Assembly (NCBI RefSeq): GCF_014205215.1
Contig: NZ_JACHNC010000001.1
Coordinates: forward strand, 6,258,501 to 6,322,500
Direction of reading: 5' to 3'
DNA: 64,000 bases
DNA from: Actinoplanes lobatus
GTDB taxonomy: Bacteria; Actinomycetota; Actinomycetes; Mycobacteriales; Micromonosporaceae
The position numbers and the translations under genes are program-made. The notes below the pieces were generated by a model. It was not told the origin of the DNA. It searched no databases and saw nothing but the letters and a program-made list of their open reading frames with translations. Positions 1-64,000 of the stretch are shown here, piece after piece (the first letter of the stretch is position 1; every line of letters starts with the position of its first letter).

Positions 1-55
1 GGCGCCGCCATGAGTTCAAGACTGAGCCCAATGATTCGCTCGCAAGCTCGCTCAT
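1..55 (-). CDS. Possible start of a further operon gene (partial)
   Basis: An ATG at 55-53 overlaps the stop codon of the aldo/keto reductase gene in the ATGA arrangement used elsewhere in this operon. The frame then stays open to the window edge and reads MSELASESLGSVLNSWRR. Only 18 residues are visible, so no function can be given. The segment contains a repeated GCTCGC motif, so it could instead be an intergenic repeat. The overlap geometry is the only support. Confidence 0.4.
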   Translation of the reverse strand, partial: MSELASESLGSVLNSWRR

Positions 56-1089
56 GTGGCGCTCCGGCGGCGGCGGGCCGGATCGGTCACCGACGGCGGC
101 TGGTAGCCCTGGTCACGGGCGGACAGTGTGACGCCGGGCGGCACGATCTTGTCGATCTCGTCGAGTACGTCCCGGCTCAACCGCACCTGGGCCGCGCCGA
201 GCTGGTCCTCCAGCTGTTCGAGGGTGCGCGGGCCGATGATCGGGGCGGTGACGGCCGGGTGTTCCAGGACGAAGCCGAGCGCCAGATGGATTAGGGACAG
301 GCCGGACTGTTCGGCCAGCAGCGCGAGGGCCTCGACGGCGGCGAGCTTGCCGGCGTTCTCCGGCGCGCCGATCTCGAACCGGCCGGGCTGGCGGCCGCCG
401 CGGGTGGTGGCGGGTTGCGGGGCGCCCGCCCGGAACTTGCCGGAGAGCCAGCCGCCGGCCAGCGGGCTCCACGGGATGACGGCGAGGCCGTACCTCTGGG
501 CGATCGGCAGGACCTCGCGTTCGATGCCGCGGGCCAGGATCGAGTACGGCGGCTGCTCGGAGACGACACGCTCCCGGCCGCGCTTCTCGGCGATCCACTG
601 GCCCTCCACGATCGCCGACGGCTCGAACGTGGAGGTGCCGATGTAGCGGATCTTGCCCTGGTGGACGAGGTCGGACAGGGCGCCCAGGGTCTCGTCGAAG
701 TCGGTGTCCTCCTCCGGGCGGTGCACCTGGTAGAGGTCGATGTGGTCGGTGCGCAGCCGGCGCAGGCTGTGCTCCACCTCGCGGACGATCCAGCGGCGGG
801 AGTTGCCGAAGTGGTTCGGGTCGGTGCCGATCTGGCCGTGGAACTTGGTGGCCAGAAAGACGTCGTCGCGCCGGTTCTTCAGCGCCTTGCCGACGATCTC
901 CTCGGATTCGCCCTGGCTGTAGACGTCGGCGGTGTCCACCAGGTTGATGCCGGCGTCCAGGGCCCGGTGGATGATCCGGATGCTGTCGTGGTGGTCGGGG
1001 TTGCCGCGTTCGCCGAACATCATGGTGCCCAGCGCCAGCGCGCTGACCTTGACGCCGGTACGCCCGAACGGCCGCAGGGGAATACTCAT
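52..1089 (-). CDS. Aldo/keto reductase
   Basis: NADPH-dependent oxidoreductase of 345 residues with an (alpha/beta)8 barrel, the usual family length. The catalytic tetrad is visible: Asp52 and Tyr57 in the DTADVY segment, Lys82 in LATKFHG and His123 in QVHRPEED. I chose the ATG at 1089 because it opens on the conserved PLRPFGRTGVKVSALALGTM strand. Frame upstream of it lies inside the preceding monooxygenase gene. It sits 7 bp after that gene and is the last complete member of the organosulfur operon. Reduction of the aldehyde or ketone released by oxidative desulfonation is a plausible role, but the substrate cannot be read from sequence. Confidence 0.9.
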   Translation of the reverse strand: MSIPLRPFGRTGVKVSALALGTMMFGERGNPDHHDSIRIIHRALDAGINLVDTADVYSQGESEEIVGKALKNRRDDVFLATKFHGQIGTDPNHFGNSRRWIVREVEHSLRRLRTDHIDLYQVHRPEEDTDFDETLGALSDLVHQGKIRYIGTSTFEPSAIVEGQWIAEKRGRERVVSEQPPYSILARGIEREVLPIAQRYGLAVIPWSPLAGGWLSGKFRAGAPQPATTRGGRQPGRFEIGAPENAGKLAAVEALALLAEQSGLSLIHLALGFVLEHPAVTAPIIGPRTLEQLEDQLGAAQVRLSRDVLDEIDKIVPPGVTLSARDQGYQPPSVTDPARRRRSAT

Positions 1090-1096
1090 CGGTTGA

Positions 1097-2413
1097 TCAA
1101 CTCCAAAGTGTTCGCCGGGCGGGCAGGCCGTAGTGTTCGCGCAGCGTGCGGCCGGTGTACTCGGTGCGGAACAGGCCGCGCTCCTGGAGGATCGGCACCA
1201 CCTTGGTGGCGAACGCCTCGATGCCGGACGGCAGGACCGCGGGCATGATGTTGAAGCCGTCGGCCGCGCCGTTCTCGAAGTAGTGCTGGATCGTGTCGGC
1301 GACCTGCACCGGCGTACCGCTGAAGGTGCGGTGACCACGTCCGCCGCCGAGCTTGCCGATCAGCTGGCGGACCGTCAGGTTGTCGCGCCGTGCCCACTCC
1401 ACGACCAGGGTGCGGCGGCTCTTGTGGCCCTCGATCTCGTCCTCTTCCGGCAGGTCGGTGGGCAGCGGCTCGTCCAGGCGCAGCCGTTCGACCTCGACGC
1501 CGAGGACGGTGGCCAGCGTGCCGACCGCGTACTCGGGGCTGATCAGCCGTTCCAGCTCGGCCTCCCGTTCGAGGGCCTCGGCCGGGCTGTCGCCGATCAC
1601 CGGAACGATGCCGGGCAGCACGACCACGTGGTCGGGGTCGCGGCCGGCCGCGATGGCACGGCGTTTGATGTCGGCGTAGAACTCCTGGCTCTCGGCGAGG
1701 GTCGGGTTGGCCACGAAGATCGCCTCCGCCCACCTGGCGGCGAACTCCCTGCCGTTGTCCGACGAGCCGGCCTGCACCAGCAGCGGCCAGCCCTGCGGGG
1801 AGCGCGGCACGTTCAGCGCACCCTGCACCTGGAAGTGGGTGCCGTGGTGGTCGATGTCGCGGACCCGGTCGCGGACGGCGTGGACGCCGGACTCCTTGTC
1901 GGCCACGATCGCGTCGTCGGTCCAGCTGTCCCACAGTCTCGTGGAGACCTGGAGGAACTCGTCGGCCCGTTCGTACCGGGTCTTGTGCAGTGGCTGGTCG
2001 GTGAGGCCGAAGTTGCGGGCGGCGGCCTCCCCGGCGGTGGTGACGATGTTCCAGCCGGCCCGGCCGCCGGACAGGTGGTCCAGCGAGGCGAAGCGGCGGG
2101 CCAGGTTGTACGGCTCGTTGTACGAGGTGGACGCCGTCGCGATGAGCCCGATCCGGGTGGTGGTCGCGGCCAGCGCGGCCAGAAGCAGGGTGGGTTCCAG
2201 CTTTCCGGCCGGGCGGCGGCCCGGGTCGCTCCACAGCACCGGGCTGTCGGCCAGGAACACCGAGTCGAACTTGGCGTCCTCGGCGACCCGGGTCAGGTGC
2301 TGGTGGGCGGCGAGCGACAGGTTCGCGTTCGGGTCCGACTCGGGCAGCCGCCAGGACGCCTCGTGGTGGCCGGTGTCGTGCAGGAACAGGTTGAAGTGCA
2401 GTTGCCGGGTCAT
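1097..2413 (-). CDS. LLM-class flavin-dependent monooxygenase (NtaA/SnaA/DszA type), copy 2
   Basis: Bacterial luciferase-like monooxygenase of 438 residues that would use FMNH2 from a partner reductase to oxidise a sulfur or nitrogen compound. NtaA/SnaA/SoxA/DszA hallmarks include the N-terminal HHEASWRLPESDP segment, ASTSYNEPYNLARRFASLDH, GRAGWNIVTT and NVPRSPQGWPLLVQAGSS. The ATG at 2413 overlaps the stop of the upstream paralogue by 4 bases. The two proteins align along their whole length, so this is a tandem duplication. A longer open frame runs upstream but antisense to nothing real. Role in the operon: probably a second substrate-specific desulfonating or desulfurising oxygenase. Confidence 0.9.
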   Translation of the reverse strand: MTRQLHFNLFLHDTGHHEASWRLPESDPNANLSLAAHQHLTRVAEDAKFDSVFLADSPVLWSDPGRRPAGKLEPTLLLAALAATTTRIGLIATASTSYNEPYNLARRFASLDHLSGGRAGWNIVTTAGEAAARNFGLTDQPLHKTRYERADEFLQVSTRLWDSWTDDAIVADKESGVHAVRDRVRDIDHHGTHFQVQGALNVPRSPQGWPLLVQAGSSDNGREFAARWAEAIFVANPTLAESQEFYADIKRRAIAAGRDPDHVVVLPGIVPVIGDSPAEALEREAELERLISPEYAVGTLATVLGVEVERLRLDEPLPTDLPEEDEIEGHKSRRTLVVEWARRDNLTVRQLIGKLGGGRGHRTFSGTPVQVADTIQHYFENGAADGFNIMPAVLPSGIEAFATKVVPILQERGLFRTEYTGRTLREHYGLPARRTLWS

Positions 2414-3738
2414 GCGGATGTCAGCTCCAGGCTGTTGACGGGACGGGGGAGGCCGTAGTGGTCGCGCAGGGTGGTGCCCTCGTAGTCGGTGCGGAACAGC
2501 CCGCGGGCCTGGAGGATCGGCACGACCTGGTCGACGAAGGCGGTGAGGCCGGACGGCAGGACCGCGGGCATGATGTTGAAGCCGTCGGCGGCGCCGCTGT
2601 GGAACCAGTCCTCGATGGTGTCGGCGACCTGCTCGGGGGTGCCGGCGAAGGTGCGGTGGCCGCGGCCGCCGCCGAGCCGGCCGATCAGCTGCCGGACCGT
2701 CAGGTTCTCCCGCCGGGCCAGGTCGACGATCAGCGTGAAGCGGCTCTTGGCGCCCTCGATCTCGTCCTCGGTCGGCAGGTTCTCCGGCAGCGGCTCGTCC
2801 AGGGGCAGGTCGGCCGGGTCGAGCTGGAAGCGCTCGGCGAGCTGCCGCCGGGCGTACTCGGGGCTGATCAGCCGTTCCAGCTCGGCGTCGAGCTCCTGGG
2901 CCTCGGCCTCGGTGGCGGCGATGACCGGCACGATCCCGGGCAGGATCTTGATGTGGTCCGGGTCGCGGCCCAGCGCGGCCGCCCGCTGCTTGAGGTCGGC
3001 GTAGAAGGCCCGGGCCTCGGCGAGGGTCTGCTGGGCGGTGAACACGGCCTCGGCGTAGCGGGCGGCGAACTGCCGGCCGTCCTCCGAGGAGCCGGCCTGC
3101 ACCAGCAGCGGCCAGCCCTGCGGGGAGCGCGGCACGTTGAGCGGCCCGTCCACCCGGAACCAGCGGCCCCGATGGTTGATCGGCCGGACCTTCGCCGCGT
3201 CGGCGTGGACGCCCGCGGCCTTGTCGGCGATCACCGCGTCGTCGGTCCAGCTGTCCCACAGTTTCGTGGTGACCTCGACGAACTCGGCGGCACGTTCGTA
3301 CCGGTCGCGGTGTGCCGGGACGTCGTCGAGGCCGAAGTTGCGGGCCGCGTCCGCGCCGGCGGTGGTGACGATGTTCCAGCCGGCCCGGCCGCCGGAGACG
3401 TGATCGACCGAGGCGAACCGGCGGGCCAGGTTGTAGGGCTCGTTGTAGGAGGTGGAGGCGGTGGCGATCAGCCCGATGCGCTCGGTGACCGCGGCCAGGG
3501 CGGTGAGCAGCACGGTCGGCTCCAGCTTCCCGGCCGGCCGTCGGCCCGGGTCGCCCTGGAGCACCGGGCTGTCGGCGAAGAAGACCGAATCCAGCTTCCC
3601 GCGTTCGGCGATCCGGGCCAGGTTCTGGAAGTGCTTCACGTCCCAGCTCGCGTACGGGTCCGACTCGGGCAACCGCCACGACGCCTCGTGGTGGCCGACG
3701 CTCATCAGGAACGCGTTGAGGTGCAGCTTTCTAGGCAT
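2410..3738 (-). CDS. LLM-class flavin-dependent monooxygenase (NtaA/SnaA/DszA type), copy 1
   Basis: 442 residues, same family as the adjacent copy, with HHEASWRLPESDPYASWD near the N-terminus, ASTSYNEPYNLARRFASVDH and GRAGWNIVTTAG in the barrel core, and NVPRSPQGWPLLVQAGSSEDG. It needs reduced flavin, which the flavin reductase at 6352-6849 could supply. The ATG at 3738 lies inside the end of the ABC ATPase gene (8-base overlap), indicating translational coupling. Dimethylsulfone, alkanesulfonate or sulfur heterocycle oxidation all occur in this family, so the exact substrate is open. Confidence 0.9.
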   Translation of the reverse strand: MPRKLHLNAFLMSVGHHEASWRLPESDPYASWDVKHFQNLARIAERGKLDSVFFADSPVLQGDPGRRPAGKLEPTVLLTALAAVTERIGLIATASTSYNEPYNLARRFASVDHVSGGRAGWNIVTTAGADAARNFGLDDVPAHRDRYERAAEFVEVTTKLWDSWTDDAVIADKAAGVHADAAKVRPINHRGRWFRVDGPLNVPRSPQGWPLLVQAGSSEDGRQFAARYAEAVFTAQQTLAEARAFYADLKQRAAALGRDPDHIKILPGIVPVIAATEAEAQELDAELERLISPEYARRQLAERFQLDPADLPLDEPLPENLPTEDEIEGAKSRFTLIVDLARRENLTVRQLIGRLGGGRGHRTFAGTPEQVADTIEDWFHSGAADGFNIMPAVLPSGLTAFVDQVVPILQARGLFRTDYEGTTLRDHYGLPRPVNSLELTSA

Positions 3739-4465
3739 CGGCGGCCACCCCCAGACGGTCCAGCAGGAGGCTGCGCAACTCGGCGAATCCGGCGTCGGAG
3801 CGGGACCGGTTGGTCAGCTCCACCCGGACGTCGGTGTCGACCACCCCGGCGTCCAGCAGGATCACCCGGTCGGCGAGCACGATGGCCTCGTCGACGTCGT
3901 GGGTGACCAGCAGGACCGCCGGCCGGTGCTTCTCGCACAACTGGCGCAGCAGGGCGTGCATCCGGATCCGGGTGAGCGCGTCCAGCGCGCCGAACGGCTC
4001 GTCGGCCAGCAGCAGCTGCGGCTCGCGGACCAGCGACCGGGCCAGCGAGGCCCGCTGCTGCTCACCGCCGGAGAGTTGGTAGGGCCAGGCGCGCTCCCGG
4101 CCGGCGAGGCCCACCTCGGCCAGCGCCTTGCGGCCCCGGTCGGCCGCGCCGGCGCCGCGCAGCCCGAAGACCACGTTGTCCAGGACCCGCTTCCAGGGCA
4201 GCAGCCGGGAGTCCTGGAAGACCACCGACACCGACTCCGGGACCTGGATCCGGCCGTGCCCGGCGACGTCGCGGTCCAGGCCGGCCAGCGCCCGCAGCAG
4301 GGTGCTCTTGCCGGTGCCGGAGCGGCCGATCAGGGCCACGAACTCGCCGGGCGCGATGTCCAGGTCGAGGCCGTTGAGGACACCACCGTCCTTGTTGAAA
4401 CTGCGGTGCAGGTTGCGGACTCGGACCGCCGGTTCGGTGGTCAGCCCTCGAGCGTCTGTCGCCAT
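3731..4465 (-). CDS. ssuB: ABC transporter ATPase, aliphatic sulfonate/nitrate type
   Basis: Cytoplasmic ATPase of 244 residues. Walker A GRSGTGKST is at 47-55, the Q-loop Gln near 84, the signature LSGGEQQR from 131, Walker B LLLADEP near 151 and the H-loop His near 179. This matches the SsuB/TauB/NrtD group in length and motif spacing. Its start lies 25 bases inside the permease gene, and its end overlaps the first monooxygenase gene. Together with the permease and binding protein it should power import of an organosulfur compound. SsuB versus TauB cannot be settled by eye. Confidence 0.88.
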   Translation of the reverse strand: MATDARGLTTEPAVRVRNLHRSFNKDGGVLNGLDLDIAPGEFVALIGRSGTGKSTLLRALAGLDRDVAGHGRIQVPESVSVVFQDSRLLPWKRVLDNVVFGLRGAGAADRGRKALAEVGLAGRERAWPYQLSGGEQQRASLARSLVREPQLLLADEPFGALDALTRIRMHALLRQLCEKHRPAVLLVTHDVDEAIVLADRVILLDAGVVDTDVRVELTNRSRSDAGFAELRSLLLDRLGVAADA

Positions 4466-5280
4466 GCCAGCACCCTCCTCCCGGTGAAGCGGACGGCGCT
4501 GTCGGCGCAGTAGCCGAAGATGCCGTAGATGACCAGGCCGACCACGATGACGTCGGTCTGCCCGTACTGTTCGGCCAGCGTGATCATGTAGCCGATGCCG
4601 GCGACCGCGTTGTAGTGCTCGACGACCACCAGGCCGAGCAGCGAGGAGGTGACCGCGAACCGCATGCCGAGCAGGAAGCCGGGCAGCGCCCCCGGCAGCA
4701 CCACGTGCCGGATGAACTCGCCGTGGTTGATGCCGATCGTCTCGGCCAGTTCGGCGTACTTGCCGTCGATGCCGCGCAGCCCGTTGTGCGTGTGGATGTA
4801 GATCGGGACCAGGCTGATCAGCGCGATCGTGATGACCTTCATCTCCTCGCCGATGCCGAACCAGGCGATGAACAGCGGGATGATCGCGAGCGTGGGGACG
4901 GACCGCTTGATCTGGATCGGCCCGTCGATCAGCGACTCACCGAACCGGGACAGCCCGGAGATCACCGCGAGGACGGCGCCGGTCACCACCCCGAGGGTCA
5001 GGCCGACCAGCGACCGCTGGAGCGAGGCGACGATGTTGCCGAGCAGGTCGTGGTTGACCCACTGGTCCTGGAAGGCCACCACCACGTCCCACGGGGCGGA
5101 CAGGATGGCCGGTTTGATCAGGCCGGTGGCCGAGCCGATCGACCAGATGGCCAGGGCGAGCGCCGGGCCGAACCAGAACGAGAACCGGATGCGGTGGCCG
5201 GGGCCGAGACGGCGGCGGACGACGCGCTGGTCGGTGGTGTCCGGGATGGTCACCGGGGCGGTGTGCAGGGTGGCGGTCAT
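4441..5280 (-). CDS. ssuC: ABC transporter permease, aliphatic sulfonate type
   Basis: Inner-membrane permease of 279 residues with a cytoplasmic N-terminus and about six hydrophobic segments. It carries the binding-protein-dependent transport (BPD_transp_1) fold. The coupling EAA-like loop reads AETIGINHGEFIRHVVLPGALPG. Its ATG overlaps the stop of the substrate-binding protein gene by 4 bases (5277-5280), and its 3' end overlaps the ATPase gene. It forms the membrane channel of the sulfonate-type importer encoded here. Confidence 0.88.
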   Translation of the reverse strand: MTATLHTAPVTIPDTTDQRVVRRRLGPGHRIRFSFWFGPALALAIWSIGSATGLIKPAILSAPWDVVVAFQDQWVNHDLLGNIVASLQRSLVGLTLGVVTGAVLAVISGLSRFGESLIDGPIQIKRSVPTLAIIPLFIAWFGIGEEMKVITIALISLVPIYIHTHNGLRGIDGKYAELAETIGINHGEFIRHVVLPGALPGFLLGMRFAVTSSLLGLVVVEHYNAVAGIGYMITLAEQYGQTDVIVVGLVIYGIFGYCADSAVRFTGRRVLAWRQTLEG

Positions 5281-6341
5281 GTGGCATCACCCGTGACCAC
5301 CCGGTCGCCGGCGGCGTCCGCCTGGACCTTCTCGAAACGGCGGTCGACCAGCGTGGTCACGTCGAGCTTGTCGTGCTTCTGCTCGGTGGCCAGCAGGTCG
5401 GCGGTCTCCTGGAGCCGTTTGATCGCGTTGTCCCAGGTGGCCGGGATGCCCTTGTCGCCGTTGATCTCGACGACCGCCTTGGCGTCCGCCGCGCTGAGCT
5501 TCTGCGAGTCCTGGTAGTAGGCCTTCGCGAACTCGGCGGGGTGGTCGTTCGCCCAGAGCAGGGCCTTGGTGCGGATGCCCACGTAGACCTTCAGGGCCGC
5601 CGCCCGGTCCGCGTCCTCCACCGCCGTGGTGAGGCAGTACAGGGTGGACGCGTCGTCACGGATGCCGGTGTTGATCGAGGTGGCGCCCGGGTACTTCGCC
5701 TCGTACAGCTTGATGTTCTGCGCCCCGATCGGGGCGACGTCGACCGCCTTGGTGCCGAGTGAGGTGACGTACGAGTCGCCGGTGCTGGTCAGCTCGATCA
5801 GCTGGACGTCCTTCTGGCTCAGCCCGGCCTTCTGGAGCACCCGCAGGACCAGCGCGCCCTGGGCCTGGCCGGCGCTGTAGGCGATCTTCTTGCCGCGCAG
5901 GTCGGCCAGCGAGGCGACGTTCACGCCCGGCGCGACGCCCAGTTTGTAGATCGGGTGGTCGAGCGGGTCGATGGTGACCGCCTGGAACACGATCTTCGTG
6001 GAGGTGCCGGTCCACGCCGCGAACAGTGACGGGATGTCGGCGACCGAGCTGCAGTCCAGCTTGTCGGCGCGGAACGCCTGGATGCTCTGCGGGCCGCCGC
6101 TGATGTTGGCCCACTCGGTGGTGATACCGGCGGCGCTCAGCTCCTCGTCCAGGCCGGACGCGCCGAGGATCGCCTGGATCTGCGGGTCGCCGATGCGCAG
6201 CGTGGTGCCGCTGGGGACCTTGTCGGGCAGGGCGGCGGACAGTTCCAGTTTGGTGGTGGCCTCCTCGCTGCCGCAGGCGGCGCCAGTGGCCAGGACCGTC
6301 GCGAGGACGGCGAGGACGGCTTTCCGGGGAATCGTGATCAT
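5277..6341 (-). CDS. ssuA: ABC transporter substrate-binding lipoprotein, sulfonate type
   Basis: 354 residues. It begins with a Lys/Arg-containing n-region and a hydrophobic stretch ending LATGAAC, a somewhat divergent lipobox, so Cys is the likely lipidated residue. The mature part is a type II periplasmic-binding fold of the SsuA/NrtA/THI5 group (TLRIGDPQ, DLRGKKIAYSAGQAQGALVLRVL, then helical C-lobe). It lies 10 bp after the flavin reductase gene and overlaps the permease gene. It should capture the organosulfur substrate outside the membrane. Taurine or another alkanesulfonate are both possible. Confidence 0.88.
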   Translation of the reverse strand: MITIPRKAVLAVLATVLATGAACGSEEATTKLELSAALPDKVPSGTTLRIGDPQIQAILGASGLDEELSAAGITTEWANISGGPQSIQAFRADKLDCSSVADIPSLFAAWTGTSTKIVFQAVTIDPLDHPIYKLGVAPGVNVASLADLRGKKIAYSAGQAQGALVLRVLQKAGLSQKDVQLIELTSTGDSYVTSLGTKAVDVAPIGAQNIKLYEAKYPGATSINTGIRDDASTLYCLTTAVEDADRAAALKVYVGIRTKALLWANDHPAEFAKAYYQDSQKLSAADAKAVVEINGDKGIPATWDNAIKRLQETADLLATEQKHDKLDVTTLVDRRFEKVQADAAGDRVVTGDAT

Positions 6342-6351
6342 GGCGTCCTTC

Positions 6352-6849
6352 TCAGAGGGCGTGGTAGTGGCCGGCGTGGTAGAGCAGGGGAGCGCCTTCC
6401 TCGGCGAGTTCGGCCTCCTCGACCCGGCCGATGACCAGGTGGGAGCCGCCGGCCGGGTGGCGGTGCTCGATCGAGATCCGGAGCCAGGCGGCGGCGTCCT
6501 CCAGCACCGGTTCGCCGGTGGGCAGCCGGCGCCAGCGGGTCGGGGCGCCGAACCGGTCGATGCCGCTGGTGGCGAAGGTCTGTGCCAGCGCGGTGTGCTC
6601 GGCGCCGAGCAGGTGGATGACCGCGGTGTCGGCGTCGCGCAGGTGCGGCCAGACCGAGCCGGTGGCGGCGACGCTGAACGACAGCAGCGGTGGTTCGGCC
6701 GAGAGCGACGCGAGGGAGGTGACGGTCACGCCGGCCGCACCGCGCCCGGCATCGGTGGTCACGACGGCCACGCCGGCGGCGTGCCGGCGGAAGGCCTGGC
6801 GGAACAGTGCGGCGTCGACCGGTGTCGGCCGGGAAACGATGACGGTCAT
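6352..6849 (-). CDS. Flavin reductase (NADH:FMN oxidoreductase domain)
   Basis: 165-residue flavin reductase-like (split beta-barrel) protein of the HpaC/DszD/MsuE type, with FRQAFRRHAAGVAVVTTD at the start and GVTVTSLASLSAEPPLLSFSV as the flavin-binding core. It would supply FMNH2 to the two monooxygenases downstream. I chose ATG 6849 because a GGAG lies 7 bases upstream. An upstream in-frame ATG at 6882 lies within the proposed -10 box. It is the first gene of the operon running to the window edge. Confidence 0.88.
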   Translation of the reverse strand: MTVIVSRPTPVDAALFRQAFRRHAAGVAVVTTDAGRGAAGVTVTSLASLSAEPPLLSFSVAATGSVWPHLRDADTAVIHLLGAEHTALAQTFATSGIDRFGAPTRWRRLPTGEPVLEDAAAWLRISIEHRHPAGGSHLVIGRVEEAELAEEGAPLLYHAGHYHAL

Positions 6850-6880
6850 GCGGGGCTCCGTTCGATCGGGCTCGCAATCC

Positions 6881-6908
6881 ATACTAATCCGCTAGGCTTA
6901 GGAGGCAA
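6881..6908 (-). promoter_or_regulatory. Candidate promoter of the organosulfur operon
   Basis: On the minus strand TTGCCT (6908-6903) and TAGTAT (6886-6881) are separated by 16 bases, a good match to the -35/-10 pair of the housekeeping sigma factor. A start about 7 bases further on would give a leader of about 25 nt to the flavin reductase ATG. No sulfur-regulator site was recognised. Confidence 0.55.
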
Positions 6909-6939
6909 TATTGCGCCCCACTGAAGTTAGTAATCCCAG

Positions 6940-8136
6940 CTAGATCGAGGGGTTCGCGTACACCTGATCCAGTGCGACCGCCCCGCCGGCCACCGCCAGT
7001 ACGTTCTCCGGGAAGCTCGACGGGTGCACGGTGGTGGTCATGTCGGCGCCCGCCGACGACCACGCCGCCACCTCCGCGCGCAACGCCGCGAGACAACCGG
7101 GCACCCGGTTCGCGCCCGCCTCCGACACCAGCAGCACGTCCGGGTCGAACAGGTCCAGCAGCAGGGCGGCGGCCCGGCCCACCCGGCGGGCGCGCTCCTC
7201 CAGCAGCGCCACCGCCCCCGCGGAGCCGGCCAGTGCGGCGTCCACCACGGCGTGGATGTCCGGGCGTTCGATCAGGCCGGCGGCCAGCGCCCGGCGGACC
7301 AGCGCCCGCTCGCCGACCGCGGCCTGTAGACAGCCGATCCGGCCGCAGGAGCACGGTTCGGCACAGCCCTCGACCGGCAGGTGGGCGACCGCGCCGGCCG
7401 CCGACCGCGGGCCCTGATGGATCACGCCGCCGGTCGCGAACGCCACGTCGACCACGTTGCCCACGAAGATCTGCACGGCACTGCGGCGGGCGGCCCCGGC
7501 TACCCGTCCGAGCAGTTGTTCGGCACGCAGCAGGGCCCGGGAGTTGCTGTCCACCCGGACCGGCAGCCGGGTGGCGGCGGACAGGGTCGCGGCCACCGGC
7601 ACGTCACGCCAGCCCAGCACCGGGTGCTCGACGACCGTACCGTTGACGCCGTCCACCCAGCCGCCGGTGGCCAGACCCAGGCCGAGGATCCGGCGGCGGC
7701 GCCCGTGCTCGCGGCGGATCGCCGCCACCCGGTCGGCGACCGCCGCCAGCACACTCTGCGGATCGCGGCGCCCGTGCGGATCCTGATGGCGAACCAGCAC
7801 CCGGCCGCGCAGATTCAGCAGCGCCACCGTGGCCCGGGGGACCGCGATGTGCACCCCGATCACGCCGACCGCGGCGGAGTCCACGTCCAGCGGCACGTGC
7901 GGGCGGCCGATACCCGGCCGGACCACCGCCTCCGGCACCTCGCGGACCAGGCCGCGCTCCTGCAACGACGCCGCGATGCCGCTGACCGTGGCCGCGGACA
8001 GCCGGGTCGCCCGGGCGATCGAACTGCGCGCGATCGGTCCATGGTCGAGGACGGCTCGCAGCACCGCCGCCGTCGAGTCCGGCGATCGGCGCGCGGCCGG
8101 CAACGGCAGGTCGCTGCGCCGAGTCGTGCGCTGCAC
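6940..8136 (-). CDS. ROK-family transcriptional regulator
   Basis: 398 residues, starting with GTG. An N-terminal winged helix (about residues 20-75: STAAVLRAVLDHGPIARSSI, then SAATVSGIAASLQERGLV) precedes a ROK sugar-kinase-like domain with the zinc motif CSCGRIGCLQ near residue 265. The family includes NagC and XylR repressors that respond to sugars. No glucosyl-kinase catalytic DxGxT-type site is obvious, consistent with a regulator rather than a kinase. It is encoded upstream of, and in the same direction as, the organosulfur operon. The gap is short (about 30 bp to that promoter), but a regulatory link is unproven. A TAATCT box 7 bases before the GTG suggests a leaderless mRNA. Confidence 0.88.
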   Translation of the reverse strand: MQRTTRRSDLPLPAARRSPDSTAAVLRAVLDHGPIARSSIARATRLSAATVSGIAASLQERGLVREVPEAVVRPGIGRPHVPLDVDSAAVGVIGVHIAVPRATVALLNLRGRVLVRHQDPHGRRDPQSVLAAVADRVAAIRREHGRRRRILGLGLATGGWVDGVNGTVVEHPVLGWRDVPVAATLSAATRLPVRVDSNSRALLRAEQLLGRVAGAARRSAVQIFVGNVVDVAFATGGVIHQGPRSAAGAVAHLPVEGCAEPCSCGRIGCLQAAVGERALVRRALAAGLIERPDIHAVVDAALAGSAGAVALLEERARRVGRAAALLLDLFDPDVLLVSEAGANRVPGCLAALRAEVAAWSSAGADMTTTVHPSSFPENVLAVAGGAVALDQVYANPSI

Positions 8137-8178
8137 GCCGCCGAGATTATCCCGCCGTAGGCCGGATGACGGCTTTCC

Positions 8179-8205
8179 GTTACCGGACGTTTTACGGTCG
8201 GTAAC
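8179..8205. promoter_or_regulatory. Inverted repeat upstream of the ROK gene
   Basis: GTTACCG (8179-8185) and CGGTAAC (8199-8205) are perfect inverted arms separated by 13 bases. The site lies between the end of the PucR gene and the start of the ROK gene, 43 bp from the latter's GTG. Autoregulation by the ROK protein is the simplest reading; a weak terminator for the PucR gene is the alternative. Confidence 0.45.
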
Positions 8206-8214
8206 ACTGCCGGG

Positions 8215-9321
8215 TCAGGTCGCCTCGCGCAGCCAGGTACGGCACAGCCACCAGGCGTTCGTGGCGCCGAACGTGCCGGCCGGGTCGATGCCGGTCAGCT
8301 CGGCGAACCGCCGGACCCGGTTGCGCACCGTGTTCGGGTGCACGAACAACCGCCCACCGGCGACCGTCACGTCCCGGTCGCTCTCCAGCCAGGCCAGAAC
8401 GGCGTGGGCCACCGGTTCCGCGTTCGGGCCGAGAGCCGCCCACGCCGGGCGGTGCCGGTCCAGCAGCACGGCGGCCAGGTCCGCCCGGTCGGTCAGCGCG
8501 GCCTGCCAGGCGACGTCGGCGATGTGGGCGACACCGGTGCGGCCGGTCGACTCGGCGGCGGTCAGTGCGGCCACCGCCAGGCGCTTGACCGGGGCCAGCC
8601 GGTCCGGGCCGTCCGGGCCGGCCAGCCCGGCAGTGCCGGTACGGGCGGACGGCGCCCGCGACAGCACCGCCACGAACAGGCCGTCCACCACCGCGCACAC
8701 CACCGGCGGCTGCTCGCGCAACACGGATTCGTCGAACCCCGGGCGGGCCACCAGCACCCACAGGCCACCGGACGCCGGCAGACCCGCCTCGGCCACCGCC
8801 AGAGCGGCCGCCGACCCGCCCTGCAACAGCCGCCGCAGGATCGCCGCGTCCCGGTCGTTGCGCCGCGGATCCGCGTCCGCCCTGGTCACCCGGTGGGCGG
8901 TGATCAGGCGGCCGCGGACCGCGTCGGCCCAGTCGTCGTACAGCTCGCGAGCATCCAGCAGCCGATCGGCGCTGACCCCCTCCGATCTGGCCACCTCCCG
9001 GGCCCGGGCCCAGATGGCGCGTTCGGCGACGTGGATCGCGCCGAGCACCGCCTCGATCGGCACACCCTGCCGAGCCCGGGCCACCCCCAGCTCGGCCACG
9101 AACGACAACTCGGCCTCGGTCGGCCCGCGCCGGTCGGCCAGCGCCCGGGTCGCCGCGGTGAGCAGGGCCCGGGTGTGCCCGGCGACGTCCGACGGCGGCA
9201 GCACCGACACCTCCCGCACGGTGGCGCGAACCCCGGCGGTCACCGACGGCAACAGGTCCTCGTCGCCCATCACGCGTTCGATCAGGTCGACCACGGCGGT
9301 CCAGCCGTCAGACGGGTGCAT
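8215..9321 (-). CDS. PucR/CdaR-type transcriptional regulator
   Basis: 368 residues. An N-terminal helical RsbR-like region (GVPIEAVLGAIHVAERAIWARA) and a GGDEF-like middle region precede the C-terminal PucR HTH (about 320-345: LFVHPNTVRNRVRRFAELTGID). This is the standard layout of actinobacterial PucR regulators. The ATG at 9321 is favoured because the upstream in-frame start gives only a short non-conserved extension. It is divergently transcribed from the FMO-SDR-transporter operon and probably controls it, possibly through the palindromes in the 126-bp gap. Confidence 0.85.
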   Translation of the reverse strand: MHPSDGWTAVVDLIERVMGDEDLLPSVTAGVRATVREVSVLPPSDVAGHTRALLTAATRALADRRGPTEAELSFVAELGVARARQGVPIEAVLGAIHVAERAIWARAREVARSEGVSADRLLDARELYDDWADAVRGRLITAHRVTRADADPRRNDRDAAILRRLLQGGSAAALAVAEAGLPASGGLWVLVARPGFDESVLREQPPVVCAVVDGLFVAVLSRAPSARTGTAGLAGPDGPDRLAPVKRLAVAALTAAESTGRTGVAHIADVAWQAALTDRADLAAVLLDRHRPAWAALGPNAEPVAHAVLAWLESDRDVTVAGGRLFVHPNTVRNRVRRFAELTGIDPAGTFGATNAWWLCRTWLREAT

Positions 9322-9340
9322 GCGGACATGCTGCCGTGCC

Positions 9341-9424
9341 TTGTGGTGGCCCACAACCTCGGGCCGCAAACGCGTGCTCCACGCCATGTCCAGCCCGGCT
9401 GCCAGCCCTTACGGTTTGGCAAAC
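9341..9424. promoter_or_regulatory. Two candidate operators between PucR and the FMO operon
   Basis: TTGTGG/CCACAA (9341-9346 and 9351-9356, 4-base spacer) and GTTTG/CAAAC (9414-9418 and 9420-9424, 1-base spacer) are perfect inverted repeats in the divergent intergenic region. Their location fits binding of the adjacent PucR protein. They differ in sequence, so at most one type is likely to be its site. Confidence 0.4.
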
Positions 9425-9447
9425 ACCACAACGTGACTAGGAGTTCC

Positions 9448-10707
9448 ATGCGTGTCGCCGTGATCGGCGCCGGAGCGGCCGGACTGGCCACCACAAAGGC
9501 GCTGCTCGATGCCGGATGCGAGGTCGCCGCCTACGATCGGCGGGACCGGCCCGGCGGCCTGTGGACCGACACCTACGCGTCGCTGCACCTCAACACCAGC
9601 AGGGGGCGGACCGAGTTCGCCGACTTCCCGATGCCCGCCGACTGGCCCGACTATCCGTCGGCGCAGCGGGTCGCCGGATACCTGGCCGCCTACGCCGACC
9701 GGTTCCGGTTGACCGCCCACATCCAGTACGGCGAAACCGTCACCGCCGTCGAACGCGGCGACCGCTGGACCGTCACCACCGACCCGGGCGGCATCGGCGA
9801 ATTCGACGCCGTCGTGGTCGCCAACGGCCACAACTGGGCACCCCTGCTGCCCGACCCCGGCTATCCGGGCACCTTCGACGGACTGCAGATGCACGCCCAC
9901 GACTACCGCACCGCCGACGTCTTCCAGGGACGGCGGGTGCTGGTCGTCGGCATGGGCAACTCGGCCATGGACATCGCCGTCGACGCCTCCCACACGGCGA
10001 GCGGGCCGGTGCTGCTGTCCGCCCGGCACGGCGTCCACATCGTGCCGAAGTACCTGTTCGGGCGGCCGTCCGACGCCACCGGCGGCGCCCTTGCCGTGCT
10101 CCCGTGGCGGGTACGGCAGCGGGTCGCCGAGACGATGTTGCGGCTGGCGGTCGGCACACCGCAGCGATATGGCCTGCCCGCCCCGGCCGGTGGGCTGTTC
10201 CAGAACCATCCGACGATCAGCGACACCATCCTGCACCGGCTCACCCACGGCGAGGTGGCCGCGCGCCCGGGCATCGAGCGCCTCGACGGGACGAAAGTGG
10301 TCTTCGCCGACGGGACCTGCGACGACGTCGACGTGATCGTGTGGGCGACCGGCTACCGCGTACAGATCCCGTTTCTGTCCTCCCGATGGCTCGGAGAGGG
10401 ACCGGAACGCCTGCCGCTCTATCGCCGGGTCTTCCACCTCGACGATCCGAGCCTCGCGTTCGTCGGGCTGATGCAGTCCACCGGATCGGCGTTCCCGGTC
10501 GTGGAGGTGCAGGCCAAGCTCGCCGCCGCGTACCTCTCCGGCGCCTATGCCCTGCCGTCGGCCGCCGACCAGCGGCGCGCCGTCGACCGCGACCTGCGCG
10601 CGGCCGTAACCCGGTGGGGCGCCCACGGCCGGCCACACATGCGCATCGACTTCGACCGGTACGTCACCGCCATGAACCGTGAGATCGCCCGAGGAGCCTC
10701 TTCATGA
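9448..10707 (+). CDS. Flavin-containing monooxygenase (FAD/NADPH)
   Basis: 419-residue FMO or Baeyer-Villiger-like flavoprotein. The FAD-binding GAGAAG is at residues 8-13, a second dinucleotide motif VVGMGNSAMD near 170 binds NADPH, and the VWATGY segment near 305 is the conserved FMO/BVMO ATG motif. A partial FMO fingerprint (HAHDY) lies between the two. The ATG is preceded by AGGAG (9439-9443). Its stop overlaps the SDR start by 4 bases. With the SDR and transporter it may catabolise an imported ketone, alcohol or heteroatom compound; the substrate is unknown. Confidence 0.88.
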   Translation: MRVAVIGAGAAGLATTKALLDAGCEVAAYDRRDRPGGLWTDTYASLHLNTSRGRTEFADFPMPADWPDYPSAQRVAGYLAAYADRFRLTAHIQYGETVTAVERGDRWTVTTDPGGIGEFDAVVVANGHNWAPLLPDPGYPGTFDGLQMHAHDYRTADVFQGRRVLVVGMGNSAMDIAVDASHTASGPVLLSARHGVHIVPKYLFGRPSDATGGALAVLPWRVRQRVAETMLRLAVGTPQRYGLPAPAGGLFQNHPTISDTILHRLTHGEVAARPGIERLDGTKVVFADGTCDDVDVIVWATGYRVQIPFLSSRWLGEGPERLPLYRRVFHLDDPSLAFVGLMQSTGSAFPVVEVQAKLAAAYLSGAYALPSAADQRRAVDRDLRAAVTRWGAHGRPHMRIDFDRYVTAMNREIARGASS

Positions 10708-11531
10708 GCAGTCGTGACCCCCGCGGAATGCGTGTCCTGGTGACCGGCGCGTCCGGGACGTTCGGCCGGGCGATCTGCACCCGCCTGGACGCGCTCGGCG
10801 CCCGCGTCGTCGGCCTGGACGTCGCGCCCCGCGTCAACGATCCGGTCGAGGTCCTGCCGTGCGACCTCACCGACGACGCCGCCGTGGCCGCGGCGGTCGC
10901 CGAGGCGATCGAGCTGCTGGGCGGGCTCGACCTGCTCGTCAACAACGCCGGTATCGGCGGGCCGGCCCCGGCCGAACTGCCGCCGGGCGCCGACGTACGC
11001 CGCCAGCTCGACATCAACCTGCTCGGCACGTGGCGGGTGACCGCGGCCTGTGTGGACGCCCTGGTCGCCTCGCGTGGCCGGATCGTGATGCTCAGCTCGC
11101 GGATGGCCGTCATGCAGCTGCCGCTGGCCGCCGCCTACGGCGCCTCCAAAAGAGCATTGGTCGCGTACGCCGACGCGCTCCGCCTGGAGATCGGCACCCA
11201 CGTCGGCGTCACCTGCGTGTACCCGTCCGCGGTCCGCAGCCCCATCCACGACTCGACCGCCGCCGCCGGGCTGTCGCTGGAGGGCATGAGCCGCTACGAG
11301 CCGCTCGACGGGGTGGTCCGTGCCGTGCTGCGGGCCGCCCTGAGCCGGCGCCGCTACCGGGACCTGCCGACCACCGGGCGCGGGGCGGTCGAGTTCTTCC
11401 TGGCCCGCCATTTCCCGGCGCTCACCGACCGGATCGTCGCCCGCACCCTGGCCGGGAGGGTCCGGTCCGGCGCGTTCGAGGGCGCCGGCCTGGCCGCCGG
11501 TGTCGTCGCCCGCCACGGGGGTGCCCGATGA
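10704..11531 (+). CDS. Short-chain dehydrogenase/reductase
   Basis: 275-residue classical SDR: TGASGTFG cofactor motif near residue 14, NNAG near 88, catalytic Ser in VMLSSRM near 130 and YGASK near 149. An Asp after the second strand (LDVAPR) suggests NAD preference. The C-terminus is longer than the 250-residue norm. The start overlaps the FMO stop (ATGA) and the stop overlaps the transporter start (ATGA), so the three genes are translationally coupled. Confidence 0.88.
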   Translation: MSSRDPRGMRVLVTGASGTFGRAICTRLDALGARVVGLDVAPRVNDPVEVLPCDLTDDAAVAAAVAEAIELLGGLDLLVNNAGIGGPAPAELPPGADVRRQLDINLLGTWRVTAACVDALVASRGRIVMLSSRMAVMQLPLAAAYGASKRALVAYADALRLEIGTHVGVTCVYPSAVRSPIHDSTAAAGLSLEGMSRYEPLDGVVRAVLRAALSRRRYRDLPTTGRGAVEFFLARHFPALTDRIVARTLAGRVRSGAFEGAGLAAGVVARHGGAR

Positions 11532-12877
11532 CCGCCCAGCACACCGGGACCCGGACCAGGACCGGTGACCTCGTCGCGTACGCCACCGGCTCGATCGGGA
11601 TGGGCGTGTGGGTCACCGTCCCCGGGCTGCTGCTGCTCTACTTCCTCACCCACACCCTCGGGGTGACGCCGTTCCTGGCCGGCCTGACCCTGCTGCTGCC
11701 GAAGATCATCGACGTGGTGGTGCATCCGTATCTGGGCAGCCGCTCGGATGCCGCCGCGCGCCGCAGCGGGCACCGGCTCGGCCTGCTGCGGGTGGGCCTG
11801 CTGCTCGCGGTCGCCATGGCCGGCATGTTCACCGTCCCCGCCGGGCTGTCCGGGGCGGCCGCCGCACTGTGGGTCGGTGGCTGGTTCATCGCCGGGAACC
11901 TGCTCTTCGCCTGCTTCCAGGTGCCGTACCTGACCACGCCGTCCGACCTGCGGATCGGCTACCACGAGCGCACCCGGGTCTTCATGTTCCGGATGCTGTT
12001 CCTGACACTCGGGCTGCTCGGCGCCGGGGTGGCCGCGCCGGCGCTGGTCGCGGCGGGCGAGCGCGGCGACTACGCGCGGATGGCGCTGCTGCTGTCCGGG
12101 GTCATGGTGGTGTCCGGGCTGGTCGCGGTGACCGGGGTACGGCGGCTTACCGCGCACGCCGGATTCCGGACACCGGCGGCCGACGCCCACTCCACCCTCG
12201 GAGACATCGCGGAGGCATGGCGGGACCGCGACTTCCGGGCGCTGGTGCTGTCCTATCTGTTCACCGGGGCGACCACCCACCTGTTTCTGGCCGCGCTGCC
12301 GTTCTACACCGAACACGTCTTCGGTGACTCCAAGCTGACCGCGGTGTTCATGGGCGCCTTCCTCGGTCCGGCCGTGGTGGCGGGTCCGGTGTGGGCGCGG
12401 GTGTCACGGCGGATCGGCAAACAGCGAGGACTGGTGATCTGCCAGGTGGTGTTCGTGGCCGGATCGCTGGCGCCGCTGCTCGGATACGGGGTGGCGCCGG
12501 CCGTCGCGGTCGTCGTCGTACTGGGTGTCGCCTTCGCCGGGCTGCAACTGTTCGCGTTCTCGATGGTCCCGGACGCGGTGGCGGCCGCGGAAGCTCGTGG
12601 CGCTGGCCGGGCGGGCGCCTACACCGGGGTCTGGACCGCCACCGAGGCGACCGGCACCGCCGTCGGCCCCTACGTCTACTCGGCGGCCCTGGCCCTCGGC
12701 GGTTTCATCGCGACGACCGAGGGCCGGACGGTGGTGCAGCCGGAGTCGGCGCACACCGCTCTGCTCCTCGGCTTCACCGTGGTCCCCGCCATCCTGATGG
12801 CCACGGCCTGCCTCTTCCAGCTCCGCTGGACCCTCGACTCGTCCCGCGACCCTTCCGCGACGATCTTGGACGATTGA
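11528..12877 (+). CDS. MFS transporter, glycoside-pentoside-hexuronide (MFS_2)-like
   Basis: 449 residues, about 12 membrane segments. The first reads MGVWVTVPGLLLLYFLTHTLG, followed by the PKIIDVVVHPYLGSRSDAA loop typical of the GPH/melibiose-carrier branch. It should import or export the substrate of the FMO-SDR pair across the cytoplasmic membrane. The start overlaps the SDR stop by 4 bases. The last six codons fall inside the first hairpin of the repeat array that follows, so the C-terminal residues (ATILDD) are encoded by repeat sequence. Confidence 0.85.
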   Translation: MTAQHTGTRTRTGDLVAYATGSIGMGVWVTVPGLLLLYFLTHTLGVTPFLAGLTLLLPKIIDVVVHPYLGSRSDAAARRSGHRLGLLRVGLLLAVAMAGMFTVPAGLSGAAAALWVGGWFIAGNLLFACFQVPYLTTPSDLRIGYHERTRVFMFRMLFLTLGLLGAGVAAPALVAAGERGDYARMALLLSGVMVVSGLVAVTGVRRLTAHAGFRTPAADAHSTLGDIAEAWRDRDFRALVLSYLFTGATTHLFLAALPFYTEHVFGDSKLTAVFMGAFLGPAVVAGPVWARVSRRIGKQRGLVICQVVFVAGSLAPLLGYGVAPAVAVVVVLGVAFAGLQLFAFSMVPDAVAAAEARGAGRAGAYTGVWTATEATGTAVGPYVYSAALALGGFIATTEGRTVVQPESAHTALLLGFTVVPAILMATACLFQLRWTLDSSRDPSATILDD

Positions 12878-13370
12878 CCACCGCACAGGGTGCTAAAACG
12901 TCCAAGATCAGCGCCGGAAGGGGGAGGCGGGTCCCGGGGCTTGTCCGCAGGGGATCTTGGGCAGTTGACCACCGCGGATGGTGGTGAGGCGTCCAAGATC
13001 GGCGTCCGGGGGGAGGGGAAGGCTGCTCCCGCGGCTCGTCCGTGGAGGATCTTGGACGGTTGGCCACCGCGCAGGGTGGTGGAACGTCCAAGATCAGCGC
13101 CGGGAGGGGGAGGCGGGTTGCGGGACTTGTCCGCGGGGGATCTTGGGCGGTTGGGCGCCGCGGATGGTGGTGAGGCGTCCAAGATTGGCGCCCGGGGGAG
13201 GGGAAGGCTGCTCCCGCGGCTCGTCCGTGGTGGATCTTGGACGGTTGGCCACCGCGCAGGGTGGTGGAACGTCCAAGATCAGCGCCGGGAGGGGAGGCGG
13301 GTCTCGGGGCTTGTTCGTGGGGGATCTTGGACGGTTGGGCACCGCTGACGGTGGTGAGGCGTCCAAGATT
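12862..13370. repeat. Array of six hairpin repeat units (two alternating types)
   Basis: Six 48-bp imperfect palindromes occur at 12862-12909, 12953-13000, 13048-13095, 13139-13186, 13233-13280 and 13323-13370. Each has an outer arm close to GATCTTGGACG and CGTCCAAGATC plus an inner CCACC/GGTGG pairing. Spacing is 90-95 bp. Units 1, 3, 5 (with AACGTCC and AGCGCC flanks) and units 2, 4, 6 (with GGCGTCC and GGCGCCC flanks) form two subtypes, so the array is a 184-186 bp dimer repeated three times. It fills the whole gap between two convergent transporter genes. Possible roles are bidirectional termination, a REP/BIME-like mobile palindrome or a protein-binding site. Confidence 0.9.
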
Positions 13371-13396
13371 GGCGCCCGGGGGAGGGGAGGCGCGCC

Positions 13397-14536
13397 TCAG
13401 CGGTCTGGGGCGCGGCGCGCCACAGTTAGGGTGAGCAGCGACAGCGCCGCGCCGATCAGCAGCACCCCGGTCAGCGGGAGACGGTCCACGGCCAGGCCGC
13501 CGAGCAGGGCGCCCAGGGCGATCGACGCGTTGAAGACGGACACGAACAGGGCGCTTGCGGCCTCGGTCGCGGCTGGGGCGGCGGTCAGCACCCACGTCTG
13601 GAGGGTGACCGGGACGGCGCCGTAAGCGAGTCCCCACAGGATCAGCCAGCCGGGACCGCCGGGCGCGACCATGGCGACGGCCAGGGCCGTGGCGATCAGC
13701 ACCACGGCCGCCCGGATCCGGCCATGGATCAGCGCACCGGCCACGACGTTGCCGCAGATCCCGGCCACCCCGAACACCAGCAGCAGCACACCCACCATCG
13801 GCGCGGACACGCCGTCGGCGAGCAGGACCGGGCGGACGAACGTGTACGCCGTGAAGTGGCCGGTGATGATCAGGAACGTGGCGGTGAGCGCCGCCCGCAG
13901 GCCCCGGACGCCCCGCAGCACCGCGGGCAGATCGATCAGCCGTAGTGTCCTCGAAGGTGGCAGCGCCGGGGTGAGCAGCACGATCGCCGCCAGCGCGACC
14001 AGGCCCAGCACACCGACCGCGGCGAACGCCGTCCGCCACCCGGCGTGGTCGCCCAGCAGGGTTCCGGCCGGTACACCCAGCACCGATGCCGTCTCCACGC
14101 CAGCGAAGATCACCGCGGTGGCCCGGGGCACGTGGTGCGACGGCACCAGCCGCAGGGCGATGCCACCGGCCACCGACCAGAATCCGCCGACGCTGATCCC
14201 GATCAGGAAGCGCGCCACCAGCACCACGGTGAAGCTCGTCGCGAACGCCGACATCAGGTTGGCGGCACCGACCAGGCCGACCAGCAGGCCGAGGACCAGC
14301 CGCCGGTCCAGGCGGCCGGTCGCCACCGTGACCAGCGGCGCTGACACAGCGGCGACCAGACCGGGCACCGTCACCATCAATCCGGCCACCCCCTCGGCCA
14401 CCCCGAGCGCCGCTCCGACCGGTGTGAGCAGGCCGACCGGCAGCAACTCGGAGGTCATCAGGGCGAAGATGCCCAGGGTCACCGCGGCGACGGCCACCCA
14501 GCCGCGAACCGGCCGGGCCAGGACCTCAGTGGTCAT
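13397..14536 (-). CDS. MFS transporter, DHA1/arabinose-efflux type
   Basis: 379 residues, about 12 hydrophobic segments, of the AraJ/YdhP-like drug:H+ antiporter-1 branch. The first segment is followed by SELLPVGLLTPVGAALGV, and motif A-like loop ATGRLDRRLVLG and RFLIGISVGGFWSVAGG follow. Likely exports a small molecule. Its start overlaps the AhpD-like gene by 11 bases and the pair is divergent from a MocR regulator, which probably controls both. Its stop is 27 bp from the repeat array. Confidence 0.87.
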   Translation of the reverse strand: MTTEVLARPVRGWVAVAAVTLGIFALMTSELLPVGLLTPVGAALGVAEGVAGLMVTVPGLVAAVSAPLVTVATGRLDRRLVLGLLVGLVGAANLMSAFATSFTVVLVARFLIGISVGGFWSVAGGIALRLVPSHHVPRATAVIFAGVETASVLGVPAGTLLGDHAGWRTAFAAVGVLGLVALAAIVLLTPALPPSRTLRLIDLPAVLRGVRGLRAALTATFLIITGHFTAYTFVRPVLLADGVSAPMVGVLLLVFGVAGICGNVVAGALIHGRIRAAVVLIATALAVAMVAPGGPGWLILWGLAYGAVPVTLQTWVLTAAPAATEAASALFVSVFNASIALGALLGGLAVDRLPLTGVLLIGAALSLLTLTVARRAPDR

Positions 14537-14966
14537 CGGGTGCGGTGCGGCAGGTGACGTTGATCCGGTTCCACGCGTTGGCGGTGAGGATCAGGGCGAT
14601 GAGCCGCGCCAGCTCCGGCTCTTCGAAGTGGCGGGACGCTTCGGCGTACACCTGATCGGAGACGCCGTGCGGCAGAAGGGTGACGGCGTCGGTGAGGGCG
14701 AGCGCCGCCCGCTCGCGCTCGGTGTAGAGGCGCGACTCCTCCCAGGCGGTGAGCTGGAAGATCCGCTGTTCGGTCTCGCCGGCCTTGCGGGCGTCACGGG
14801 TGTGGTAGCCGATGCAGTAGGCGCACCGGTTGATCTGCGCCGCCCGGATCTGGACCAACTCGGCCAGAACCGGGTCGAGGCCCTGTTTCGCGGCCGCATC
14901 GAGGGCGAGCATCGCCCGGTGGACCTGGGGTGCGGCGGTACGGAAGGTCATGCGCTGTTCGGTCAT
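14526..14966 (-). CDS. Carboxymuconolactone decarboxylase/AhpD-family protein
   Basis: 146 residues, all-helical CMD fold with the redox pair CAYC (INRCAYCIGYHTRDARKAG near residue 70) and a downstream His, as in AhpD-like peroxidase partners. It probably acts in the cytoplasm as a thiol-dependent peroxidase component; the electrophile is unknown. No Shine-Dalgarno is visible. A TAGGCT box ends 6 bases before the ATG, suggesting a leaderless transcript. Expressed with the exporter downstream. Confidence 0.85.
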   Translation of the reverse strand: MTEQRMTFRTAAPQVHRAMLALDAAAKQGLDPVLAELVQIRAAQINRCAYCIGYHTRDARKAGETEQRIFQLTAWEESRLYTERERAALALTDAVTLLPHGVSDQVYAEASRHFEEPELARLIALILTANAWNRINVTCRTAPDDH

Positions 14967-14983
14967 GAACTGAGCCTAGGAAC

Positions 14984-15012
14984 GGAAGTGACCTCAGCTA
15001 TGGTTCATTTCC
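14984..15012. promoter_or_regulatory. Inverted repeat in the MocR/AhpD divergent promoter
   Basis: GGAAGTGACC (14984-14993) and GGTTCATTTCC (15002-15012) are near-perfect inverted arms, with one mismatch and one bulge. They lie in the 46-bp gap between divergent genes. The right arm abuts the MocR ATG, so binding there would block both promoters. It is a good candidate for the MocR regulator's own operator. Confidence 0.5.
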
Positions 15013-16380
15013 ATGCCGGATTCATGGGTCACTTCGCTGGATGGGCCGGGCAGCCGCCGGGCGCGGTTGATGCGGGCGCTGCGTGACGCGATCCGGTCGG
15101 GCCAGCTGAAACCGGACACCCGGCTGCCGTCCTACCGGGCGCTCTCCGCCGACCTCGGCATCGCCCGCAACACGGTCGCCGAGGCGTACGCGGAACTGGT
15201 CGAGGAGGGCTGGCTGACCGCCCGGCAGGGCTCCGGTACCCGGGTCGCGGCCCGTGCCGCCCCGCCCGCCGGCAACCGGCCACAGCAGCCAAGCGCCCAC
15301 GACCGGCGGCCGGTGCACGATCTCGCGCCGAGCTCGCCGGACGCCGCCGCGTTCCCGAGGGCCGCGTGGTCGACGTCGGCGCGGCGGGCGCTGACCGCGG
15401 CGCCCAGTGAGGCGTTCGGGCCGGGCGACCCTCGTGGCCGGCCGGAACTGCGGCGGGCGCTGGCCGAATACCTGGGCCGGGCCCGGGGCGTCCGCGCCGA
15501 CGCCGACCGGATCGTCATCTGCGCCGGGTTCGCCGGCGGTCTACGGTTGCTCGCCGAGTTGCTGCCGAGGACGGTCGCGGTGGAGGCGTACGGATTGCGG
15601 TTCCATGGCCAGATCCTGGAGAACGCAGGGATCCGGACGGTCCCGCTGGCCGTCGACGAGCGTGGCGCCGACATCGCGACGCTGCCCGGCAGCGGGGCGG
15701 GCGCGGTGCTGCTGACGCCCGCGCACCAGTACCCGACCGGTGGCGCCCTGCACGCGGCCCGCCGCACCGCCGTCGTCGACTGGGCACGCGCCTCCGGCGG
15801 GCTGATCCTGGAGGACGACTACGACGGCGAGTTCCGCTACGACCGCCAGCCGATCGGCGCGGTGCAGGGCCTCGACCCGGATCGGGTGGTCTATCTGGGT
15901 TCGGCCAGCAAGAGCCTGTCCCCGGCGCTGCGGCTCGGCTGGATGGTGCTGCCGGACCACCTGATCGACGACCTGCTCGCGGTGAAGGGCGGGCGCGAGT
16001 TCTGGTCCGGCGTCGGCGACCAGCTGACGCTGGCCGACTTCCTCGCCTCCGGCGGCTACGACCGGCATCTGCGCCGCAGGCGCCAGACCTATCGCCGCCG
16101 GCGGGATCTGTTGGTCACCGCCCTCCAAGAGCGACACCCAACGGTACGGGTGACCGGTATCGCCGCGGGCCTGCACGCCGTGCTGGCCCTGCCGCCGGGC
16201 AGCGAACCCCGGGTTCTGGCCACCGCCCGCACCCTCGGCGTGGCGGTCGACGGCCTGTCCGCCTACCGTCATCCGGCCAGCCCGATGCCACCGCGCGACG
16301 GCCTGGTCGTCGGCTACGGCACCCCACCGGAACATGGCTTCGCCGCCGCCGTCCACGCCCTGTGCGCCGCCCTGGATTAG
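15013..16380 (+). CDS. MocR-type GntR/aminotransferase regulator
   Basis: 455 residues. A GntR winged helix (about 15-80: LMRALRDAIRSGQLKPDTRL, LGIARNTVAEAYAELVEEGWL) is linked to a class I aminotransferase domain. The PLP Lys lies in YLGSASKSLSPALRLGWMV, with EDDYDGEFRYD before it. This is the PdxR/GabR/TauR architecture, sensing PLP or an amine or amino-acid adduct. It is divergent from the AhpD-exporter pair, its likely target. No Shine-Dalgarno is visible and the operator-like repeat touches the start. Confidence 0.9.
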   Translation: MPDSWVTSLDGPGSRRARLMRALRDAIRSGQLKPDTRLPSYRALSADLGIARNTVAEAYAELVEEGWLTARQGSGTRVAARAAPPAGNRPQQPSAHDRRPVHDLAPSSPDAAAFPRAAWSTSARRALTAAPSEAFGPGDPRGRPELRRALAEYLGRARGVRADADRIVICAGFAGGLRLLAELLPRTVAVEAYGLRFHGQILENAGIRTVPLAVDERGADIATLPGSGAGAVLLTPAHQYPTGGALHAARRTAVVDWARASGGLILEDDYDGEFRYDRQPIGAVQGLDPDRVVYLGSASKSLSPALRLGWMVLPDHLIDDLLAVKGGREFWSGVGDQLTLADFLASGGYDRHLRRRRQTYRRRRDLLVTALQERHPTVRVTGIAAGLHAVLALPPGSEPRVLATARTLGVAVDGLSAYRHPASPMPPRDGLVVGYGTPPEHGFAAAVHALCAALD

Positions 16381-16417
16381 GGCTTTCTGGTGATCACCGG
16401 CCGATCCACCGAGGAGC

Positions 16418-16597
16418 TCAGGCCGCCGCCTCGGAGGCGAAGAGGGGCAGGCCCAGGCGGCGGGAGAGGAAGCGGGCGGCCAGCAGGCCCCGGACGCTGT
16501 TGCCGAAGTTGTCCAGCGGCGGGGCGAAGGTGGCCAGGGAACCTCGTCGGGGGGAGGGAAGCTCGCCGGCGGTCGAGACGTACTCATCCGATGCCAT
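16418..16597 (-). pseudogene. Remnant of a glutaminase C-terminus
   Basis: A 59-codon frame whose second half (APPLDNFGNSVRGLLAARF and the following LSRRLGLPLF) resembles the C-terminal end of serine-dependent glutaminases (GlsA/YbaS family), where an SPPLDxxGNSVRG segment is conserved. The rest of a roughly 300-residue enzyme is absent: no SxxK, YxN or KxG catalytic motif remains. The first 20 residues do not look like glutaminase, so the fragment has been joined to unrelated sequence. It stands alone in a 354-bp gap. Assignment rests on motif memory. A small functional peptide gene is the alternative. Confidence 0.5.
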
Positions 16598-16734
16598 GTT
16601 CGACTCCGTGACGTGACGCCGGTTGCGGGAGGTCACGCTGACCGGGCGCCGCGTGGCGTCCTTCATCCCGGACGGGTGAGGCGACGGGCCCGCGACGGCC
16701 GCGACCATGACCGTACGCCGAGGAGAGGATCGAC

Positions 16735-17838
16735 ATGGCAGCGGTGACGGTGGACCGGGATCGTCTCGTTCGGACGTTCCTCGACCTGGTCGCGATCGAC
16801 AGCCCGACCGGGCAGGAGCAGCGGATCGGTGTGGAGTTGGAGCGCCGGTTCACGGAGCTGGGCGCCGACGTCCGCCGGGACGAGGCGGGCAACCTGATCG
16901 CCACCCTGGCCGGTGGGCCGGGGGAGGGCTTCCTGATCTCCACGCACATGGACACCGTCGGCACCGACGTCGGGATCCGGCCCGTCATCGGCGACGACGG
17001 GGTGATCCGGACCGACGGTTCCACCATCCTCGGCGCCGACGACAAGGCCGGCATCGCGTCCTGTCTGGAACTGTTGACGCTGCTGGGGGAGCATCCGGAG
17101 CTGCCGCATCCGACGATCGAGTTCGTCGTGTCGGTGGCCGAGGAGGCCGGCCTGGTCGGGTCACGGCAGCTGGACGTGGCGCGATTGCGGTCCACCCACG
17201 GGTACGTGTTCGACACCGCGGGCGCGATCGGCTCCATCACCTACTGGGCGCCCACCGCGATGGACGTCGACATCACCGTGCACGGGCGCAAGGCCCACGC
17301 CGGTGTGGAGCCGGAGAAGGGTGTCGACGCGCTGCGGGTGGCGGCCGAGGCGATCGCCGCGATGCCGCTGGGCCGCATCGACGACGAGACGGTCGCCGGC
17401 ATCGGCATCCTGGCCGGCGGGGAGGCCCGCAACGTGGTTTCGGCCACCGCCGTCCTCACCGGTCAGGCCCGCAGTCACGACCAGGGGAAACTCGACAAGC
17501 AGCTGGCCGCCATGCGGGCCGCCGTGGACGCGGCGGCGCGGCGGCACGGGGCGACCTACGAGTTCGTGGCCGAGGAGATCTACCACACCTACCACATCGA
17601 CCCGGTCGCGAAGCCGTACCGGGACGCGGCCCGCGCCATCCGGGCGCACGGCATCGAGGTGATCGACCGCAAGTCCGGCGGCGGCACCGACGGCAACTTC
17701 CTCAACGCCCGCGGGATCCCGTGTGTCGGCCTGGCCACCGGCATGGTCGACGAACACGCGACCAGCGAGCACATCGCGATCGACGACATGGTGGCGGCGT
17801 GCGCGATCCTGTTGACCATCGCCACCCAGCAACAGTGA
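16735..17838 (+). CDS. M20-family metallopeptidase (PepT-like)
   Basis: 367-residue zinc peptidase. Metal ligands are visible as His in STHMDTVG (near 71), the bridging Asp in GADDKAG (near 103), the catalytic Glu pair in AEEAG (near 135), Asp in VFDTAG and the terminal His in DEHATSEHI. A lid dimerisation domain lies between. This matches tripeptidase T or carboxypeptidase G-like enzymes, which trim short peptides in the cytoplasm. AGGAGAGG (16721-16728) precedes the ATG. The next gene, another peptidase, starts 10 bp downstream. Confidence 0.87.
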   Translation: MAAVTVDRDRLVRTFLDLVAIDSPTGQEQRIGVELERRFTELGADVRRDEAGNLIATLAGGPGEGFLISTHMDTVGTDVGIRPVIGDDGVIRTDGSTILGADDKAGIASCLELLTLLGEHPELPHPTIEFVVSVAEEAGLVGSRQLDVARLRSTHGYVFDTAGAIGSITYWAPTAMDVDITVHGRKAHAGVEPEKGVDALRVAAEAIAAMPLGRIDDETVAGIGILAGGEARNVVSATAVLTGQARSHDQGKLDKQLAAMRAAVDAAARRHGATYEFVAEEIYHTYHIDPVAKPYRDAARAIRAHGIEVIDRKSGGGTDGNFLNARGIPCVGLATGMVDEHATSEHIAIDDMVAACAILLTIATQQQ

Positions 17839-17848
17839 GGGAGCTTTC

Positions 17849-18583
17849 ATGCCAGGTCACATCGTCCCGATGGGCGCCGGCCGCGCGGTGATGGACCGCC
17901 GCGACGACCCGCTGCACGACTACGTGCTGGAGCTCACCGGCAAGGACGACCCGGTGGTGCTGTTCCTGCCGACGGCGACCGGGGACGACGCCAGCTACAT
18001 CGTGTCGTTCTACGAGGCGTTCCACTCCGGACGGTGCCGGCCGCGGCATCTGCGGTTGTTCCACCGCGACTTCGACGACCTGTCCGGCATCGTGCTCGGT
18101 GCTGACGTGATCCATGTGGGCGGCGGCAACACCGCCAACATGCTGGACGTGTGGCGGCGGCAGGGCGTGGACACGCTGCTGCATCAGGCGCTGGCCGGCG
18201 GGGCGGTGCTGACCGGTGGCAGCGCCGGCGGGCTGTGCTGGTTCGAGGGCGGGACCACCGACTCGTACGGGCCGACGCTCCAGCTGCTGAACGAGGGCCT
18301 CGGCATGATCAAGGGCAGTTACTGCCCGCATTACGACGCCGAGGACCAGCGGCGGCCGATCTTCCACGCGGCCCTGCTCGACGGGTCCCTGGAGATGGGG
18401 TACGCCTCCGGCAACCGTGTCGCCATCCGGTTCACCGCCGACGGGGAACCGGTGGAGGCGGTCACCTCCGAGCCGGGCGCCCAGGCGCTGAAGGTGTACG
18501 CCCACGACGGCAGGATCGTCGAGGAGGAGATCCCGTGCCGCCTGCTCGCCGAGCGGGTGGCCAGCCGCAGCGTCTCGACCTGA
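17849..18583 (+). CDS. S51-family peptidase (peptidase E-like)
   Basis: 244 residues with the class I glutamine-amidotransferase-like fold of family S51. The nucleophile Ser is in TGGSAGGLCWF, with VGGGNTANML upstream and a His in YCPHYDAED as a possible triad member. Family S51 includes alpha-aspartyl dipeptidase PepE and cyanophycinase. The length is close to PepE. GAGGGAG overlapping the upstream stop codon is its ribosome site, so it is co-expressed with the M20 peptidase. The pair probably degrades acidic or Asp-containing peptides. Confidence 0.82.
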   Translation: MPGHIVPMGAGRAVMDRRDDPLHDYVLELTGKDDPVVLFLPTATGDDASYIVSFYEAFHSGRCRPRHLRLFHRDFDDLSGIVLGADVIHVGGGNTANMLDVWRRQGVDTLLHQALAGGAVLTGGSAGGLCWFEGGTTDSYGPTLQLLNEGLGMIKGSYCPHYDAEDQRRPIFHAALLDGSLEMGYASGNRVAIRFTADGEPVEAVTSEPGAQALKVYAHDGRIVEEEIPCRLLAERVASRSVST

Positions 18584-18590
18584 GCACGGG

Positions 18591-18625
18591 AAACGGCCGG
18601 CGGCTCACTGGGCCGCCGGCCGTTT
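18591..18625. terminator. Bidirectional terminator hairpin
   Basis: A perfect 14-bp stem, AAACGGCCGGCGGC (18591-18604) with GCCGCCGGCCGTTT (18612-18625), encloses a 7-base loop. AAA and TTT at the outer ends serve as tails for both strands. It lies between the convergent S51 peptidase and secreted-protein genes. Confidence 0.85.
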
Positions 18626-18632
18626 CGCCGTC

Positions 18633-19586
18633 CTAGACGGCCGGTGCCGCGAACAGGATGATCGACACCCGGGTCGGGGTGACGTCCAGCTCGCGTTGCA
18701 TGCCGACCCGCTGGATCACCGCGTAGCCGGGGGTGCCGGCCGATCCGGTCGGATTGAGCAGCACCAGCGCCCGTCCCGCCTCGACGAACGCGTCCGAGTC
18801 GGGCCGCAGCACGTCCCCGCAGGCGGTGGTCTGCCCGGTCGGGTCGCTGATGGTCAGCGAGAACCTCTGCAGGCCGGTGTAGGCGGTGGCCAGAGTGAAC
18901 CCGGGCACCGGCGGACTGCCGACGTACGCGAGTGTCGCCGACCGCCCCGGACCCGTCTCGGCCCGGTACGGGGTGACGTCGAACGTGCCCTCACCCGGCA
19001 GGTTGAGCCGGATCGGACCGCTCGGCGCCTGGCAGGTACCGCCCTTGACATGGGCGTTGTAGCCGTTCGCCGGCTGTGCGGGCGGGGTGACCGCGCCGGC
19101 CGACACCAGGATGCGGGCCCGGGTCGGCACGATGTCGAGCTCCCGCTCCAGCCGGGTCCGTTCCAGGACGGCCACACCCTGTACGCCTCCGTCACCGGCC
19201 GGCAGCAGCTGCGCCACGGCCAGTCCGGCCCGCCCGAACCGGTCCTCCTCGGGCTGGAGCAGGTCGCCGCACGCCACGTCCCGCCCGCCCTCGGTCAGGA
19301 CCAGCGAGAACCGCTGGCCGCTGTAGATCGCGCCGACACCGAACCCGGGCACCTGCGGCGCCCCGTAGAAGCCGAGCGCGGCGCCCTCGGCCCGGTACGG
19401 CTCGACGTCGTGGCTGCCGCCGCCGGCCAGGTCGATGTGCAGGTCCTGGCCGGGTTCCGCGCAGCTGCCGTCCCGGATGAAGCCGTCGTAGCCGGCCGCC
19501 TCCTGTGCCCGGACCGCGACCGGCGTCAGCACCAGGGCGAACACGCCCGCGGCGGCCAGGACGGACCGCATCCACCGCTTCGTCAT
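18633..19586 (-). CDS. Secreted protein with two duplicated domains, function unknown
   Basis: 317 residues. A Sec signal peptide (KRWMRSVLAAAGVFALVL then VAVRAQEA) should be cleaved near residue 28. The mature protein is two homologous units of about 130 residues (about 32-165 and 173-315). Each has a GYxxxxxxGxC opening, a Dxx/xVxPYRAE segment, a PxVPGFxxxxxYxGxRFSLxxxxG strand pair, ACGDxLxP and an RELDxxPTRxxIL ending. Each unit has two Cys, likely a disulfide in the extracytoplasmic space. I do not recognise the family. It lies 9 bp after the Dcu-type carrier gene and is probably co-transcribed with it. Confidence 0.75.
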   Translation of the reverse strand: MTKRWMRSVLAAAGVFALVLTPVAVRAQEAAGYDGFIRDGSCAEPGQDLHIDLAGGGSHDVEPYRAEGAALGFYGAPQVPGFGVGAIYSGQRFSLVLTEGGRDVACGDLLQPEEDRFGRAGLAVAQLLPAGDGGVQGVAVLERTRLERELDIVPTRARILVSAGAVTPPAQPANGYNAHVKGGTCQAPSGPIRLNLPGEGTFDVTPYRAETGPGRSATLAYVGSPPVPGFTLATAYTGLQRFSLTISDPTGQTTACGDVLRPDSDAFVEAGRALVLLNPTGSAGTPGYAVIQRVGMQRELDVTPTRVSIILFAAPAV

Positions 19587-19595
19587 CGCAGCCTC

Positions 19596-20939
19596 CTAGC
19601 TGGTGCCGTAGACGAGCGCCGCCGTCACCAGCGCCACCACGGTCGAGACGAGCCACATGATGAACATCGGCAGCGAGAAGGAGTGCCAGATCGCGAACCG
19701 GCTGATCCCGGTGGTGCCGGTCTCGTCGGCGGCGATGCTGGTGACCTGCGAGCCGTTGGCCGGGAAGAAGTAGATGCCGATCGCGGCCACCGAGAACGCT
19801 GCCAGGAACTGCGGCGGGATGTCCAGAGCCAGACCGATCGGTACGATCGCGGCGAGCGCCGCCGCCTGGCTCGTGGTCAGTGCCGCCACGATGAAGATGG
19901 CGATGGCGATCGTCCATCTCGCCGCCTCGACCAGGCCACCCATGGCGTCGACGATCGCGGTCTCGTTCGCCGCGATCCAGGTGTCCGCCAGCCAGGCGAT
20001 GCCGAACAGCGCGATCAGGCCGACCAGGCCGGAGGTCATGGTGCTCTGCGTGACCACGTCCTTGATCTTGACCTTGCAGAACAGCACGATCAGCGTGGCG
20101 GTCACACCCATCACGATCTGGATCACGATCGAGGTGCTGATCGGCACCAGGTTGCCCTCGTCGTCCGGGAAGGCCGGGCGCAGCGACTCGACCATGCCGA
20201 GCAGCACGATGACGGCGATACCGGCCAGGAAGATGAACGTGCTGCGCTTGGCCTCCTTCGGCAGCTGCCGGGCCTCCAGCACGCTGGTGTCCACCGGCTT
20301 GATCTCGCCGGACGAGATCCGGCGCTGGTACTCCGGATCGTCGGCGAGTTCCTTACCGACCCGCATCTGTACGAAGGACGCGGCGAGCAGGCCCACGACA
20401 CTGGCCGGCAGCACGACGATCAGGATGTCGCCGATCCCGAAGTCGACCGGGTCCAGCAGGCCGACCAGGGTGGCCATCGAGGCGCTGACCGGGCTGGCCG
20501 TGATGGCGAACTGTGACGCCGTTCCCGCGACTGCGAGCGGCCGCTCCGGTCGTACCCCGTTGAAATAGGCCACCGCGAAGATGACCGGAATCAGCGGGTA
20601 GTAGATGAAGCCGGTGCCCGCACCGAGGGTGAAGATGAACGCGACGACCGGCGCGATGAGCGCGATCAGCGCGGGTTTGCGTTTCAGGATCTTCTTGGCG
20701 ACCTCGACCAGATAGTCGATGCCGCCCACGGCCTGCATGGTCGACGCCGCCGTGATGACGGACAGAATGATGAGCATCGACGAGGTGGGCGGCTCGCCCG
20801 GCGCCAGCCCGAAACCGAACACCAGCACCGCAAGGCCGACCAGGCCCCACAGCCCGAGGCCGATGCCGCCCATCCGTACGCCGAGCAGGATCGCGCCGAT
20901 GACGACGACGCCCTGCAGGATTATCAGCCCCGTTCCCAC
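19596..20939 (-). CDS. Dcu-type C4-dicarboxylate transporter
   Basis: 447 residues, about ten membrane segments, starting with GTG. It resembles anaerobic DcuA/DcuB carriers: EVAKKILKRKPALIALIAPVVAFIFT, GTGFIYYPLIPVIFAVA, GTASQFAITASPVSASMATL and a C-terminal IGIYFFPANGSQVTSIAADETGTTGISR. The family exchanges fumarate, malate, aspartate and succinate. Beside peptidases that could release aspartate from peptides, aspartate transport is a sensible guess. Dcu carriers are more typical of facultative anaerobes than of aerobic actinomycetes. Confidence 0.85.
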   Translation of the reverse strand: MGTGLIILQGVVVIGAILLGVRMGGIGLGLWGLVGLAVLVFGFGLAPGEPPTSSMLIILSVITAASTMQAVGGIDYLVEVAKKILKRKPALIALIAPVVAFIFTLGAGTGFIYYPLIPVIFAVAYFNGVRPERPLAVAGTASQFAITASPVSASMATLVGLLDPVDFGIGDILIVVLPASVVGLLAASFVQMRVGKELADDPEYQRRISSGEIKPVDTSVLEARQLPKEAKRSTFIFLAGIAVIVLLGMVESLRPAFPDDEGNLVPISTSIVIQIVMGVTATLIVLFCKVKIKDVVTQSTMTSGLVGLIALFGIAWLADTWIAANETAIVDAMGGLVEAARWTIAIAIFIVAALTTSQAAALAAIVPIGLALDIPPQFLAAFSVAAIGIYFFPANGSQVTSIAADETGTTGISRFAIWHSFSLPMFIMWLVSTVVALVTAALVYGTS

Positions 20940-21055
20940 GTGACCTCCCGGCTTTCACCGACGCGCCCGAACGGGCCCTCCGTCCGCAAGCGTCGATAAA
21001 GGATCGGGTGACCACGTGGAAACCTGGCTCATCCCCGAAGGATGACCCGTTCCGG

Positions 21056-21979
21056 TCAGCTGCTTCCGGCGAGTTCGCGCAGGGCCCCCACGATGGCCTG
21101 CTGGAGCTCGGCGGGGGTCAGATCGTCGCGGTCGCCGGGCAGCGCGGCCGCGAGCATCGGGGCCAGCGCGCCCGCCAGCGCGACCTCGTCGACCTGGTCC
21201 CGGGTGGCCAGGGTGGTGATCGCGGTACGGGCGTCGATCAGATGCCGGTACGTCCATTGGGCGTACGAGGCGAGCGACCAGTGGGTGTTGGCGGTGCCGT
21301 CCGGGTTCGTGTTGCCGGGCGGCGCCGGGATCAGGCCGTCGGTCTGGAGCATCGCGCCGGCGAGGGCGGCCCGGACGTCCTTGTCCTTGAGGATCGCGAG
21401 GAACTCGGCCTTGGTCATGGTGTCCTCCTCGGGGAGCAGAGCGATGTGCCGCAGCCACCGTGTCGCCAGCCGGACCATGCGGTGGCCGTCGGCGTCACGG
21501 TGTTCGGACAGGTGGGTGTGGGTGCGGTGGCTGTCGTCTCCGGTGGTGCGCCGGCCCAGCCGGTCCCAACGGCGTACCGTCCGGCTGTCCGGGCTGTAGA
21601 TGACCTCACGCAGGTCGCGGGTGTCGGGATCGCCGGCTTTGCAGAGCGGGATCAGCCAGGCGTTGAAGTCGTAGAGGTCGAAGGTGCCGCGAGGGGTCTT
21701 GAGGCGGAAGAAGCCGATGTCCATGGCGGACGCGTGGTCGTCGAGGCCGCTGCGGTCACGCGTGGATTCGTCGACCGAGTAGCGGTCGCGGCCCCCTCGT
21801 GCCCGGATCTGGTCCTTGCCCAGGTGGTAGGAGTCGCCGCCGGCGGCGTGATCGGTGTCGCCGACGATTCCGGCCTCGAGCGGATCCAGGTCGTCGCCGA
21901 CGGTTCGGCCAGGATGTATGTCCAGGTGGTCCAGCAGTAGGCGCCGTGCTCGCAGGTGGTTCGGTTTCGCGGCCGTCAA
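21056..21979 (-). CDS. Putative M15-like (D,D-carboxypeptidase/endolysin-type) protein
   Basis: 307 residues, no signal peptide. The proposed start is TTG 21979, because GGGAGG lies 8 bases upstream and no ATG occurs before residue about 86. Metal-ligand-like residues occur in the order SYHLGKDQ, DDHASAMDIGFF and HTHLSEH. This is reminiscent of the HxxGxAxD...H pattern of M15 peptidases and phage endolysins. The C-terminal third (about 188-307) is helical and unfamiliar. It follows the SARP gene by 88 bp on the same strand. Family assignment is by pattern only. Confidence 0.5.
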   Translation of the reverse strand: MTAAKPNHLRARRLLLDHLDIHPGRTVGDDLDPLEAGIVGDTDHAAGGDSYHLGKDQIRARGGRDRYSVDESTRDRSGLDDHASAMDIGFFRLKTPRGTFDLYDFNAWLIPLCKAGDPDTRDLREVIYSPDSRTVRRWDRLGRRTTGDDSHRTHTHLSEHRDADGHRMVRLATRWLRHIALLPEEDTMTKAEFLAILKDKDVRAALAGAMLQTDGLIPAPPGNTNPDGTANTHWSLASYAQWTYRHLIDARTAITTLATRDQVDEVALAGALAPMLAAALPGDRDDLTPAELQQAIVGALRELAGSS

Positions 21980-22067
21980 TGCGGGTTCCTCCCTGCCGGT
22001 GGGTGGACCGTTGTTACACCCGATAACGGAGGAGATACCCGCTGTGGCACGCCACTATTGGACGTCC

Positions 22068-22718
22068 TCAGATCGAGTGAGGGGGAAGGAGGTCGTGGCC
22101 CTCCCACGGGTCGACGGCCTCCGGGTAGGCCGGATCCGCCGCCTGCGGTGGCTCGATCCTGGTGGGTGCGGGTGGCGGCACCGGTGGTTTCTGCGGGGCT
22201 GCCAGCAGTCCGGAGGCGGTGGCGCGCTCCTCGTTGAGGCGGGCGCGGGCCGAATCGAACACCCGCCCGGTCAGCCCGGCCATCGGCTCGCCCTGCCACA
22301 GGCCGAGGTGACGGCGGATGTCGTCGGTGCCCGTACCGATGGCTCCGGTTTGATGTTCGGCGCGGGCCTGCGCCAGCGCCGCCCGGAAGAGGCCGGTGTC
22401 GAGCGTGTTCTCGCCGACCCGCAGCACATATCCCTCGTTCGTGAACGCCAGCAACGACGTGCGTTCCGGATCGAGGGCGCGGCGCAGCCCGCCGATGCAC
22501 CGCTGCACCACGTCGACGCCGTTCTCCGGCGGATCCCCGTTCCACAGCGCGGCGACGATCTCCTGGACCGGCACCGGCCGGTCGGCGTGCAGCAGCAGGA
22601 CGGCGAGAACCGCCCGCTGGACGAGCGGCCCGAGGTCCACCGGATCGTCGCCCCGGAACGCGCGAACCGGGCCGAGAAGCTCGAACCGCAGTGTGCCGGC
22701 GGACGAGCCGTCGATCAT
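22068..22718 (-). CDS. Short SARP-family transcriptional regulator
   Basis: 216 residues. An OmpR-like DNA-binding domain (about 8-95: LRFELLGPVRAFRGDDPVDL then VVQRCIGGLRRALDPERTSL) is followed by a truncated BTAD helical segment (about 105-165) and a Pro-rich tail. SARP activators such as ActII-ORF4 are about 250-280 residues, so the BTAD is shortened. GGAGG stands 7 bases before the ATG. SARPs usually activate specialised-metabolite clusters, but no biosynthetic genes lie nearby. Confidence 0.8.
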   Translation of the reverse strand: MIDGSSAGTLRFELLGPVRAFRGDDPVDLGPLVQRAVLAVLLLHADRPVPVQEIVAALWNGDPPENGVDVVQRCIGGLRRALDPERTSLLAFTNEGYVLRVGENTLDTGLFRAALAQARAEHQTGAIGTGTDDIRRHLGLWQGEPMAGLTGRVFDSARARLNEERATASGLLAAPQKPPVPPPAPTRIEPPQAADPAYPEAVDPWEGHDLLPPHSI

Positions 22719-22863
22719 GTGCCTTACCTCCAGGTTCCCCGCTGTGACGTTACGGCAGGTCACGAGCAGCATAACGACGGCCGGCGGCGGCGAGGCCGAC
22801 CGGGCGGGCGACCATCGAGCCTTGAACACGGACCGCCGCCGGGGATCGGATAGCGTTTCGGGG

Positions 22864-23640
22864 GTGAACCGAGATCTTGACGCGGCCCGGGACTTTGCTG
22901 TCGACCTGGCGGTTCGTGCCGGACGGTTGCAGCTGGAGCGGCGCGACACGCTGAAGATGGGTGCGCCCAAGGCGCACGCCAACGATGTCGTCTCGGACGT
23001 CGACATCGCCAGCGAGCGCCTCATCGTCGATGCGATCCTCGCGGCCTGGCCGGACGACGCGGTTCAGGCGGAGGAGGGGCACGGGCGGTCCGGTGGGAGC
23101 GGCTGGATGTGGGTCGTGGATCCGCTGGACGGCACGCGGAACTACGTCAGCCGTACCGGGCCGTGGTCCGTCTGTATCGCGCTCTACCAGGGGGAGCAGC
23201 CGCGGATGGCGGTGGTGCACGACCCCGCCGGAAACGAGACGTTCAGCGCGGTCGACGGCGGTGGGGCGTTTCTCAACGGCGAGCCGATCGCGGCGTCGAG
23301 CGGGCCGCCGCTGGCCGAGGCGCTCGTCGGCGTCAGTTTCCAGCCGAACCCGAAGACCAAGGAGCGCACCGGCAAGCTGATCCGGGAGCTGCTGCCGCTG
23401 GTCGGCGACATCCGCCGGATCCCGGCCGCGCTGAACCTGGTCTACCAGGCCGCCGGCCGGCTGGACGGCGGCGTCGCCCTCGACACGAACCTGTGGGACA
23501 TCGCCGCCGGCGCCCTGATCGCCCGCGAGGCCGGGGTGACTCTCGGCGGCCATGGCCCGGACTTCTCCACCGAGCTGACCATCGGCGCCGCTCCGGCCCT
23601 GTGGGACGCGCTCGCCGAGCGGGTCCGCGCCGCCGCCTGA
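22864..23640 (+). CDS. Inositol monophosphatase-family phosphatase
   Basis: 258 residues, Li-sensitive Mg2+-dependent sugar phosphatase fold. Metal-binding motifs: Glu pair in VQAEEGHG (near 61), DPLDGTRNY (near 82) and WDIAAGALIAREAG (near 207). Substrate could be inositol phosphate, histidinol phosphate or adenosine 3',5'-bisphosphate; motifs do not decide. The GTG at 22864 is the first start in frame giving the family-typical N-terminal helix. It is divergent from the SARP gene. Confidence 0.85.
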   Translation: MNRDLDAARDFAVDLAVRAGRLQLERRDTLKMGAPKAHANDVVSDVDIASERLIVDAILAAWPDDAVQAEEGHGRSGGSGWMWVVDPLDGTRNYVSRTGPWSVCIALYQGEQPRMAVVHDPAGNETFSAVDGGGAFLNGEPIAASSGPPLAEALVGVSFQPNPKTKERTGKLIRELLPLVGDIRRIPAALNLVYQAAGRLDGGVALDTNLWDIAAGALIAREAGVTLGGHGPDFSTELTIGAAPALWDALAERVRAAA

Positions 23641-23641
23641 T

Positions 23642-24400
23642 CTACGCTCCGAGGCGGTAGGGCTCGGGGACGGGGGCGGCGCGGCGCAGGTCGTAGCCGG
23701 GTTCCAGGGTGTGGAACAGACGGTCCCAGACGGTGGTGTAGAAGCCGAGGTTCCAGCGCGGCTCGGCGTGATGGCCGACGTGCATGGTCGGGGTGGCGAT
23801 CCACCGGAAGACCACATTGCCGCGGACCCGCTGGGGCAGCGGCTCCACACCCAGGTGGCCCAGGATACCGAAGACGAGGTTGAGCGCCGTGTAGGCGGTC
23901 AGCGCCGCGATCGAGAACGGATGGACGGCCAGGACCACCAGCCACATCGCCCCGAAACCGATCGCCTCGAACGGGTGCAGCGCGAACAGGGTGATCGGGC
24001 GGGCGTCGGCGAAGACGTGGTGCAGCCGGTGCACCCACGGGAACAGCGCTCGAAGGTGGACGGTCGCGTGCCCGGCGTACATCAGCACGTCCATCACCAT
24101 GACCAGCACGACCAGCTCGGCGAGCGTCCGCATGCCGAGATCGGTGGTCAGGACGATGACGCCGGCCTTCCACAGCCACCACCCGGCGACGGTGACCGCC
24201 GTGTTCAGGACGGTGGTGCTGGCGACCAGTGCGAGTTCCTGCCCGCTCACCGGCCCGGGATCGGGGGTGAGCCGCCGCGCGCCGGGCAGCCGCAACGCCA
24301 CGTGCCCGAGCAGCGCGCCCACGCCCACCAGCAGGATGTTCTCCACCAGGGCGAGCAGGGCGAACCCGCCCGGGTGCATCGTCTCGAGAAACTCCAGCAT
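23642..24400 (-). CDS. Sterol desaturase/fatty acid hydroxylase-family protein
   Basis: 252-residue membrane protein with about five hydrophobic segments. The di-iron His clusters are HATVH (near 113), HRLHH (near 127) and HVGHH (near 210), the characteristic HX3H, HX2HH, HX2HH series. It would hydroxylate or desaturate a lipid or carotenoid at the membrane surface with O2. AGGAG precedes the ATG at 24400; an upstream in-frame start lacks one. It ends one base from the convergent phosphatase gene. Confidence 0.85.
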   Translation of the reverse strand: MLEFLETMHPGGFALLALVENILLVGVGALLGHVALRLPGARRLTPDPGPVSGQELALVASTTVLNTAVTVAGWWLWKAGVIVLTTDLGMRTLAELVVLVMVMDVLMYAGHATVHLRALFPWVHRLHHVFADARPITLFALHPFEAIGFGAMWLVVLAVHPFSIAALTAYTALNLVFGILGHLGVEPLPQRVRGNVVFRWIATPTMHVGHHAEPRWNLGFYTTVWDRLFHTLEPGYDLRRAAPVPEPYRLGA

Positions 24401-24481
24401 GCCGCTCCTATCGCCTCCGGGCCCGCCGCGGCACCATAACGCTCCGCTCATGGGCGCGGTGTGGCACCCGGCGGGGGCGGG

Positions 24482-24916
24482 TCATCGGGCCCCATCATCC
24501 GGCTCGAGGATGGGATTGAGCAGGGCGAGGAGCTGTTCGCGCTGGTCGGGGCGCAGCCGGTCCAGTTCGGGGGCGAGGATGGCGCGGGCCTCGCCGTACA
24601 GGCGCCGGGTGAGTTCGTGGCCGGCCGGGGTGAGGAACACGTCGACGACGCGGCCGTCGTTCGGGTTCTTCTCCCGGGCCAGCAGGCCGCGGCGTTCGGC
24701 GCGGTCGATCAGGCCGGACATCGTGGACTTGTCGAGGCCCAGGTAGGCGGCCAACTCGGTGACGCGGGGACGCCGGTCGCGCAGGATGCCGAAGACCCGC
24801 AGTTGGGTGAGGGACAGGTCGTTCTCGGCGCCGATGCGGGTGAGCACGCCGGTCACCTTGAAGGTGTAGCGGACCAGGGCGTCGAGAAGCGCGTCCGTGG
24901 AGTCCTCGGAAGTCAT
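24482..24916 (-). CDS. MarR-family transcriptional regulator
   Basis: 144 residues, winged-helix dimer: LTQLRVFGILRDRRPRVTEL, LGLDKSTMSGLIDRAERRGL as the recognition region, and the wing EKNPNDGRVVDVFLTPAG. It is divergent from an oxidoreductase gene, with perfect palindromes and both promoters in the 81-bp gap, so autorepression and control of the neighbour are well supported. TAGGAT ends 6 bases before the ATG, so the mRNA should be leaderless. Confidence 0.9.
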   Translation of the reverse strand: MTSEDSTDALLDALVRYTFKVTGVLTRIGAENDLSLTQLRVFGILRDRRPRVTELAAYLGLDKSTMSGLIDRAERRGLLAREKNPNDGRVVDVFLTPAGHELTRRLYGEARAILAPELDRLRPDQREQLLALLNPILEPDDGAR

Positions 24917-24922
24917 GACGCC

Positions 24923-24983
24923 ATCCTAGTTGACATGGTTGGTAATCCCAACCATCCTGGAGGTCGTTGGTAATACAAACCAT
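24923..24983. promoter_or_regulatory. MarR operators and divergent promoters
   Basis: Operator 1 (24935-24955) is a perfect palindrome with arms ATGGTTGG and CCAACCAT around TAATC. Operator 2 (24963-24983) repeats it imperfectly (GTTGGTAATACAAACCAT), with centres 28 bp apart. On the minus strand TTGGGA (24951-24946) and TAGGAT (24928-24923) with 17 bases between form the MarR promoter. On the plus strand TTGACA (24930-24935) and CATCCT (24953-24958), also 17 apart, form the oxidoreductase promoter. Operator 1 overlaps both. Confidence 0.8.
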
Positions 24984-24997
24984 CTCCGGAGGTTTCC

Positions 24998-25927
24998 ATG
25001 CGCGCCGCAGTCCTCTCCTCGTTCGACGCCCCGCCCGCCTACCGCGACCACCCGGATCCCGCCACCACCGGTGACGGCGAGATGGTCGTCGAGGTGCTCG
25101 CGGCCGGCCTGCACCACCTGACCCGGTCCAAGGCCACCGGGGCGCACTACAGCAGCAACGGCGTGTTCCCGCTGGTCCCCGGCGTCGACGGCGTCGTCCG
25201 GGACCCGGCCGGCCGGCTGCGCTACGCGGTCCTCGACGACACCAGCCTCGGCACCTTCGCCGATCGGACCGTCATCGACGTACGCCGAAGTGTGCTCTTG
25301 CCGGAAGGCGCCGATCCGGTCCGGATCGCCGCCGCGATGAACCCCGGAATGTCCTCGTGGGTGGCCCTGCGCCGCCGCATCGCGTTCCAGCCGGGCCAGC
25401 GGGTCCTGATCCTCGGCGCCACCGGCAACGCCGGGCGGATGGCGATCCAGGTCGCGAAACTGTTCGGCGCCGGGCACGTGATCGCCGCCGGGCGCGACGC
25501 GTCCCGCCTGGCCGCCCTCACCGCGCTCGGCGCTGACGAGATCCGCACGTTCGACGAGATCCAGCACGCGGCCGACGTCGACGTCGTCCTCGACTACGTG
25601 TGGGGTGAGCCCGCCGCCGGCGCGATGATCCCGATGCTCACCGCGCGCGCCGACCGCACCGCGCCGCTGACCTGGATCCAGATCGGGTCCATGGCCGGCG
25701 CGTCCGCGCCGATCCCGTCGGCGGCGCTGCGTGCCGCCCGGTTGCAGATCATCGGCAGCGGCATCGGCTCGGTGCCGGCCCGCGACTTCCTCGCCGAGCT
25801 GCCGCAACTCGCGGCCGCGGTCGCCGGGGACACCATCGAGGTACGGGCGAAGGCCGTTCCGCTCGCCGACATCGCCCGGGCGTGGACCGCCGCCGACACC
25901 GGCGACCGCATCGTGCTGGTGCCCTGA
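24998..25927 (+). CDS. Zinc-type alcohol dehydrogenase-like/quinone oxidoreductase
   Basis: 309-residue medium-chain dehydrogenase/reductase of the zinc-independent quinone oxidoreductase branch. A GroES-like N-terminal domain with GVDGVVRD precedes a Rossmann domain with LILGATGNAGRMAIQVAKLFGA near residue 138. No zinc-ligand Cys cluster is present. It likely reduces a quinone or enone with NADPH. GGAGG lies just upstream. Control by the divergent MarR protein suggests induction by its electrophilic substrate. Confidence 0.86.
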   Translation: MRAAVLSSFDAPPAYRDHPDPATTGDGEMVVEVLAAGLHHLTRSKATGAHYSSNGVFPLVPGVDGVVRDPAGRLRYAVLDDTSLGTFADRTVIDVRRSVLLPEGADPVRIAAAMNPGMSSWVALRRRIAFQPGQRVLILGATGNAGRMAIQVAKLFGAGHVIAAGRDASRLAALTALGADEIRTFDEIQHAADVDVVLDYVWGEPAAGAMIPMLTARADRTAPLTWIQIGSMAGASAPIPSAALRAARLQIIGSGIGSVPARDFLAELPQLAAAVAGDTIEVRAKAVPLADIARAWTAADTGDRIVLVP

Positions 25928-25935
25928 CAACGGGC

Positions 25936-25954
25936 GGCGCCCGCGCCGGGCGCC
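25936..25954. terminator. Short GC hairpin after the oxidoreductase gene
   Basis: GGCGCCCG (25936-25943) and CGGGCGCC (25947-25954) form a perfect 8-bp stem with a 3-base loop, in the gap before the next gene. There is no T-tract, so it may be a weak terminator or attenuator. Confidence 0.35.
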
Positions 25955-25970
25955 TGGCAGAGTGGCGGGA

Positions 25971-27410
25971 GTGAATCTCGAAGAGGGTGCCGGCCTGCTG
26001 CACCGGCTCACGTCGTACGTGCCGGACCGCGACTGGGATGTTCCCGTCGACGACCCACGAATCCGCCACGACCTCGTCCCCAACGATCCCGCCACCCTGC
26101 CGCCGCAGATGAAGGCGTACCCGGGCGGGCCAGCGGTTCTGGCCCTGCCCCGCGACCTGCCCGACCCGGGTGTGAGCGCCACCGCGGTGCTGGCCGGGGT
26201 GGCGGCTGCGGCCCGGCCGCTGGACGCCGCGCACCTGGGCCGGATCCTCTTCCTGGGCGCCGGGGTGGTGCGCAGCGGCGAGCGCAACGGGCGCCGCATC
26301 CTGTTCCGTGCGGCCGGGTCGGCCGGGGCCCGATTCCCGCTCGAGGTGTACGTCAGCGCCCGTGACGTGGCCGGGGTGCCGGACGCCGTCTACTGGTACG
26401 ACGCGGTCGAACACGCCCTGGTCCGGATCGGTCCCGCCGCCGAGGGGACGGCGACCACCCTGGTCGTGACGGGGGTGCCCTGGCGGACCGGCTGGCGGTA
26501 CTCCGAACGCGGCTGGCGGCACCTCTACTGGGACGCCGGCACCCTGCTGGCGCAGTTGTGGGCCGCCGCCGACAGCACCGGGGCCGGGGCGCGGCTGCGC
26601 TCACTGTTCCCGGACGCGACGGTGCGTGAGCTGGTCGGCGCCGACGGCGTACACGAATATCCGCTCGCCCTGCTGTCGCTCGGCGACGGTGACCCGGCGA
26701 TCCGGCCGTCCGGACCGGCGACGCCGGGCGACCTGCCGGAGGTGGAGCTGCCGCTGTGCACCGGGGCGCAGCACGCCGGCGAGCGGGACACCCTCGGTGA
26801 GCCCTGGCCCGCCGGCGAGCCGCTGGCGGACGTGCCGTCGTCCGCCACGCTCGACGAGGTGATCCGCCGGCGGGGCTCGCAACGGCGGATGGACCGGTCC
26901 CGGACCCTGCCGGCCGACCTGCTGCGCTGGCCGGTGGCCGCGGCGCTGCGCGGGGTGCCGGTGCCGCACTGGGTCGCCGTGCACGGTGTCGACGACGTCA
27001 CGCCCGGCCTGTACCGATGGCCGGACCTGGACAAGCCGGCACGGGCCGGGGACCTGCGCGGGGAACTGCTGCGGGTCTGCCTCAACCAGGATCTGGCCGC
27101 CGACGCGGCGTACGTCGTCATCGCGGCCACCCCTCTCGAAACGCTCGACGACCGCGGCTACCGCGACGCCCAGCTGGCGGCCGGAATCGTGGAGGGCAGG
27201 CTGCATCTGGCCGCGTACGCGCTGGGCGCCGGCGCCTCCGGGATGACCTTCGTCGACTCGGACGTGCCCGCCCTGCTCGGCGAGCCCGGCGAGCTGGCGA
27301 CCCTGCTGTTCACCTGCGTGGGAGTCCCGGAATACCGCTCCCGGCCCGGCGGTGGGCCGGGTGACCCGGTGGCCGTCCGGATGGTCGTTCCCCGCCTGAC
27401 CGACTCCTGA
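25971..27410 (+). CDS. SagB/ThcOx-type dehydrogenase with two nitroreductase-like domains
   Basis: 479 residues, GTG start. Two FMN-dependent nitroreductase-like halves (about 1-230 and 275-479). In the second, EVIRRRGSQRRMDRS is the FMN-binding opening and EGRLHLAAYALGAGASGMTF the later core. SagB dehydrogenases oxidise azolines in thiazole/oxazole peptides. Here no cyclodehydratase, precursor peptide or YcaO gene is adjacent, so it belongs to the free-standing duplicated group of unknown substrate. The start is 43 bp after the oxidoreductase gene, possibly the same operon. Confidence 0.75.
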   Translation: MNLEEGAGLLHRLTSYVPDRDWDVPVDDPRIRHDLVPNDPATLPPQMKAYPGGPAVLALPRDLPDPGVSATAVLAGVAAAARPLDAAHLGRILFLGAGVVRSGERNGRRILFRAAGSAGARFPLEVYVSARDVAGVPDAVYWYDAVEHALVRIGPAAEGTATTLVVTGVPWRTGWRYSERGWRHLYWDAGTLLAQLWAAADSTGAGARLRSLFPDATVRELVGADGVHEYPLALLSLGDGDPAIRPSGPATPGDLPEVELPLCTGAQHAGERDTLGEPWPAGEPLADVPSSATLDEVIRRRGSQRRMDRSRTLPADLLRWPVAAALRGVPVPHWVAVHGVDDVTPGLYRWPDLDKPARAGDLRGELLRVCLNQDLAADAAYVVIAATPLETLDDRGYRDAQLAAGIVEGRLHLAAYALGAGASGMTFVDSDVPALLGEPGELATLLFTCVGVPEYRSRPGGGPGDPVAVRMVVPRLTDS

Positions 27411-27420
27411 CCCCGCCTCG

Positions 27421-28215
27421 TCAGATGTCGAAAATCAGCGCACGATGGTCGGAGACCTCCGGCTCGGCCATGATCTCGAACCGCTTGACCGCGGTCACGT
27501 CGGAGATCAGCAGGTAGCTCGCGTGGCGGACCGGCTTGGGGTAGCGCGACGTGCGGGTGTCGGCGTCGCGAACCAGGTCGGTCAGCCCGGTCTCCGCCAG
27601 CACGGCGAAGGTCTCACTGCCGGGCAGCAGGTTCAGGTCCCCGCAGACCACGACAAGATCCTCAGGACCACGAAGCCGGCGTACGAGGGCCGCGAGCCGA
27701 TCGGCCTGCCGCCGGCGTGCCGGGGTGTCGCCCTTGCCGCCGGGGTCGCGCAGCCCGTGCACCTGCACCACCCAGACGGACCGGCCACTGTCGTGGGCCA
27801 CGGTACGCACGGCCAGCGCGATGCGGGGCCGGTCCCCGGTCGGCCACTCGTCGTGGTCGGTGAACCGTCCATGCACGAAGGTGGCGTCGAGGCCGCACAC
27901 GGTCAGGTCCTCGGCGACCAGGGTGGCCAGGCCGAAGTCCTGCCGGTGGCGGGCGCCCGCGCCGTCGTGCACCGGCCCGGAGTCGCTCGCCGCGAAATGG
28001 CCCTGATGGCGGGGCAGCACTCCGCGTACGTCCTCGAAGAGATCGGCACGCTGGGGCAGGGAGCGTTCCGCGTCGGCGAAGCTGGTCCAGCCGCTCAGCC
28101 CCGGGGTCCGCGTCACCTCCTGGAGGCAGACGACGTCCGCCCCGCTGCCGGGCAGCCACGTGAGCAGCTCGTCGGCCATCGCCCCACCCCAGGCGTTCAC
28201 ACTTGCGATCCGCAC
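27421..28215 (-). CDS. Endonuclease/exonuclease/phosphatase-family hydrolase
   Basis: 264 residues with the EEP fold: metal-binding Glu in CLQEV (near 33), catalytic His in VVQVHGLRD, GDLNLLP (near 194) and the terminal SDHRALIF. Members cleave phosphodiesters in DNA, RNA, phospholipids or inositol phosphates. No signal peptide, so it acts in the cytoplasm. GTG start. It ends convergently 10 bp from the SagB-type gene. Substrate undetermined. Confidence 0.82.
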   Translation of the reverse strand: MRIASVNAWGGAMADELLTWLPGSGADVVCLQEVTRTPGLSGWTSFADAERSLPQRADLFEDVRGVLPRHQGHFAASDSGPVHDGAGARHRQDFGLATLVAEDLTVCGLDATFVHGRFTDHDEWPTGDRPRIALAVRTVAHDSGRSVWVVQVHGLRDPGGKGDTPARRRQADRLAALVRRLRGPEDLVVVCGDLNLLPGSETFAVLAETGLTDLVRDADTRTSRYPKPVRHASYLLISDVTAVKRFEIMAEPEVSDHRALIFDI

Positions 28216-28351
28216 TTCGACCTTCCTGCCGTGTCGCCGTTACGAGAATCGTTGGACATGATCCCGAATCGCGGGTTCGGAGGCGACTGAAATAGGGCCC
28301 GGGCGGCCGTATTCTCAATTCGCTCCGGTGTCGATGGAAATGGGGGAGACC

Positions 28352-29353
28352 ATGCGGATCACCGTGCTGGGCGCGGGTTCTTGGGGCACCACGGTCGCGT
28401 CCGTTCTCACCCGCAGAGATCACGAGTCGCTGATCTGGGCGCGTAACCCGGCCACCGCGGAAGAGATCGACGTCAAACATTGCAACGAGCGTTATCTCGC
28501 CGGTTTTCCGCTGCCGACGCGGCTTCGCGCCACCGCCGACCTCGCCGAGGCGGCCGCCCACGCCGAGCTGCTGGTCGTCGGGGTGCCCACCGGCGCGTTC
28601 CGGGAAACGCTGGAGCAGGTCAAGCCGGACCTGCACCCGTGGATCCCGGTGGTGAGCCTCAGCAAGGGGCTGGAGCGCGACTCGCTTCTGCGGATGACCG
28701 AGGTGATCAAGGAGGTGCTGCCGGGACATCCGGCGGCCGCTCTCACCGGCCCCAACCTGGCCAAGGAGATCATGGCCGGAATGGCGGCGGCCACCGTGAT
28801 CGCGACCGAGGACCTGACCGTCGCCTCCGAGATCCAGCGGGTGTTCCGGCGCGGCCTGCTGCGCGTCTACACCAACCACGACGTGATCGGCTGCGAGGTC
28901 GGCGGCGCGCTCAAGAACGTCGTCGCGATCGCCACCGGCATCGCCCAGGGGCTGGGCGTCGGTGACAACACCCGGGCCGGCGTGATCTCCCGCGGGCTCG
29001 CCGAACTGACCACCCTGGCCGTCGCGATGGGCGGCGAACCGAGCACGCTGGCCGGCCTGGCCGGGATGGGCGACCTGGTGGCGACGTGCATCAGCCCGCA
29101 CAGCCGCAACCGGCACGTCGGCGAGCAACTCGGCCGCGGCCGCAGCCTCGCCGACATCCTGGCGGAGATGGGGCAGGTCGCCGAAGGGGTCAAGACCGTG
29201 CACGCCGCCGTCCAGCTGGCCGACCAGCACGGGCTGCCCATGCCCATCACCCGGACGATCCATCGGGTCGTCACCGGCGAGATCACCGCCGAACGCGCCT
29301 ACGCGGGCCTGCTGCGCACCCATCCGGCCGGCCACGAATCCGAACCCGGCTGA
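28352..29353 (+). CDS. gpsA: Glycerol-3-phosphate dehydrogenase [NAD(P)+]
   Basis: 333 residues, the usual length. Catalyses reduction of dihydroxyacetone phosphate to sn-glycerol 3-phosphate for phospholipid synthesis. The N-terminal GAGSWGTT dinucleotide motif, VVSLSKGLE, the ALTGPNLAKEI segment, catalytic Lys in EVGGALKNVVAIATGIAQG and the GLAGMGDLVATC motif are all intact. ATG 28352 gives the conserved MRITVLGAGSWG start, just after GGGGGAG (28342-28348). In-frame GTG and ATG codons at 28328-28342 are possible but add a non-conserved extension. Confidence 0.93.
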   Translation: MRITVLGAGSWGTTVASVLTRRDHESLIWARNPATAEEIDVKHCNERYLAGFPLPTRLRATADLAEAAAHAELLVVGVPTGAFRETLEQVKPDLHPWIPVVSLSKGLERDSLLRMTEVIKEVLPGHPAAALTGPNLAKEIMAGMAAATVIATEDLTVASEIQRVFRRGLLRVYTNHDVIGCEVGGALKNVVAIATGIAQGLGVGDNTRAGVISRGLAELTTLAVAMGGEPSTLAGLAGMGDLVATCISPHSRNRHVGEQLGRGRSLADILAEMGQVAEGVKTVHAAVQLADQHGLPMPITRTIHRVVTGEITAERAYAGLLRTHPAGHESEPG

Positions 29354-29395
29354 CGCCGGCGACGTTCGCGTAGTCTTCGGCCGGTGAGGGAGATC

Positions 29396-29881
29396 GTGAC
29401 GTATGTCGAGATGACCGATCGTGACCAGCTGGTCCCGGCCGAGCCGGCGCCCGGCCTGGCGCTGGAGACCCTGGACCGCGACTCACCCCTGGTGGTCGGT
29501 CTACAGGTCAAGATCGGTTCCCCGTACGGGTGGAAGTGCGTCACCCGCACCGATCAGCAGTGGGCCGGCTGGTATGCCGAGCACCCGGACCGGCTGTTCC
29601 GGCTGTTGACCGTCCAGGGCGAGCCGGCCGGCCTGGTCACCTACGATCTCCACCCCGGCGACGAGGTGGAGATCGAGACCTTCGGCCTGGTGCCGGGTTT
29701 CGTCGGGACGGGACTCGGCGGGTACGCGCTGACCCTCGCGCTGGAGCAGGCGTGGACGCTGACGCCCACAGTGGCCAGGGTCTGGCTGCACACGTCGTCG
29801 CTGGACCACCCCAACGCCCTGCGCAACTACCACCGCCGCGGCCTGCGCACCTTCAAGACCGAAGTCGGCGACCGTACGTGA
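29396..29881 (+). CDS. GNAT-family N-acetyltransferase
   Basis: 161 residues. The acetyl-CoA loop is represented by LVPGFVGTGLGGYALTLALEQAW, followed by VARVWLHTSSLDHPNALRNYHRRGL, the conserved GNAT motif B. Target amine unknown. I chose GTG 29396 because AGGGAG (29387-29392) fits it. GTG 29384 lacks a ribosome site. It lies 42 bp after gpsA and abuts the convergent lipoprotein gene. Confidence 0.83.
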   Translation: MTYVEMTDRDQLVPAEPAPGLALETLDRDSPLVVGLQVKIGSPYGWKCVTRTDQQWAGWYAEHPDRLFRLLTVQGEPAGLVTYDLHPGDEVEIETFGLVPGFVGTGLGGYALTLALEQAWTLTPTVARVWLHTSSLDHPNALRNYHRRGLRTFKTEVGDRT

Positions 29882-31021
29882 TCAGGGCGCCCAGATCCAG
29901 GCGTCGTCGACGACGGTCGGTGTGCCGTCGAAGCTCGCGCCGCCGAACACCAGCATGCGGACGCCCGCCGCGACGACCGTGCGGTGGGTGACGTCGCCGC
30001 CGGGGATGGCGGGAATCGGCTGCCACGTACCGGTCGCGGTGTCGAGAACGACACCCTCGGAGCCGAAATAGACCGCCGTGCCGCCGGTGCGGGCGCCCGC
30101 GGAGGCGATGTCGCGGGCCGGCGGGGTCGGCAGGTCCGACCAGGCGCCGGTGGCCGGGGCGAGGCCGCCGCCGTACGGGTAGGTGCGTCCCCAGCCGTTG
30201 ACCTCCCCGCCGTCGGCGCCGCCGAGCATCGGGTTGACCAGCTCGTCGCCCGCCGCGAGCCACGGCCCGGTGCCCAGGATCTCCGAGTCGGGCAGCCGCC
30301 GCCACGAGCCGGCGGCGAGATCCAGCGTCGCGGCCCGGGTGAGCGCGGGCTTCTCGGAGCCCGGGTTCGGGACCAGTTCGTGGTCGAACAGGACCAGTTC
30401 GCTGCCGGTCCAGGCCATCGCCCGGTCGAACGCGGGGTTCAGCGGATCCGCCGGCAGCTCGGACCACGTCGCGGTCCGGGGTTCGAAGACGTAGTCCTTC
30501 CCGCCGCCGTTCTCCTCGCTGCCCAGGTAGGCCACGAGCCGGTCGCCCGCGGCGAGCAGGTAGTAGCCGCCACCGAACGGCACCGGCAGCCGGGCCCAGG
30601 CGTCGCCGTCGATCCGGTAGGCGAGCAGCTCCTTGCCGTCGGGTGGTAGGACGTACGCGGTTCCGCCGACGACGGCACTCTCGCCTCCGGTCAGCGGCAC
30701 GGGCGAATCGGCGATCTTCCGCCAGCGGGTCGTGGCCGGGTCGTAGGCGGCTCCGTCGGCGAGCGGCGTGGGATCGCCGACGCAGGATGCGTTGGGCGGG
30801 CAGGGCGATGCGTCGCTGCCGCCGATGAGCAGCACCTCGCGGCCGGTCCACAGCCCGAGCACCGCCTCACGGGGACTCAGCGGCGACTTCGGGAGAGCCG
30901 TCCACTCATTCGCGACCATCGGTTCGCCGGCTTCCGTCACCACCGGTTCGGCGTGCTCGGCGCAGCCCGCGAGCAGGCCACACAGACCGATCAACACCAC
31001 TGCCATCCCCGTACGTCTCAT
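29882..31021 (-). CDS. Kelch-like beta-propeller lipoprotein
   Basis: 379 residues. The signal sequence ends in the lipobox LLAGC, so the protein should be anchored to the outer face of the membrane. The mature part has about six kelch-type blades, for example YDPATTRWRKIADSPVPL, FEPRTATWSELPADPLNP and LDTATGTWQPIPAIPGG, each with the aromatic/WxxLP signature. No catalytic motif is seen. A binding or sensing role on the cell surface is likely, but the ligand is unknown. Confidence 0.82.
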   Translation of the reverse strand: MRRTGMAVVLIGLCGLLAGCAEHAEPVVTEAGEPMVANEWTALPKSPLSPREAVLGLWTGREVLLIGGSDASPCPPNASCVGDPTPLADGAAYDPATTRWRKIADSPVPLTGGESAVVGGTAYVLPPDGKELLAYRIDGDAWARLPVPFGGGYYLLAAGDRLVAYLGSEENGGGKDYVFEPRTATWSELPADPLNPAFDRAMAWTGSELVLFDHELVPNPGSEKPALTRAATLDLAAGSWRRLPDSEILGTGPWLAAGDELVNPMLGGADGGEVNGWGRTYPYGGGLAPATGAWSDLPTPPARDIASAGARTGGTAVYFGSEGVVLDTATGTWQPIPAIPGGDVTHRTVVAAGVRMLVFGGASFDGTPTVVDDAWIWAP

Positions 31022-31161
31022 CGCGGTTGGACTCCCGACCTGCCGTCACGGTTCCCGCGTGCAGGCGTACGCGGAAATGTGATCGAAAGCGGGAGGACGC
31101 CGCCTGCGCCGCCATCCCGCCTGGGCGGGGCGCCCGAAATGTGTTTTGCGATCATCGGCGG

Positions 31162-31668
31162 ATGGAGTTCCTACTCGATCCGCCGTACGGGGCCGGCCCG
31201 CTGCGGCTGGGGATGGACGCGGACGAGGCGCGGGCCGCGCTGGAGACCGTCGGGCCGCTGCGGCCGTCGGGCGACGGCACGCTCGCCGTGCATCTGGGCA
31301 GCGGCCTCGGGTTCAGCGTGGGGTTCGGGGTCGGGCCAACACTCGGCCGGGTCAACGCGATCGAGGTGTGGCGGCCGCACGAGCGGGACGTGGTGCGCTT
31401 CCGTGACGTCGACGTGTTCGGGCTGCCCGCGCTGGAGGTCGTGGCCCGGATCCGGCGCCACGTGGAAGTCGTCGCGAACGAGGACGACGACGGGTTCACC
31501 GCACGGGAGCTGTATCTCGCGCTGTGGCGGCCGTTCGCGGAGGACGACGACCCGGAGGAGCCCGAGGGCTACTTCTTCCAGTCGGTTCTCGTCGCCAGGC
31601 CGGGTTACGACGACACTCCGGCCGAGGCGGCGGCACGGCTGGCGGCAGGACAGGAGCCCGGGTACTGA
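31162..31668 (+). CDS. Hypothetical protein
   Basis: 168 residues, not recognised. It opens LLDPPYGAGPLRLGMDADEARAA, a pattern seen in several small actinobacterial proteins of polymorphic-toxin-immunity or DUF type, followed by acidic stretches (FAEDDDPEEPEG). No signal peptide or membrane segment. The stop overlaps the start of the next small frame (TGATG), implying co-translation. Good third-position GC supports it being a real gene. Confidence 0.65.
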   Translation: MEFLLDPPYGAGPLRLGMDADEARAALETVGPLRPSGDGTLAVHLGSGLGFSVGFGVGPTLGRVNAIEVWRPHERDVVRFRDVDVFGLPALEVVARIRRHVEVVANEDDDGFTARELYLALWRPFAEDDDPEEPEGYFFQSVLVARPGYDDTPAEAAARLAAGQEPGY

Positions 31669-31825
31669 TGGATCCTCAGGAGACGCGGCAGCGCTACGTC
31701 GTCGAGCCGGACCCAGCCTGGGGGACCTGGCCTACGTTCCGCGGGTCGGTCTCACCGTCAGCGGGCAGACGCTCGACGTCCTGCGGGCCCATTGCGGACA
31801 TCTCCTATGGTCGGTCCAGCCGTAG
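31668..31825 (+). pseudogene. Small gene broken by a one-base frameshift
   Basis: The frame begins at an ATG overlapping the preceding stop and reads MDPQETRQRYVVEPDPAWG. It then degenerates, while the frame one base away continues DLAYVPRVGLTVSGQTLDVL and ends HCGHLLWSVQP before a stop at 31825. Inserting one G into the run at 31720-31724 joins the two halves into about 52 residues. Either a true frameshift or a homopolymer error in the sequence. The product is not recognised. Confidence 0.5.
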
Positions 31826-31846
31826 ACGTCAGGAACGGGGGTCGCC

Positions 31847-32206
31847 GTGGGTTCGCCGGAGGAACAGTCGGCTCTGCCGCGGTTCATGATCCTCATCTAT
31901 GAGCGTGAGGTTCCGGAGAGTGTGCGGGCGGCCTCGCCCACCCTCATCGAGGCGCACATGCACCTGCCCCGGCAGGTCGCCGAGACGGGTGGCCGGATCG
32001 TCGCCGGCAACGCCATGCTGCCGGCCTCGACCGCGGTTTCGGTCCGGGACAACACCCTGGTCGAGGGGTCGCTCATCGACAGCCCTCAGACTCTCGCCGC
32101 CTATTTCGTCGTGGAGGCGTCGGACCTCGACCACGCCGTCTGGATCGGCCGGATGATTCCGGTCGCCGACGGCTGGGTCGAGGTCCGCCCGATTCTGACC
32201 GCTTGA
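31847..32206 (+). CDS. YCII-related domain protein
   Basis: 119 residues of the YCII/DGPF ferredoxin-like fold: FMILIYERE opening strand, HMHLPRQVAETGGRIVAGNAM, and AYFVVEASDLDHAVWIGRMIP then GWVEVRPI. Such proteins are small cytoplasmic enzymes or sigma-factor-associated partners of unknown reaction. GTG 31847 is the annotated start; the conserved strand begins at residue 14, so ATG 31886 is an alternative. It lies 21 bp after the frameshifted small gene. Confidence 0.75.
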   Translation: MGSPEEQSALPRFMILIYEREVPESVRAASPTLIEAHMHLPRQVAETGGRIVAGNAMLPASTAVSVRDNTLVEGSLIDSPQTLAAYFVVEASDLDHAVWIGRMIPVADGWVEVRPILTA

Positions 32207-32219
32207 ACCGGACCGCGGG

Positions 32220-32933
32220 TCACGGGCGGTTGTACAGCGTCCAGTGGTCCAGCTGGGTGAGGGCGCGCGCGTAGGCACGGACCGAGGTGCCGGCCGTCAG
32301 CCCGGCGACGCCCACATGTTCGGCGGCGAGCCGTTCGGCGTCGGCCAGGTCGGTGGGTGGGCGGGAGACCTCGAATCCGGTGGCGAGACCGATGACGACG
32401 GGGATCGCGCCGTACCGGTCGTGCCATCGGCGGGCAACGGCCGTCGACACCGCCGAGTTCTGGCCCATCAGGGCGGCGTAGCCGTCGAGGTACGCGAAAG
32501 CCGCCCACGGTTCCGGCCGGGGCACGATGACCAGCGCTTCGGGTTCGCCGAACGACGCCACGTCGTAACAGTCCAGGTTGTAGCCCTCGTCGCCGGTGCC
32601 GAGGATCTCCGGGTCCCGGCCGCGGGAGCCGGGCATCTGTGAACCCGGCTGCCGTGTCAGGAAGTCCTCCACATCGAAGTCCGCCGCCTGGGCGATCAGC
32701 TCGCCGGGAGCGGCGGCGTGATGGAAGACCGGGTCGGTGACCAGGAACGACGGATTGACGAGAACCGGGTAGTGGCCCTCGATCCGGGCACGCACCGAGC
32801 GCCACATCCGCTGGGCGTCCCCGGCGATGTCCACGACGATCACCGTCTCGTCGTGGACGCTGTACTGCCTGGCGCGGTGTGATTCGAGGCCGGCGGCTCG
32901 CAGGATCTGTTGCACGCCGTGAATGCTAGACAT
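32220..32933 (-). CDS. DUF4253-like protein
   Basis: 237 residues, cytoplasmic. The C-terminal half (about 130-237), with ARRWHDRYGAIPVVIGLATGF and a terminal HWTLYNRP, resembles DUF4253 proteins, in which a W...YGA.P motif and terminal W are conserved. The N-terminal half has EGHYPVLVN, also seen in that group. Function unknown; some relatives sit in toxin-immunity contexts. Convergent with the YCII gene, 13 bp away. Confidence 0.6.
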   Translation of the reverse strand: MSSIHGVQQILRAAGLESHRARQYSVHDETVIVVDIAGDAQRMWRSVRARIEGHYPVLVNPSFLVTDPVFHHAAAPGELIAQAADFDVEDFLTRQPGSQMPGSRGRDPEILGTGDEGYNLDCYDVASFGEPEALVIVPRPEPWAAFAYLDGYAALMGQNSAVSTAVARRWHDRYGAIPVVIGLATGFEVSRPPTDLADAERLAAEHVGVAGLTAGTSVRAYARALTQLDHWTLYNRP

Positions 32934-33104
32934 CTTTCGTGGTCGAGGTCCGTGTCTCGCTTCCGGCTCTTTTTCCGGTACGCGTGAGCTCGTCCCGCCT
33001 TCTCAGGGCCGTTGCGTCCGGTCGGCGCGCGCTTGCTGCCCACTGCGGCCTGTGCCGCGCCCGCCGGGCGTAGATCGGTGGCCGGGCAGGCCCGCCCACC
33101 ATGA

Positions 33105-33359
33105 AACACCGAGGTCACGTACTGGATCGATCGGGTTCTGTGGGGCCGGGGCGTCGCCGGGCGGGCGCTCGGCCTGCTGCTCGCGGAGGTCACCGTCCGG
33201 CCGGTGTTCGCGCGGGCCGCGAGCGACAACGTGGGCTCACTCGCGGTGCTGCGCCGGGCGGGCTTTCAGATCATCGGTACGGACATCGGGTACGCGAACG
33301 GGCGCAAAGGGGAGATCGAGGAGACGATCCTGCGCCTGGATCACGCCGCCGGCGCGTAG
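33105..33359 (+). pseudogene. 5'-truncated GNAT acetyltransferase
   Basis: The frame begins after a stop at 33102 and has no ATG. It encodes EVTYWIDRVLWGRGVAGRAL, then a LAEVTVRPVFARAASDNVGS segment, LAVLRRAGFQIIGTD and a final EIEETILRLDHAAGA. These are the C-terminal half of a RimJ/RimL-type acetyltransferase, including the acetyl-CoA loop WGRGVAG and the SLAVLRRAGF motif. Roughly the first 80 residues are missing. A GC hairpin (33077-33100) stands just upstream of the break. Its 3' end overlaps the convergent GGDEF-EAL gene by 19 bp. Confidence 0.65.
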
Positions 33360-35281
33360 GTCCGCCGGAGGGTGTCGGTGACGGCGTCGGCCGGCATCGG
33401 GCGGGCCAGGTGGTAGCCCTGGGCGAAGTCGCAGCCGATCTCGCTGAGCGCGGCGAGTGTGGGCGCGTCCTCGATGCCCTCGGCGACGACGGTGAGGCCG
33501 AGGTTGTGGCCGAGTTCGACGGTGGAGGCCACCAGTGCCCGGTTGCCGCGGTCGGTGCTCATGTCCTGCACGAACGACCGGTCGATCTTGAGTTCGTCGA
33601 GCGGCAGCAGGCGCAGGTAGGTCATCGACGAGTAGCCGGTGCCGTAGTCGTCCACGGAGATCTTCACGCCGAGGCGGCGGATGCGGTGCAGCGCCTCGAT
33701 GGCGGTGTTCGGGTCGCTCATGATGCTGTACTCGGTGACCTCGATGCACAGCTGCTCGCCGGGCACGTCGATCTCGCGCAGCAGGGTGGCGACCCGGTCG
33801 GGGAAGTCGGCTTCCAGCAGTGACCGGGTGGAGATGTTGACGGCGACCGGGACGCGGTAGCCGGCGTCGAGCCAGGTCCGGGCCTGCGTCAGCGCCTCGG
33901 TGAGCACCTGGTCGGTGAACTTGTGGATCAGGGTGGTGGCCTCCAGCACCGGGATGAACGCGCCGGGGGAGATGGGCCCCTTGGTGGGGTGCTGCCAGCG
34001 GGCCAGCGCTTCGACGCCGACGAGCGCTCCGGTCCCGATGTCGACCTTCGGCTGGTAGTGCAGGCTGATCTCGCCGCCGTGGTCCAGGGCGCGGCGCAGG
34101 TCGCCGAGCAGGGTGAGCCGGGCGTTGCTGTCCTCGGTGGTGCTGGTGGTGAACCGGCGGAACCCGAGCCGCTGCTGCTTGGCGATGCTCATCGCGGTGT
34201 CGGCGTGCCGCAGCAGGGTGGGCACGTCGTCGCCGGGGCGGGCGGTGGCGGCGCCGACGCTGACCTCCAGGTCGACGGTGATGTCGTCGATGACGAACGG
34301 CTCGTCGAAGGCGTCGGTGAGGCGGGCGGCGATGGCCTCGCCGATCGCCGGGTCGGCGTCGCGCAGCAGGACGGCGAACTCGTCGCCGCCGAGCCGGGCG
34401 ACGTGGTCGTGTTCGCGTACGGAGGTCAGCAGTCGCCGGCTGACGTGGGTGAGCAGCAGGTCGCCGACGCGGTGGCCGAGCTGCTCGTTGACGTCGCGGA
34501 AGCCGTCGAGGTTGACCACCAGCACGGTGGCCCGGCCCGGGCGGGGTTCGCTCGCGCGCCGCCGGTGGCTGGTGTCCTCGGCCAGCGCCCGCCGGGTGCG
34601 GTCGGTGAAGGCGGCACGGTTGGGCAGGCCGGTCAGCGGGTCGGTGGTGGCCATCGTCTCGACCTGGCGCCGGTGGGCGCGCGCCGACCAGGCGAACAGC
34701 GCGAGCACGAGCACGGTGACCACGAAGGCCAGGCCGTTGCCCCACATCAGCTGCCGCGACTCGTGTTGCCCGGCCGCCTGCCGGTCGGCGTGTGCGGCCA
34801 GGTGGTGTTCCTGTTCGGTCAGCACCGTGTCCATGATCCTGGTGGCGACCGGTTCGATCACCGCTTCCAGCCGGTGCTCGGCCGCTACCGGGTCGCCCTG
34901 GTCGATGAGGCGCAGGTAGGTGGCGATCTCGCCGTTCAGGCCGCGGTGCGCCTGCACGATCTCGGCGGTGAGCTGATGGTCCCGGACGTCGAGGGCGGCC
35001 ATGTGCTCCATGGCCGCCTGCGTCTGCCGGTACACGTCGAGCAGCCGCCGGTGTCCGTCGCCGCCGGGTTTGCGCAGCGCCTCCTGCATCAGCGCCCACT
35101 CCCACCTGGCCAGGTAGGAGGTCTGCTGGTAGGCGTCGGTGCTGGCGCTGTCGGAGGCGATCTGCGAGACGATGTCCGCCTGCTGCCGGCTGCCGAGCAC
35201 CGCGGAGCCGGACAGGCCCGCCAGCGCGACGGCCAACAGCCCGACCAGCCACCGTGAAGCACCACCACGCGCCGACCTCAT
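33341..35281 (-). CDS. Membrane GGDEF-EAL cyclic-di-GMP enzyme
   Basis: 646 residues. An N-terminal membrane segment (about 10-30), a helical extracytoplasmic sensor (about 31-175) and a second membrane segment (near 180-200) precede GGDEF (about 210-375) and EAL (about 395-640) domains. The cyclase site RLGGDEF is intact, as are EALARW, DDYGTGYSS and KIDRSF of the phosphodiesterase, so both activities are possible. ATG 35281 is chosen because GGAGG lies 5 bases upstream; the adjacent ATG 35284 is too close. It controls the second messenger for motility or development. Confidence 0.9.
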   Translation of the reverse strand: MRSARGGASRWLVGLLAVALAGLSGSAVLGSRQQADIVSQIASDSASTDAYQQTSYLARWEWALMQEALRKPGGDGHRRLLDVYRQTQAAMEHMAALDVRDHQLTAEIVQAHRGLNGEIATYLRLIDQGDPVAAEHRLEAVIEPVATRIMDTVLTEQEHHLAAHADRQAAGQHESRQLMWGNGLAFVVTVLVLALFAWSARAHRRQVETMATTDPLTGLPNRAAFTDRTRRALAEDTSHRRRASEPRPGRATVLVVNLDGFRDVNEQLGHRVGDLLLTHVSRRLLTSVREHDHVARLGGDEFAVLLRDADPAIGEAIAARLTDAFDEPFVIDDITVDLEVSVGAATARPGDDVPTLLRHADTAMSIAKQQRLGFRRFTTSTTEDSNARLTLLGDLRRALDHGGEISLHYQPKVDIGTGALVGVEALARWQHPTKGPISPGAFIPVLEATTLIHKFTDQVLTEALTQARTWLDAGYRVPVAVNISTRSLLEADFPDRVATLLREIDVPGEQLCIEVTEYSIMSDPNTAIEALHRIRRLGVKISVDDYGTGYSSMTYLRLLPLDELKIDRSFVQDMSTDRGNRALVASTVELGHNLGLTVVAEGIEDAPTLAALSEIGCDFAQGYHLARPMPADAVTDTLRRTYAPAA

Positions 35282-35653
35282 CATCACCTCCCGGCAGTTA
35301 CAGCGTTCCCATCCCTTCGGCACCGGCCGGGTGGACGTGACAACCCACCGGGTTGCATGGAGGGAGCAGATCGCCCGGTGACGTCGAGGGTGGCGTCGGC
35401 CGACCGGCCCGTTGTCGAGGACCTTGGGCCCTCGCAGCGGGGTGTGGCGGCGGGCAACACTTGACCCAGGCAAGAACGAGAGCAACACCGAGACGGAGAG
35501 GGTGACACTGAGACAGCGAGGGCGAGACGATAGGAGGTGGCCGATTCGGATCACCTTTGCAACTAGCGGTGCCACGACAGCCGCCGCTCCCAGTACGGTC
35601 CCGGCCCCGGCAAGGTCCCAGCCGGCCGGAGGACCGCGGCGGCTTCTCGACAG
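35282..35653. other. Gap with no recognised gene
   Basis: About 370 bp upstream of the GGDEF-EAL gene. No convincing coding frame is seen. AGGAGGTGG (35534-35542) resembles a strong ribosome site but no good start codon follows. The hairpin at its right end is an orphan terminator for plus-strand transcription, so a short RNA from this region is possible. Confidence 0.4.
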
Positions 35654-35682
35654 CGGCCGGGCACGAAAGTGCCCGGCCGTTT
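35654..35682 (+). terminator. Orphan terminator-like hairpin
   Basis: CGGCCGGGCAC (35654-35664) and GTGCCCGGCCG (35669-35679) form a perfect 11-bp stem closed by a GAAA tetraloop and followed by TTT. No plus-strand gene ends near it: the nearest upstream plus-strand frame stops at 33359. It may end a small RNA or insulate the DUF2855 gene. Confidence 0.65.
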
Positions 35683-35710
35683 GCCGTGACATTTTGCACT
35701 CACCGTGCAC

Positions 35711-35739
35711 TTGTCCCGTCCGGTCAGGACATTTAGCGT
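35711..35739 (+). promoter_or_regulatory. Leaderless promoter of the DUF2855 gene
   Basis: TTGTCC (35711-35716) and TAGCGT (35734-35739) are separated by exactly 17 bases. Only 6 bases follow before the ATG at 35746, which lacks a Shine-Dalgarno. Transcription should begin at or next to the start codon. Confidence 0.65.
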
Positions 35740-35745
35740 CAGCGC

Positions 35746-36813
35746 ATGCCTGCATCGTGGACTTTCGCCGTCGCCCGTGACGACCTCGGCCGGACGACGA
35801 TCACCGAGACGACCACGCCGCCGCTCGCCGACGGCGAGGCGCTGCTGCGGGTCGACCGCGTCGGGCTGACCGCCAACAACGTGACCTACGCGGTCCTCGG
35901 TGAGTCGATGCGGTACTGGCAGTTCTTCCCCGGCGAGCCGGCCGGGCTGGACCCGCTGTGGGGCCTGCCGCCGCTGTGGGGCTTCGCCGAGGTGGCCGCG
36001 TCGAGGGCGCCGGGCGTCGAGGCCGGGCAGCGGGTGTACGGCTATCTGCCGCCCGCCGGGCACCTCGTGGTGCGGCCGGGCCGGGTCGACGCCACCGGGT
36101 TCCGCGACACCGCCGCGCACCGGGCCGACCTGCCGTCGCCGTACAACGCCTACCGGGCCACCACCGGCGACGACGCCTACCGCGCCGACCAGGAGGATCT
36201 GCTGATCCTGTTCCGGCCCCTGTTCTTCACGTCGTTCATGCTCGCCGACCAGATCGTCGACAACGACTGCTACCGGGCCGAAGCGCTGGTGCTGTCGTCG
36301 GCGTCGAGCAAGACGGCGTACGCGGCCGCGTTCCAGCTGCGCGGCCACGGCCCCCGGCTGATCGGGCTCACCTCACCCGGCAATGTCGCCTTCACCGAGT
36401 CGCTCGGCTGCTACGACCGGGTGCTCACCTACGACCAAGCCACCGACCTCGACCGGGTGCCGACCGCCTACCTCGACCTGTCCGGCGCGCCCGCCACCCG
36501 GGCCGCGCTGCGCGAGCACCTCGGCGACCGGCTCGTCCGCGACATCGCGGTCGGTCTCACCAACCAGATCCCGAACGCGGCCGCCGCCGGTGAGGTGTTC
36601 TTCGCCCCGGTGCAGATGCGCAAACGCCGCCAGGACTGGGGCCGCGACGGCCTCGACCAGCGCTTCGCCGCCGCGTGGCAGCGTTTCGCCGCCGAGGTCG
36701 GCGCCTGGCTCGACGTCCGCGACGGCACCGGCCCCGACGGTCTGCGGCAGGCCTGGCTGGAGGTGCTCGAAGGCCGCACCTCGCCCCGGGTCGGCCACAT
36801 CGTCACGTTCTAG
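35746..36813 (+). CDS. DUF2855-family protein
   Basis: 355 residues, typical for DUF2855, a divergent relative of medium-chain reductases. It contains RVDRVGLTANNVTYAVLGESMRYWQFFPG near the start, PLWGFAEVAAS, a central FFTSFMLADQI and the SSASSKTAYAAAFQL segment, then GLTSPGN. The dinucleotide motif is not classical. Reaction unknown. Its stop overlaps the convergent LtrA gene's stop by 4 bases. A leaderless promoter precedes it. Confidence 0.8.
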   Translation: MPASWTFAVARDDLGRTTITETTTPPLADGEALLRVDRVGLTANNVTYAVLGESMRYWQFFPGEPAGLDPLWGLPPLWGFAEVAASRAPGVEAGQRVYGYLPPAGHLVVRPGRVDATGFRDTAAHRADLPSPYNAYRATTGDDAYRADQEDLLILFRPLFFTSFMLADQIVDNDCYRAEALVLSSASSKTAYAAAFQLRGHGPRLIGLTSPGNVAFTESLGCYDRVLTYDQATDLDRVPTAYLDLSGAPATRAALREHLGDRLVRDIAVGLTNQIPNAAAAGEVFFAPVQMRKRRQDWGRDGLDQRFAAAWQRFAAEVGAWLDVRDGTGPDGLRQAWLEVLEGRTSPRVGHIVTF

Positions 36814-38039
36814 ACCTTGGCGACCTTGATCTCGCCGTGGCGGTGCTGGCGGATTCCGGTGGCGACACCGGCGGTCAGCACCGCGGCGTACAGGGCGACC
36901 AGCACCCCCGGGGCCAGATCCAGCACCATGATCAGCGTGACGGCCGGAATGCCGAGGCCCGGCCAGATCAGCGCGGCCCGGTAGCGGCGCGACAGCACGC
37001 CCTGGATGCCGGCCGCGCTGAGCAGATAGCCGGTCAGGCCCAGGCCGAGGACACCACGCGTACCGGCGCTGAGATGCTCCTCCGAACCGTGCGTGATCGC
37101 GCCCTCCAGCCCGACCGCCACCGCCGCGAGGCTGACCGCGACCGGCAGATGGGCGTACACGTAGAAGTCGTGCACCCCCTGGTAGGTCCGCTTGCCGCCC
37201 TCCTGCACCAGCCGCCGTTTCGCCGCACCGCCGGACAGGTCGAAATACGACCACCACAGCGCGGCGGCCACCAGGAAGGCGGCGCCGGCCGTGGTCGTCG
37301 CGCCGGCCGTCCACTTCCCGTCGTGCAGGCCGTGCACGGTCGCGGCCACCGACTCACCGAGCAGCAGGATCACGAACAGCCCGAACCGCTCCGGCAGGTG
37401 CTCCATGTGCAGTGGCGGGGCGTCCGGCTTGCGGGCGCTCAGGGTCGGGCCGAGCAGATCGACCAGGACGCCGGCCGCCCACAGCGCGTACCGGCCGGGC
37501 GCCGGCACCGCCAGCGACACCAGCCAGAATCCGGCGCCGGCGGCATGACCGATCAGGTACGGCCGGATTCCCGCCCTGGTGTCCGGAAGTGTCCGCCACA
37601 CCCGCAGGTAGCCGACGGTCAGCACGATCCGCAGGACCACGTAGCCGAGCGCGAACCACGTCCCGGCCGGGCCGGTGACCTCGCCGGCGGTCGACGCCAT
37701 CACGATCACCCCGGCCATGCCGGTCAGGGTGAGCAGGCGGAAGATCGCATCGTCGGTGTCGAACCGGTTCGCGTACAGGGTGGTGCTGGCCCACGCCCAC
37801 CAGCCGACCGCGACGACCGCCGCGAACCGCAACCCGCCGCTGACCGTCTCGTGTTTCGCGAGCATGTCCGCGCAGCCGGCCACGAACAGCACGAACGCCA
37901 GGTCGAAGAAGAGCTCCAGCCGGGTCGCCGAACGGTTCGACTCCTGGTTGACGGCGTCGGGCGGGCGGACGAGCTCGCGTTCCTCCCGGTCCTCCCGCTC
38001 CAGGCGGGCGCGGTCCTCGGTGTTCCGCTCTGCTGACAC
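36810..38039 (-). CDS. Low-temperature-requirement A (LtrA)-family membrane protein
   Basis: 409 residues, about ten membrane segments, GTG start. The LtrA signature LELFFDLAFVLFVAGCADML is near residue 42 and RFGLFVILLLGESV near 215. The charged N-terminal 35 residues are cytoplasmic. Named after a Listeria mutant unable to grow in the cold; the biochemical function is unknown. Divergent from the LAL regulator gene. Confidence 0.87.
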   Translation of the reverse strand: MSAERNTEDRARLEREDREERELVRPPDAVNQESNRSATRLELFFDLAFVLFVAGCADMLAKHETVSGGLRFAAVVAVGWWAWASTTLYANRFDTDDAIFRLLTLTGMAGVIVMASTAGEVTGPAGTWFALGYVVLRIVLTVGYLRVWRTLPDTRAGIRPYLIGHAAGAGFWLVSLAVPAPGRYALWAAGVLVDLLGPTLSARKPDAPPLHMEHLPERFGLFVILLLGESVAATVHGLHDGKWTAGATTTAGAAFLVAAALWWSYFDLSGGAAKRRLVQEGGKRTYQGVHDFYVYAHLPVAVSLAAVAVGLEGAITHGSEEHLSAGTRGVLGLGLTGYLLSAAGIQGVLSRRYRAALIWPGLGIPAVTLIMVLDLAPGVLVALYAAVLTAGVATGIRQHRHGEIKVAKV

Positions 38040-38171
38040 GGGTACGCCCTACCCGAACCGGTCCGCACCCAATCGGCGTGATTCTGCCTGTCGTTCTGCC
38101 TGGGCGGAAACGGGCGCCGCTGCTTGCATGGAGGCGACAGCGGTGGTGACCGTGTGGCGGGGGAGCCGAAC

Positions 38172-40865
38172 ATGTACGCACAGCGATCACTGGTCGGCCG
38201 GGCGCCGGAACAGGCGACCATCGGCGGCCTGCTCGATCGCGCGGCCGACGGCGGCGCCGCACTGGTCATCCGCGGCGCGCCCGGGGTGGGCAAGTCGGCG
38301 CTGCTGGAGTGGGCCGCCACCACCGCCGGGGAGAAGTTCCGGCTGCTGCGCGCGGCCGGGTCGGTCACCGAGTTCGGTCTGCCCTACGCCGCGCTGCACC
38401 AGGTGATGCGGCCGGTCCTCGGGCACCGCAACCGGCTCACCCCGAAGTACCGGCTCGCCCTCGACGTCGCGTTCGGCCGGACCTCCGGCGCGCCGCCGGA
38501 GGCGTCCACGGTCGCGATGGCCGCGCTGGACCTGCTCGCCGAGGCGGCCGCCGACCGGCCGATCCTGCTGCTGGCCGACGACGCCCAGTGGATGGACGTC
38601 GCCAGCCAGCAGACCCTGGCGTTCCTCGCCCGGCGGGTCACCGCCGACCGGATCGTGCTGCTCGCCACCCACCGCGACACCGAACCCGGCCTGCTGCTGG
38701 ACGCCGCCGTCCCGGCCGTGGACATCGCCCCGCTCGACGCCCGGTCCGCGGCCGAACTGCTCGACGGTGCGGCCGGCGCCCTCGACCCGGGCGTACGGGC
38801 ACTGGTGCTGGACGCGGCCCGCGGCAACCCGCTCGCCCTGCTGGAGCTGCCGCGCGCGGCCGGCCTGTACGCGGGCGCCAACACCGGGCGGATCGCGCTG
38901 ACCGCCCGCCTGGAGAACTCGTTCCTCGCCCGTACCGGTGAACTGGACGCCTCGACCACGACGGTGCTGGAGGTGGCCGCGCTCAGCGACGCCGACGACG
39001 TGGCCGAGATCGTGGCGGCCGCCGCGTTTCTGGCCCCGGACGCCCCGCCCTCGCTCGACCCCGCCGTGTCCGCCGGGTTGATCGTGGTGGACGGCGCGTC
39101 GGTCCGGTTCCGGCATCCGCTGATCCGGTCGGCGGTCCTGCAACGCCTCGGACCGGACCGGCGGCGCGCCTGCCACGCCGCCCTCGCACGGGCACTGTCC
39201 GGCCAGCCGGAACGGTCGGTGTGGCACCGGGCCGGGGCGGCGCTGCGGCCCGACGCCGCGCTGGCCGCCGAACTCGAACAGCACGCCGACCAGGCGATCC
39301 GGCGCGGCGCGCAGGCGTTCGCGGTACGGGCCCTGGAACGCGCCGCCCAGCTGTCCGCCGAACGTGGCGACCGCCAGGCACGCACCTACCGGGCGGCCGC
39401 GCTCGCCTACACGGTCGGGCAGCCGGAGAACGGGGAACGGCTGCGCCGGCACCACCGCGACCTGATCGACGCCGGGCACGACGAACTGCGGCACGAGTGG
39501 CTCAACGAACTGGCCGACAGCGACCACGGCGGCGAGCAGCGCATCCACACGCTGCTCGGCCACGCCGAACGGGCCACGGCGATCGGGGACCACACCCTGG
39601 CCACCGATTTCCTGCGGGCGGCGGCGCTGCGCTGCTGGAACCTCTCACCCGGGCGGCCGGTCGGGAAACAGGTGATCGCGGTGGCGGAGCGGCTGGGGGT
39701 CACCGACATCGCGACACGGGCGCAGCTGCTGGCGTACGGGTCGCCGTTCGACAGCGACGGCACCGTCCGCGCGCTGATCGCCCAGGTGCCGCCGGCCGGC
39801 CGGGACGCGGCCACCACCTACCGGCTCGCCCACGCGGCCGCCTGCGCCGGAGCCTCCGACGTCTCCGTCGGGCTGCTCACCGAGGCCGCCGACCGGATCC
39901 GGTCCGAGGGGCACCTGCACACCCTCGGCCGGACCCTGTCGCTGCTGGCCTGGTCGGCCCTGCGGCGCGGGTCCTGGTCGCACGCGGTCGCCGCCGCCGA
40001 GGAGAGCACCCGGCTGTGCGCCGAGACCCGCCAGCCGTTCTGGGAGGCGGCGTCGCTGGTCGCCCACGCCATGGTCGCCGCGTTCCGCGGTGACTTCACC
40101 GACGCCGGGAACCTGGTGGCGGCCGCCGACCGGCTCAACCCCCGCCGGTTCGCCACCATCGACGCGGTCGCCATGCTCGCGCGGGCGGCCATCGCCTCCG
40201 GGCAGGGCCGGTACGAGCAGGCGTTCACCTGCCTCGCCCAGCTGCACGACCCGGCCGGCAGCGCCTACCACCCGGCGCACGCCCTGTGGTCGCTGGCCGG
40301 CCTGGCCGAAGCCGCCGTCGCCTGCGGGCGGGAGGACGTCGCCCGTACGCTCATCGCCCGGCTGCCCGCCGAGGTCCGCGCCACCACCTCACCCACCGGG
40401 CGGATGAACCTCGCGTTCGCCGAAGCGGTCCTCACCGACTCGTTCGGCACGGCCATGGCGGCCGACATGACGATGTGGCCGTACGAGCGCCACCGCCTGT
40501 ATTTCGCCTACGGCATGTCGCTGCGCCGCGGCCGGCGGGTCCGCGAGTCCCGCGACCACCTGCGTACCGCCCGGGACGGATTCGACCGTCTCGGTGCCCA
40601 CCCGCTCGCCGACCGCGCCCGCACCGAACTGCGTGCGGCGGGGGAGCGCAGCGACTCACCGGTCACCGACGTGTGGGACTCGCTGTCGCCACAGGAGATC
40701 CAGATCGCGTCCATGGTGGCCCGCGGCATGACCAACCGGGACATCGCCAAGAGCCTGTTCATCTCCCACCGCACCGTCGGCAGCCACCTGTACCGGATGT
40801 TCCCGAAACTCGGCATCACCTCCCGCGGCGAGCTCCAGCGGATGGCCGCCGAACACGAACGGTGA
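38172..40865 (+). CDS. LuxR-family LAL regulator (AAA ATPase plus HTH)
   Basis: 897 residues. Walker A GAPGVGKSA near residue 37 and Walker B RPILLLADDAQWMD near 130 lie in the N-terminal STAND-like ATPase. A long helical TPR-like middle follows, and a LuxR HTH ends the protein (about 835-890: LSPQEIQIASMVARGMTNRD, then SHRTVGSHLYRMFPKLGI). GGGGGAG precedes ATG 38172. LAL proteins are ligand- and ATP-responsive activators. The two alpha/beta hydrolase genes 78 bp downstream on the same strand are plausible targets. Confidence 0.9.
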   Translation: MYAQRSLVGRAPEQATIGGLLDRAADGGAALVIRGAPGVGKSALLEWAATTAGEKFRLLRAAGSVTEFGLPYAALHQVMRPVLGHRNRLTPKYRLALDVAFGRTSGAPPEASTVAMAALDLLAEAAADRPILLLADDAQWMDVASQQTLAFLARRVTADRIVLLATHRDTEPGLLLDAAVPAVDIAPLDARSAAELLDGAAGALDPGVRALVLDAARGNPLALLELPRAAGLYAGANTGRIALTARLENSFLARTGELDASTTTVLEVAALSDADDVAEIVAAAAFLAPDAPPSLDPAVSAGLIVVDGASVRFRHPLIRSAVLQRLGPDRRRACHAALARALSGQPERSVWHRAGAALRPDAALAAELEQHADQAIRRGAQAFAVRALERAAQLSAERGDRQARTYRAAALAYTVGQPENGERLRRHHRDLIDAGHDELRHEWLNELADSDHGGEQRIHTLLGHAERATAIGDHTLATDFLRAAALRCWNLSPGRPVGKQVIAVAERLGVTDIATRAQLLAYGSPFDSDGTVRALIAQVPPAGRDAATTYRLAHAAACAGASDVSVGLLTEAADRIRSEGHLHTLGRTLSLLAWSALRRGSWSHAVAAAEESTRLCAETRQPFWEAASLVAHAMVAAFRGDFTDAGNLVAAADRLNPRRFATIDAVAMLARAAIASGQGRYEQAFTCLAQLHDPAGSAYHPAHALWSLAGLAEAAVACGREDVARTLIARLPAEVRATTSPTGRMNLAFAEAVLTDSFGTAMAADMTMWPYERHRLYFAYGMSLRRGRRVRESRDHLRTARDGFDRLGAHPLADRARTELRAAGERSDSPVTDVWDSLSPQEIQIASMVARGMTNRDIAKSLFISHRTVGSHLYRMFPKLGITSRGELQRMAAEHER

Positions 40866-40943
40866 ACGCAGTCATCTGACTCACGCGCGGGTTCCCGCCA
40901 CCGCCATAGGTTCCAGCCAGGACTTCTCAGAGAGGACGCCACC

Positions 40944-41777
40944 ATGCCCTTCGTCACCACCGCCGACGGCACCGACATCTTCTACAAGGACTGGGGCAGT
41001 GGCCGCCCGGTCGTGCTCGCCCACGGCTGGCCACTCAACTCCGACAGCTGGGAGGCCCAGCAGCTGTTCCTCGCCGACAACGGCTACCGGGCGATCGCCC
41101 ACGACCGGCGTGGCCACGGTAGGTCGACGCAGTCGTGGAACGGCAACGAGATGGACACGTACGCCGACGACCTCGCCGCGCTGCTCGACCACCTCGACCT
41201 GCACGACGTGACGCTGGTCGGGTTCTCCACCGGCGGCGGCGAGATCACTCGCTACATCGGCCGGCACGGCACCGCCCGGGTCGCGCAGGCCGTGCTCGTG
41301 TCCGCCGTACCGCCGCTGATGCTTCTTCGCGACGACAACCCCGGCGGTGTCCCGATCGAGGTGTTCGACGGCATTCGCGCCGGCTCGATCGCCGACCGGT
41401 CGCAGCTGTACAAGGACCTCGCCGACGGGCCGTTCTTCGGCAACAACCGGCCCGGTGTGGAGATCTCGCAGGGCATCCGGGACGCGTTCTGGCTCCAGTC
41501 GATGGCCGCCGGGCACCGCAACGCGTACGAGTCGATCGCCGCGTTCTCGGCGACCGACTTCCGCGACGACCTGGCCAAGTTCGACGTCCCGACGCTGGTC
41601 GTCCACGGTGACGACGACCAGGTGGTGCCGTTCGAGGTCGGCGGAAAGGCGTCGGCCGCCCTGGTCAAGGGCGCCGAGCTGATCGTCTACCCGGGCGCGC
41701 CGCACGGCATCACCGACACCCACAAGCAGCGGCTCGGCGACGACCTGCTCGCCTTCCTCAACGCCTACGGAGCCTGA
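40944..41777 (+). CDS. Alpha/beta hydrolase, cofactor-free haloperoxidase type
   Basis: 277 residues. Oxyanion HGWPLNSD near residue 27, nucleophile Ser in GFSTGGGE near 98, acid Asp in [11 protein letters not shown] near 228 and His in PGAPHGI near 257: the chloroperoxidase/non-haem perhydrolase pattern. Physiologically such proteins are esterases or C-C hydrolases; the perhydrolase reaction may be a side activity. GAGAGGAC precedes the ATG. It is 2 bp from the next hydrolase gene. Confidence 0.87.
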
Positions 41778-41779
41778 TC

Positions 41780-42580
41780 ATGACGTCCACGCCTGACACG
41801 ATCGTGCTGGTCCACGGATTCTGGGTCACCCCGCGCAGCTGGGAACACTGGATCACCCACTACGAGAACAAGGGCTTCCGCGTGCTCGCGCCCGGCTACC
41901 CCGGCTTCGAGGTCGAGGTCGAGGAGCTGAACGCCAACCCGGACATCATCACCGCGGTCACCGTTCCCGGGATCATCGACAAGATCGAGACCCAGATCAG
42001 GGAGCTGTCGAAGCCGCCGATCATCATCGGTCACTCCGCCGGTGGCGCGTTCACGCAGATCCTGCTCGACCACGGGTACGGGGCGGCCGGCGTCGCCATG
42101 AACTCGGCGCCCACCGAAGGCGTCAAGGTGGTGCCTCTGTCGCAGGTGAAATCGACCTTCCCGGTGCTGAAATCGCCGGCCAACCGGCACAAGGCCGTCG
42201 GGTTGTCGCTGGACGAGTGGAAATACGCCTTCACCAACACGTTCACCGACGAGGAATCGAAGGCCCTCTACGAGCGCTACCACATCCCCGCCAACGGCGG
42301 CATCCTGTGGGGCAGCGTCCTGGCCAATTTCCAGCCCGGCCACCAGGACACGTGGGTCAATTACCACAACGACGACCGCGCGCCGCTGCTCTTCGTCTCC
42401 GGCAGCGAGGACCACATCATGCCGCCGTCCATTCAGCGGTCCAACGCCAAGCATTACCAATCAAAGGCCACCACCGAACACATCGAGTACGAGGGGTACG
42501 CCCACCTGCTCCCGGCCCAGAAGGGCTGGGAGGAGATCGCCGACACCGTCCTCGAGTGGGCCCTGCGTCACGCCCGCTGA
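41780..42580 (+). CDS. Alpha/beta hydrolase
   Basis: 266 residues with the hydrolase_6 fold. HGFWVTPRSWEHW oxyanion segment, nucleophile Ser in IIGHSAGGAFTQ near residue 79, Asp in SGSEDHIMP near 211 and His in GYAHLLPA near 240. It differs from its neighbour in fold branch, so the pair is not a recent duplication. Co-transcribed with the haloperoxidase-like gene. Substrate unknown; no signal peptide. Confidence 0.85.
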   Translation: MTSTPDTIVLVHGFWVTPRSWEHWITHYENKGFRVLAPGYPGFEVEVEELNANPDIITAVTVPGIIDKIETQIRELSKPPIIIGHSAGGAFTQILLDHGYGAAGVAMNSAPTEGVKVVPLSQVKSTFPVLKSPANRHKAVGLSLDEWKYAFTNTFTDEESKALYERYHIPANGGILWGSVLANFQPGHQDTWVNYHNDDRAPLLFVSGSEDHIMPPSIQRSNAKHYQSKATTEHIEYEGYAHLLPAQKGWEEIADTVLEWALRHAR

Positions 42581-42655
42581 CCCTTCCATCGGCGGCTGGG
42601 TGCGCATTGCCCCCGCGCCCGGCCGCCGCCGGATCCCGTCATGGGATGAGGAAGA

Positions 42656-45600
42656 CTATTCGCCTTCCGGTCGAGTCTCTGCATCAATCTCGCGCAGCAT
42701 TTCACCGATGCCCTCCACGTAGGACGTGAGCCCGATCTTGCGCGCTGCCGTGAGGCTTTTCCCCAGCACCTCCCGTGCCCTGTCCAACTCTCCGCCGTTG
42801 AGCAGGAGTTGGCCGAGAGCGCTGCCGATGACGGCGATGCCATCGGGTCGTTGCGTTCGGTCGACAATTTGGAATGCTTTGACCAAGTTGGGCAACGCGG
42901 ATCTGAAATCCTGGCGTTCCGCTTGGATCTGCGCGATTCTCCACATGCTGTCCGCGACGCCGGTAGGGTCATTCAATCGCACGAGGGCCGGCAGTACCTC
43001 GTCCTGGCGGATGCGGAGGGCTTCGTCGTGGTCGCCGCGTCCGTGCAGGATGTCGGCGATTTGTCCCCAGGTGATGGCGGCGGAGCGGGTGTCGCCGAGT
43101 TGCTTGTAGGCCGGTAGTTCGAGTTCGCGGTGGATGCGCAGGGCTTCGTCGTGGTCGCCGCGTTCATGCAGGATTTCGGCGATCTGTCCCCAGGTGATGG
43201 CTATGGATCGAGTGTCGCCGAGCCGTTCGAAGGCGGGTAGTTGTACTTCGCGGTGGATGCGGAGGGCTTCGTCGTGGTCGCCGATCTTGTGGAGGACGGT
43301 GGCGATATTTCCCCACGTGATGGCTATGGATCGGGTGTCGCCGAGTTGCTTGTAGACCGGTAGTTCGAGTTCGCGCTGGATGCGCAGGGCTTCGTCGTAG
43401 TCGCCGCGTCCGTGCAGGATGTCGGCGATCTGTCCCCAGGTGATGGCGGTGGAGCGGGTGTCGCCGAGCCGTTCGAAGGCGGGTAGTTGTATCTCGCGGT
43501 GGATGCGGAGGGCTTCGTCGTGGTCGCCACGTTGGTACAGGATGTTGGCGATGGTGCCCCAGGTGATGGCCGTGGAGTGTGTGTCGCCGAGTCGTTCGTA
43601 GACCGGTAGTTCGATTTCGCGGTGGATGCGCAGGGCTTCGTCGTAGTCGCCGCGATAGCGCAGGATGTCAGCGATGCTGCCCCAGGCGATGGCGGCGGAG
43701 CGCGCGTCACCGAGCCGTTCGAAGGCCGGCAGCGCCTTCTCCCGATGGATGCGGAGGGCTTCGTCGTAGTCCCCGCGGTGATACAGGACGCGGCCGATCT
43801 TGCTCCACGCTATGGCTATGGAGCGGGTGTCGCCGAGTCTCTCGTAGACCGGTAGTTGTATTTCGCGGCGGATGCGGAGGGCTTCGTCGTAGTCGCCGTG
43901 CCGGTACACGATGTCGGCGATGTTCCCCCAGGTGATGGCGGTGGAGTGTGTGTCGCCGAGCCGTTCGAAGGCGGGAAGTGCCTTCTCCTGATGAATGCGG
44001 AGGGCTTCGTCGTAGTCCCCGCGCTGGTACAGGATGTCGGCGATCTGTCCCCAGGTGATGGCGATGGAACGGGTGTCGCCGAGTCTCTCGTAGACCGGTA
44101 GTTCGACCTCGCGGCGGATGCGGAGGGATTCGTCGTAGTCGCCGCGCTGGTACAGGACCTTGGCGACGCTTCCCCAGGCAACCGCGGCCTCCAGCTCCGA
44201 GCCGACAGCGACGAAAATCTCCCGGGCCTGCTGGAGCAGCTGCACGGCGCGCTCCAGCTCACCACGGGTGATCAGCAGGTTGGCGTACCCGCCGATGACC
44301 CGGGCGTGTTGTATGGAGCCGGTCGTACCGTCGGCCCTTCCGGCTTGCTCGACTGCCCGGTTGTACACAGCGGCGGCGGTGTCGCCTTCGCCAGCGGTCT
44401 GTGCCGCGTCAGCGACCTGGCGTAGCAGCGAGAGCGGCGCAATGGTGGAGTGCCGATCGAGCACAGCGATGGCCTGCTGCCCGAGAGTCAACGCCTGCTT
44501 CGCCGGTCCCGCCAGTAGGGCGGTGATCGCGTCAGCGGCGCACAACTCGATCACCGCCGGGCTGTCGGCCAGCACGGCCAGGAGGGTCAACTGCAGGTCG
44601 ACGGCGAGGTCCCAGGTGGCCTGACTTTCGGCACCGCCCCACACATGCAGCAGGGGCTCCAGCACCATGACCGCCAGCTCGGCCCGTTCGCTGTCGACCA
44701 GGGGAATCAGTCGACCGGCCGCCAGCGCGCTGACCGCGGTTGCGGTGGCGCCTGGATCGCGGATATCGGGGAAGGCGTCGGCCAATCCCAAACCACACAA
44801 CCGCTGCACTGACCCGCCGGTTCGAGTCTCCAGCAGCTCGGTGACTGCGGTCGGCATCGGCAGGTCGAACAAGGTCAACGAACGCAGCAGGGCGATGTGG
44901 GCGGGTCCGGCCTGCTCGATCAGCGCGTCAAGAGCCAGGTTCTCCACAAACGCGCGCACCTCGGCGTCGGCGGGCAGATCGCCACGGTCCAGGTACGATT
45001 CCATCTCGGTAACCGCTCGCTCGGCGTGGGCCACGTCGATCTGGGCGCTGTAGACCAGTCGCAGTCCGACCAGGTCCTGCAGACCAGGATTTCCTCGGCT
45101 GACCGTCACCGCCCGCGTTGCCAGGTCGGCCCGTGCCTCTCGTAACTCCTCCGACGGCACGGCCCGGTGCCGGACGGCAAGTTTCAGCTGCGCCACCTCG
45201 GACAGCGGCGCCAACTGCACCAGCTCCAACCGATTTTCCAGCCCGTCCAGGGTGAACACGAAACGGCTGGTGACCACGAGTCGACTGTCACCCCGGTCCG
45301 GATCGAACGCCCGCAGCACCGCCGCCAGGACCGGCGCGTACCCGCCGGCGACCCGGTGCGGGGCATCCGGCTGCGGTTCCAGGATCTGCTCCAGGTCGTC
45401 GATGATCAGCAGCAGCGGCCGCCGTCCTTCCTCGCCGGCCTGTGCACACGGGCCGGACAGCAGATCCACCAGCACCCACCGCAGCGCCTCCGGTTCGTCG
45501 CGGACCTCCGCCCGTCGCTTTTCGATCAGCGACCGTGCTGCCGCGTTGTCCTCCACTGCCGCCGCGACCGCATCCAGAATCCCCATCGCGGTGTAGTCGC

Positions 45601-46555
45601 CGAACACCACGGCCACCGACCGGTCCGTGAAGCGGTCCGCCAACCGCGCCGCGAGGCTCGATTTGCCCAGTCGGCCCTGTCCATGCAGCAGCACGCCGGA
45701 GTGCTCGTTGCCGCGCAGCGCTCGCAGTGCCTGCCGCATCTCGCGACGGCGGCCGACGAACATCTGGGCCGTCGCCACCGGTACATGGCGACGTTTGAGG
45801 TCCAGGAAGGTCTTCCTGCCGTGTTGCGCCGACAACCTCGGCCGTTTGCGCGTACCGGCGACCACCGGGCCACCGCCGGCGGGGCCCAGCCAGATCCGGG
45901 CCAGATGCCAGTCCGCTCGTAGACGGGGCTGCTTGCAGGCCAGCAGCTTCCGGCGGGCGTCGCCTACCGCTGCTGCCAGGTCCTGCCGTAACCCCAACTG
46001 CTGGTAGAGGTGCTGGGCGAAGAGGGTTGCGGCGCCGTCGGTGACGGAACCGTCCCAGCCGACCACGGCCGGTACCCCGGCGGTCACCAGACTGGTGGAC
46101 AGTGAATGCGCCACCGGCACCAACGGGGCCGGGCTCGTCCGCGGGACGGCCGTGTCCGTGGAACGGTGATCCGGGCCCGGTGGCAGATAGCCGTCCGCGT
46201 CTGCCGCGGTCGCGGTCAGGCACGCCGAGACGAACATCAACCGGGGCATCATCGGCAGCCGCCGGACCAGGTCTGCCGCGGTGACGGGCAGGCCGTCGCC
46301 GATCTCGTCCTCCATCATCAGCACCGGCACCCCGGGCCGGTCCGGCGCGGTCGGCCAATTGTTGACCCCATGGCAGGACAGATGCAGCACCGGGAGCCCG
46401 CCGAGATCGGCCCACCGCTGCCCCAACTGGTCCGGGTCGCCGGTGTCCTCCACGACCAGATCCACCCGTGTGTCACCGACCGCGGTCAGGATCGCCGACT
46501 CCTCGGCCTCGAAGTCCAATTCGCGCTGTCCCCGGGGCGCCGACGCCATGAACAT
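42656..46555 (-). CDS. CHAT protease-NTPase-TPR protein, main part of a frameshifted gene
   Basis: 1299 residues from ATG 46555. The CHAT caspase-like domain (about 1-225) keeps the catalytic His62 in HLSCHG and Cys112 in FVSACLTAT. A STAND-type NTPase follows (Walker A HGQGRLGKSS at 291-300, Walker B LLLIIDD at 381-387), then helical repeats ending in ten near-identical 41-residue TPRs (about 800-1205). This is an NLR-like design: repeat sensor, NTPase switch, protease effector. Such proteins occur in bacterial defence and programmed death, but the role here is not shown. The native N-terminus lies in the adjacent frame at 46555-46971; about 13 residues at the join are out of frame. Confidence 0.85.
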   Translation of the reverse strand: MFMASAPRGQRELDFEAEESAILTAVGDTRVDLVVEDTGDPDQLGQRWADLGGLPVLHLSCHGVNNWPTAPDRPGVPVLMMEDEIGDGLPVTAADLVRRLPMMPRLMFVSACLTATAADADGYLPPGPDHRSTDTAVPRTSPAPLVPVAHSLSTSLVTAGVPAVVGWDGSVTDGAATLFAQHLYQQLGLRQDLAAAVGDARRKLLACKQPRLRADWHLARIWLGPAGGGPVVAGTRKRPRLSAQHGRKTFLDLKRRHVPVATAQMFVGRRREMRQALRALRGNEHSGVLLHGQGRLGKSSLAARLADRFTDRSVAVVFGDYTAMGILDAVAAAVEDNAAARSLIEKRRAEVRDEPEALRWVLVDLLSGPCAQAGEEGRRPLLLIIDDLEQILEPQPDAPHRVAGGYAPVLAAVLRAFDPDRGDSRLVVTSRFVFTLDGLENRLELVQLAPLSEVAQLKLAVRHRAVPSEELREARADLATRAVTVSRGNPGLQDLVGLRLVYSAQIDVAHAERAVTEMESYLDRGDLPADAEVRAFVENLALDALIEQAGPAHIALLRSLTLFDLPMPTAVTELLETRTGGSVQRLCGLGLADAFPDIRDPGATATAVSALAAGRLIPLVDSERAELAVMVLEPLLHVWGGAESQATWDLAVDLQLTLLAVLADSPAVIELCAADAITALLAGPAKQALTLGQQAIAVLDRHSTIAPLSLLRQVADAAQTAGEGDTAAAVYNRAVEQAGRADGTTGSIQHARVIGGYANLLITRGELERAVQLLQQAREIFVAVGSELEAAVAWGSVAKVLYQRGDYDESLRIRREVELPVYERLGDTRSIAITWGQIADILYQRGDYDEALRIHQEKALPAFERLGDTHSTAITWGNIADIVYRHGDYDEALRIRREIQLPVYERLGDTRSIAIAWSKIGRVLYHRGDYDEALRIHREKALPAFERLGDARSAAIAWGSIADILRYRGDYDEALRIHREIELPVYERLGDTHSTAITWGTIANILYQRGDHDEALRIHREIQLPAFERLGDTRSTAITWGQIADILHGRGDYDEALRIQRELELPVYKQLGDTRSIAITWGNIATVLHKIGDHDEALRIHREVQLPAFERLGDTRSIAITWGQIAEILHERGDHDEALRIHRELELPAYKQLGDTRSAAITWGQIADILHGRGDHDEALRIRQDEVLPALVRLNDPTGVADSMWRIAQIQAERQDFRSALPNLVKAFQIVDRTQRPDGIAVIGSALGQLLLNGGELDRAREVLGKSLTAARKIGLTSYVEGIGEMLREIDAETRPEGE
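42947..44176 (-). repeat. Ten exact-length 123-bp coding repeats (TPR units)
   Basis: The motif encoding DYDEALRI recurs at 43024, 43147, 43270, 43393, 43516, 43639, 43762, 43885, 44008 and 44131, always exactly 123 bp apart. Each unit encodes 41 residues of the form WGxIADILxxRGDYDEALRI, then REIxLPxxERLGDTRSxAIT. Units alternate between LPVYERLGD and LPAFERLGD forms in part, suggesting amplification in pairs. DNA identity is high, so copy number may vary. Confidence 0.92.
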
Positions 46556-46971
46556 CAGCCCGAGGCGGAAGTCGTCGAGTGCCGGCGCGTCGTCCGGTGC
46601 CCCAGCCGGCGCACCACCTCGAACCGCCGCAACTCATCGGCGGCCAGAAATCCGTGCTGATCGCCGAGAATCTCCCACGGCGCCCGCAACACGGCCCACT
46701 CCGCCGCGGACGGTGACGCCGAAGTCCTCACCTCGAAGACGAGCGGTGTCCTGAACTGGACCTGATCGCCGCCGATCCACGCGAACAGCTTCCGGCCCAG
46801 CGCGACGAAAACCGCGTCATCAGCGTCCGAATGGACCGCGTCCACATACTCGGCAGCCACACCCTGCAGCAGTTCGACGTCGGCCGCCCCCAGGGGGCGA
46901 CGAGCGCCCACCGGCTTCCCGCCGACCAGCACCTCGAACCCGGCACCATCCAGAACCAGACCGGTAACCAC
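46555..46971 (-). pseudogene. N-terminal fragment of the CHAT-NTPase-TPR gene
   Basis: GTG start at 46971 with GGGAGG 9 bases upstream. The first 124 residues, ending GFLAADELRRFEVVRRLG, are the usual pre-CHAT segment. The frame then changes to non-homologous residues and stops at 46555. In the other frame the same DNA reads PDDAPALDDFRLGLMFMASA directly into the main protein. Adding one G to the four-base run at 46600-46603 restores a single protein of about 1437 residues. Read as a frameshift mutation, a programmed shift or a base-calling error. Confidence 0.75.
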
Positions 46972-47062
46972 TCGCGCAGACCTCCCTCACCCGCCTCACC
47001 TGATAACTGGCGGACAGAGGTGGTTCGCGCCGTGGTCGATCTTGTCCGGCTGGTCGTGGGAT

Positions 47063-47100
47063 CGGTTGCCTGGGCCGGCTGAGTGCGGCCCAGGCAACCG
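47063..47100 (-). terminator. Terminator of the nine-gene operon
   Basis: A perfect 15-bp stem, with left arm CGGTTGCCTGGGCCG (47063-47077) and right arm CGGCCCAGGCAACCG (47086-47100) and an 8-base loop, begins one base after the stop of the last operon gene. No T-tract follows, as is common in high-GC actinomycetes. Confidence 0.8.
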
Positions 47101-47101
47101 G

Positions 47102-47512
47102 TCAGCGTTCCGGCTGGTCGGTGTAGCCCTGGCTGATCTCGACGATGACGCCGTCGGGGTCTTTCACCCAGACGGTGCGCCAGCCGGGGATGAACTCGTC
47201 GAAGGCCAGCGGCCCGAGCGACACGTCCAGGTCGCCGGGGACCTGGGCGAGGAAGTCGTCGAGGTCCTCGACCTGGAAGGCGAGGTGCCGCACCATGCCG
47301 GGATGTTGCGGCCCGTCGGCGCCGAAGCTCTCCGGTGACTCGCGGGCCGCGTCGAACAGTTCGAGATGGACGTCGCCCTGCCGCAGGAACACGACGTCGG
47401 TGCCGCCGGCGGTGACCACCCGGGACCGTTCGAAGCCGAACATGTCGTGGTAGAAGCGTTCGGTCGTCTCCTGGTCGCGGCAGTTGAGGCCGACGTGCGC
47501 CCAGCGCACCAT
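47102..47512 (-). CDS. VOC-family (glyoxalase-like) protein
   Basis: 136 residues with two beta-alpha-beta-beta-beta modules. Possible metal ligands are His in WAHVGLNC, Glu/His in DVHLELFD, His in VRHLAFQV and Glu in VIVEISQG, all at the glyoxalase/dioxygenase positions, so a metal site looks intact. Members isomerise, epimerise or open rings of small oxo-compounds. ATG 47512 overlaps the upstream SnoaL-like stop by one base. Last gene of the operon; a terminator follows at once. Confidence 0.85.
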   Translation of the reverse strand: MVRWAHVGLNCRDQETTERFYHDMFGFERSRVVTAGGTDVVFLRQGDVHLELFDAARESPESFGADGPQHPGMVRHLAFQVEDLDDFLAQVPGDLDVSLGPLAFDEFIPGWRTVWVKDPDGVIVEISQGYTDQPER

Positions 47513-47886
47513 CACTGCCCGCTCATGACCGGCGCGAACGGGACGGTGTCGTGGCAGTTGCACATGTAGGTGATCTGCCCGTCGGCGACCTCGAAGTAGT
47601 TGCACACGTCGGCCTCGACGGTGGCCCCGTGCCGGGTACGGCCGGAAATGTGTGAGACGACGGCGGCCTGGCTGTCCGACACGACCATGTGCCGGGGACG
47701 GTTGGCGAAGCTCGCGTACGTCTCGGGAAAGTTCTTCATCATCTCCCGCAGCGTCTCCCGGCCCTCCACGTGACCGGCGAGCTGTTCGTCCATGCGGGTG
47801 TCGGCGGAGAACAGGTCGCACCAGTCGTCCCACTGTCCCGCGTTGGCCAGCTCGTAGTAGCGATCGATGACCTGTCTGGTGTTCAT
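47512..47886 (-). CDS. SnoaL-like protein (first of three)
   Basis: 124 residues, NTF2-like cone fold: IDRYYELANAGQWDDWCDLF opening helix, then FADTRMDEQLAGHVEG-type strand and a C-terminal sheet ending CNYFEVADGQITYMCNCHDT. SnoaL-type folds act as cyclases, isomerases, hydratases or ligand carriers. Two of three Cys lie in the C-terminal strand. It starts 17 bp after the next SnoaL-like gene and overlaps the VOC gene by one base. Confidence 0.8.
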   Translation of the reverse strand: MNTRQVIDRYYELANAGQWDDWCDLFSADTRMDEQLAGHVEGRETLREMMKNFPETYASFANRPRHMVVSDSQAAVVSHISGRTRHGATVEADVCNYFEVADGQITYMCNCHDTVPFAPVMSGQ

Positions 47887-47903
47887 GTCGTCTCCTGACG
47901 GTT

Positions 47904-48335
47904 CTACTCAGGCATGAGGACGCCGACCTGCCGCATCAGCCCGGTCGTGTCGGCCTGGACCCAGCGTTCGACGATCTTGCGGTTCTCGAGGCGGTAGACC
48001 TCGATGCTGGTCCAGCTGACCGGCAGGCCGGTGGGATGGATGCCGAAGATCGGGGCGACGTGGCGGCCGGTGAAGGTGATCTGCATGATCACCCGGCCTC
48101 CGTCGGCGGCGTAGAGGGCGTCCAGGCCGGCCCGGAAGTCGAGGGCCTCCTGCGCGACGGAGAGGAGCCCCTTGAGCGCTTCGAGGCTGTCGACGTTCCA
48201 GGCCGGGTTGTGGTCGACGAAACCCGGGGCGAACAGTTCGTCCATGTCGTCGTAGCGGCGGGCGTTGACGGCGTCGGTGACCCGCCGGACGAGGGCGACG
48301 TTCTCCTGGTCGACGGTGGTGAGGGCGGTGCTCAC
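47904..48335 (-). CDS. SnoaL-like polyketide cyclase-family protein (second of three)
   Basis: 143 residues, GTG start overlapping the upstream stop (GTGA). VRRVTDAVNARRYDDMDELFA, PGFVDHNPAW and a GIHPTGLPVSWTSIEVYRLE strand with KIVERWVQAD are typical of SnoaL (ester cyclase) proteins, including the acid/base Asp-His pair region. Probably acts on a small oxo-intermediate made by the upstream enzymes; no polyketide synthase is nearby. Confidence 0.82.
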   Translation of the reverse strand: MSTALTTVDQENVALVRRVTDAVNARRYDDMDELFAPGFVDHNPAWNVDSLEALKGLLSVAQEALDFRAGLDALYAADGGRVIMQITFTGRHVAPIFGIHPTGLPVSWTSIEVYRLENRKIVERWVQADTTGLMRQVGVLMPE

Positions 48336-48745
48336 AGCGACGTCAGCTCGTCGACGCGGTACTCGGCGATGGCGAGTCCCATCTCGGTGTGGGTGCGGCG
48401 CAGCACCCAGCGCTGGCGGGCGCGCATGGCGAGCCGGGATCCGTCGGAGGTCTGGGTGGCCCGCCACACCACGACCACGTCGACGTTGATGTCGTCGCCG
48501 GCCATGCTGGGGGTGACCTCTTCGACGGTGTGCGACTCGTCGGTGTAGGCGCGGCAGACCGTCGCGTACCAGTCGCGGAAGTCGTCGATGGAGTGCAGCG
48601 TCCGTTCCGGGAACACCATCTCCAGGCCGTCGGTGGCGAGGCAGTCGACCACCTGACCGGACGGGGCGTGCTGGTCGAGGTACTTGAACCAGAGCGCGGC
48701 GAAGGCGGACACGGAGTCGGCCATGGTTTCGGACTTGGTCGTCAC
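48332..48745 (-). CDS. SnoaL-like protein (third of three)
   Basis: 137 residues; GTG 48745 overlaps the stop of the ThDP enzyme gene by 4 bases. ADSVSAFAALWFKYLDQHAP, a central FRDWYATVCRAYTDESHTVEEV and a strand-rich C-terminus ending GLAIAEYRVDEL indicate the NTF2-like fold. ATG 48724 is an alternative start that keeps the fold. It is the most divergent of the three and has no recognisable catalytic pair. Confidence 0.75.
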   Translation of the reverse strand: MTTKSETMADSVSAFAALWFKYLDQHAPSGQVVDCLATDGLEMVFPERTLHSIDDFRDWYATVCRAYTDESHTVEEVTPSMAGDDINVDVVVVWRATQTSDGSRLAMRARQRWVLRRTHTEMGLAIAEYRVDELTSL

Positions 48746-50469
48746 GGTGTGTCTCCAGGATCGTCGAGGACGGCCTCCACGAGGTACGGGCCGTCGTGGT
48801 CGAGCATCGTGCGCAGGATGGTGGGCAGTTCGGCGGCGTGCCGTGCCCGGGCGGCGGGCACACCCATGCCGGCCGCGAGGTTCACGTAGTCGACGCGCGG
48901 TTCCCGTACGTCGAAGAACGGCGGGAACGCGGCGCCGGGATCGTCGTCGTGGTCCTGGCGGTACTGTTCGAGGTTGTCCTTGAGCAGCTGGTAGCCGCCG
49001 TTGTGGCAGACCACGAACTTGGCGCCGATCCGGTGGTGGGCGGCGGTCCACAGTGCCTGGCAGGTGTACATTCCGCCGCCGTCGCCGGTGAAGCCGACGA
49101 CCGTACGCTCGGGGTGTGCGATCTTGGCGCCGATGGCGCCGGGGATTCCGACGCCGAGTGTGCCGCCGGGTGTCTGGAAGAAGTGTCCCGGCCGGGTGGG
49201 TGGCAGCCATCGGGTGAGGGCCGGTGAATTGGTCAGCGCCTCGTCGAAGACGATCGCGTTGTCCGGGAGCAGGGCGGCCAGGGCGGCGGCGACGGCGGAC
49301 ATCCGCAGCGGCGCCGAGTCGGCGTTGCGGCCGGCGCCGAGGTCGTCGGTCAGCGCCCGGTCGAGTTCCGCGGTGCGCTGGACGGTGCGCCGGTGGACCC
49401 GTTCGGCGGCGGCGTGGCGTTGCGGGTCGGTCATCGCCTCCTCGAGCGCGCCGGTCAGGGCGTGCAGGGTGAGCCGTGGGTCGCCGAGCATGCCGCTGGT
49501 CACCGGGTGGTTCTTGGCGATGGCGTACGGGTCGAGGTCGACGTGCACGACGGTGGCGCCGGGCCGGAACGGGTTCTCCAGGTCGGGGAACACGTCCGGG
49601 AACACGTAGGTGCCGCAGATCAGCACCGCGTCGGCCTGCGCGACGAGGGAGGCGCTGCCGTCGCCGAACATGTGCCCGGTCAGGCCGCCCCACAGCGGAT
49701 GGGTCCATGGCATGAGCAGTTCGGAGGCCATCGCCCCGTGCACCACGGCGCCCCAGATCTCGGCGAACCGGGTGAGTTCGGCGACCGCGCCGGAGGCGGC
49801 GATGCCGTCGCCCGCGAGGATCACCGGGGTGTGCGCGCCGGCCAGAAGGCGGGCGGCCGCCTGGATCGCGCCGGGTTCCGGGACGACCCGGGTGTCCGGC
49901 ACGCTGGTCGGCACCACGGGTTCGCCGGAGATCTGGTCGAGCACATCCTGCGGCAGGGCCAGGAACACCGGTCCGCGCGGCGGGGTGGCGGCGACCTTGA
50001 GGCAGCGCCGGACCAGCCGCAGCAGACTGTCCGGGTGGGTGACCCGGGTGGCGTACTTGGTGACCGGTTTGGCGATGTCGACGAGGTTCACCGACATGTG
50101 CGCCTCGAGCGCGTCGTAGGCGACCCCCGCCTCGCCGGCCATCACGAGCATCGGCGTCTGCCGGTGCAGCGCGTGGTAGAGGCTGCCGACCGCGTTGCCG
50201 AGCCCGACGCCACTGTGCAGCAGCACGACGCCGGGCCGGCCGGTGGCCTGCGCGTATCCGTCGGCGGTGCTCACCACGGCGGCCTCCTGGAGACCGAGCA
50301 CGTAGTCGATGTCCGGGAAACGGGCGATCTCGTCGAGCAGCCCCTCCTCGCTGGAGCCGGGGTTGCCGAACAGGAACCGCACGCCGTCGGCGCGCAGCTG
50401 TTCGAGCAGGCGGCGGTGCCCGGTGGCCAGCAGTTCCGGAGCGTCGGTCCGGTCGGTGGTCGCGGTCAT
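48742..50469 (-). CDS. Thiamine-diphosphate decarboxylase (benzoylformate decarboxylase-like)
   Basis: 575 residues in the three-domain ThDP fold. The cofactor-activating Glu is in VLGLQEAAVV near residue 62, the central domain carries PVILAGDGIAASGA, and the ThDP motif GDGGGMYTCQALW ... VCHNGGY lies near 445-480. The substrate could be a 2-oxo acid, with decarboxylation or carboligation as the outcome. Its ATG overlaps the DJ-1 gene stop by 4 bases. It is the likely carbon-carbon bond-cleaving or -forming step of the operon's pathway. Confidence 0.87.
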   Translation of the reverse strand: MTATTDRTDAPELLATGHRRLLEQLRADGVRFLFGNPGSSEEGLLDEIARFPDIDYVLGLQEAAVVSTADGYAQATGRPGVVLLHSGVGLGNAVGSLYHALHRQTPMLVMAGEAGVAYDALEAHMSVNLVDIAKPVTKYATRVTHPDSLLRLVRRCLKVAATPPRGPVFLALPQDVLDQISGEPVVPTSVPDTRVVPEPGAIQAAARLLAGAHTPVILAGDGIAASGAVAELTRFAEIWGAVVHGAMASELLMPWTHPLWGGLTGHMFGDGSASLVAQADAVLICGTYVFPDVFPDLENPFRPGATVVHVDLDPYAIAKNHPVTSGMLGDPRLTLHALTGALEEAMTDPQRHAAAERVHRRTVQRTAELDRALTDDLGAGRNADSAPLRMSAVAAALAALLPDNAIVFDEALTNSPALTRWLPPTRPGHFFQTPGGTLGVGIPGAIGAKIAHPERTVVGFTGDGGGMYTCQALWTAAHHRIGAKFVVCHNGGYQLLKDNLEQYRQDHDDDPGAAFPPFFDVREPRVDYVNLAAGMGVPAARARHAAELPTILRTMLDHDGPYLVEAVLDDPGDTP

Positions 50470-51065
50470 GACACACCCACCGGCACGGCGGACCTCTTCA
50501 AGACCTCCGAGATCACGGTACGGGCGAACTGTCCCGCCTGCGCCCCGGTACGGCCGGTGACCAGATCGTCGTCGACCACCACGTCCTGGTCGACGTACCG
50601 CGCGCCCATGTTGAGCGCGTCGCCGTACAGGTTGGGGTGGCAGGTGAGCCGGCGGCCGCGGACCAGTTCGGGGGTGCGCGACAGCAGCCACAGCCCGTGG
50701 CAGATGATCCCCTTCACGATGCGGGGTTCGGCGAAGGCACGGCGTACGAAATCGGTGGCCGGTGGCAGTTTCGCCAGGTCCTCGCTGTACCGCAGCCGGT
50801 CGCTGACCATGGCGGACGGCACGATGATCGCCGAGTAGGACCGCAGCGTGTCGTCGTCCATGTTCTCGAAGGACTCGGCGCAGACGAACGGGGCCTTGTA
50901 CTCGTGGCCGGTGAAGGTGATCGACTCTTGGCCCCAGAGGCGGGTGAGGAAGTGCAGTTCGGCGCCCTCCTCCGGGAACCGGTACGAGTAGTACCAGATC
51001 TCGTGCTCGTAGAAGTCGCTCTCGACCAGGACCGCGATCCGGTGCCCGGCCAGTGCCCCGGTCAC
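50466..51065 (-). CDS. DJ-1/PfpI-family protein (small)
   Basis: 199 residues; GTG start overlaps the upstream stop by 4 bases. The nucleophilic elbow Cys is in KGIICHGLWLL near residue 120, with the acidic partner region in VLVESDFYEHE near residue 16. The family contains glyoxalases, deglycases, hydrolases and chaperones. With a second DJ-1 protein and a VOC protein in the same operon, handling of a dicarbonyl compound is plausible. Confidence 0.83.
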   Translation of the reverse strand: MTGALAGHRIAVLVESDFYEHEIWYYSYRFPEEGAELHFLTRLWGQESITFTGHEYKAPFVCAESFENMDDDTLRSYSAIIVPSAMVSDRLRYSEDLAKLPPATDFVRRAFAEPRIVKGIICHGLWLLSRTPELVRGRRLTCHPNLYGDALNMGARYVDQDVVVDDDLVTGRTGAQAGQFARTVISEVLKRSAVPVGVS

Positions 51066-51925
51066 CAGCCGTACCGCCGTAGTCCCTGGTCGAGCACGTC
51101 GACCAGCGCCCGTCCACAGCCGACCGACGACTCGGTGGAGCGGGCCGTGATGAACGGGTGGTCGACGATGACCGACTCGGCGTGGCCGACGTTGCCGATG
51201 AACTCGCCGTCGGGGCCGACCGCGTCGCGCAGGATGAACTCCAGCGGGTAGAACGGTGGGCCGAAGTCGACGTACCCGTCGCCGAAGCCGCGGTTCGAGC
51301 CGTCGACGGCGTGCGGGCCCTCGAAGCCGGTGCCGGCGTGGTAGTCGTAGTCGATGGGATGGCCGGTGACCCGTTTGCCGCGGATGATGCTGAGTTTGCG
51401 CAGCGGGTCGCGGGCGAAGGCGAGGGCCGCGACGCCGTAGCAGACCGCCGCGACGGGCTGGTCGAGGCGGACGAAGCCGAGGATCAGCTCGTGCAGGCGC
51501 TGGTTGTTGGCCAGGTCGATCATGGCGCCGCTGCCGCCGACGATGACGAGCGCGTCGTACGCCGGCAGGTCGTGGGTGACGACCCGCTCGATCGTGCGGT
51601 AGTACTCCTCGGTGTCGCGCAGGTAGGTCGGTGAGCTGGGGTAGGGCCGTTCCGGCAGCCAGCCGGCCAGGTCGTGTGGTTTGTCGAGCCGGTCGGAGGC
51701 GTCGAGTTCCCGGGTCTTGCGGGCCATCTCGTCACTGGTCACCGATTTGCCCTGCGGCGGGTCGACGAAGCCGGGGCTCATGCTGACCGCCAGCGGGGTG
51801 GGCCGGGCGCCGGTCGGGGTGACGAACTCGACCTCGTACCCGGCCTGGTCGCAGGCTTCGAGCGGGCCGATCAGCTCCTCGCCCCAGTAGCCCCACTCGG
51901 AGACGGCGAACAGTACCTTCCTCAT
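51062..51925 (-). CDS. DJ-1/PfpI-family protein (large, HchA-like length)
   Basis: 287 residues. KVLFAVSEWGYWGEELIGPLE opens the fold, GYEVEFVTPTG follows, the nucleophile Cys is in VAAVCYGVAALAF near residue 158 and a VIVGGSGAMIDLANNQRLHE segment lies before it. The length and inserted cap resemble Hsp31/HchA-type glyoxalase III. ATG overlaps the upstream AGE gene stop by 4 bases and the stop overlaps the small DJ-1 gene. Confidence 0.84.
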   Translation of the reverse strand: MRKVLFAVSEWGYWGEELIGPLEACDQAGYEVEFVTPTGARPTPLAVSMSPGFVDPPQGKSVTSDEMARKTRELDASDRLDKPHDLAGWLPERPYPSSPTYLRDTEEYYRTIERVVTHDLPAYDALVIVGGSGAMIDLANNQRLHELILGFVRLDQPVAAVCYGVAALAFARDPLRKLSIIRGKRVTGHPIDYDYHAGTGFEGPHAVDGSNRGFGDGYVDFGPPFYPLEFILRDAVGPDGEFIGNVGHAESVIVDHPFITARSTESSVGCGRALVDVLDQGLRRYGW

Positions 51926-54108
51926 CGGGGGCCTCCCGTGGTCGCGAGTTCCTGGATCAGTTCGCTGTCGCGCAGTTGGTCGGCGACCTGGCCGGTGGCG
52001 TTGACGACGGCGATCGTGTAGTCGGCGTGCTGGCGGGTGAGGGCGAGGTCGCGGACCGCGGCGCTGTCGATGTGCATCAGGTCGGCGGCGTCGAGGACGA
52101 TCGCGGTGCAGCCGATCCGGCGGGCCTCGTCGAGGCGGGCGTGCAGGGCCGGCAGGGTGTTCAGGCTCAGGGTGCCGTCCAGGGAGATGTCGGCCCGGCC
52201 GCCCTCGCTGCCGGTGAGGTCGGCGCTGAACGCCAGGCCGGCGGGGGTCATCCGGACCCGTACCGTCTGGGGTTGGTCGGCGTGCGGAAGGGTGATGGTG
52301 AGCGCGTCCGGGTCGAAGTCGTGGTGTTCGTGGCCGTTGATCCAGACCTGCATGATCTGTGCGCGGCCGGGTGGCAGCAGGTCGGGCGCCACCCGGAGGG
52401 TAGCGCCGAACGCGCCGGGCTGGGGCTGGAACCACATGTCGAGTGGTTCGTCGCGGCGCAGCAGGTTGCCGTAGACGGCGGCCAGGTAGCCGAGTTCGGC
52501 GCTGTGGTACATGGCCATCGAGTGCGAGCCCTTGCTGCGTTCGCCGCCCATCTCGAACGGGGTGCCGTTGGCGAGGACGTTGAAGTAGACGCCGCCGGCG
52601 CCGGTGTCGAGCATCCACGCGTTGTAGAAGGCGGCGCCCTCGCGGGCCTGTTTGGCGTATTCGGGGCGGTGCAGCACCCCGTCCAGGATCAGGTAGGCGA
52701 GGATGCCCTGTTCCTGCTGCCACCAGGCCTTGCGGTCGTGCCACACCAGACGGTGGAAGTGTTCGCCGGGGCCGGTGACCCGTTCCACCATGTCGTACCA
52801 GCCGCCGCGCTGCGGGTCGGAGCCGACGGACGGCATCAGGTCGGCGATGCGGGTGGCGAGGTCGACGTAGGAGTCCTTGGGGCGCAGGCTGTTCATGCGC
52901 ATCAGGTTCCAGGCGATCTTCAGGTTGTGGCCGACGATGGCCCGGTTCTGCTGCTGGCCGTACGCCTGGTCCTTGCTCCAGTCGCCGAAGAACTTCTCCT
53001 GTACGAACGGGCTGGCGTCGTAGTCGGGGAAGCGGTCGACGACCGTGTCGCAGCAGTCCTCGAGCATGTCGGCGTACCGCTGCTCGCCGGTGGCCAGGTA
53101 GAGGTTGATGAGGTAGGCGGGGATGTGGTCGCCGACGGAGTTCCAGTTCTTGCGGTCGGCGTTGGTGTGACCGTCGGTATCCAGGGCGGGGCTGCGCGGG
53201 TCGAAGGTGACCGGATCGATGTGCGAGTAGTAGCCGCCGCGGTCCGGGTCGCGGAAGTATTTCTGGAACAGGTTGATGGTCAGGTCGATGATCTCGCGCA
53301 GTTTCGGTTCGCCGGTCAGCCGGTAGACCTGGGTGAGGCCGGCGACCGCGTAGATCTGCTCGTAGCAGGGGATGGCGTTGTAGTCGTCGCCGAACTCGGA
53401 CGCCAGGATCTTGCGCTCGCCGCCGTCGGGCAGCACGTCGATGGCGTGGTACCAGTAGGCGATGTGCTGGCTGCGGTCCACGGCGCAGAAGTGCTCGATG
53501 AGGTATTCGGCGCCGGCGACGGCCGCGTCCAGGTAGGCCTGGCCGCCGTTGAGCAGGTAGGCGGTGGACAGTCCGTAGATGAGCCGGGAGATGGTGTCGG
53601 TCTCCTGCCGGATCGTCTGCGTCTTGGTGCCGAGCATCGACAGGTCGGTGCGGTAGCCGCGGAAGTCGTAGCCGGTGCCGGCGCCGGCGCCGCCGAACTC
53701 GGCCATCAGGTAGAAGTCGGCGATGGCGCGGACCTGCCGCTGCCACCAGTCCGGGGCCTCGAACCGGTATTCGTCGGCCTCCTTGCCGAACAGCAGGACG
53801 TGTTTGGCCTCGAAGCCGGTGCCGTTGTCCTCGTTGGGGTAGAAGACGCCGTAGACGTGGATGAACCGGCCGGGTTGCAGCAGGCCGCGCATCTGGGCGC
53901 CGGCGTCGACGTACGCCTCGCCGAGGTTGCGCAGCATCTCCGCGACGGTGGTCGGGGTGAGCCGGGCGGCGAACGGCCGACCGTCGGAGGTGCGCAGGCC
54001 GACCGTGTCGGTGTCCGGGTCGTAGCCGGTGACGTACCCGGCGACCAGGTCGGAAAAGGTGAAGGTGATCTGGTTGACCTGTTCGTCCAGGCCGATGGCA
54101 GGGTTCAC
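51922..54108 (-). CDS. AGE-family epimerase/isomerase fused to a C-terminal STAS domain
   Basis: 728 residues, GTG start overlapping the glgX stop. Residues 1-120 form an unfamiliar extension. About 125-550 form the (alpha/alpha)6 barrel of N-acylglucosamine 2-epimerase/cellobiose epimerase, with RQETDTISRLIYGLS, IVGHNLKIAWNLMR (391-404) and RKAWWQQEQGILAYL (459-473) holding the catalytic His/Arg/Trp. About 560-630 is a strand-rich linker. About 638-728 is a STAS domain, with ADISLDGTLSLNTLPALHARLD and LDAADLMHIDSAAVRDLAL; Ser682 sits where anti-anti-sigma factors are phosphorylated. It probably interconverts or isomerises a sugar and may be switched by a kinase or partner. Confidence 0.85.
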   Translation of the reverse strand: MNPAIGLDEQVNQITFTFSDLVAGYVTGYDPDTDTVGLRTSDGRPFAARLTPTTVAEMLRNLGEAYVDAGAQMRGLLQPGRFIHVYGVFYPNEDNGTGFEAKHVLLFGKEADEYRFEAPDWWQRQVRAIADFYLMAEFGGAGAGTGYDFRGYRTDLSMLGTKTQTIRQETDTISRLIYGLSTAYLLNGGQAYLDAAVAGAEYLIEHFCAVDRSQHIAYWYHAIDVLPDGGERKILASEFGDDYNAIPCYEQIYAVAGLTQVYRLTGEPKLREIIDLTINLFQKYFRDPDRGGYYSHIDPVTFDPRSPALDTDGHTNADRKNWNSVGDHIPAYLINLYLATGEQRYADMLEDCCDTVVDRFPDYDASPFVQEKFFGDWSKDQAYGQQQNRAIVGHNLKIAWNLMRMNSLRPKDSYVDLATRIADLMPSVGSDPQRGGWYDMVERVTGPGEHFHRLVWHDRKAWWQQEQGILAYLILDGVLHRPEYAKQAREGAAFYNAWMLDTGAGGVYFNVLANGTPFEMGGERSKGSHSMAMYHSAELGYLAAVYGNLLRRDEPLDMWFQPQPGAFGATLRVAPDLLPPGRAQIMQVWINGHEHHDFDPDALTITLPHADQPQTVRVRMTPAGLAFSADLTGSEGGRADISLDGTLSLNTLPALHARLDEARRIGCTAIVLDAADLMHIDSAAVRDLALTRQHADYTIAVVNATGQVADQLRDSELIQELATTGGPR

Positions 54109-56204
54109 GGTGTTTCTCCAGACAGGGCCCGCAGCAGCACGATGCTGTGCGCGGTGACCAGATAGCCGGCGGTGGTGACGGGCTGCTCGGCGCCGAGGTC
54201 GGCGATGTCGGCCGGTGCGGCGAGCGCGGTGTCGAGGACCCGCGCCCAGCGGCGTCCCGGGTCGAGGTCGAAGAGCAGCGGCTCGGTGTGCATGTTCATC
54301 ATCAGGTGCAGGTCGGGCTCGCCACCGAGGCCGGCGACGGTGCAGGCGAAGGCGCGGCCCTGCGGGTCCTGCCAGTCGGGCCGGTCGAGCCGGGTGCCGT
54401 GCCAGCGGATGTCGGGCACGCCGCGATCGTCGGGCAGTCCGGTGTAGAACCCGTCGTGCCGCAACGACATGTGGCGGCGGCGCCGCGCGATCAGCTGGCT
54501 CCAGAACCGCAGCAGGCCGTGGTTCTGTTCGGCCGCGGTCCAGTCGAACCAGCTGATCGGGTTGTCCTGGCAGTAGGCGTTGTTGTTGCCCTGCTGGGTG
54601 CGGGCCACCTCGTCCCCGGCGGTGATCATCGGTACGCCGCGGGAGACCAGCAGCAGGACGGCGAAATTCTTGATCTGCCGGGTCCGCAGCGCCAGCACCT
54701 CGGGGTCGTCGGTGGGCCCTTCGGCGCCGCAGTTCCAGCTCATGTTGTCGTCGTTGCCGTCCCGGTTGTCCTCGCCGTTGGCCTCGTTGTGCTTGCGGTC
54801 GTAGGCGACCAGGTCGGCCAGGGTGAATCCGTCGTGGCAGGTGACGAAGTTGACGCTGTTGACCGGCCGGTGCCCGCGTGCCTGGTAGAGGCCGGCGCTG
54901 CCGCCGAGGCAGTCGGCCATCTCGCCGATCAGGCCGGGCTCGCCGCGCACGAACCGGCGGACGGTGTCGCGGAACCTCCCGTTCCATTCGGCCCACCGGT
55001 ATCCGGGGTAGCTGCCGACCTCGTAGGCGCCGGCGGCGTCCCACGCCTCGGCGATGATCTTCGTGTTGGCGAGGGTGTCGGACAGTTCGATCTGCCACAC
55101 CACCGGCGGTTCGTCGAGGACCGCGCCGCCGGGCCCGCGGGTCAGCACCGCGGCCTCGTCGAAGCGGAAGCCGTCGACGTGCATCTCCCGTACCCAGTAC
55201 TCCAGGCATTCCACGATCATCTTGGTGACGATCGGGTGGTTGGACATGAGCGTGTTGCCGCAACCCGAGTAGTCGTCGTAGTAGCGGCGGTCGGCCTGGT
55301 GCAGGTAGTAGTAGTTGGCGTTGTCCAGCCCCGCCCAGCAGAACAGCGGGCCCAGGTGGTTGCCCTCGTCGGTGTGGTTGAAGACGACGTCGAGGATGAC
55401 CTCGATCCCGGCCCGGTGCAGGGCTTTCACCATGTCCCGGAACTCGGCGACGTGCCTGCCGGCCTGCGGCTCCACGCAGTAGGCGGCGTGCGGGGCGAAG
55501 TAGCCGGCGGTGCTGTAGCCCCAGTAGTTGTTCACGGTCGCGTCGAAGTCGCACACCGGCAGCAGCTCCACGGCCGTGACGCCGAGCGCCGTGAGGTAGG
55601 GGATCTTGTCGATGATCGCGGCGAAGGTGCCGGGCCGGGCCACCCCGGAACCGGGCGACCGGGTGAAGCCGCCGACGTGTATCTCGTAGATCACCATCTC
55701 GGCGATCGGGCGGTTCAGCGGCCGGTCGCCCTCCCAGTCGTAGTACCGCTCGTCGATCACCGCGCATCGTAGTGAGGTGGCCGTCGTGTCGCCCGGCCCG
55801 CAGGCCGCCTCCCGGTCCCAACGGCCACGATCAAGACCGCGGGCGTACGGATCGGCGAGCACTTTGCCGGAGTCGAACCGCATGCCGAGCTCCCGAGCGC
55901 CGTCACCTTCCGGGCCGAACACCCGCAGGGCGTAGAACGACGGAGCGCGCTGGCCGCGCAGGTACACGTGCCAGACGGCGAAGCTGCGGTTGCGGTCCGG
56001 GTCGAGGGTGACCGTCTGCACGGGTTCGGCGTCGCCGGGCTGGTCGAAGATGAGCAGCTCGATGCCGGTGGCGTTTTCGGAGAAGAACGCGTAGTTCACG
56101 CCGTCGTCGTCCGGGGTGGCTCCGAGCGGGTGGCCGCGGCCGGGTTCGGGCTGAAAGTGGGCTTCGCCAGCGGCGTACGGCCGGCGGAGCTGGCTGACGC
56201 TCAT
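54105..56204 (-). CDS. glgX: Glycogen debranching enzyme, GlgX/isoamylase type (GH13)
   Basis: 699 residues. An N-terminal carbohydrate-binding beta-domain (about 20-130) precedes the GH13 barrel. NHTDEGNHLGP, the nucleophile Asp in HVDGFRFDEAAVL, the acid/base Glu in TKIIAEAWDAAG and the VTCHDGFTL transition-state Asp are all present, so it should cleave alpha-1,6 linkages of glycogen-like glucan. First gene of the nine-gene operon. No Shine-Dalgarno: TAGGCT ends 6 bases before the ATG, implying a leaderless mRNA. A dedicated housekeeping glgX would not usually sit with these partners. Confidence 0.9.
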   Translation of the reverse strand: MSVSQLRRPYAAGEAHFQPEPGRGHPLGATPDDDGVNYAFFSENATGIELLIFDQPGDAEPVQTVTLDPDRNRSFAVWHVYLRGQRAPSFYALRVFGPEGDGARELGMRFDSGKVLADPYARGLDRGRWDREAACGPGDTTATSLRCAVIDERYYDWEGDRPLNRPIAEMVIYEIHVGGFTRSPGSGVARPGTFAAIIDKIPYLTALGVTAVELLPVCDFDATVNNYWGYSTAGYFAPHAAYCVEPQAGRHVAEFRDMVKALHRAGIEVILDVVFNHTDEGNHLGPLFCWAGLDNANYYYLHQADRRYYDDYSGCGNTLMSNHPIVTKMIVECLEYWVREMHVDGFRFDEAAVLTRGPGGAVLDEPPVVWQIELSDTLANTKIIAEAWDAAGAYEVGSYPGYRWAEWNGRFRDTVRRFVRGEPGLIGEMADCLGGSAGLYQARGHRPVNSVNFVTCHDGFTLADLVAYDRKHNEANGEDNRDGNDDNMSWNCGAEGPTDDPEVLALRTRQIKNFAVLLLVSRGVPMITAGDEVARTQQGNNNAYCQDNPISWFDWTAAEQNHGLLRFWSQLIARRRRHMSLRHDGFYTGLPDDRGVPDIRWHGTRLDRPDWQDPQGRAFACTVAGLGGEPDLHLMMNMHTEPLLFDLDPGRRWARVLDTALAAPADIADLGAEQPVTTAGYLVTAHSIVLLRALSGETP

Positions 56205-56210
56205 GCCAGA

Positions 56211-56245
56211 AGCCTAGGGAGTAACGCGAACAATTTTCGTGTTAC
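56211..56245 (-). promoter_or_regulatory. Operon promoter -10 box and inverted repeat
   Basis: TAGGCT (56216-56211) stands 6 bases from the glgX ATG. Just upstream, GTAACGCGAA (56221-56230) and TTCGTGTTAC (56236-56245) are inverted arms with one mismatch and a CAATT centre. The repeat covers the expected -35 region, where no consensus hexamer is found, so an activator or repressor site is likely. Confidence 0.55.
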
Positions 56246-56265
56246 CGGGCAACCGGAACGGCCTC

Positions 56266-57054
56266 TCAGCCGCGGGACTCCAGAAGCTCCACGACGTGGC
56301 GGTAGCTGTCCGGATGGATGCTGACCCGGCCGTCGAACGGGTAGTTCAGCTCCACGGCCAGGAACACGTTGACCCCGATCGTGGCGGACACCCCGGCGAC
56401 CAGGACGCGGCGCAGCAGGCCGTCCCGGACGCCGCAGGTCACGCACAACGACAGCACGACCACCGAGCCGGTGATCACGGAGATCCACACGACATCCGGC
56501 AGCTGCTGCTCATGAGCCAGGCGTACGGCGTCGGCCCGTAACTCGGTCGCCGCCGCCAGCCGCCGCACCGCGTCCAGCATGAACGCGCGCTCCGGCTCGG
56601 TGTGCGGCGTGATGGTGCTGATCGTCGACGCCAGCGAATCGAGCGTCTCACCGACCACCGGCGCGGCCTCGCCGTGGGTCCGGCTCGACCAGTTCTCCAG
56701 AACGTCCCGGTTGTACTCCAGCACGACCTTGCCGATCGCCGCCTGCACCTCCGGACTGGCCACCCGGCTCGCCTCGGCCATCGCGGCCAGATTCATCGCC
56801 TCCGCCTCGGTGGCCGCTCGGGCCTCGCTGCGTTTCTCCCACAACGTCACCACGCACAGGCCGATCGCCACCGAATACACCACCGCCGCCGCGGACAGCA
56901 TGATCCCGGTCGCGTCGTTGTGCTCGCCGCGCCGCCAGTGCGGCACCCACCGGTGCACCAGCGACTCGAGCAACAGCATGAGCACCGGCAGCCCGATCAC
57001 GAGCAGGATCAGGAGGAGCCACTCCGGCACCTCGGCCGCGAGCCACTTCGCCAT
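56266..57054 (-). CDS. DUF4239 (bestrophin-like) membrane protein
   Basis: 262 residues. Two N-terminal membrane segments (LLLILLVIGLPVLMLLLESL and MLSAAAVVYSVAIGLCVVTLW) and two C-terminal ones (VITGSVVVLSLCVTCGV, VLVAGVSATIGVNVFLAVE) flank a helical soluble part (about 85-190), the DUF4239 layout. Ends with NYPFDGRVSI and HPDSYR, conserved in the family. Function unknown; a channel or stress role is speculative. Ends 61 bp before the nine-gene operon on the same strand. Confidence 0.8.
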   Translation of the reverse strand: MAKWLAAEVPEWLLLILLVIGLPVLMLLLESLVHRWVPHWRRGEHNDATGIMLSAAAVVYSVAIGLCVVTLWEKRSEARAATEAEAMNLAAMAEASRVASPEVQAAIGKVVLEYNRDVLENWSSRTHGEAAPVVGETLDSLASTISTITPHTEPERAFMLDAVRRLAAATELRADAVRLAHEQQLPDVVWISVITGSVVVLSLCVTCGVRDGLLRRVLVAGVSATIGVNVFLAVELNYPFDGRVSIHPDSYRHVVELLESRG

Positions 57055-57168
57055 CGTGCCGCATCCCTCCGATGAGGTTCCCCCTGGGCATTCTTGTCTC
57101 GTGGCCGCCCGCCGGACGCCTTTTCGCGATCTCCGTCGCCGGAGGGACACATCCCCGACAATGGACAA

Positions 57169-58335
57169 ATGCGACGTGCCGTCCTGTCCGTGTTGGTAGC
57201 CGCCACCCTCGGCGTGGCCGCCCCGGCCTCCGCCGCGGAAGCCGGATGCGCACCGTCCGCGCGCCCGCACGGCACCGCCGCGACGATCGTGGACATCGCC
57301 CGCGCCGCCGGACGCGAACTCGGCCTCAGCGCGACGGTCGTCCGGGTCACCGTCGGCGGGCGGGAGATCGTGACCGCCGCCACCGGCCAGTCCATGGCCG
57401 GCGTCCCGGCCACCACCGCCATGCGGTTGCGTACCGGAGCGGTCGGCATCACCTACCTGACCGTGCTGCTCCTGCAACTGGCCGACCGGGGTGTCGTGGA
57501 CCTCGACGAGCCGATCGCGCGCTGGTACCCGGACCTGCCGCGCGCCGACAAGGTCACCCTGCGCATGCTCGGCAGCAGCACCTCCGGCTACCCCGACTAC
57601 GTCACCTACCAGCCGTTCGTCGACCGGCTCTACGCCGACCCGTTCCAGCGGTGGACCGAACAGCAGCTCATCGACCTCGCCCTGGCCCGGCCGCTCTGGT
57701 ACGAACCCGGCACCAACTGGAGCTACTCACACGCCAACTTCGTCATCCTCGGCCGCATCCTGCAACGCGTCACCGGCACCCCACTGGACCGTCTGATCCA
57801 CCGGAACATCGTCGAGCCGCTCGGCCTCACCAGCACCGTCAGCACCGACGACGCCGTCGTTCCCGGCCCGGTCCTGCACGCCTACACCACCGAACGCGGC
57901 CGGTTCGAGGAATCCACCTACTGGAACCCGTCCTGGACCACCGCCCACGGCGCCATCCTCACCTCCGACATCTGCGACCTCGCCACCTCGGCACGCGCCG
58001 TCGGCACCGGCCGGCTGCTGTCCGCCCGCGCCCAGCGCACCCTGCTCGACCCCGGCACCGTCGGCCTCGGCGGCCCCACCCGTACCTGCCCGGCGACGAT
58101 CTGCGTCCACCAGACCGGGCGGCGCCACTACGGGCTCGGCGTGGTCGTCGAGGACGGCTGGATCAAGCAGACCCCGTCGTTCGCCGGCTACTCCGCGGTA
58201 CAGGCCTACCTGCCCGGCCGGGACATCGTCATCGCGGTCGCCGCCACCCGCGGCCGTACCACCACCGGGGTGAACTCGGCCCGGACCGTCGCCGACCGGA
58301 TCGCCGCGCTGCTCACCGCGCCGGATAACCCCTAA
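57169..58335 (+). CDS. Secreted serine-hydrolase-fold (beta-lactamase class C-like) pseudoenzyme
   Basis: 388 residues with a signal peptide cleaved after ASAAEA (near residue 24). The fold is that of class C beta-lactamase/D-alanyl-D-alanine carboxypeptidase homologues: [33 protein letters not shown] region and [20 protein letters not shown]. The catalytic SxxK, expected in an IGSVTKT-type segment, reads TGAVGIT, so Ser is Ala and Lys is Ile; the YxN motif is YSH. Hydrolysis by the usual mechanism is not possible. It may bind cell-wall peptide. GACAAT 6 bases before the ATG suggests a leaderless mRNA. Confidence 0.8.
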
Positions 58336-58368
58336 AGCCGGGGTATGCCGCGGCCGATTTACGGGTCG

Positions 58369-58387
58369 AAGCCGGAAAAGCCGGCTT
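58369..58387 (+). terminator. Small hairpin before the sugar-binding protein gene
   Basis: AAGCCGG (58369-58375) and CCGGCTT (58381-58387) form a 7-bp stem with loop AAAAG, 22 bp ahead of the next start codon. It may terminate the preceding gene or attenuate the next; no T-tract. Confidence 0.4.
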
Positions 58388-58409
58388 GGCGCGAACAGGG
58401 GGAGTTCCG

Positions 58410-59495
58410 GTGGCACGATGGGTGGCATGGGCGGCGACGGCGGCGTTGCTGGCAACGACGGCAGCCTGCGGAAGCGAGTCCGGCACCACGGCCGCCGCCG
58501 CTGAACAGGGCGTGATCGGGCTGGCGATGCCGACGAAGGCGTCGGAGCGGTGGATCGGCGACGGTGAGAACATGGTCAAGCAGTTCCAGCTGCTCGGCTA
58601 CCGCACCGACATGCAGTACGCCGACGACGACATTCAGCTGCAGGTCGACCAGATCGACGCGATGGTCGACGCGAAGGTCAGCGCCCTGGTGATCGGCGCC
58701 ATCGACGGCACCGCCCTCAAGAGCGTGCTCTCCAAGGCGGCCCGCGCCGACATCCCGGTGATCGCCTACGACCGGCTGATCCGCGACAGCCCTGACATCG
58801 CCTACTACGCGACGTTCGACAACTTCAAGGTCGGCGTCCAGCAGGGCGGTGCGATCGTGAACGCGCTCAAGCTGCGTTCCGGCAAGGGCCCGTTCAACAT
58901 CGAACTGTTCGCCGGGTCGGCGGACGACAACAACGCCACCTTCTTCTTCAACGGTGCGATGAGCGTGCTCAAGCCGTACATCTCCTCCGGCAAGCTGGTG
59001 GTCCGCAGCGGCCAGACGAAGTTCGCGGACGTCGCGACCCTGCGCTGGGACGGCGCCGTGGCGCAGAAGCGGATGACCGGGCTGCTGAAGTCCGAGTACG
59101 CCGGCACCCAGGTCGACGCGGTCCTGTCGCCCTACGACGGGATCACCCGCGGCATCCTGGCCGCCCTCAAGGAGGCCGGCTACGGCTCCAAGAGCCGCCC
59201 GCTGCCGGTGCTGACCGGTCAGGACGCCGAGCTGGACTCGGTGAAGCTGATCGCCGCCGGCGAGCAGACCGAGACCGTCTACAAGGACACCCGGGAACTG
59301 GCGAAGGTCGCCGTACAGATGACCGACTCCGTGCTCAGCGACGAGAAGCCGATGATCAACGACACCAAGCAGTACCACAACGGGGTCGAGATCGTGCCGA
59401 CGTTCCTGTTGCAGCCGGTGAACGTGGACAAGTCCAACTACGAGCGCGTCCTCGTCGATGGCGGGTACTACACCGCCGAGCAGATCGCCGCGTGA
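58410..59495 (+). CDS. Sugar-binding lipoprotein (ChvE/XylF-like)
   Basis: 361 residues. GTG 58410 with GGGGGAG 5 bases upstream. Signal peptide ends at a divergent lipobox TTAAC, so Cys is probably lipidated. The type I periplasmic-binding fold shows [55 protein letters not shown] and [21 protein letters not shown], as in ChvE, XylF and related multi-sugar receptors. No ABC transporter genes follow. Instead a chemoreceptor gene overlaps its stop, so it probably serves as the sugar receptor for chemotaxis. Confidence 0.88.
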
Positions 59496-61099
59496 TGAGC
59501 ACCACCGAAAGGAAGCCCGAGGTGCTGAAGAACAGCGCTCTCCGAGACGCCCCGGTCTGGGCAAAACTGACCGCCCTGGTCGGGGCCGGCGTGCTCGCCG
59601 TAGGCGCCTGCGTCGGTGTGACCCTCTACAACAACCACGTCGCCGACGACACCGCGGAACGCCTCAACGACCTCACCACCGCCAGCGCGATCGTGCTGCG
59701 CCTGGACCGGGTCGCCAGCGAGCTCAAGGTCAACGGCCTCCAGGCGATCACCCGCGACGACCCCAGCGAGCAGACCGCGCTCCTCAAGACCCGCCTCGAC
59801 GAGGCGGAGAAGCTGCTGAAAGAACTCGGCGGCGTCAATCTCGACAGCGACCTGGACGCGGCCGTCGGCCGAATCGCCGCGGTCTACGGGGACTACACCC
59901 AGGTGATCGAGCGGTTCGTCGCCGGCTCGGCAGCCGACCAGGCCCAGGCCCGCCTGGCCTGGGAGCAGATCGACGTCGACAACTACCTGACGAGCGCGGT
60001 GCTGGAGAACGAGCGTTCGCTGTTCGCCGCCAGGGTCGCCGAGGCCACCGAGGAGGCCGACGCCACCCGGGACCGGGCACAGCTCGTCCTGATCGTCAGC
60101 GCCCTGGCCGGCACCTTCATCCTCATCCTGCTCGCGAGAATCATCGTCACCTCCATCACCCGGCCGCTGGAGCGCGTACGTACCGCGCTCAAGGCGATGG
60201 CCGACGGCGACCTGACGGTCTCCGCGGACGTCACGTCCAACGACGAGGTCGGCCAGATGGCGCAGGCTCTCGACGAGGCACAGCTCAACATGCGTACGGT
60301 CGTCGCCCAGGCCGCCGCCTCGGCACACACTCTGGCGGCCGCCGCCGAGGAGATGACCATGACGGCCGGGGCCATCGAGGAGACCGCAGCCGGCTCGTCC
60401 TCGCAGGCCCGTGACATGTCCGGCGCCGCCGCCTCGGTGTCGTCGAACGTCGGCGCGGTCGCCGCCGGCGCGCAGGAGATGGCCGAGTCGATCCGGGAGA
60501 TCGCGCACAGCACCAGCCGGGCGGCCGACGTCGCCAACCAGGCCGTGGACGTGGCCCGTTCCACCAGCGTGCACATCGACAAGCTGGGCGCCTCGTCGGC
60601 GGAGATCGCCAGCGTGGTGCAGGCGATCACCGCGATCGCCGAGCAGACCAACCTGCTCGCCCTCAACGCCACCATCGAGGCGGCGCGTGCCGGCGAGGCC
60701 GGCAAGGGGTTCGCCGTGGTCGCGTCCGAGGTGAAGGACCTGGCGCAGGAGACCGCCCGGGCCACCGAGGACATCACCCGCCGGGTCGCGGCGATCCAGT
60801 CGGACACCGCCGGCGCGGTCGAGGCGATCAGCCAGATCACCTCGGTGATCGAGCAGATCAACAGCTTCCAGACCACCATCGCCTCGGCGGTGGAGGAGCA
60901 GACCGCCACCACCGCCGAGATGAACCGTGGCATCACCGCGGTCGCCGACGGCGCGGAGACCATCGCGGGTGGTGTGGCCGGGCTGGCGTCCGCCTCCGAG
61001 CGGACCACCGAGGGCGCCGCACAGTCCCGGCAGGCGGTCACCGAGCTGAGCACGATGGCCAACGAGTTGCAGACCCTGGTGGCCCGCTTCCGTACCTGA
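59495..61099 (+). CDS. Methyl-accepting chemotaxis protein
   Basis: 534 residues. Membrane segment 1 (about 25-48), a four-helix sensor (about 50-190), membrane segment 2 (about 200-222), HAMP (about 223-275) and the coiled-coil signalling domain. The hairpin tip reads [20 protein letters not shown], the CheA/CheW contact. The start ATG overlaps the binding-protein stop (GTGATG); GTG 59492 and GTG 59521 are alternatives. The sensor probably contacts the sugar-bound lipoprotein encoded just upstream. Implies a motile host. Confidence 0.9.
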
Positions 61100-61120
61100 C
61101 CGCTCCGATCGTGAAGTCGC

Positions 61121-61159
61121 CGTGACCGGCGAGGCCTAGCGAAGGCCTCGCCGGTCACG
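61121..61159. terminator. Strong bidirectional terminator
   Basis: A perfect 17-bp stem, left arm CGTGACCGGCGAGGCCT (61121-61137) and right arm AGGCCTCGCCGGTCACG (61143-61159), with a 5-base loop. It separates the chemoreceptor gene from the convergent gene, whose last codons it overlaps. Confidence 0.85.
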
Positions 61160-62140
61160 GCCGTATGCGGCCAGAGCGTGGAAGGCGGCCTTCGGGGTCC
61201 AGGAGCCGTCCGGCAGGACCCGGACGATGCCGCGGGCGGCCAGGTCGAAGTCGTGGGCCGGGTCGCCGGTGGTCGGCAGGTGACGGTTGGCGAAGGTGTA
61301 GACGAACGCCGCCTCCACGCCACCGGCCTCGTAGTCGTGCAGCAGGTCCATCACGTACCGGGCCTGCTCCTGCTCGTCGCGTTCCAGGCCGGCGGTGAGT
61401 TTCGCGGCACGGCCGTGCTCGTCGTACGTCACCGGCTCGCTCGCCCCCGCGACGGCGGCCGCGCCGCGGAACGTGCAGCAGCCGAATTCGGTGGCCGCGT
61501 AGGGCTTGCCCTGGCCCACGGCGGCCGCCAGGCTCTGCGGGAAGGTGGCGGCGTTGGTGGCGTCCCGGTAACCGGCGTCGCTGGCGATGATGTCGAACAG
61601 CGACCAGTCGACGTCCTCGAGGGGGATCGAGGCGTAGCCGATCGGGCCGCCGAACCGTTCGCGCACCGCGGGCACCGCCTCGGCCAGGAAATCGCGGACC
61701 GCGGCGCGGGCGGCCGGGATCGCCTCCCGCATCCGCATCGGGTCGGTGAACAGGGCCATGCGTTCGGTCAGGTCGCGGCCGGGCAGGAAGCCGCCGGTGA
61801 ACATGGCGATCTCGGAGCCGGTGAGATAGACGACCGGGGCGCCGGTCTGCCGCAGCCGCTCGGCCCGCTCGGCGCCGTCGAGCAGGAACGCCATCAGCTG
61901 ATCGCGGTCGAGGCCGTTGGTGAACGGGCAGTACCAGACCTCCAGGCCGGCTTCGGCTGCCAGGCGGGCGGTCAGTTCGAGCCGGTCCTGGATCCCGCCG
62001 CTGACCCGGACGGCGTCGCAGTGCAGTTCATCGCGGATGACGTGCAGGTCACGCCGTACCGTCTCGGGGTCGAACGGCTCGTGGGTGGTCGACCCGGCGC
62101 TGACGAAGCCGGTGTCGTAGTTCATGCCGAAGACGCGCAT
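61136..62140 (-). CDS. TIM-barrel glycosidase-like protein, function unknown
   Basis: 334 residues, no signal peptide. FGMNYDTGFVSAGST opens the first strand, then LHCDAVRVSGG, EVWYCPFTNGLDRDQLM, VVYLTGSEIAMFTGGFLPG and a late KPYAATEFGCCTFRGAA, spaced like barrel strands of glycoside hydrolases. Glu in GSEIAMF and Glu in ATEFGC are at strand ends where acid/base and nucleophile would sit. Homologues in actinomycetes are, from memory, annotated as abortive-infection or hypothetical proteins. Divergent from the TetR gene and likely its target. Its 3' end lies inside the terminator hairpin. Confidence 0.65.
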   Translation of the reverse strand: MRVFGMNYDTGFVSAGSTTHEPFDPETVRRDLHVIRDELHCDAVRVSGGIQDRLELTARLAAEAGLEVWYCPFTNGLDRDQLMAFLLDGAERAERLRQTGAPVVYLTGSEIAMFTGGFLPGRDLTERMALFTDPMRMREAIPAARAAVRDFLAEAVPAVRERFGGPIGYASIPLEDVDWSLFDIIASDAGYRDATNAATFPQSLAAAVGQGKPYAATEFGCCTFRGAAAVAGASEPVTYDEHGRAAKLTAGLERDEQEQARYVMDLLHDYEAGGVEAAFVYTFANRHLPTTGDPAHDFDLAARGIVRVLPDGSWTPKAAFHALAAYGRDRRGLR

Positions 62141-62162
62141 CAGCGGGTTCCCCTCGTTTTAA

Positions 62163-62199
62163 GGTACGGAGCGTACCGTATAGGGTACGTCCAGTACCC
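62163..62199. promoter_or_regulatory. Two TetR operator palindromes
   Basis: GGTACG/CGTACC (62163-62168 and 62172-62177, 3-base spacer) and GGGTAC/GTACCC (62183-62188 and 62194-62199, 5-base spacer) are perfect inverted repeats sharing a GGTAC core. They fill the 67-bp gap between divergent genes and would block both. Confidence 0.75.
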
Positions 62200-62207
62200 T
62201 GCAAGGC

Positions 62208-62795
62208 GTGACCACGAGGCGCCGGGGCGAGGAACTGGAGCAGGCGATCCTGCACGCGGCCGCGGAGGAACTGCGCGAATCCGGCTATCCGGGAATGACC
62301 ATGGACCGGGTCGCCGCCCGGGCCGGGACCAACAAGAACGCGATCTACCGCAGATGGCCGCACCGGGCCGCGCTGGGCATCGCGGCATACCGTCACCTCA
62401 CCGACGCCGTGATGCCCGACCCGGACACCGGCAGCCTGCGCGGTGACGCCCTGGAGATGCTGCGGCGGGCCAACCAGACGTGGTCCTCGCCGTACGGCGC
62501 GGTCCTGCGCGGGCTGCTCGCCGCCGCGGCCGACGACCCGCAACTGCTCACCCTCATGCGCGAGCGCTCCGGCGCCGACACCATGGACCGGGCCTGGCTC
62601 ACCATGCTGCGACGGGCCGCCACGCGGGGCGAGGCGCCGGCCGCGGCCGTGCACGCTCGGGTCGCGACGACGCCGATGATGCTGCTGCGCGCCGAGTACG
62701 CGATGCGCGGCCTCCCCTCGGTGCCCGACGAGGTGCTGGTCGAGATCGTCGACGAGGTGTTCCTGCCCCTCGTCCACGGCCGGGGCTCAGCATGA
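62208..62795 (+). CDS. TetR-family transcriptional regulator
   Basis: 195 residues, GTG start. HTH (about 8-55): EELEQAILHAAAEELRESGY, then MDRVAARAGTNKNAIYRRWP. The ligand domain ends with the TetR_C_16-like MMLLRAEYAMRGLPSVPDEVL. Two palindromes immediately upstream are its likely operators, controlling itself and the divergent barrel gene. It may be co-transcribed with the VOC and sigma factor genes. Confidence 0.88.
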   Translation: MTTRRRGEELEQAILHAAAEELRESGYPGMTMDRVAARAGTNKNAIYRRWPHRAALGIAAYRHLTDAVMPDPDTGSLRGDALEMLRRANQTWSSPYGAVLRGLLAAAADDPQLLTLMRERSGADTMDRAWLTMLRRAATRGEAPAAAVHARVATTPMMLLRAEYAMRGLPSVPDEVLVEIVDEVFLPLVHGRGSA

Positions 62796-62869
62796 TCCAG
62801 AACATTGGTGACCGGCCCCTGTTACCTTTCCCCGGCGGCGTTCGTCATGGGGATATGCTGATCAACCTC

Positions 62870-63226
62870 ATGTACGTGACGATCAACGTCACCGACCAGG
62901 ACCGCGCGCTCGAGTTCTACACCGGGGGCCTCGGGCTGGAGAAGCGGATCGACCACCCGGGGCCCGAGGGCCGCTTCCTCACCGTCGGCGTCCCCGGCAG
63001 CCCGGTGCAGCTGCTGCTCTGGCCGTACCCGGCGGCCGCCGGCAACCCGGGCACGCCCAGCCCGGTGTTCCTCGAATCCGACGACCTGCGCAAGGATTTC
63101 GAGGCCATGCGGGGGCGCGGCGTCGCCTTCGAGGGCGAACCCGCGGACTATCCGTTCGGCATCCGCATCGAGGCCATCGACCCGGACGGCAACCGGATCG
63201 CGCTCCGGGAGCCGCGCTCGCGATGA
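62870..63226 (+). CDS. VOC-family (glyoxalase-like) protein
   Basis: 118 residues. MYVTINVTDQDRALEFYTGG opens the fold, GLGLEKRIDHPGPEGRFLTV and PVQLLLWPYP follow, and IEAIDPDGNRIALREP ends it. The usual metal His of the first strand is Asn/Thr here, so metal binding is doubtful, as in many self-standing VOC proteins. ATG 62870 fits the family start. ATG 62792 overlaps the TetR stop (ATGA) and would add 26 non-conserved residues. Its stop overlaps the sigma factor start. Confidence 0.8.
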   Translation: MYVTINVTDQDRALEFYTGGLGLEKRIDHPGPEGRFLTVGVPGSPVQLLLWPYPAAAGNPGTPSPVFLESDDLRKDFEAMRGRGVAFEGEPADYPFGIRIEAIDPDGNRIALREPRSR

Positions 63227-64000
63227 CCGATCAGCTGTCCGAGGTGTTCGAGGCCCAGCGTGACCGGTTGCGCGCCGTCGCGTACCGGATGCTGGGCTCG
63301 CACGCCGACGCCGAGGACGTGGTCCAGGAGGCGTGGATCCGCCTCGCCTGCCAGGACGCGACGGCCATCGACAACCTGGCCGGATGGCTGACCACGGTGG
63401 TCGGCCGCCTCAGCCTGGACCTGCTGCGATCCCGGCGGGCACACCCCGAGAGCGAGTACGGCCTCGTGGTGACGCCCGCCGACGAGCCGGCGCCCGACGA
63501 GCAGGCGATGCTCGCCGACGCGGTCGGTGTCGCCCTGCTCGTGGTGCTCGACTCGCTCACCCCGAGCGAACGGCTGGCGTTCGTCCTGCACGACACGTTC
63601 GGGGTGCCGTTCCAGGAGATCGGGCAGATCCTCGGCAAGTCGGCCGACGCCACCAAGATGATCGCCAGCCGCGCCCGCCGGAAGGTCCGTGCCACGGACC
63701 GGCCGGCGGGCCCCGGCCGCGAGCACCGGCAGGTGGTCGAGGCGTTCCGGGCCGCCGCCCTCGCCGGCGACTTCGAGGCGCTCCTGCGGGTCCTGCACCC
63801 GAACGTGAAACTGACCGTGGACACACCCGGCGGCATGATCGTCACCATCGGCGCCACCGAGGTCGCGGCCGGCGCCCGCAGGTTTTCCGGCGAAGTCGCC
63901 GGCCACCGTCCGGTGCTGCTTTCCGGCCGCCCCGGGCACATCTCCCTGCGTGCCGACGGAACGCCGCTCTCGGCCGTCTCCTTCGACGTCGCCGACGGCC
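63223..64000 (+). CDS. ECF sigma factor, SigJ/ECF41-like with SnoaL-type C-terminus (partial)
   Basis: Runs off the window after 259 codons. Region 2 (about 1-75) includes RAVAYRMLGSHADAEDVVQE and GWLTTVVGRLSLDLLRSRR. Region 4 (about 105-165) includes LTPSERLAFVLHDTFGVPFQ and SADATKMIASRARRKV. A SnoaL_2 domain begins near residue 180 (VVEAFRAAALAGDFEALLRV, then LHPNVKLTVDTPGG). In this group the SnoaL-like tail modulates sigma activity in place of a separate anti-sigma factor. ATG overlaps the VOC stop (ATGA). Confidence 0.88.
   Translation, partial: MTDQLSEVFEAQRDRLRAVAYRMLGSHADAEDVVQEAWIRLACQDATAIDNLAGWLTTVVGRLSLDLLRSRRAHPESEYGLVVTPADEPAPDEQAMLADAVGVALLVVLDSLTPSERLAFVLHDTFGVPFQEIGQILGKSADATKMIASRARRKVRATDRPAGPGREHRQVVEAFRAAALAGDFEALLRVLHPNVKLTVDTPGGMIVTIGATEVAAGARRFSGEVAGHRPVLLSGRPGHISLRADGTPLSAVSFDVADG

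Follow-up and report, generated by a model that had tools for sequence, protein, structure and literature searches.

Glycogen catabolic operons, in which glgX accompanies glgP and glgBCA, and the TreX-TreY-TreZ system share with the cluster described here alpha-1,6-debranching as the glucan-facing step, and a further likeness is that GlgE, GlgB, TreS, or GlgA lies nearby in Streptomyces plasmid loci that we viewed. The window analyzed here, a 64,000-nucleotide stretch of the 10.4-Mb genome of Actinoplanes lobatus, contains a run of nine ORFs, all on the minus strand and extending from 56204 to 47102 (Table 1). They lack a phosphorylase and TreY/TreZ and have instead an AGE-STAS protein and carbonyl enzymes, and the GlgX of the cluster falls in a separate subfamily. 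Neither glgP nor glgA, glgB, or glgC is among the nine, which sets them apart from a classical glycogen operon. A 2024 review (PMC11046441), in the portion consulted, makes no mention of epimerase, STAS, or DJ-1. Within literature judged by titles and opening abstract text, with most subscription papers outside its scope, this gene set is described nowhere, in line with the initial annotation, which knew of no described system having it.

The tight packing noted for the nine genes is borne out by the ORF coordinates. Adjacent genes overlap by four bases at six junctions, with the letters GTGA at g1/g2, g3/g4, g5/g6, and g6/g7 and ATGA at g2/g3 and g4/g5; g7 and g8 are separated by a 17-base gap, and g8 and g9 overlap by 1 base. 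The family assignments were likewise confirmed by Pfam: alpha-amylase plus CBM48 (g1), GlcNAc_2-epim plus STAS (g2), ThiJ_like/DJ-1 (g3), DJ-1_PfpI (g4), TPP_enzyme N/M/C (g5), three SnoaL-like proteins (g6 to g8), and Glyoxalase (g9), with g6 (22.9 versus 27) and the STAS domain of g2 (STAS_2, 25 versus 29.2; STAS, 21.3 versus 22.6) scoring below Pfam's own cut-offs. The STAS call is backed by a profile search of solved structures.

Table 1. Genes and other features of the nine-gene cluster (window coordinates)
Feature	Position	Strand	Basis
g1, GlgX, isoamylase-type alpha-1,6-glucan debranching enzyme (predicted)	54105..56204	-	TIGR02100, catalytic motifs, PDB match
g2, AGE-STAS, OB-like + AGE barrel + STAS domains	51922..54108	-	
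g3, DJ1a, DJ-1/ThiJ-like protein	51062..51925	-	Pfam, conserved residues
g4, DJ1b, PfpI-type DJ-1 protein	50466..51065	-	Pfam, conserved residues
g5, ThDP enzyme, benzoylformate-decarboxylase-like, subfamily of its own	48742..50469	-	
g6, SnoaL-like protein a (SnoaLa)	48332..48745	-	Pfam score below cut-off
g7, SnoaL-like protein b (SnoaLb), SnoaL polyketide-cyclase family	47904..48335	-	PF07366, 83.7 bits
g8, SnoaL-like protein c (SnoaLc)	47512..47886	-	Pfam
g9, VOC protein	47102..47512	-	Pfam, H/Q-E-H-E pattern
Hairpin immediately after g9, possible terminator lacking a U-tract	47063..47100	-	Folding versus shuffles
Imperfect inverted repeat	56221..56245	.	Genome scan, orthologue comparison
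CCTAGGCT box, promoter -10 candidate	56211..56218	-	Upstream regions compared
Bestrophin-like (PF14023) gene upstream, same strand, true start unsure	56266..57477	-	

That these genes belong together, as the initial annotation had proposed, is supported by the near-perfect co-occurrence of several subfamilies in 150 Micromonosporaceae genomes and on plasmids. AGE is present in 12 of the 150 genomes (E 1e-20); DJ1b (E 1e-20) is found in exactly those 12, and DJ1a (E 1e-20) in 9 of them and nowhere else. SnoaLa (E 1e-6), SnoaLc, and VOC (both E 1e-12) occur in three genomes each, the same three, and within the cluster. The ThDP enzyme scores above 550 bits in seven genomes, all of them cluster bearing, and the other two of the nine genomes with a match reach 278 to 292 bits. 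Among 72,556 plasmids, all 14 with DJ1a also have AGE, as do the 14 top ThDP records (at least 446 bits), and three further ThDP records at 229 to 236 bits are without it. Hypergeometric values, which ignore relatedness, come to 6e-18 (DJ1b), 3e-12 (DJ1a), 4e-4 (the three small genes), and 2e-54 (DJ1a on plasmids). SnoaLc was found on plasmids only in a Deinococcus record, and the SnoaL module is therefore rare there. Four of the Streptomyces plasmids resemble one another.

AGE loci extend over eight phyla of the genome sample and 17 plasmids, with one additional weak plasmid match, in a phylum search that scored at most three candidates per genome; a search of 50,697 phage records gave no match to AGE, and carriage by phages was discounted. 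Among the best 80 of at least 579 AGE genome loci, a set in which Nostocales are over-represented, the GlgX subfamily is present in 70, DJ1b in 52, DJ1a and ThDP in 24 each, VOC in 22, SnoaLa in 17, SnoaLc in 12, and SnoaLb in 6, all lower bounds because contig ends cut some loci. The presence thresholds are our own, and that for DJ1b misses distant copies, for example in two of three Paenibacillus loci. All nine families are found in the Actinoplanes loci L008, L009, and L023, eight in L078 (Thiodiazotropha, Gammaproteobacteria), and seven in L086 and in the cyanobacterial locus L037; in L010, SnoaLb was recovered by tblastn and is absent from the ORF table. Of the 30 loci having DJ1a or ThDP, 18 have both, and in Nostoc edaphicum DJ1a lies about 25 kb from AGE. 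The three Paenibacillus loci comprise DJ1b-like, GlgX, and AGE genes only. The same gene sets recur across phyla in differing order. Trees were midpoint rooted and have long branches, and the duplicate loci L101 and L104 to L106 were left out.

Judged from these comparisons, the nine genes, a putative operon, represent one form of a modular cluster that is widespread. Its near-constant pair is a debrancher of GlgX type with an OB-AGE-STAS protein, often joined by DJ1b; DJ1a and the ThDP enzyme constitute a second module, and SnoaL/VOC or EthD/GMC proteins a third, exchangeable one. The initial annotation had said that homologous loci lacking most of the nine genes in relatives would count against it, and on this point the outcome is mixed: 138 of the 150 Micromonosporaceae genomes have no AGE match, and several related clusters in the family lack SnoaL/VOC genes. 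For the same reasons we regard the nine as a core with exchangeable modules and not as an indivisible pathway, and since SnoaL, VOC, EthD, and GMC proteins differ among loci, a single fixed pathway is unlikely. The minimal Paenibacillus loci and the 138 genomes without AGE also indicate that the system is dispensable. The proposal that all nine genes form one pathway is partly supported.

The link to alpha-glucan is strong. g1, the neighbor of AGE, scores 665.1 bits against TIGR02100 (GlgX), over the curated cut-off of 640.9, making it a divergent third copy beside two canonical ones elsewhere in the genome (1001 and 999 bits). It retains the GH13 Asp, Glu, and Asp motifs (DGFRFD, AEAWD, and CHDGFT), which we take to be catalytic, shows the subfamily signature FRFDE/AEAWDA, and has plant isoamylase 1 as its best PDB match. 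Where this GlgX is missing, in L070 and L072, an X25-domain protein and further GH13 enzymes are close by. GlgE, GlgB, maltokinase, TreS, or GlgA lies close to AGE in the Streptomyces plasmid loci viewed (four of eight), and among the loci compared GlgE is near AGE only in Streptomyces plasmid loci. No GlgP or sugar transporter was noticed as a recurrent neighbor of the core. That the cluster is a functional unit and is tied to alpha-glucan is, taken jointly, well supported, and we hold it with considerable confidence.

g2 comprises an OB-like domain (residues ~16 to 110), an AGE-type (alpha/alpha)6 sugar isomerase/epimerase barrel (112 to 555), and a STAS domain (~620 to 720). With the AGE superfamily (D-mannose isomerase, cellobiose 2-epimerase, and YihS) it shares the barrel fold, three histidines, and the WW and YH motifs. 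The predicted catalytic histidines H328, H394, and H535 are kept in all 79 rows of the AGE alignment (2 of 81 loci were dropped by the ORF picker) and presumably correspond to cellobiose epimerase H200, H259, and H390, as partial alignments indicate. g2 differs from the superfamily in its added terminal domains, its conserved GlgX partner, and GHxxK in place of GHxxE, the epimerase motif; it reads GHNLK (GHAIE in 8bry), and its activity could therefore differ. We predict that it is a sugar isomerase-like protein. The STAS domain recalls SpoIIAA/RsbV-type partner switching, and in some Streptomyces, as well as in Deinococcus and Runella, a separate STAS gene stands beside partner-switching genes; several split loci have separate STAS, HATPase, and SpoIIE genes, and the six loci with a HATPase gene are all of the split-STAS type. 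In the window, by contrast, STAS is fused to an enzyme, a tblastn search over 36001 to 64000 found no partner-switching kinase or phosphatase, and the putative phosphosite, S682, is S in 26 and T in 15 (S/T in 41) of the 79 rows.

Among the remaining proteins, DJ1a keeps E17 and C162-Y163 in 30 of 30 rows, and the PfpI/YhbO-like DJ1b keeps E15, E22, and C122-H123 in 63 of 63; the NCBIfam models for DJ-1 glyoxalase III, HchA, and PfpI deglycase all stayed under their cut-offs (best, 71.1 versus 139.05 for TIGR01382, g4). g5 shares with benzoylformate decarboxylase (BFD)-like ThDP enzymes E62, H85 (aligned with BFD H70), and a GDG...N motif, which we assume to have their usual cofactor and catalytic roles. 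It differs in scoring 315.6 bits against a cut-off of 493 (NF005485), in lacking the second BFD histidine (aligned by eye), in having its own H266 (31 of 31 rows), and in that all its close relatives in the sets searched accompany AGE. The four metal ligands of glyoxalase I-type VOC proteins are H/Q-E-H-E, and g9 has H6, E51, H76, and E125; across 24 VOC rows position 6 is H or Q in all (13 H and 11 Q), and E51, H76, and E125 are kept in 24, 23, and 24. Its score under the curated YaeR model NF050075 was 44.4 versus a cut-off of 140.

An inverted repeat with a leaderless -10 box had been noted in front of the operon. The repeat (GTAACaCGAA-5-TTCGcGTTAC) is real and is the sole such site in the genome at up to three mismatches. 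The closest relative, L009, keeps both arms with one mismatch; the other four Actinoplanes orthologues (L008, L010, L012, and L023) lack the right arm and keep a similar left arm and CCTAGGCT. We therefore rejected a regulon operator, with a single genomic site and a right arm kept in one of five orthologues, and the repeat reads instead as a probable part of the promoter. The box is present in 6 of 15 upstream regions compared, namely, the window and its five Actinoplanes orthologues. Only six bases separate TAGGCT from the ATG of g1, making a leaderless start plausible; L008 and L012 have this box 37 to 38 bases ahead of the ATG, and a sigma-70 promoter scan found none. Behind g9, the 61-base stretch 47050 to 47110 folds at -35 kcal/mol (z, -6.05; equally stable shuffles, 0 of 200), so that the hairpin itself stands; as the terminator of the initial annotation it is a candidate only, since it has no U-tract and a scan requiring one did not list it (3 other sites versus 3.0 expected). 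An RNA element was ruled out, with no Rfam match over 46500 to 57600 at gathering thresholds. At a weak threshold (20% identity), the upstream bestrophin-like gene has counterparts at 13 of 15 loci in Actinomycetota and at 4 of 6 in Gammaproteobacteria; its membership of the operon is putative.

In the mechanism that we propose, GlgX would cut glycogen branches to give maltodextrins with reducing ends, and the AGE barrel would isomerize or epimerize the reducing-end (or free) sugar with no phosphorylation. Oxidation, dehydration, or cleavage of the sugar would then yield 2-oxo-carbonyl compounds, to be converted to hydroxy acids by the DJ-1 and glyoxalase-type VOC proteins; the ThDP enzyme may decarboxylate or join a 2-oxo acid, and the SnoaL-like proteins may perform isomerase, dehydratase, or cyclase steps. 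STAS would be a regulatory handle, in some lineages a separate gene beside kinase-type and SpoIIE phosphatase-type genes; control by the fused domain has probably been weakened or lost, since its phosphosite is unconserved. A dicarbonyl step fits the conserved VOC glyoxalase-type residues and DJ-1 cysteine, but such chemistry is guessed at from protein families and conserved residues and is doubtful. The anhydrofructose-like example offered earlier was dropped, there being no alpha-1,4-glucan lyase, anhydrofructose reductase, or dehydratase, nor any other matching gene of that pathway, in the operon.

As a whole explanation, mechanism included, a horizontally spread, modular alpha-glucan processing unit seems to us about evenly balanced between right and wrong. 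A credible, if unlikely, rival is that the cluster is a stress island in which mobilized glycogen supplies protective solutes or redox power and DJ-1, VOC, SnoaL, and other proteins clear the carbonyl damage left by desiccation, cold, or light stress, with no single product. The PfpI/YhbO-like character of DJ1b suits it, as do neighbors in other lineages: a STAS/HATPase/SpoIIE partner switch, LtrA, SOD, a cation/proton antiporter, bestrophin, and, in 40 cyanobacterial loci, a response regulator-FAD reductase (27 of 40) and a cNMP-binding histidine kinase (26 of 40). However, in both sets searched neither DJ1a nor the close ThDP subfamily is found without AGE, which calls for a shared substrate, and ThDP and AGE enzymes are, to our knowledge, unusual among stress proteins.

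Another reading, in which the cluster makes a small molecule from glucan (of pyranone, furanone, or sugar acid type), SnoaL/EthD proteins cyclizing or dehydrating it and GMC, AKR, and SDR enzymes supplying redox tailoring, we consider improbable: the loci viewed share no constant gene for a carrier protein, export, or resistance, and many loci have the core without tailoring genes, even though SnoaLb belongs to a polyketide-cyclase family, the Runella row holds seven annotated ester-cyclase/NTF2 genes, and EthD, GMC pairs, Nif11-domain proteins, AKR, and the muconolactone isomerase family appear at other loci. A RiPP-type product was set aside, as the nine-gene operon has no Nif11 gene; one plasmid cluster has genes that PGAP annotates as "Nif11-like leader peptide," and L021 and L022 contain Nif11 domains. 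With GlgX enzymes being common and actinomycetes rich in small DJ-1, SnoaL, and VOC genes, an ordinary glycogen-breakdown gene might have acquired chance neighbors; given the exclusive co-occurrence of subfamilies, the presence of two canonical GlgX copies outside the cluster, and the recurrence of the sets across phyla in differing order, this is barely credible, and the co-occurrence counts rule it out unless they are sampling artefacts.

The alpha-glucan processing unit may, more specifically and quite tentatively, represent an undescribed, mobile, cross-phylum route in which a dedicated OB-AGE(-STAS) enzyme isomerizes debranched glucan, paired DJ-1, ThDP, and glyoxalase-type enzymes channel it through 2-oxo-carbonyl compounds with no sugar phosphates, and a partner switch exerts control when STAS is split. 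If the unit works as we propose, cyanobacteria, Competibacteraceae (which are glycogen accumulators), actinomycetes, and others would have a second, phosphorylase-free use of stored glycogen. PfpI-type DJ-1, SnoaL-like, and VOC families are also tied to one set of partners, making their substrates testable, and AGE-STAS, DJ1a, and ThDP serve as subfamily markers for locating the system elsewhere.

Nine minus-strand genes form a real unit in the window, as the initial annotation had proposed, and their junctions match its description. The Pfam and NCBIfam assignments agree with the family names: g1 GlgX (an isoamylase-type alpha-glucan debranching enzyme), g2 AGE (OB-like, sugar isomerase/epimerase barrel and STAS domains), g3 and g4 (the DJ-1-type proteins DJ1a and DJ1b), g5 ThDP (benzoylformate-decarboxylase-like), g6 to g8 (SnoaLa, SnoaLb, SnoaLc) and g9 VOC. 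As far as titles and the opening lines of abstracts from literature searches can tell, the gene set is also undescribed.

Coordinates of features in the window and in loci of g2 relatives
Record	Coordinates	Strand	Feature
Window	47102-56204	minus	g9 to g1
Window	56221-56245		Inverted repeat
Window	42656-46971		1299-aa CHAT-AAA-TPR protein and 138-aa protein without a Pfam family, 3' of the hairpin
Window	37089-37946	minus	LtrA-like protein
L103	14719-16263		Animal-haem-peroxidase-family protein within an Actinoplanes-genus cluster
L021	2916-3642		Tandem pair
L022	2768-3681		Tandem pair
L030	4184-4884		Tandem pair
L120	18164-18824		Tandem pair

The window has a GC content of 70.97% in a 10.4-Mb genome, and its nearest relative among the AGE loci compared is that of Actinoplanes flavus (L009). 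The hairpin behind g9, originally called a terminator, is much more stable than shuffled sequences (z = -6.05) but lacks a U-tract. The inverted repeat in front of the operon is likewise real and has a single site in the genome. Of 15 upstream regions, from the window and from 14 Actinomycetota loci, six share CCTAGGCT and a similar left arm: the window's own and those of five close Actinoplanes orthologues, of which only A. flavus has kept the right arm. We therefore read the element as a candidate promoter, not an operator. In Nostoc NIES-3756, too, AGE-GlgX has a CHAT protein nearby. The LtrA-like protein (28.8% identity to a Streptomyces plasmid LtrA, E 2e-17) is encoded ~9 kb downstream of the operon and may be a chance neighbour; LtrA recurs near AGE in Nostoc clusters and in L103.

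AGE was found in 12 of 150 Micromonosporaceae genomes. The same 12 genomes carried DJ1b, all 14 of its places being close to AGE, and nine of the 12 carried DJ1a; SnoaLa, SnoaLc and VOC each occurred in the same three genomes. At E 1e-80 or better, ThDP was present in nine genomes, seven with AGE (>550 bits) and two without (278-292 bits). Among 296 sampled Actinomycetota genomes only the window's own carried AGE; Streptomyces plasmids outside that sample do carry it. Across 72,556 plasmids, AGE was found in 18 records (including one weak 25% match), DJ1a in 14, all with AGE, and ThDP in 17, the 14 best with AGE and three weak ones without. Two AGE plasmids were typed as conjugative. Nostoc edaphicum has DJ1a and AGE ~25 kb apart, on either side of the record start, and the link is therefore not always tight.

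g1 is the third GlgX copy above the family cut-off in its genome (665 bits versus ~1000 for the two canonical copies), with its own signature (FRFDE, AEAWDA); among solved structures it most resembles plant isoamylase 1. ThDP is closest to benzoylformate decarboxylase, yet falls under that family's cut-off. Conserved residues support predicted catalytic activity of DJ1b (E15, E22 and C122-H123 in all 63 rows), DJ1a (E17 and C162-Y163 in 30 of 30) and VOC, whose glyoxalase I-type H/Q-E-H-E pattern, presumably of metal ligands as in glyoxalase I, is kept in 23-24 of 24. Because of this conservation a 1,2-dicarbonyl step is plausible, no more; the dicarbonyl route is an unproven proposal from families and residues, and the anhydrofructose example given for it found no support.

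With g2 as query, genome contigs yielded at least 579 relatives, of which the best 80 belong to Cyanobacteriota (40), Actinomycetota (15), Alphaproteobacteria (6), Gammaproteobacteria (6), Planctomycetota (4), Chloroflexota (3), Bacillota (3), Armatimonadota (1) and Bacteroidota (1), with one unassigned; the cluster is no Actinoplanes speciality. In these 80 loci the GlgX subfamily was present in 70, DJ1b in 52, DJ1a and ThDP in 24 each (jointly in 18, DJ1a alone in six and ThDP alone in another six), VOC in 22, SnoaLa in 17, SnoaLc in 12 and SnoaLb in six. All nine families occurred in L008, L009 and L023 (Actinoplanes orthologues), eight in L078 (Thiodiazotropha) and seven in L086 and L037. 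AGE lacks the STAS domain in the close Actinoplanes relatives L010 and L023. Six cyanobacterial loci among the 80 encode an X25-domain protein; one member tested also gave a CBM48-like match, below cut-off. L070 and L072 have this protein and other GH13 enzymes nearby without the window-type GlgX, and the alpha-glucan link therefore seems to outlast replacement of the enzyme.

The recurring sets are GlgX with AGE (often with DJ1b), DJ1a with ThDP, and SnoaLa/SnoaLc/VOC or EthD/GMC. The window ThDP falls in a ten-row clade (support 100/100) that includes those of L098 and L099, whose AGE proteins are only ~40% identical to the window's; in L097 the identities are 54% for AGE and 50-51% for ThDP. 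For the window DJ1a, identity is 66-70% to the proteins from five loci, one planctomycete and four cyanobacterial (L025, L060, L070, L072, L077), 53-57% to those from three further cyanobacterial loci and 44-60% to those from several other Micromonosporaceae clusters. We infer that modules have been swapped. L097 and L098 are distinct clusters of one genome (AGE 54% versus 38% identical to the window's), both with DJ1a and ThDP. An aldo-keto reductase subfamily is an additional recurrent member (L025, L070, L103, L116; 46-51% identity to the L116 protein, three phyla). In EthD-type clusters (L021, L022, L030, L120), proteins of ~105-130 aa encoded as tandem pairs next to GMC pairs are possibly GMC partner proteins; of the three tested, the two from L021 and L022 have a Nif11 domain and the one from L030 has none, and PGAP names those of L120 natural-product precursors. 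Compared with an Actinoplanes operon, the unit is both broader and more modular.
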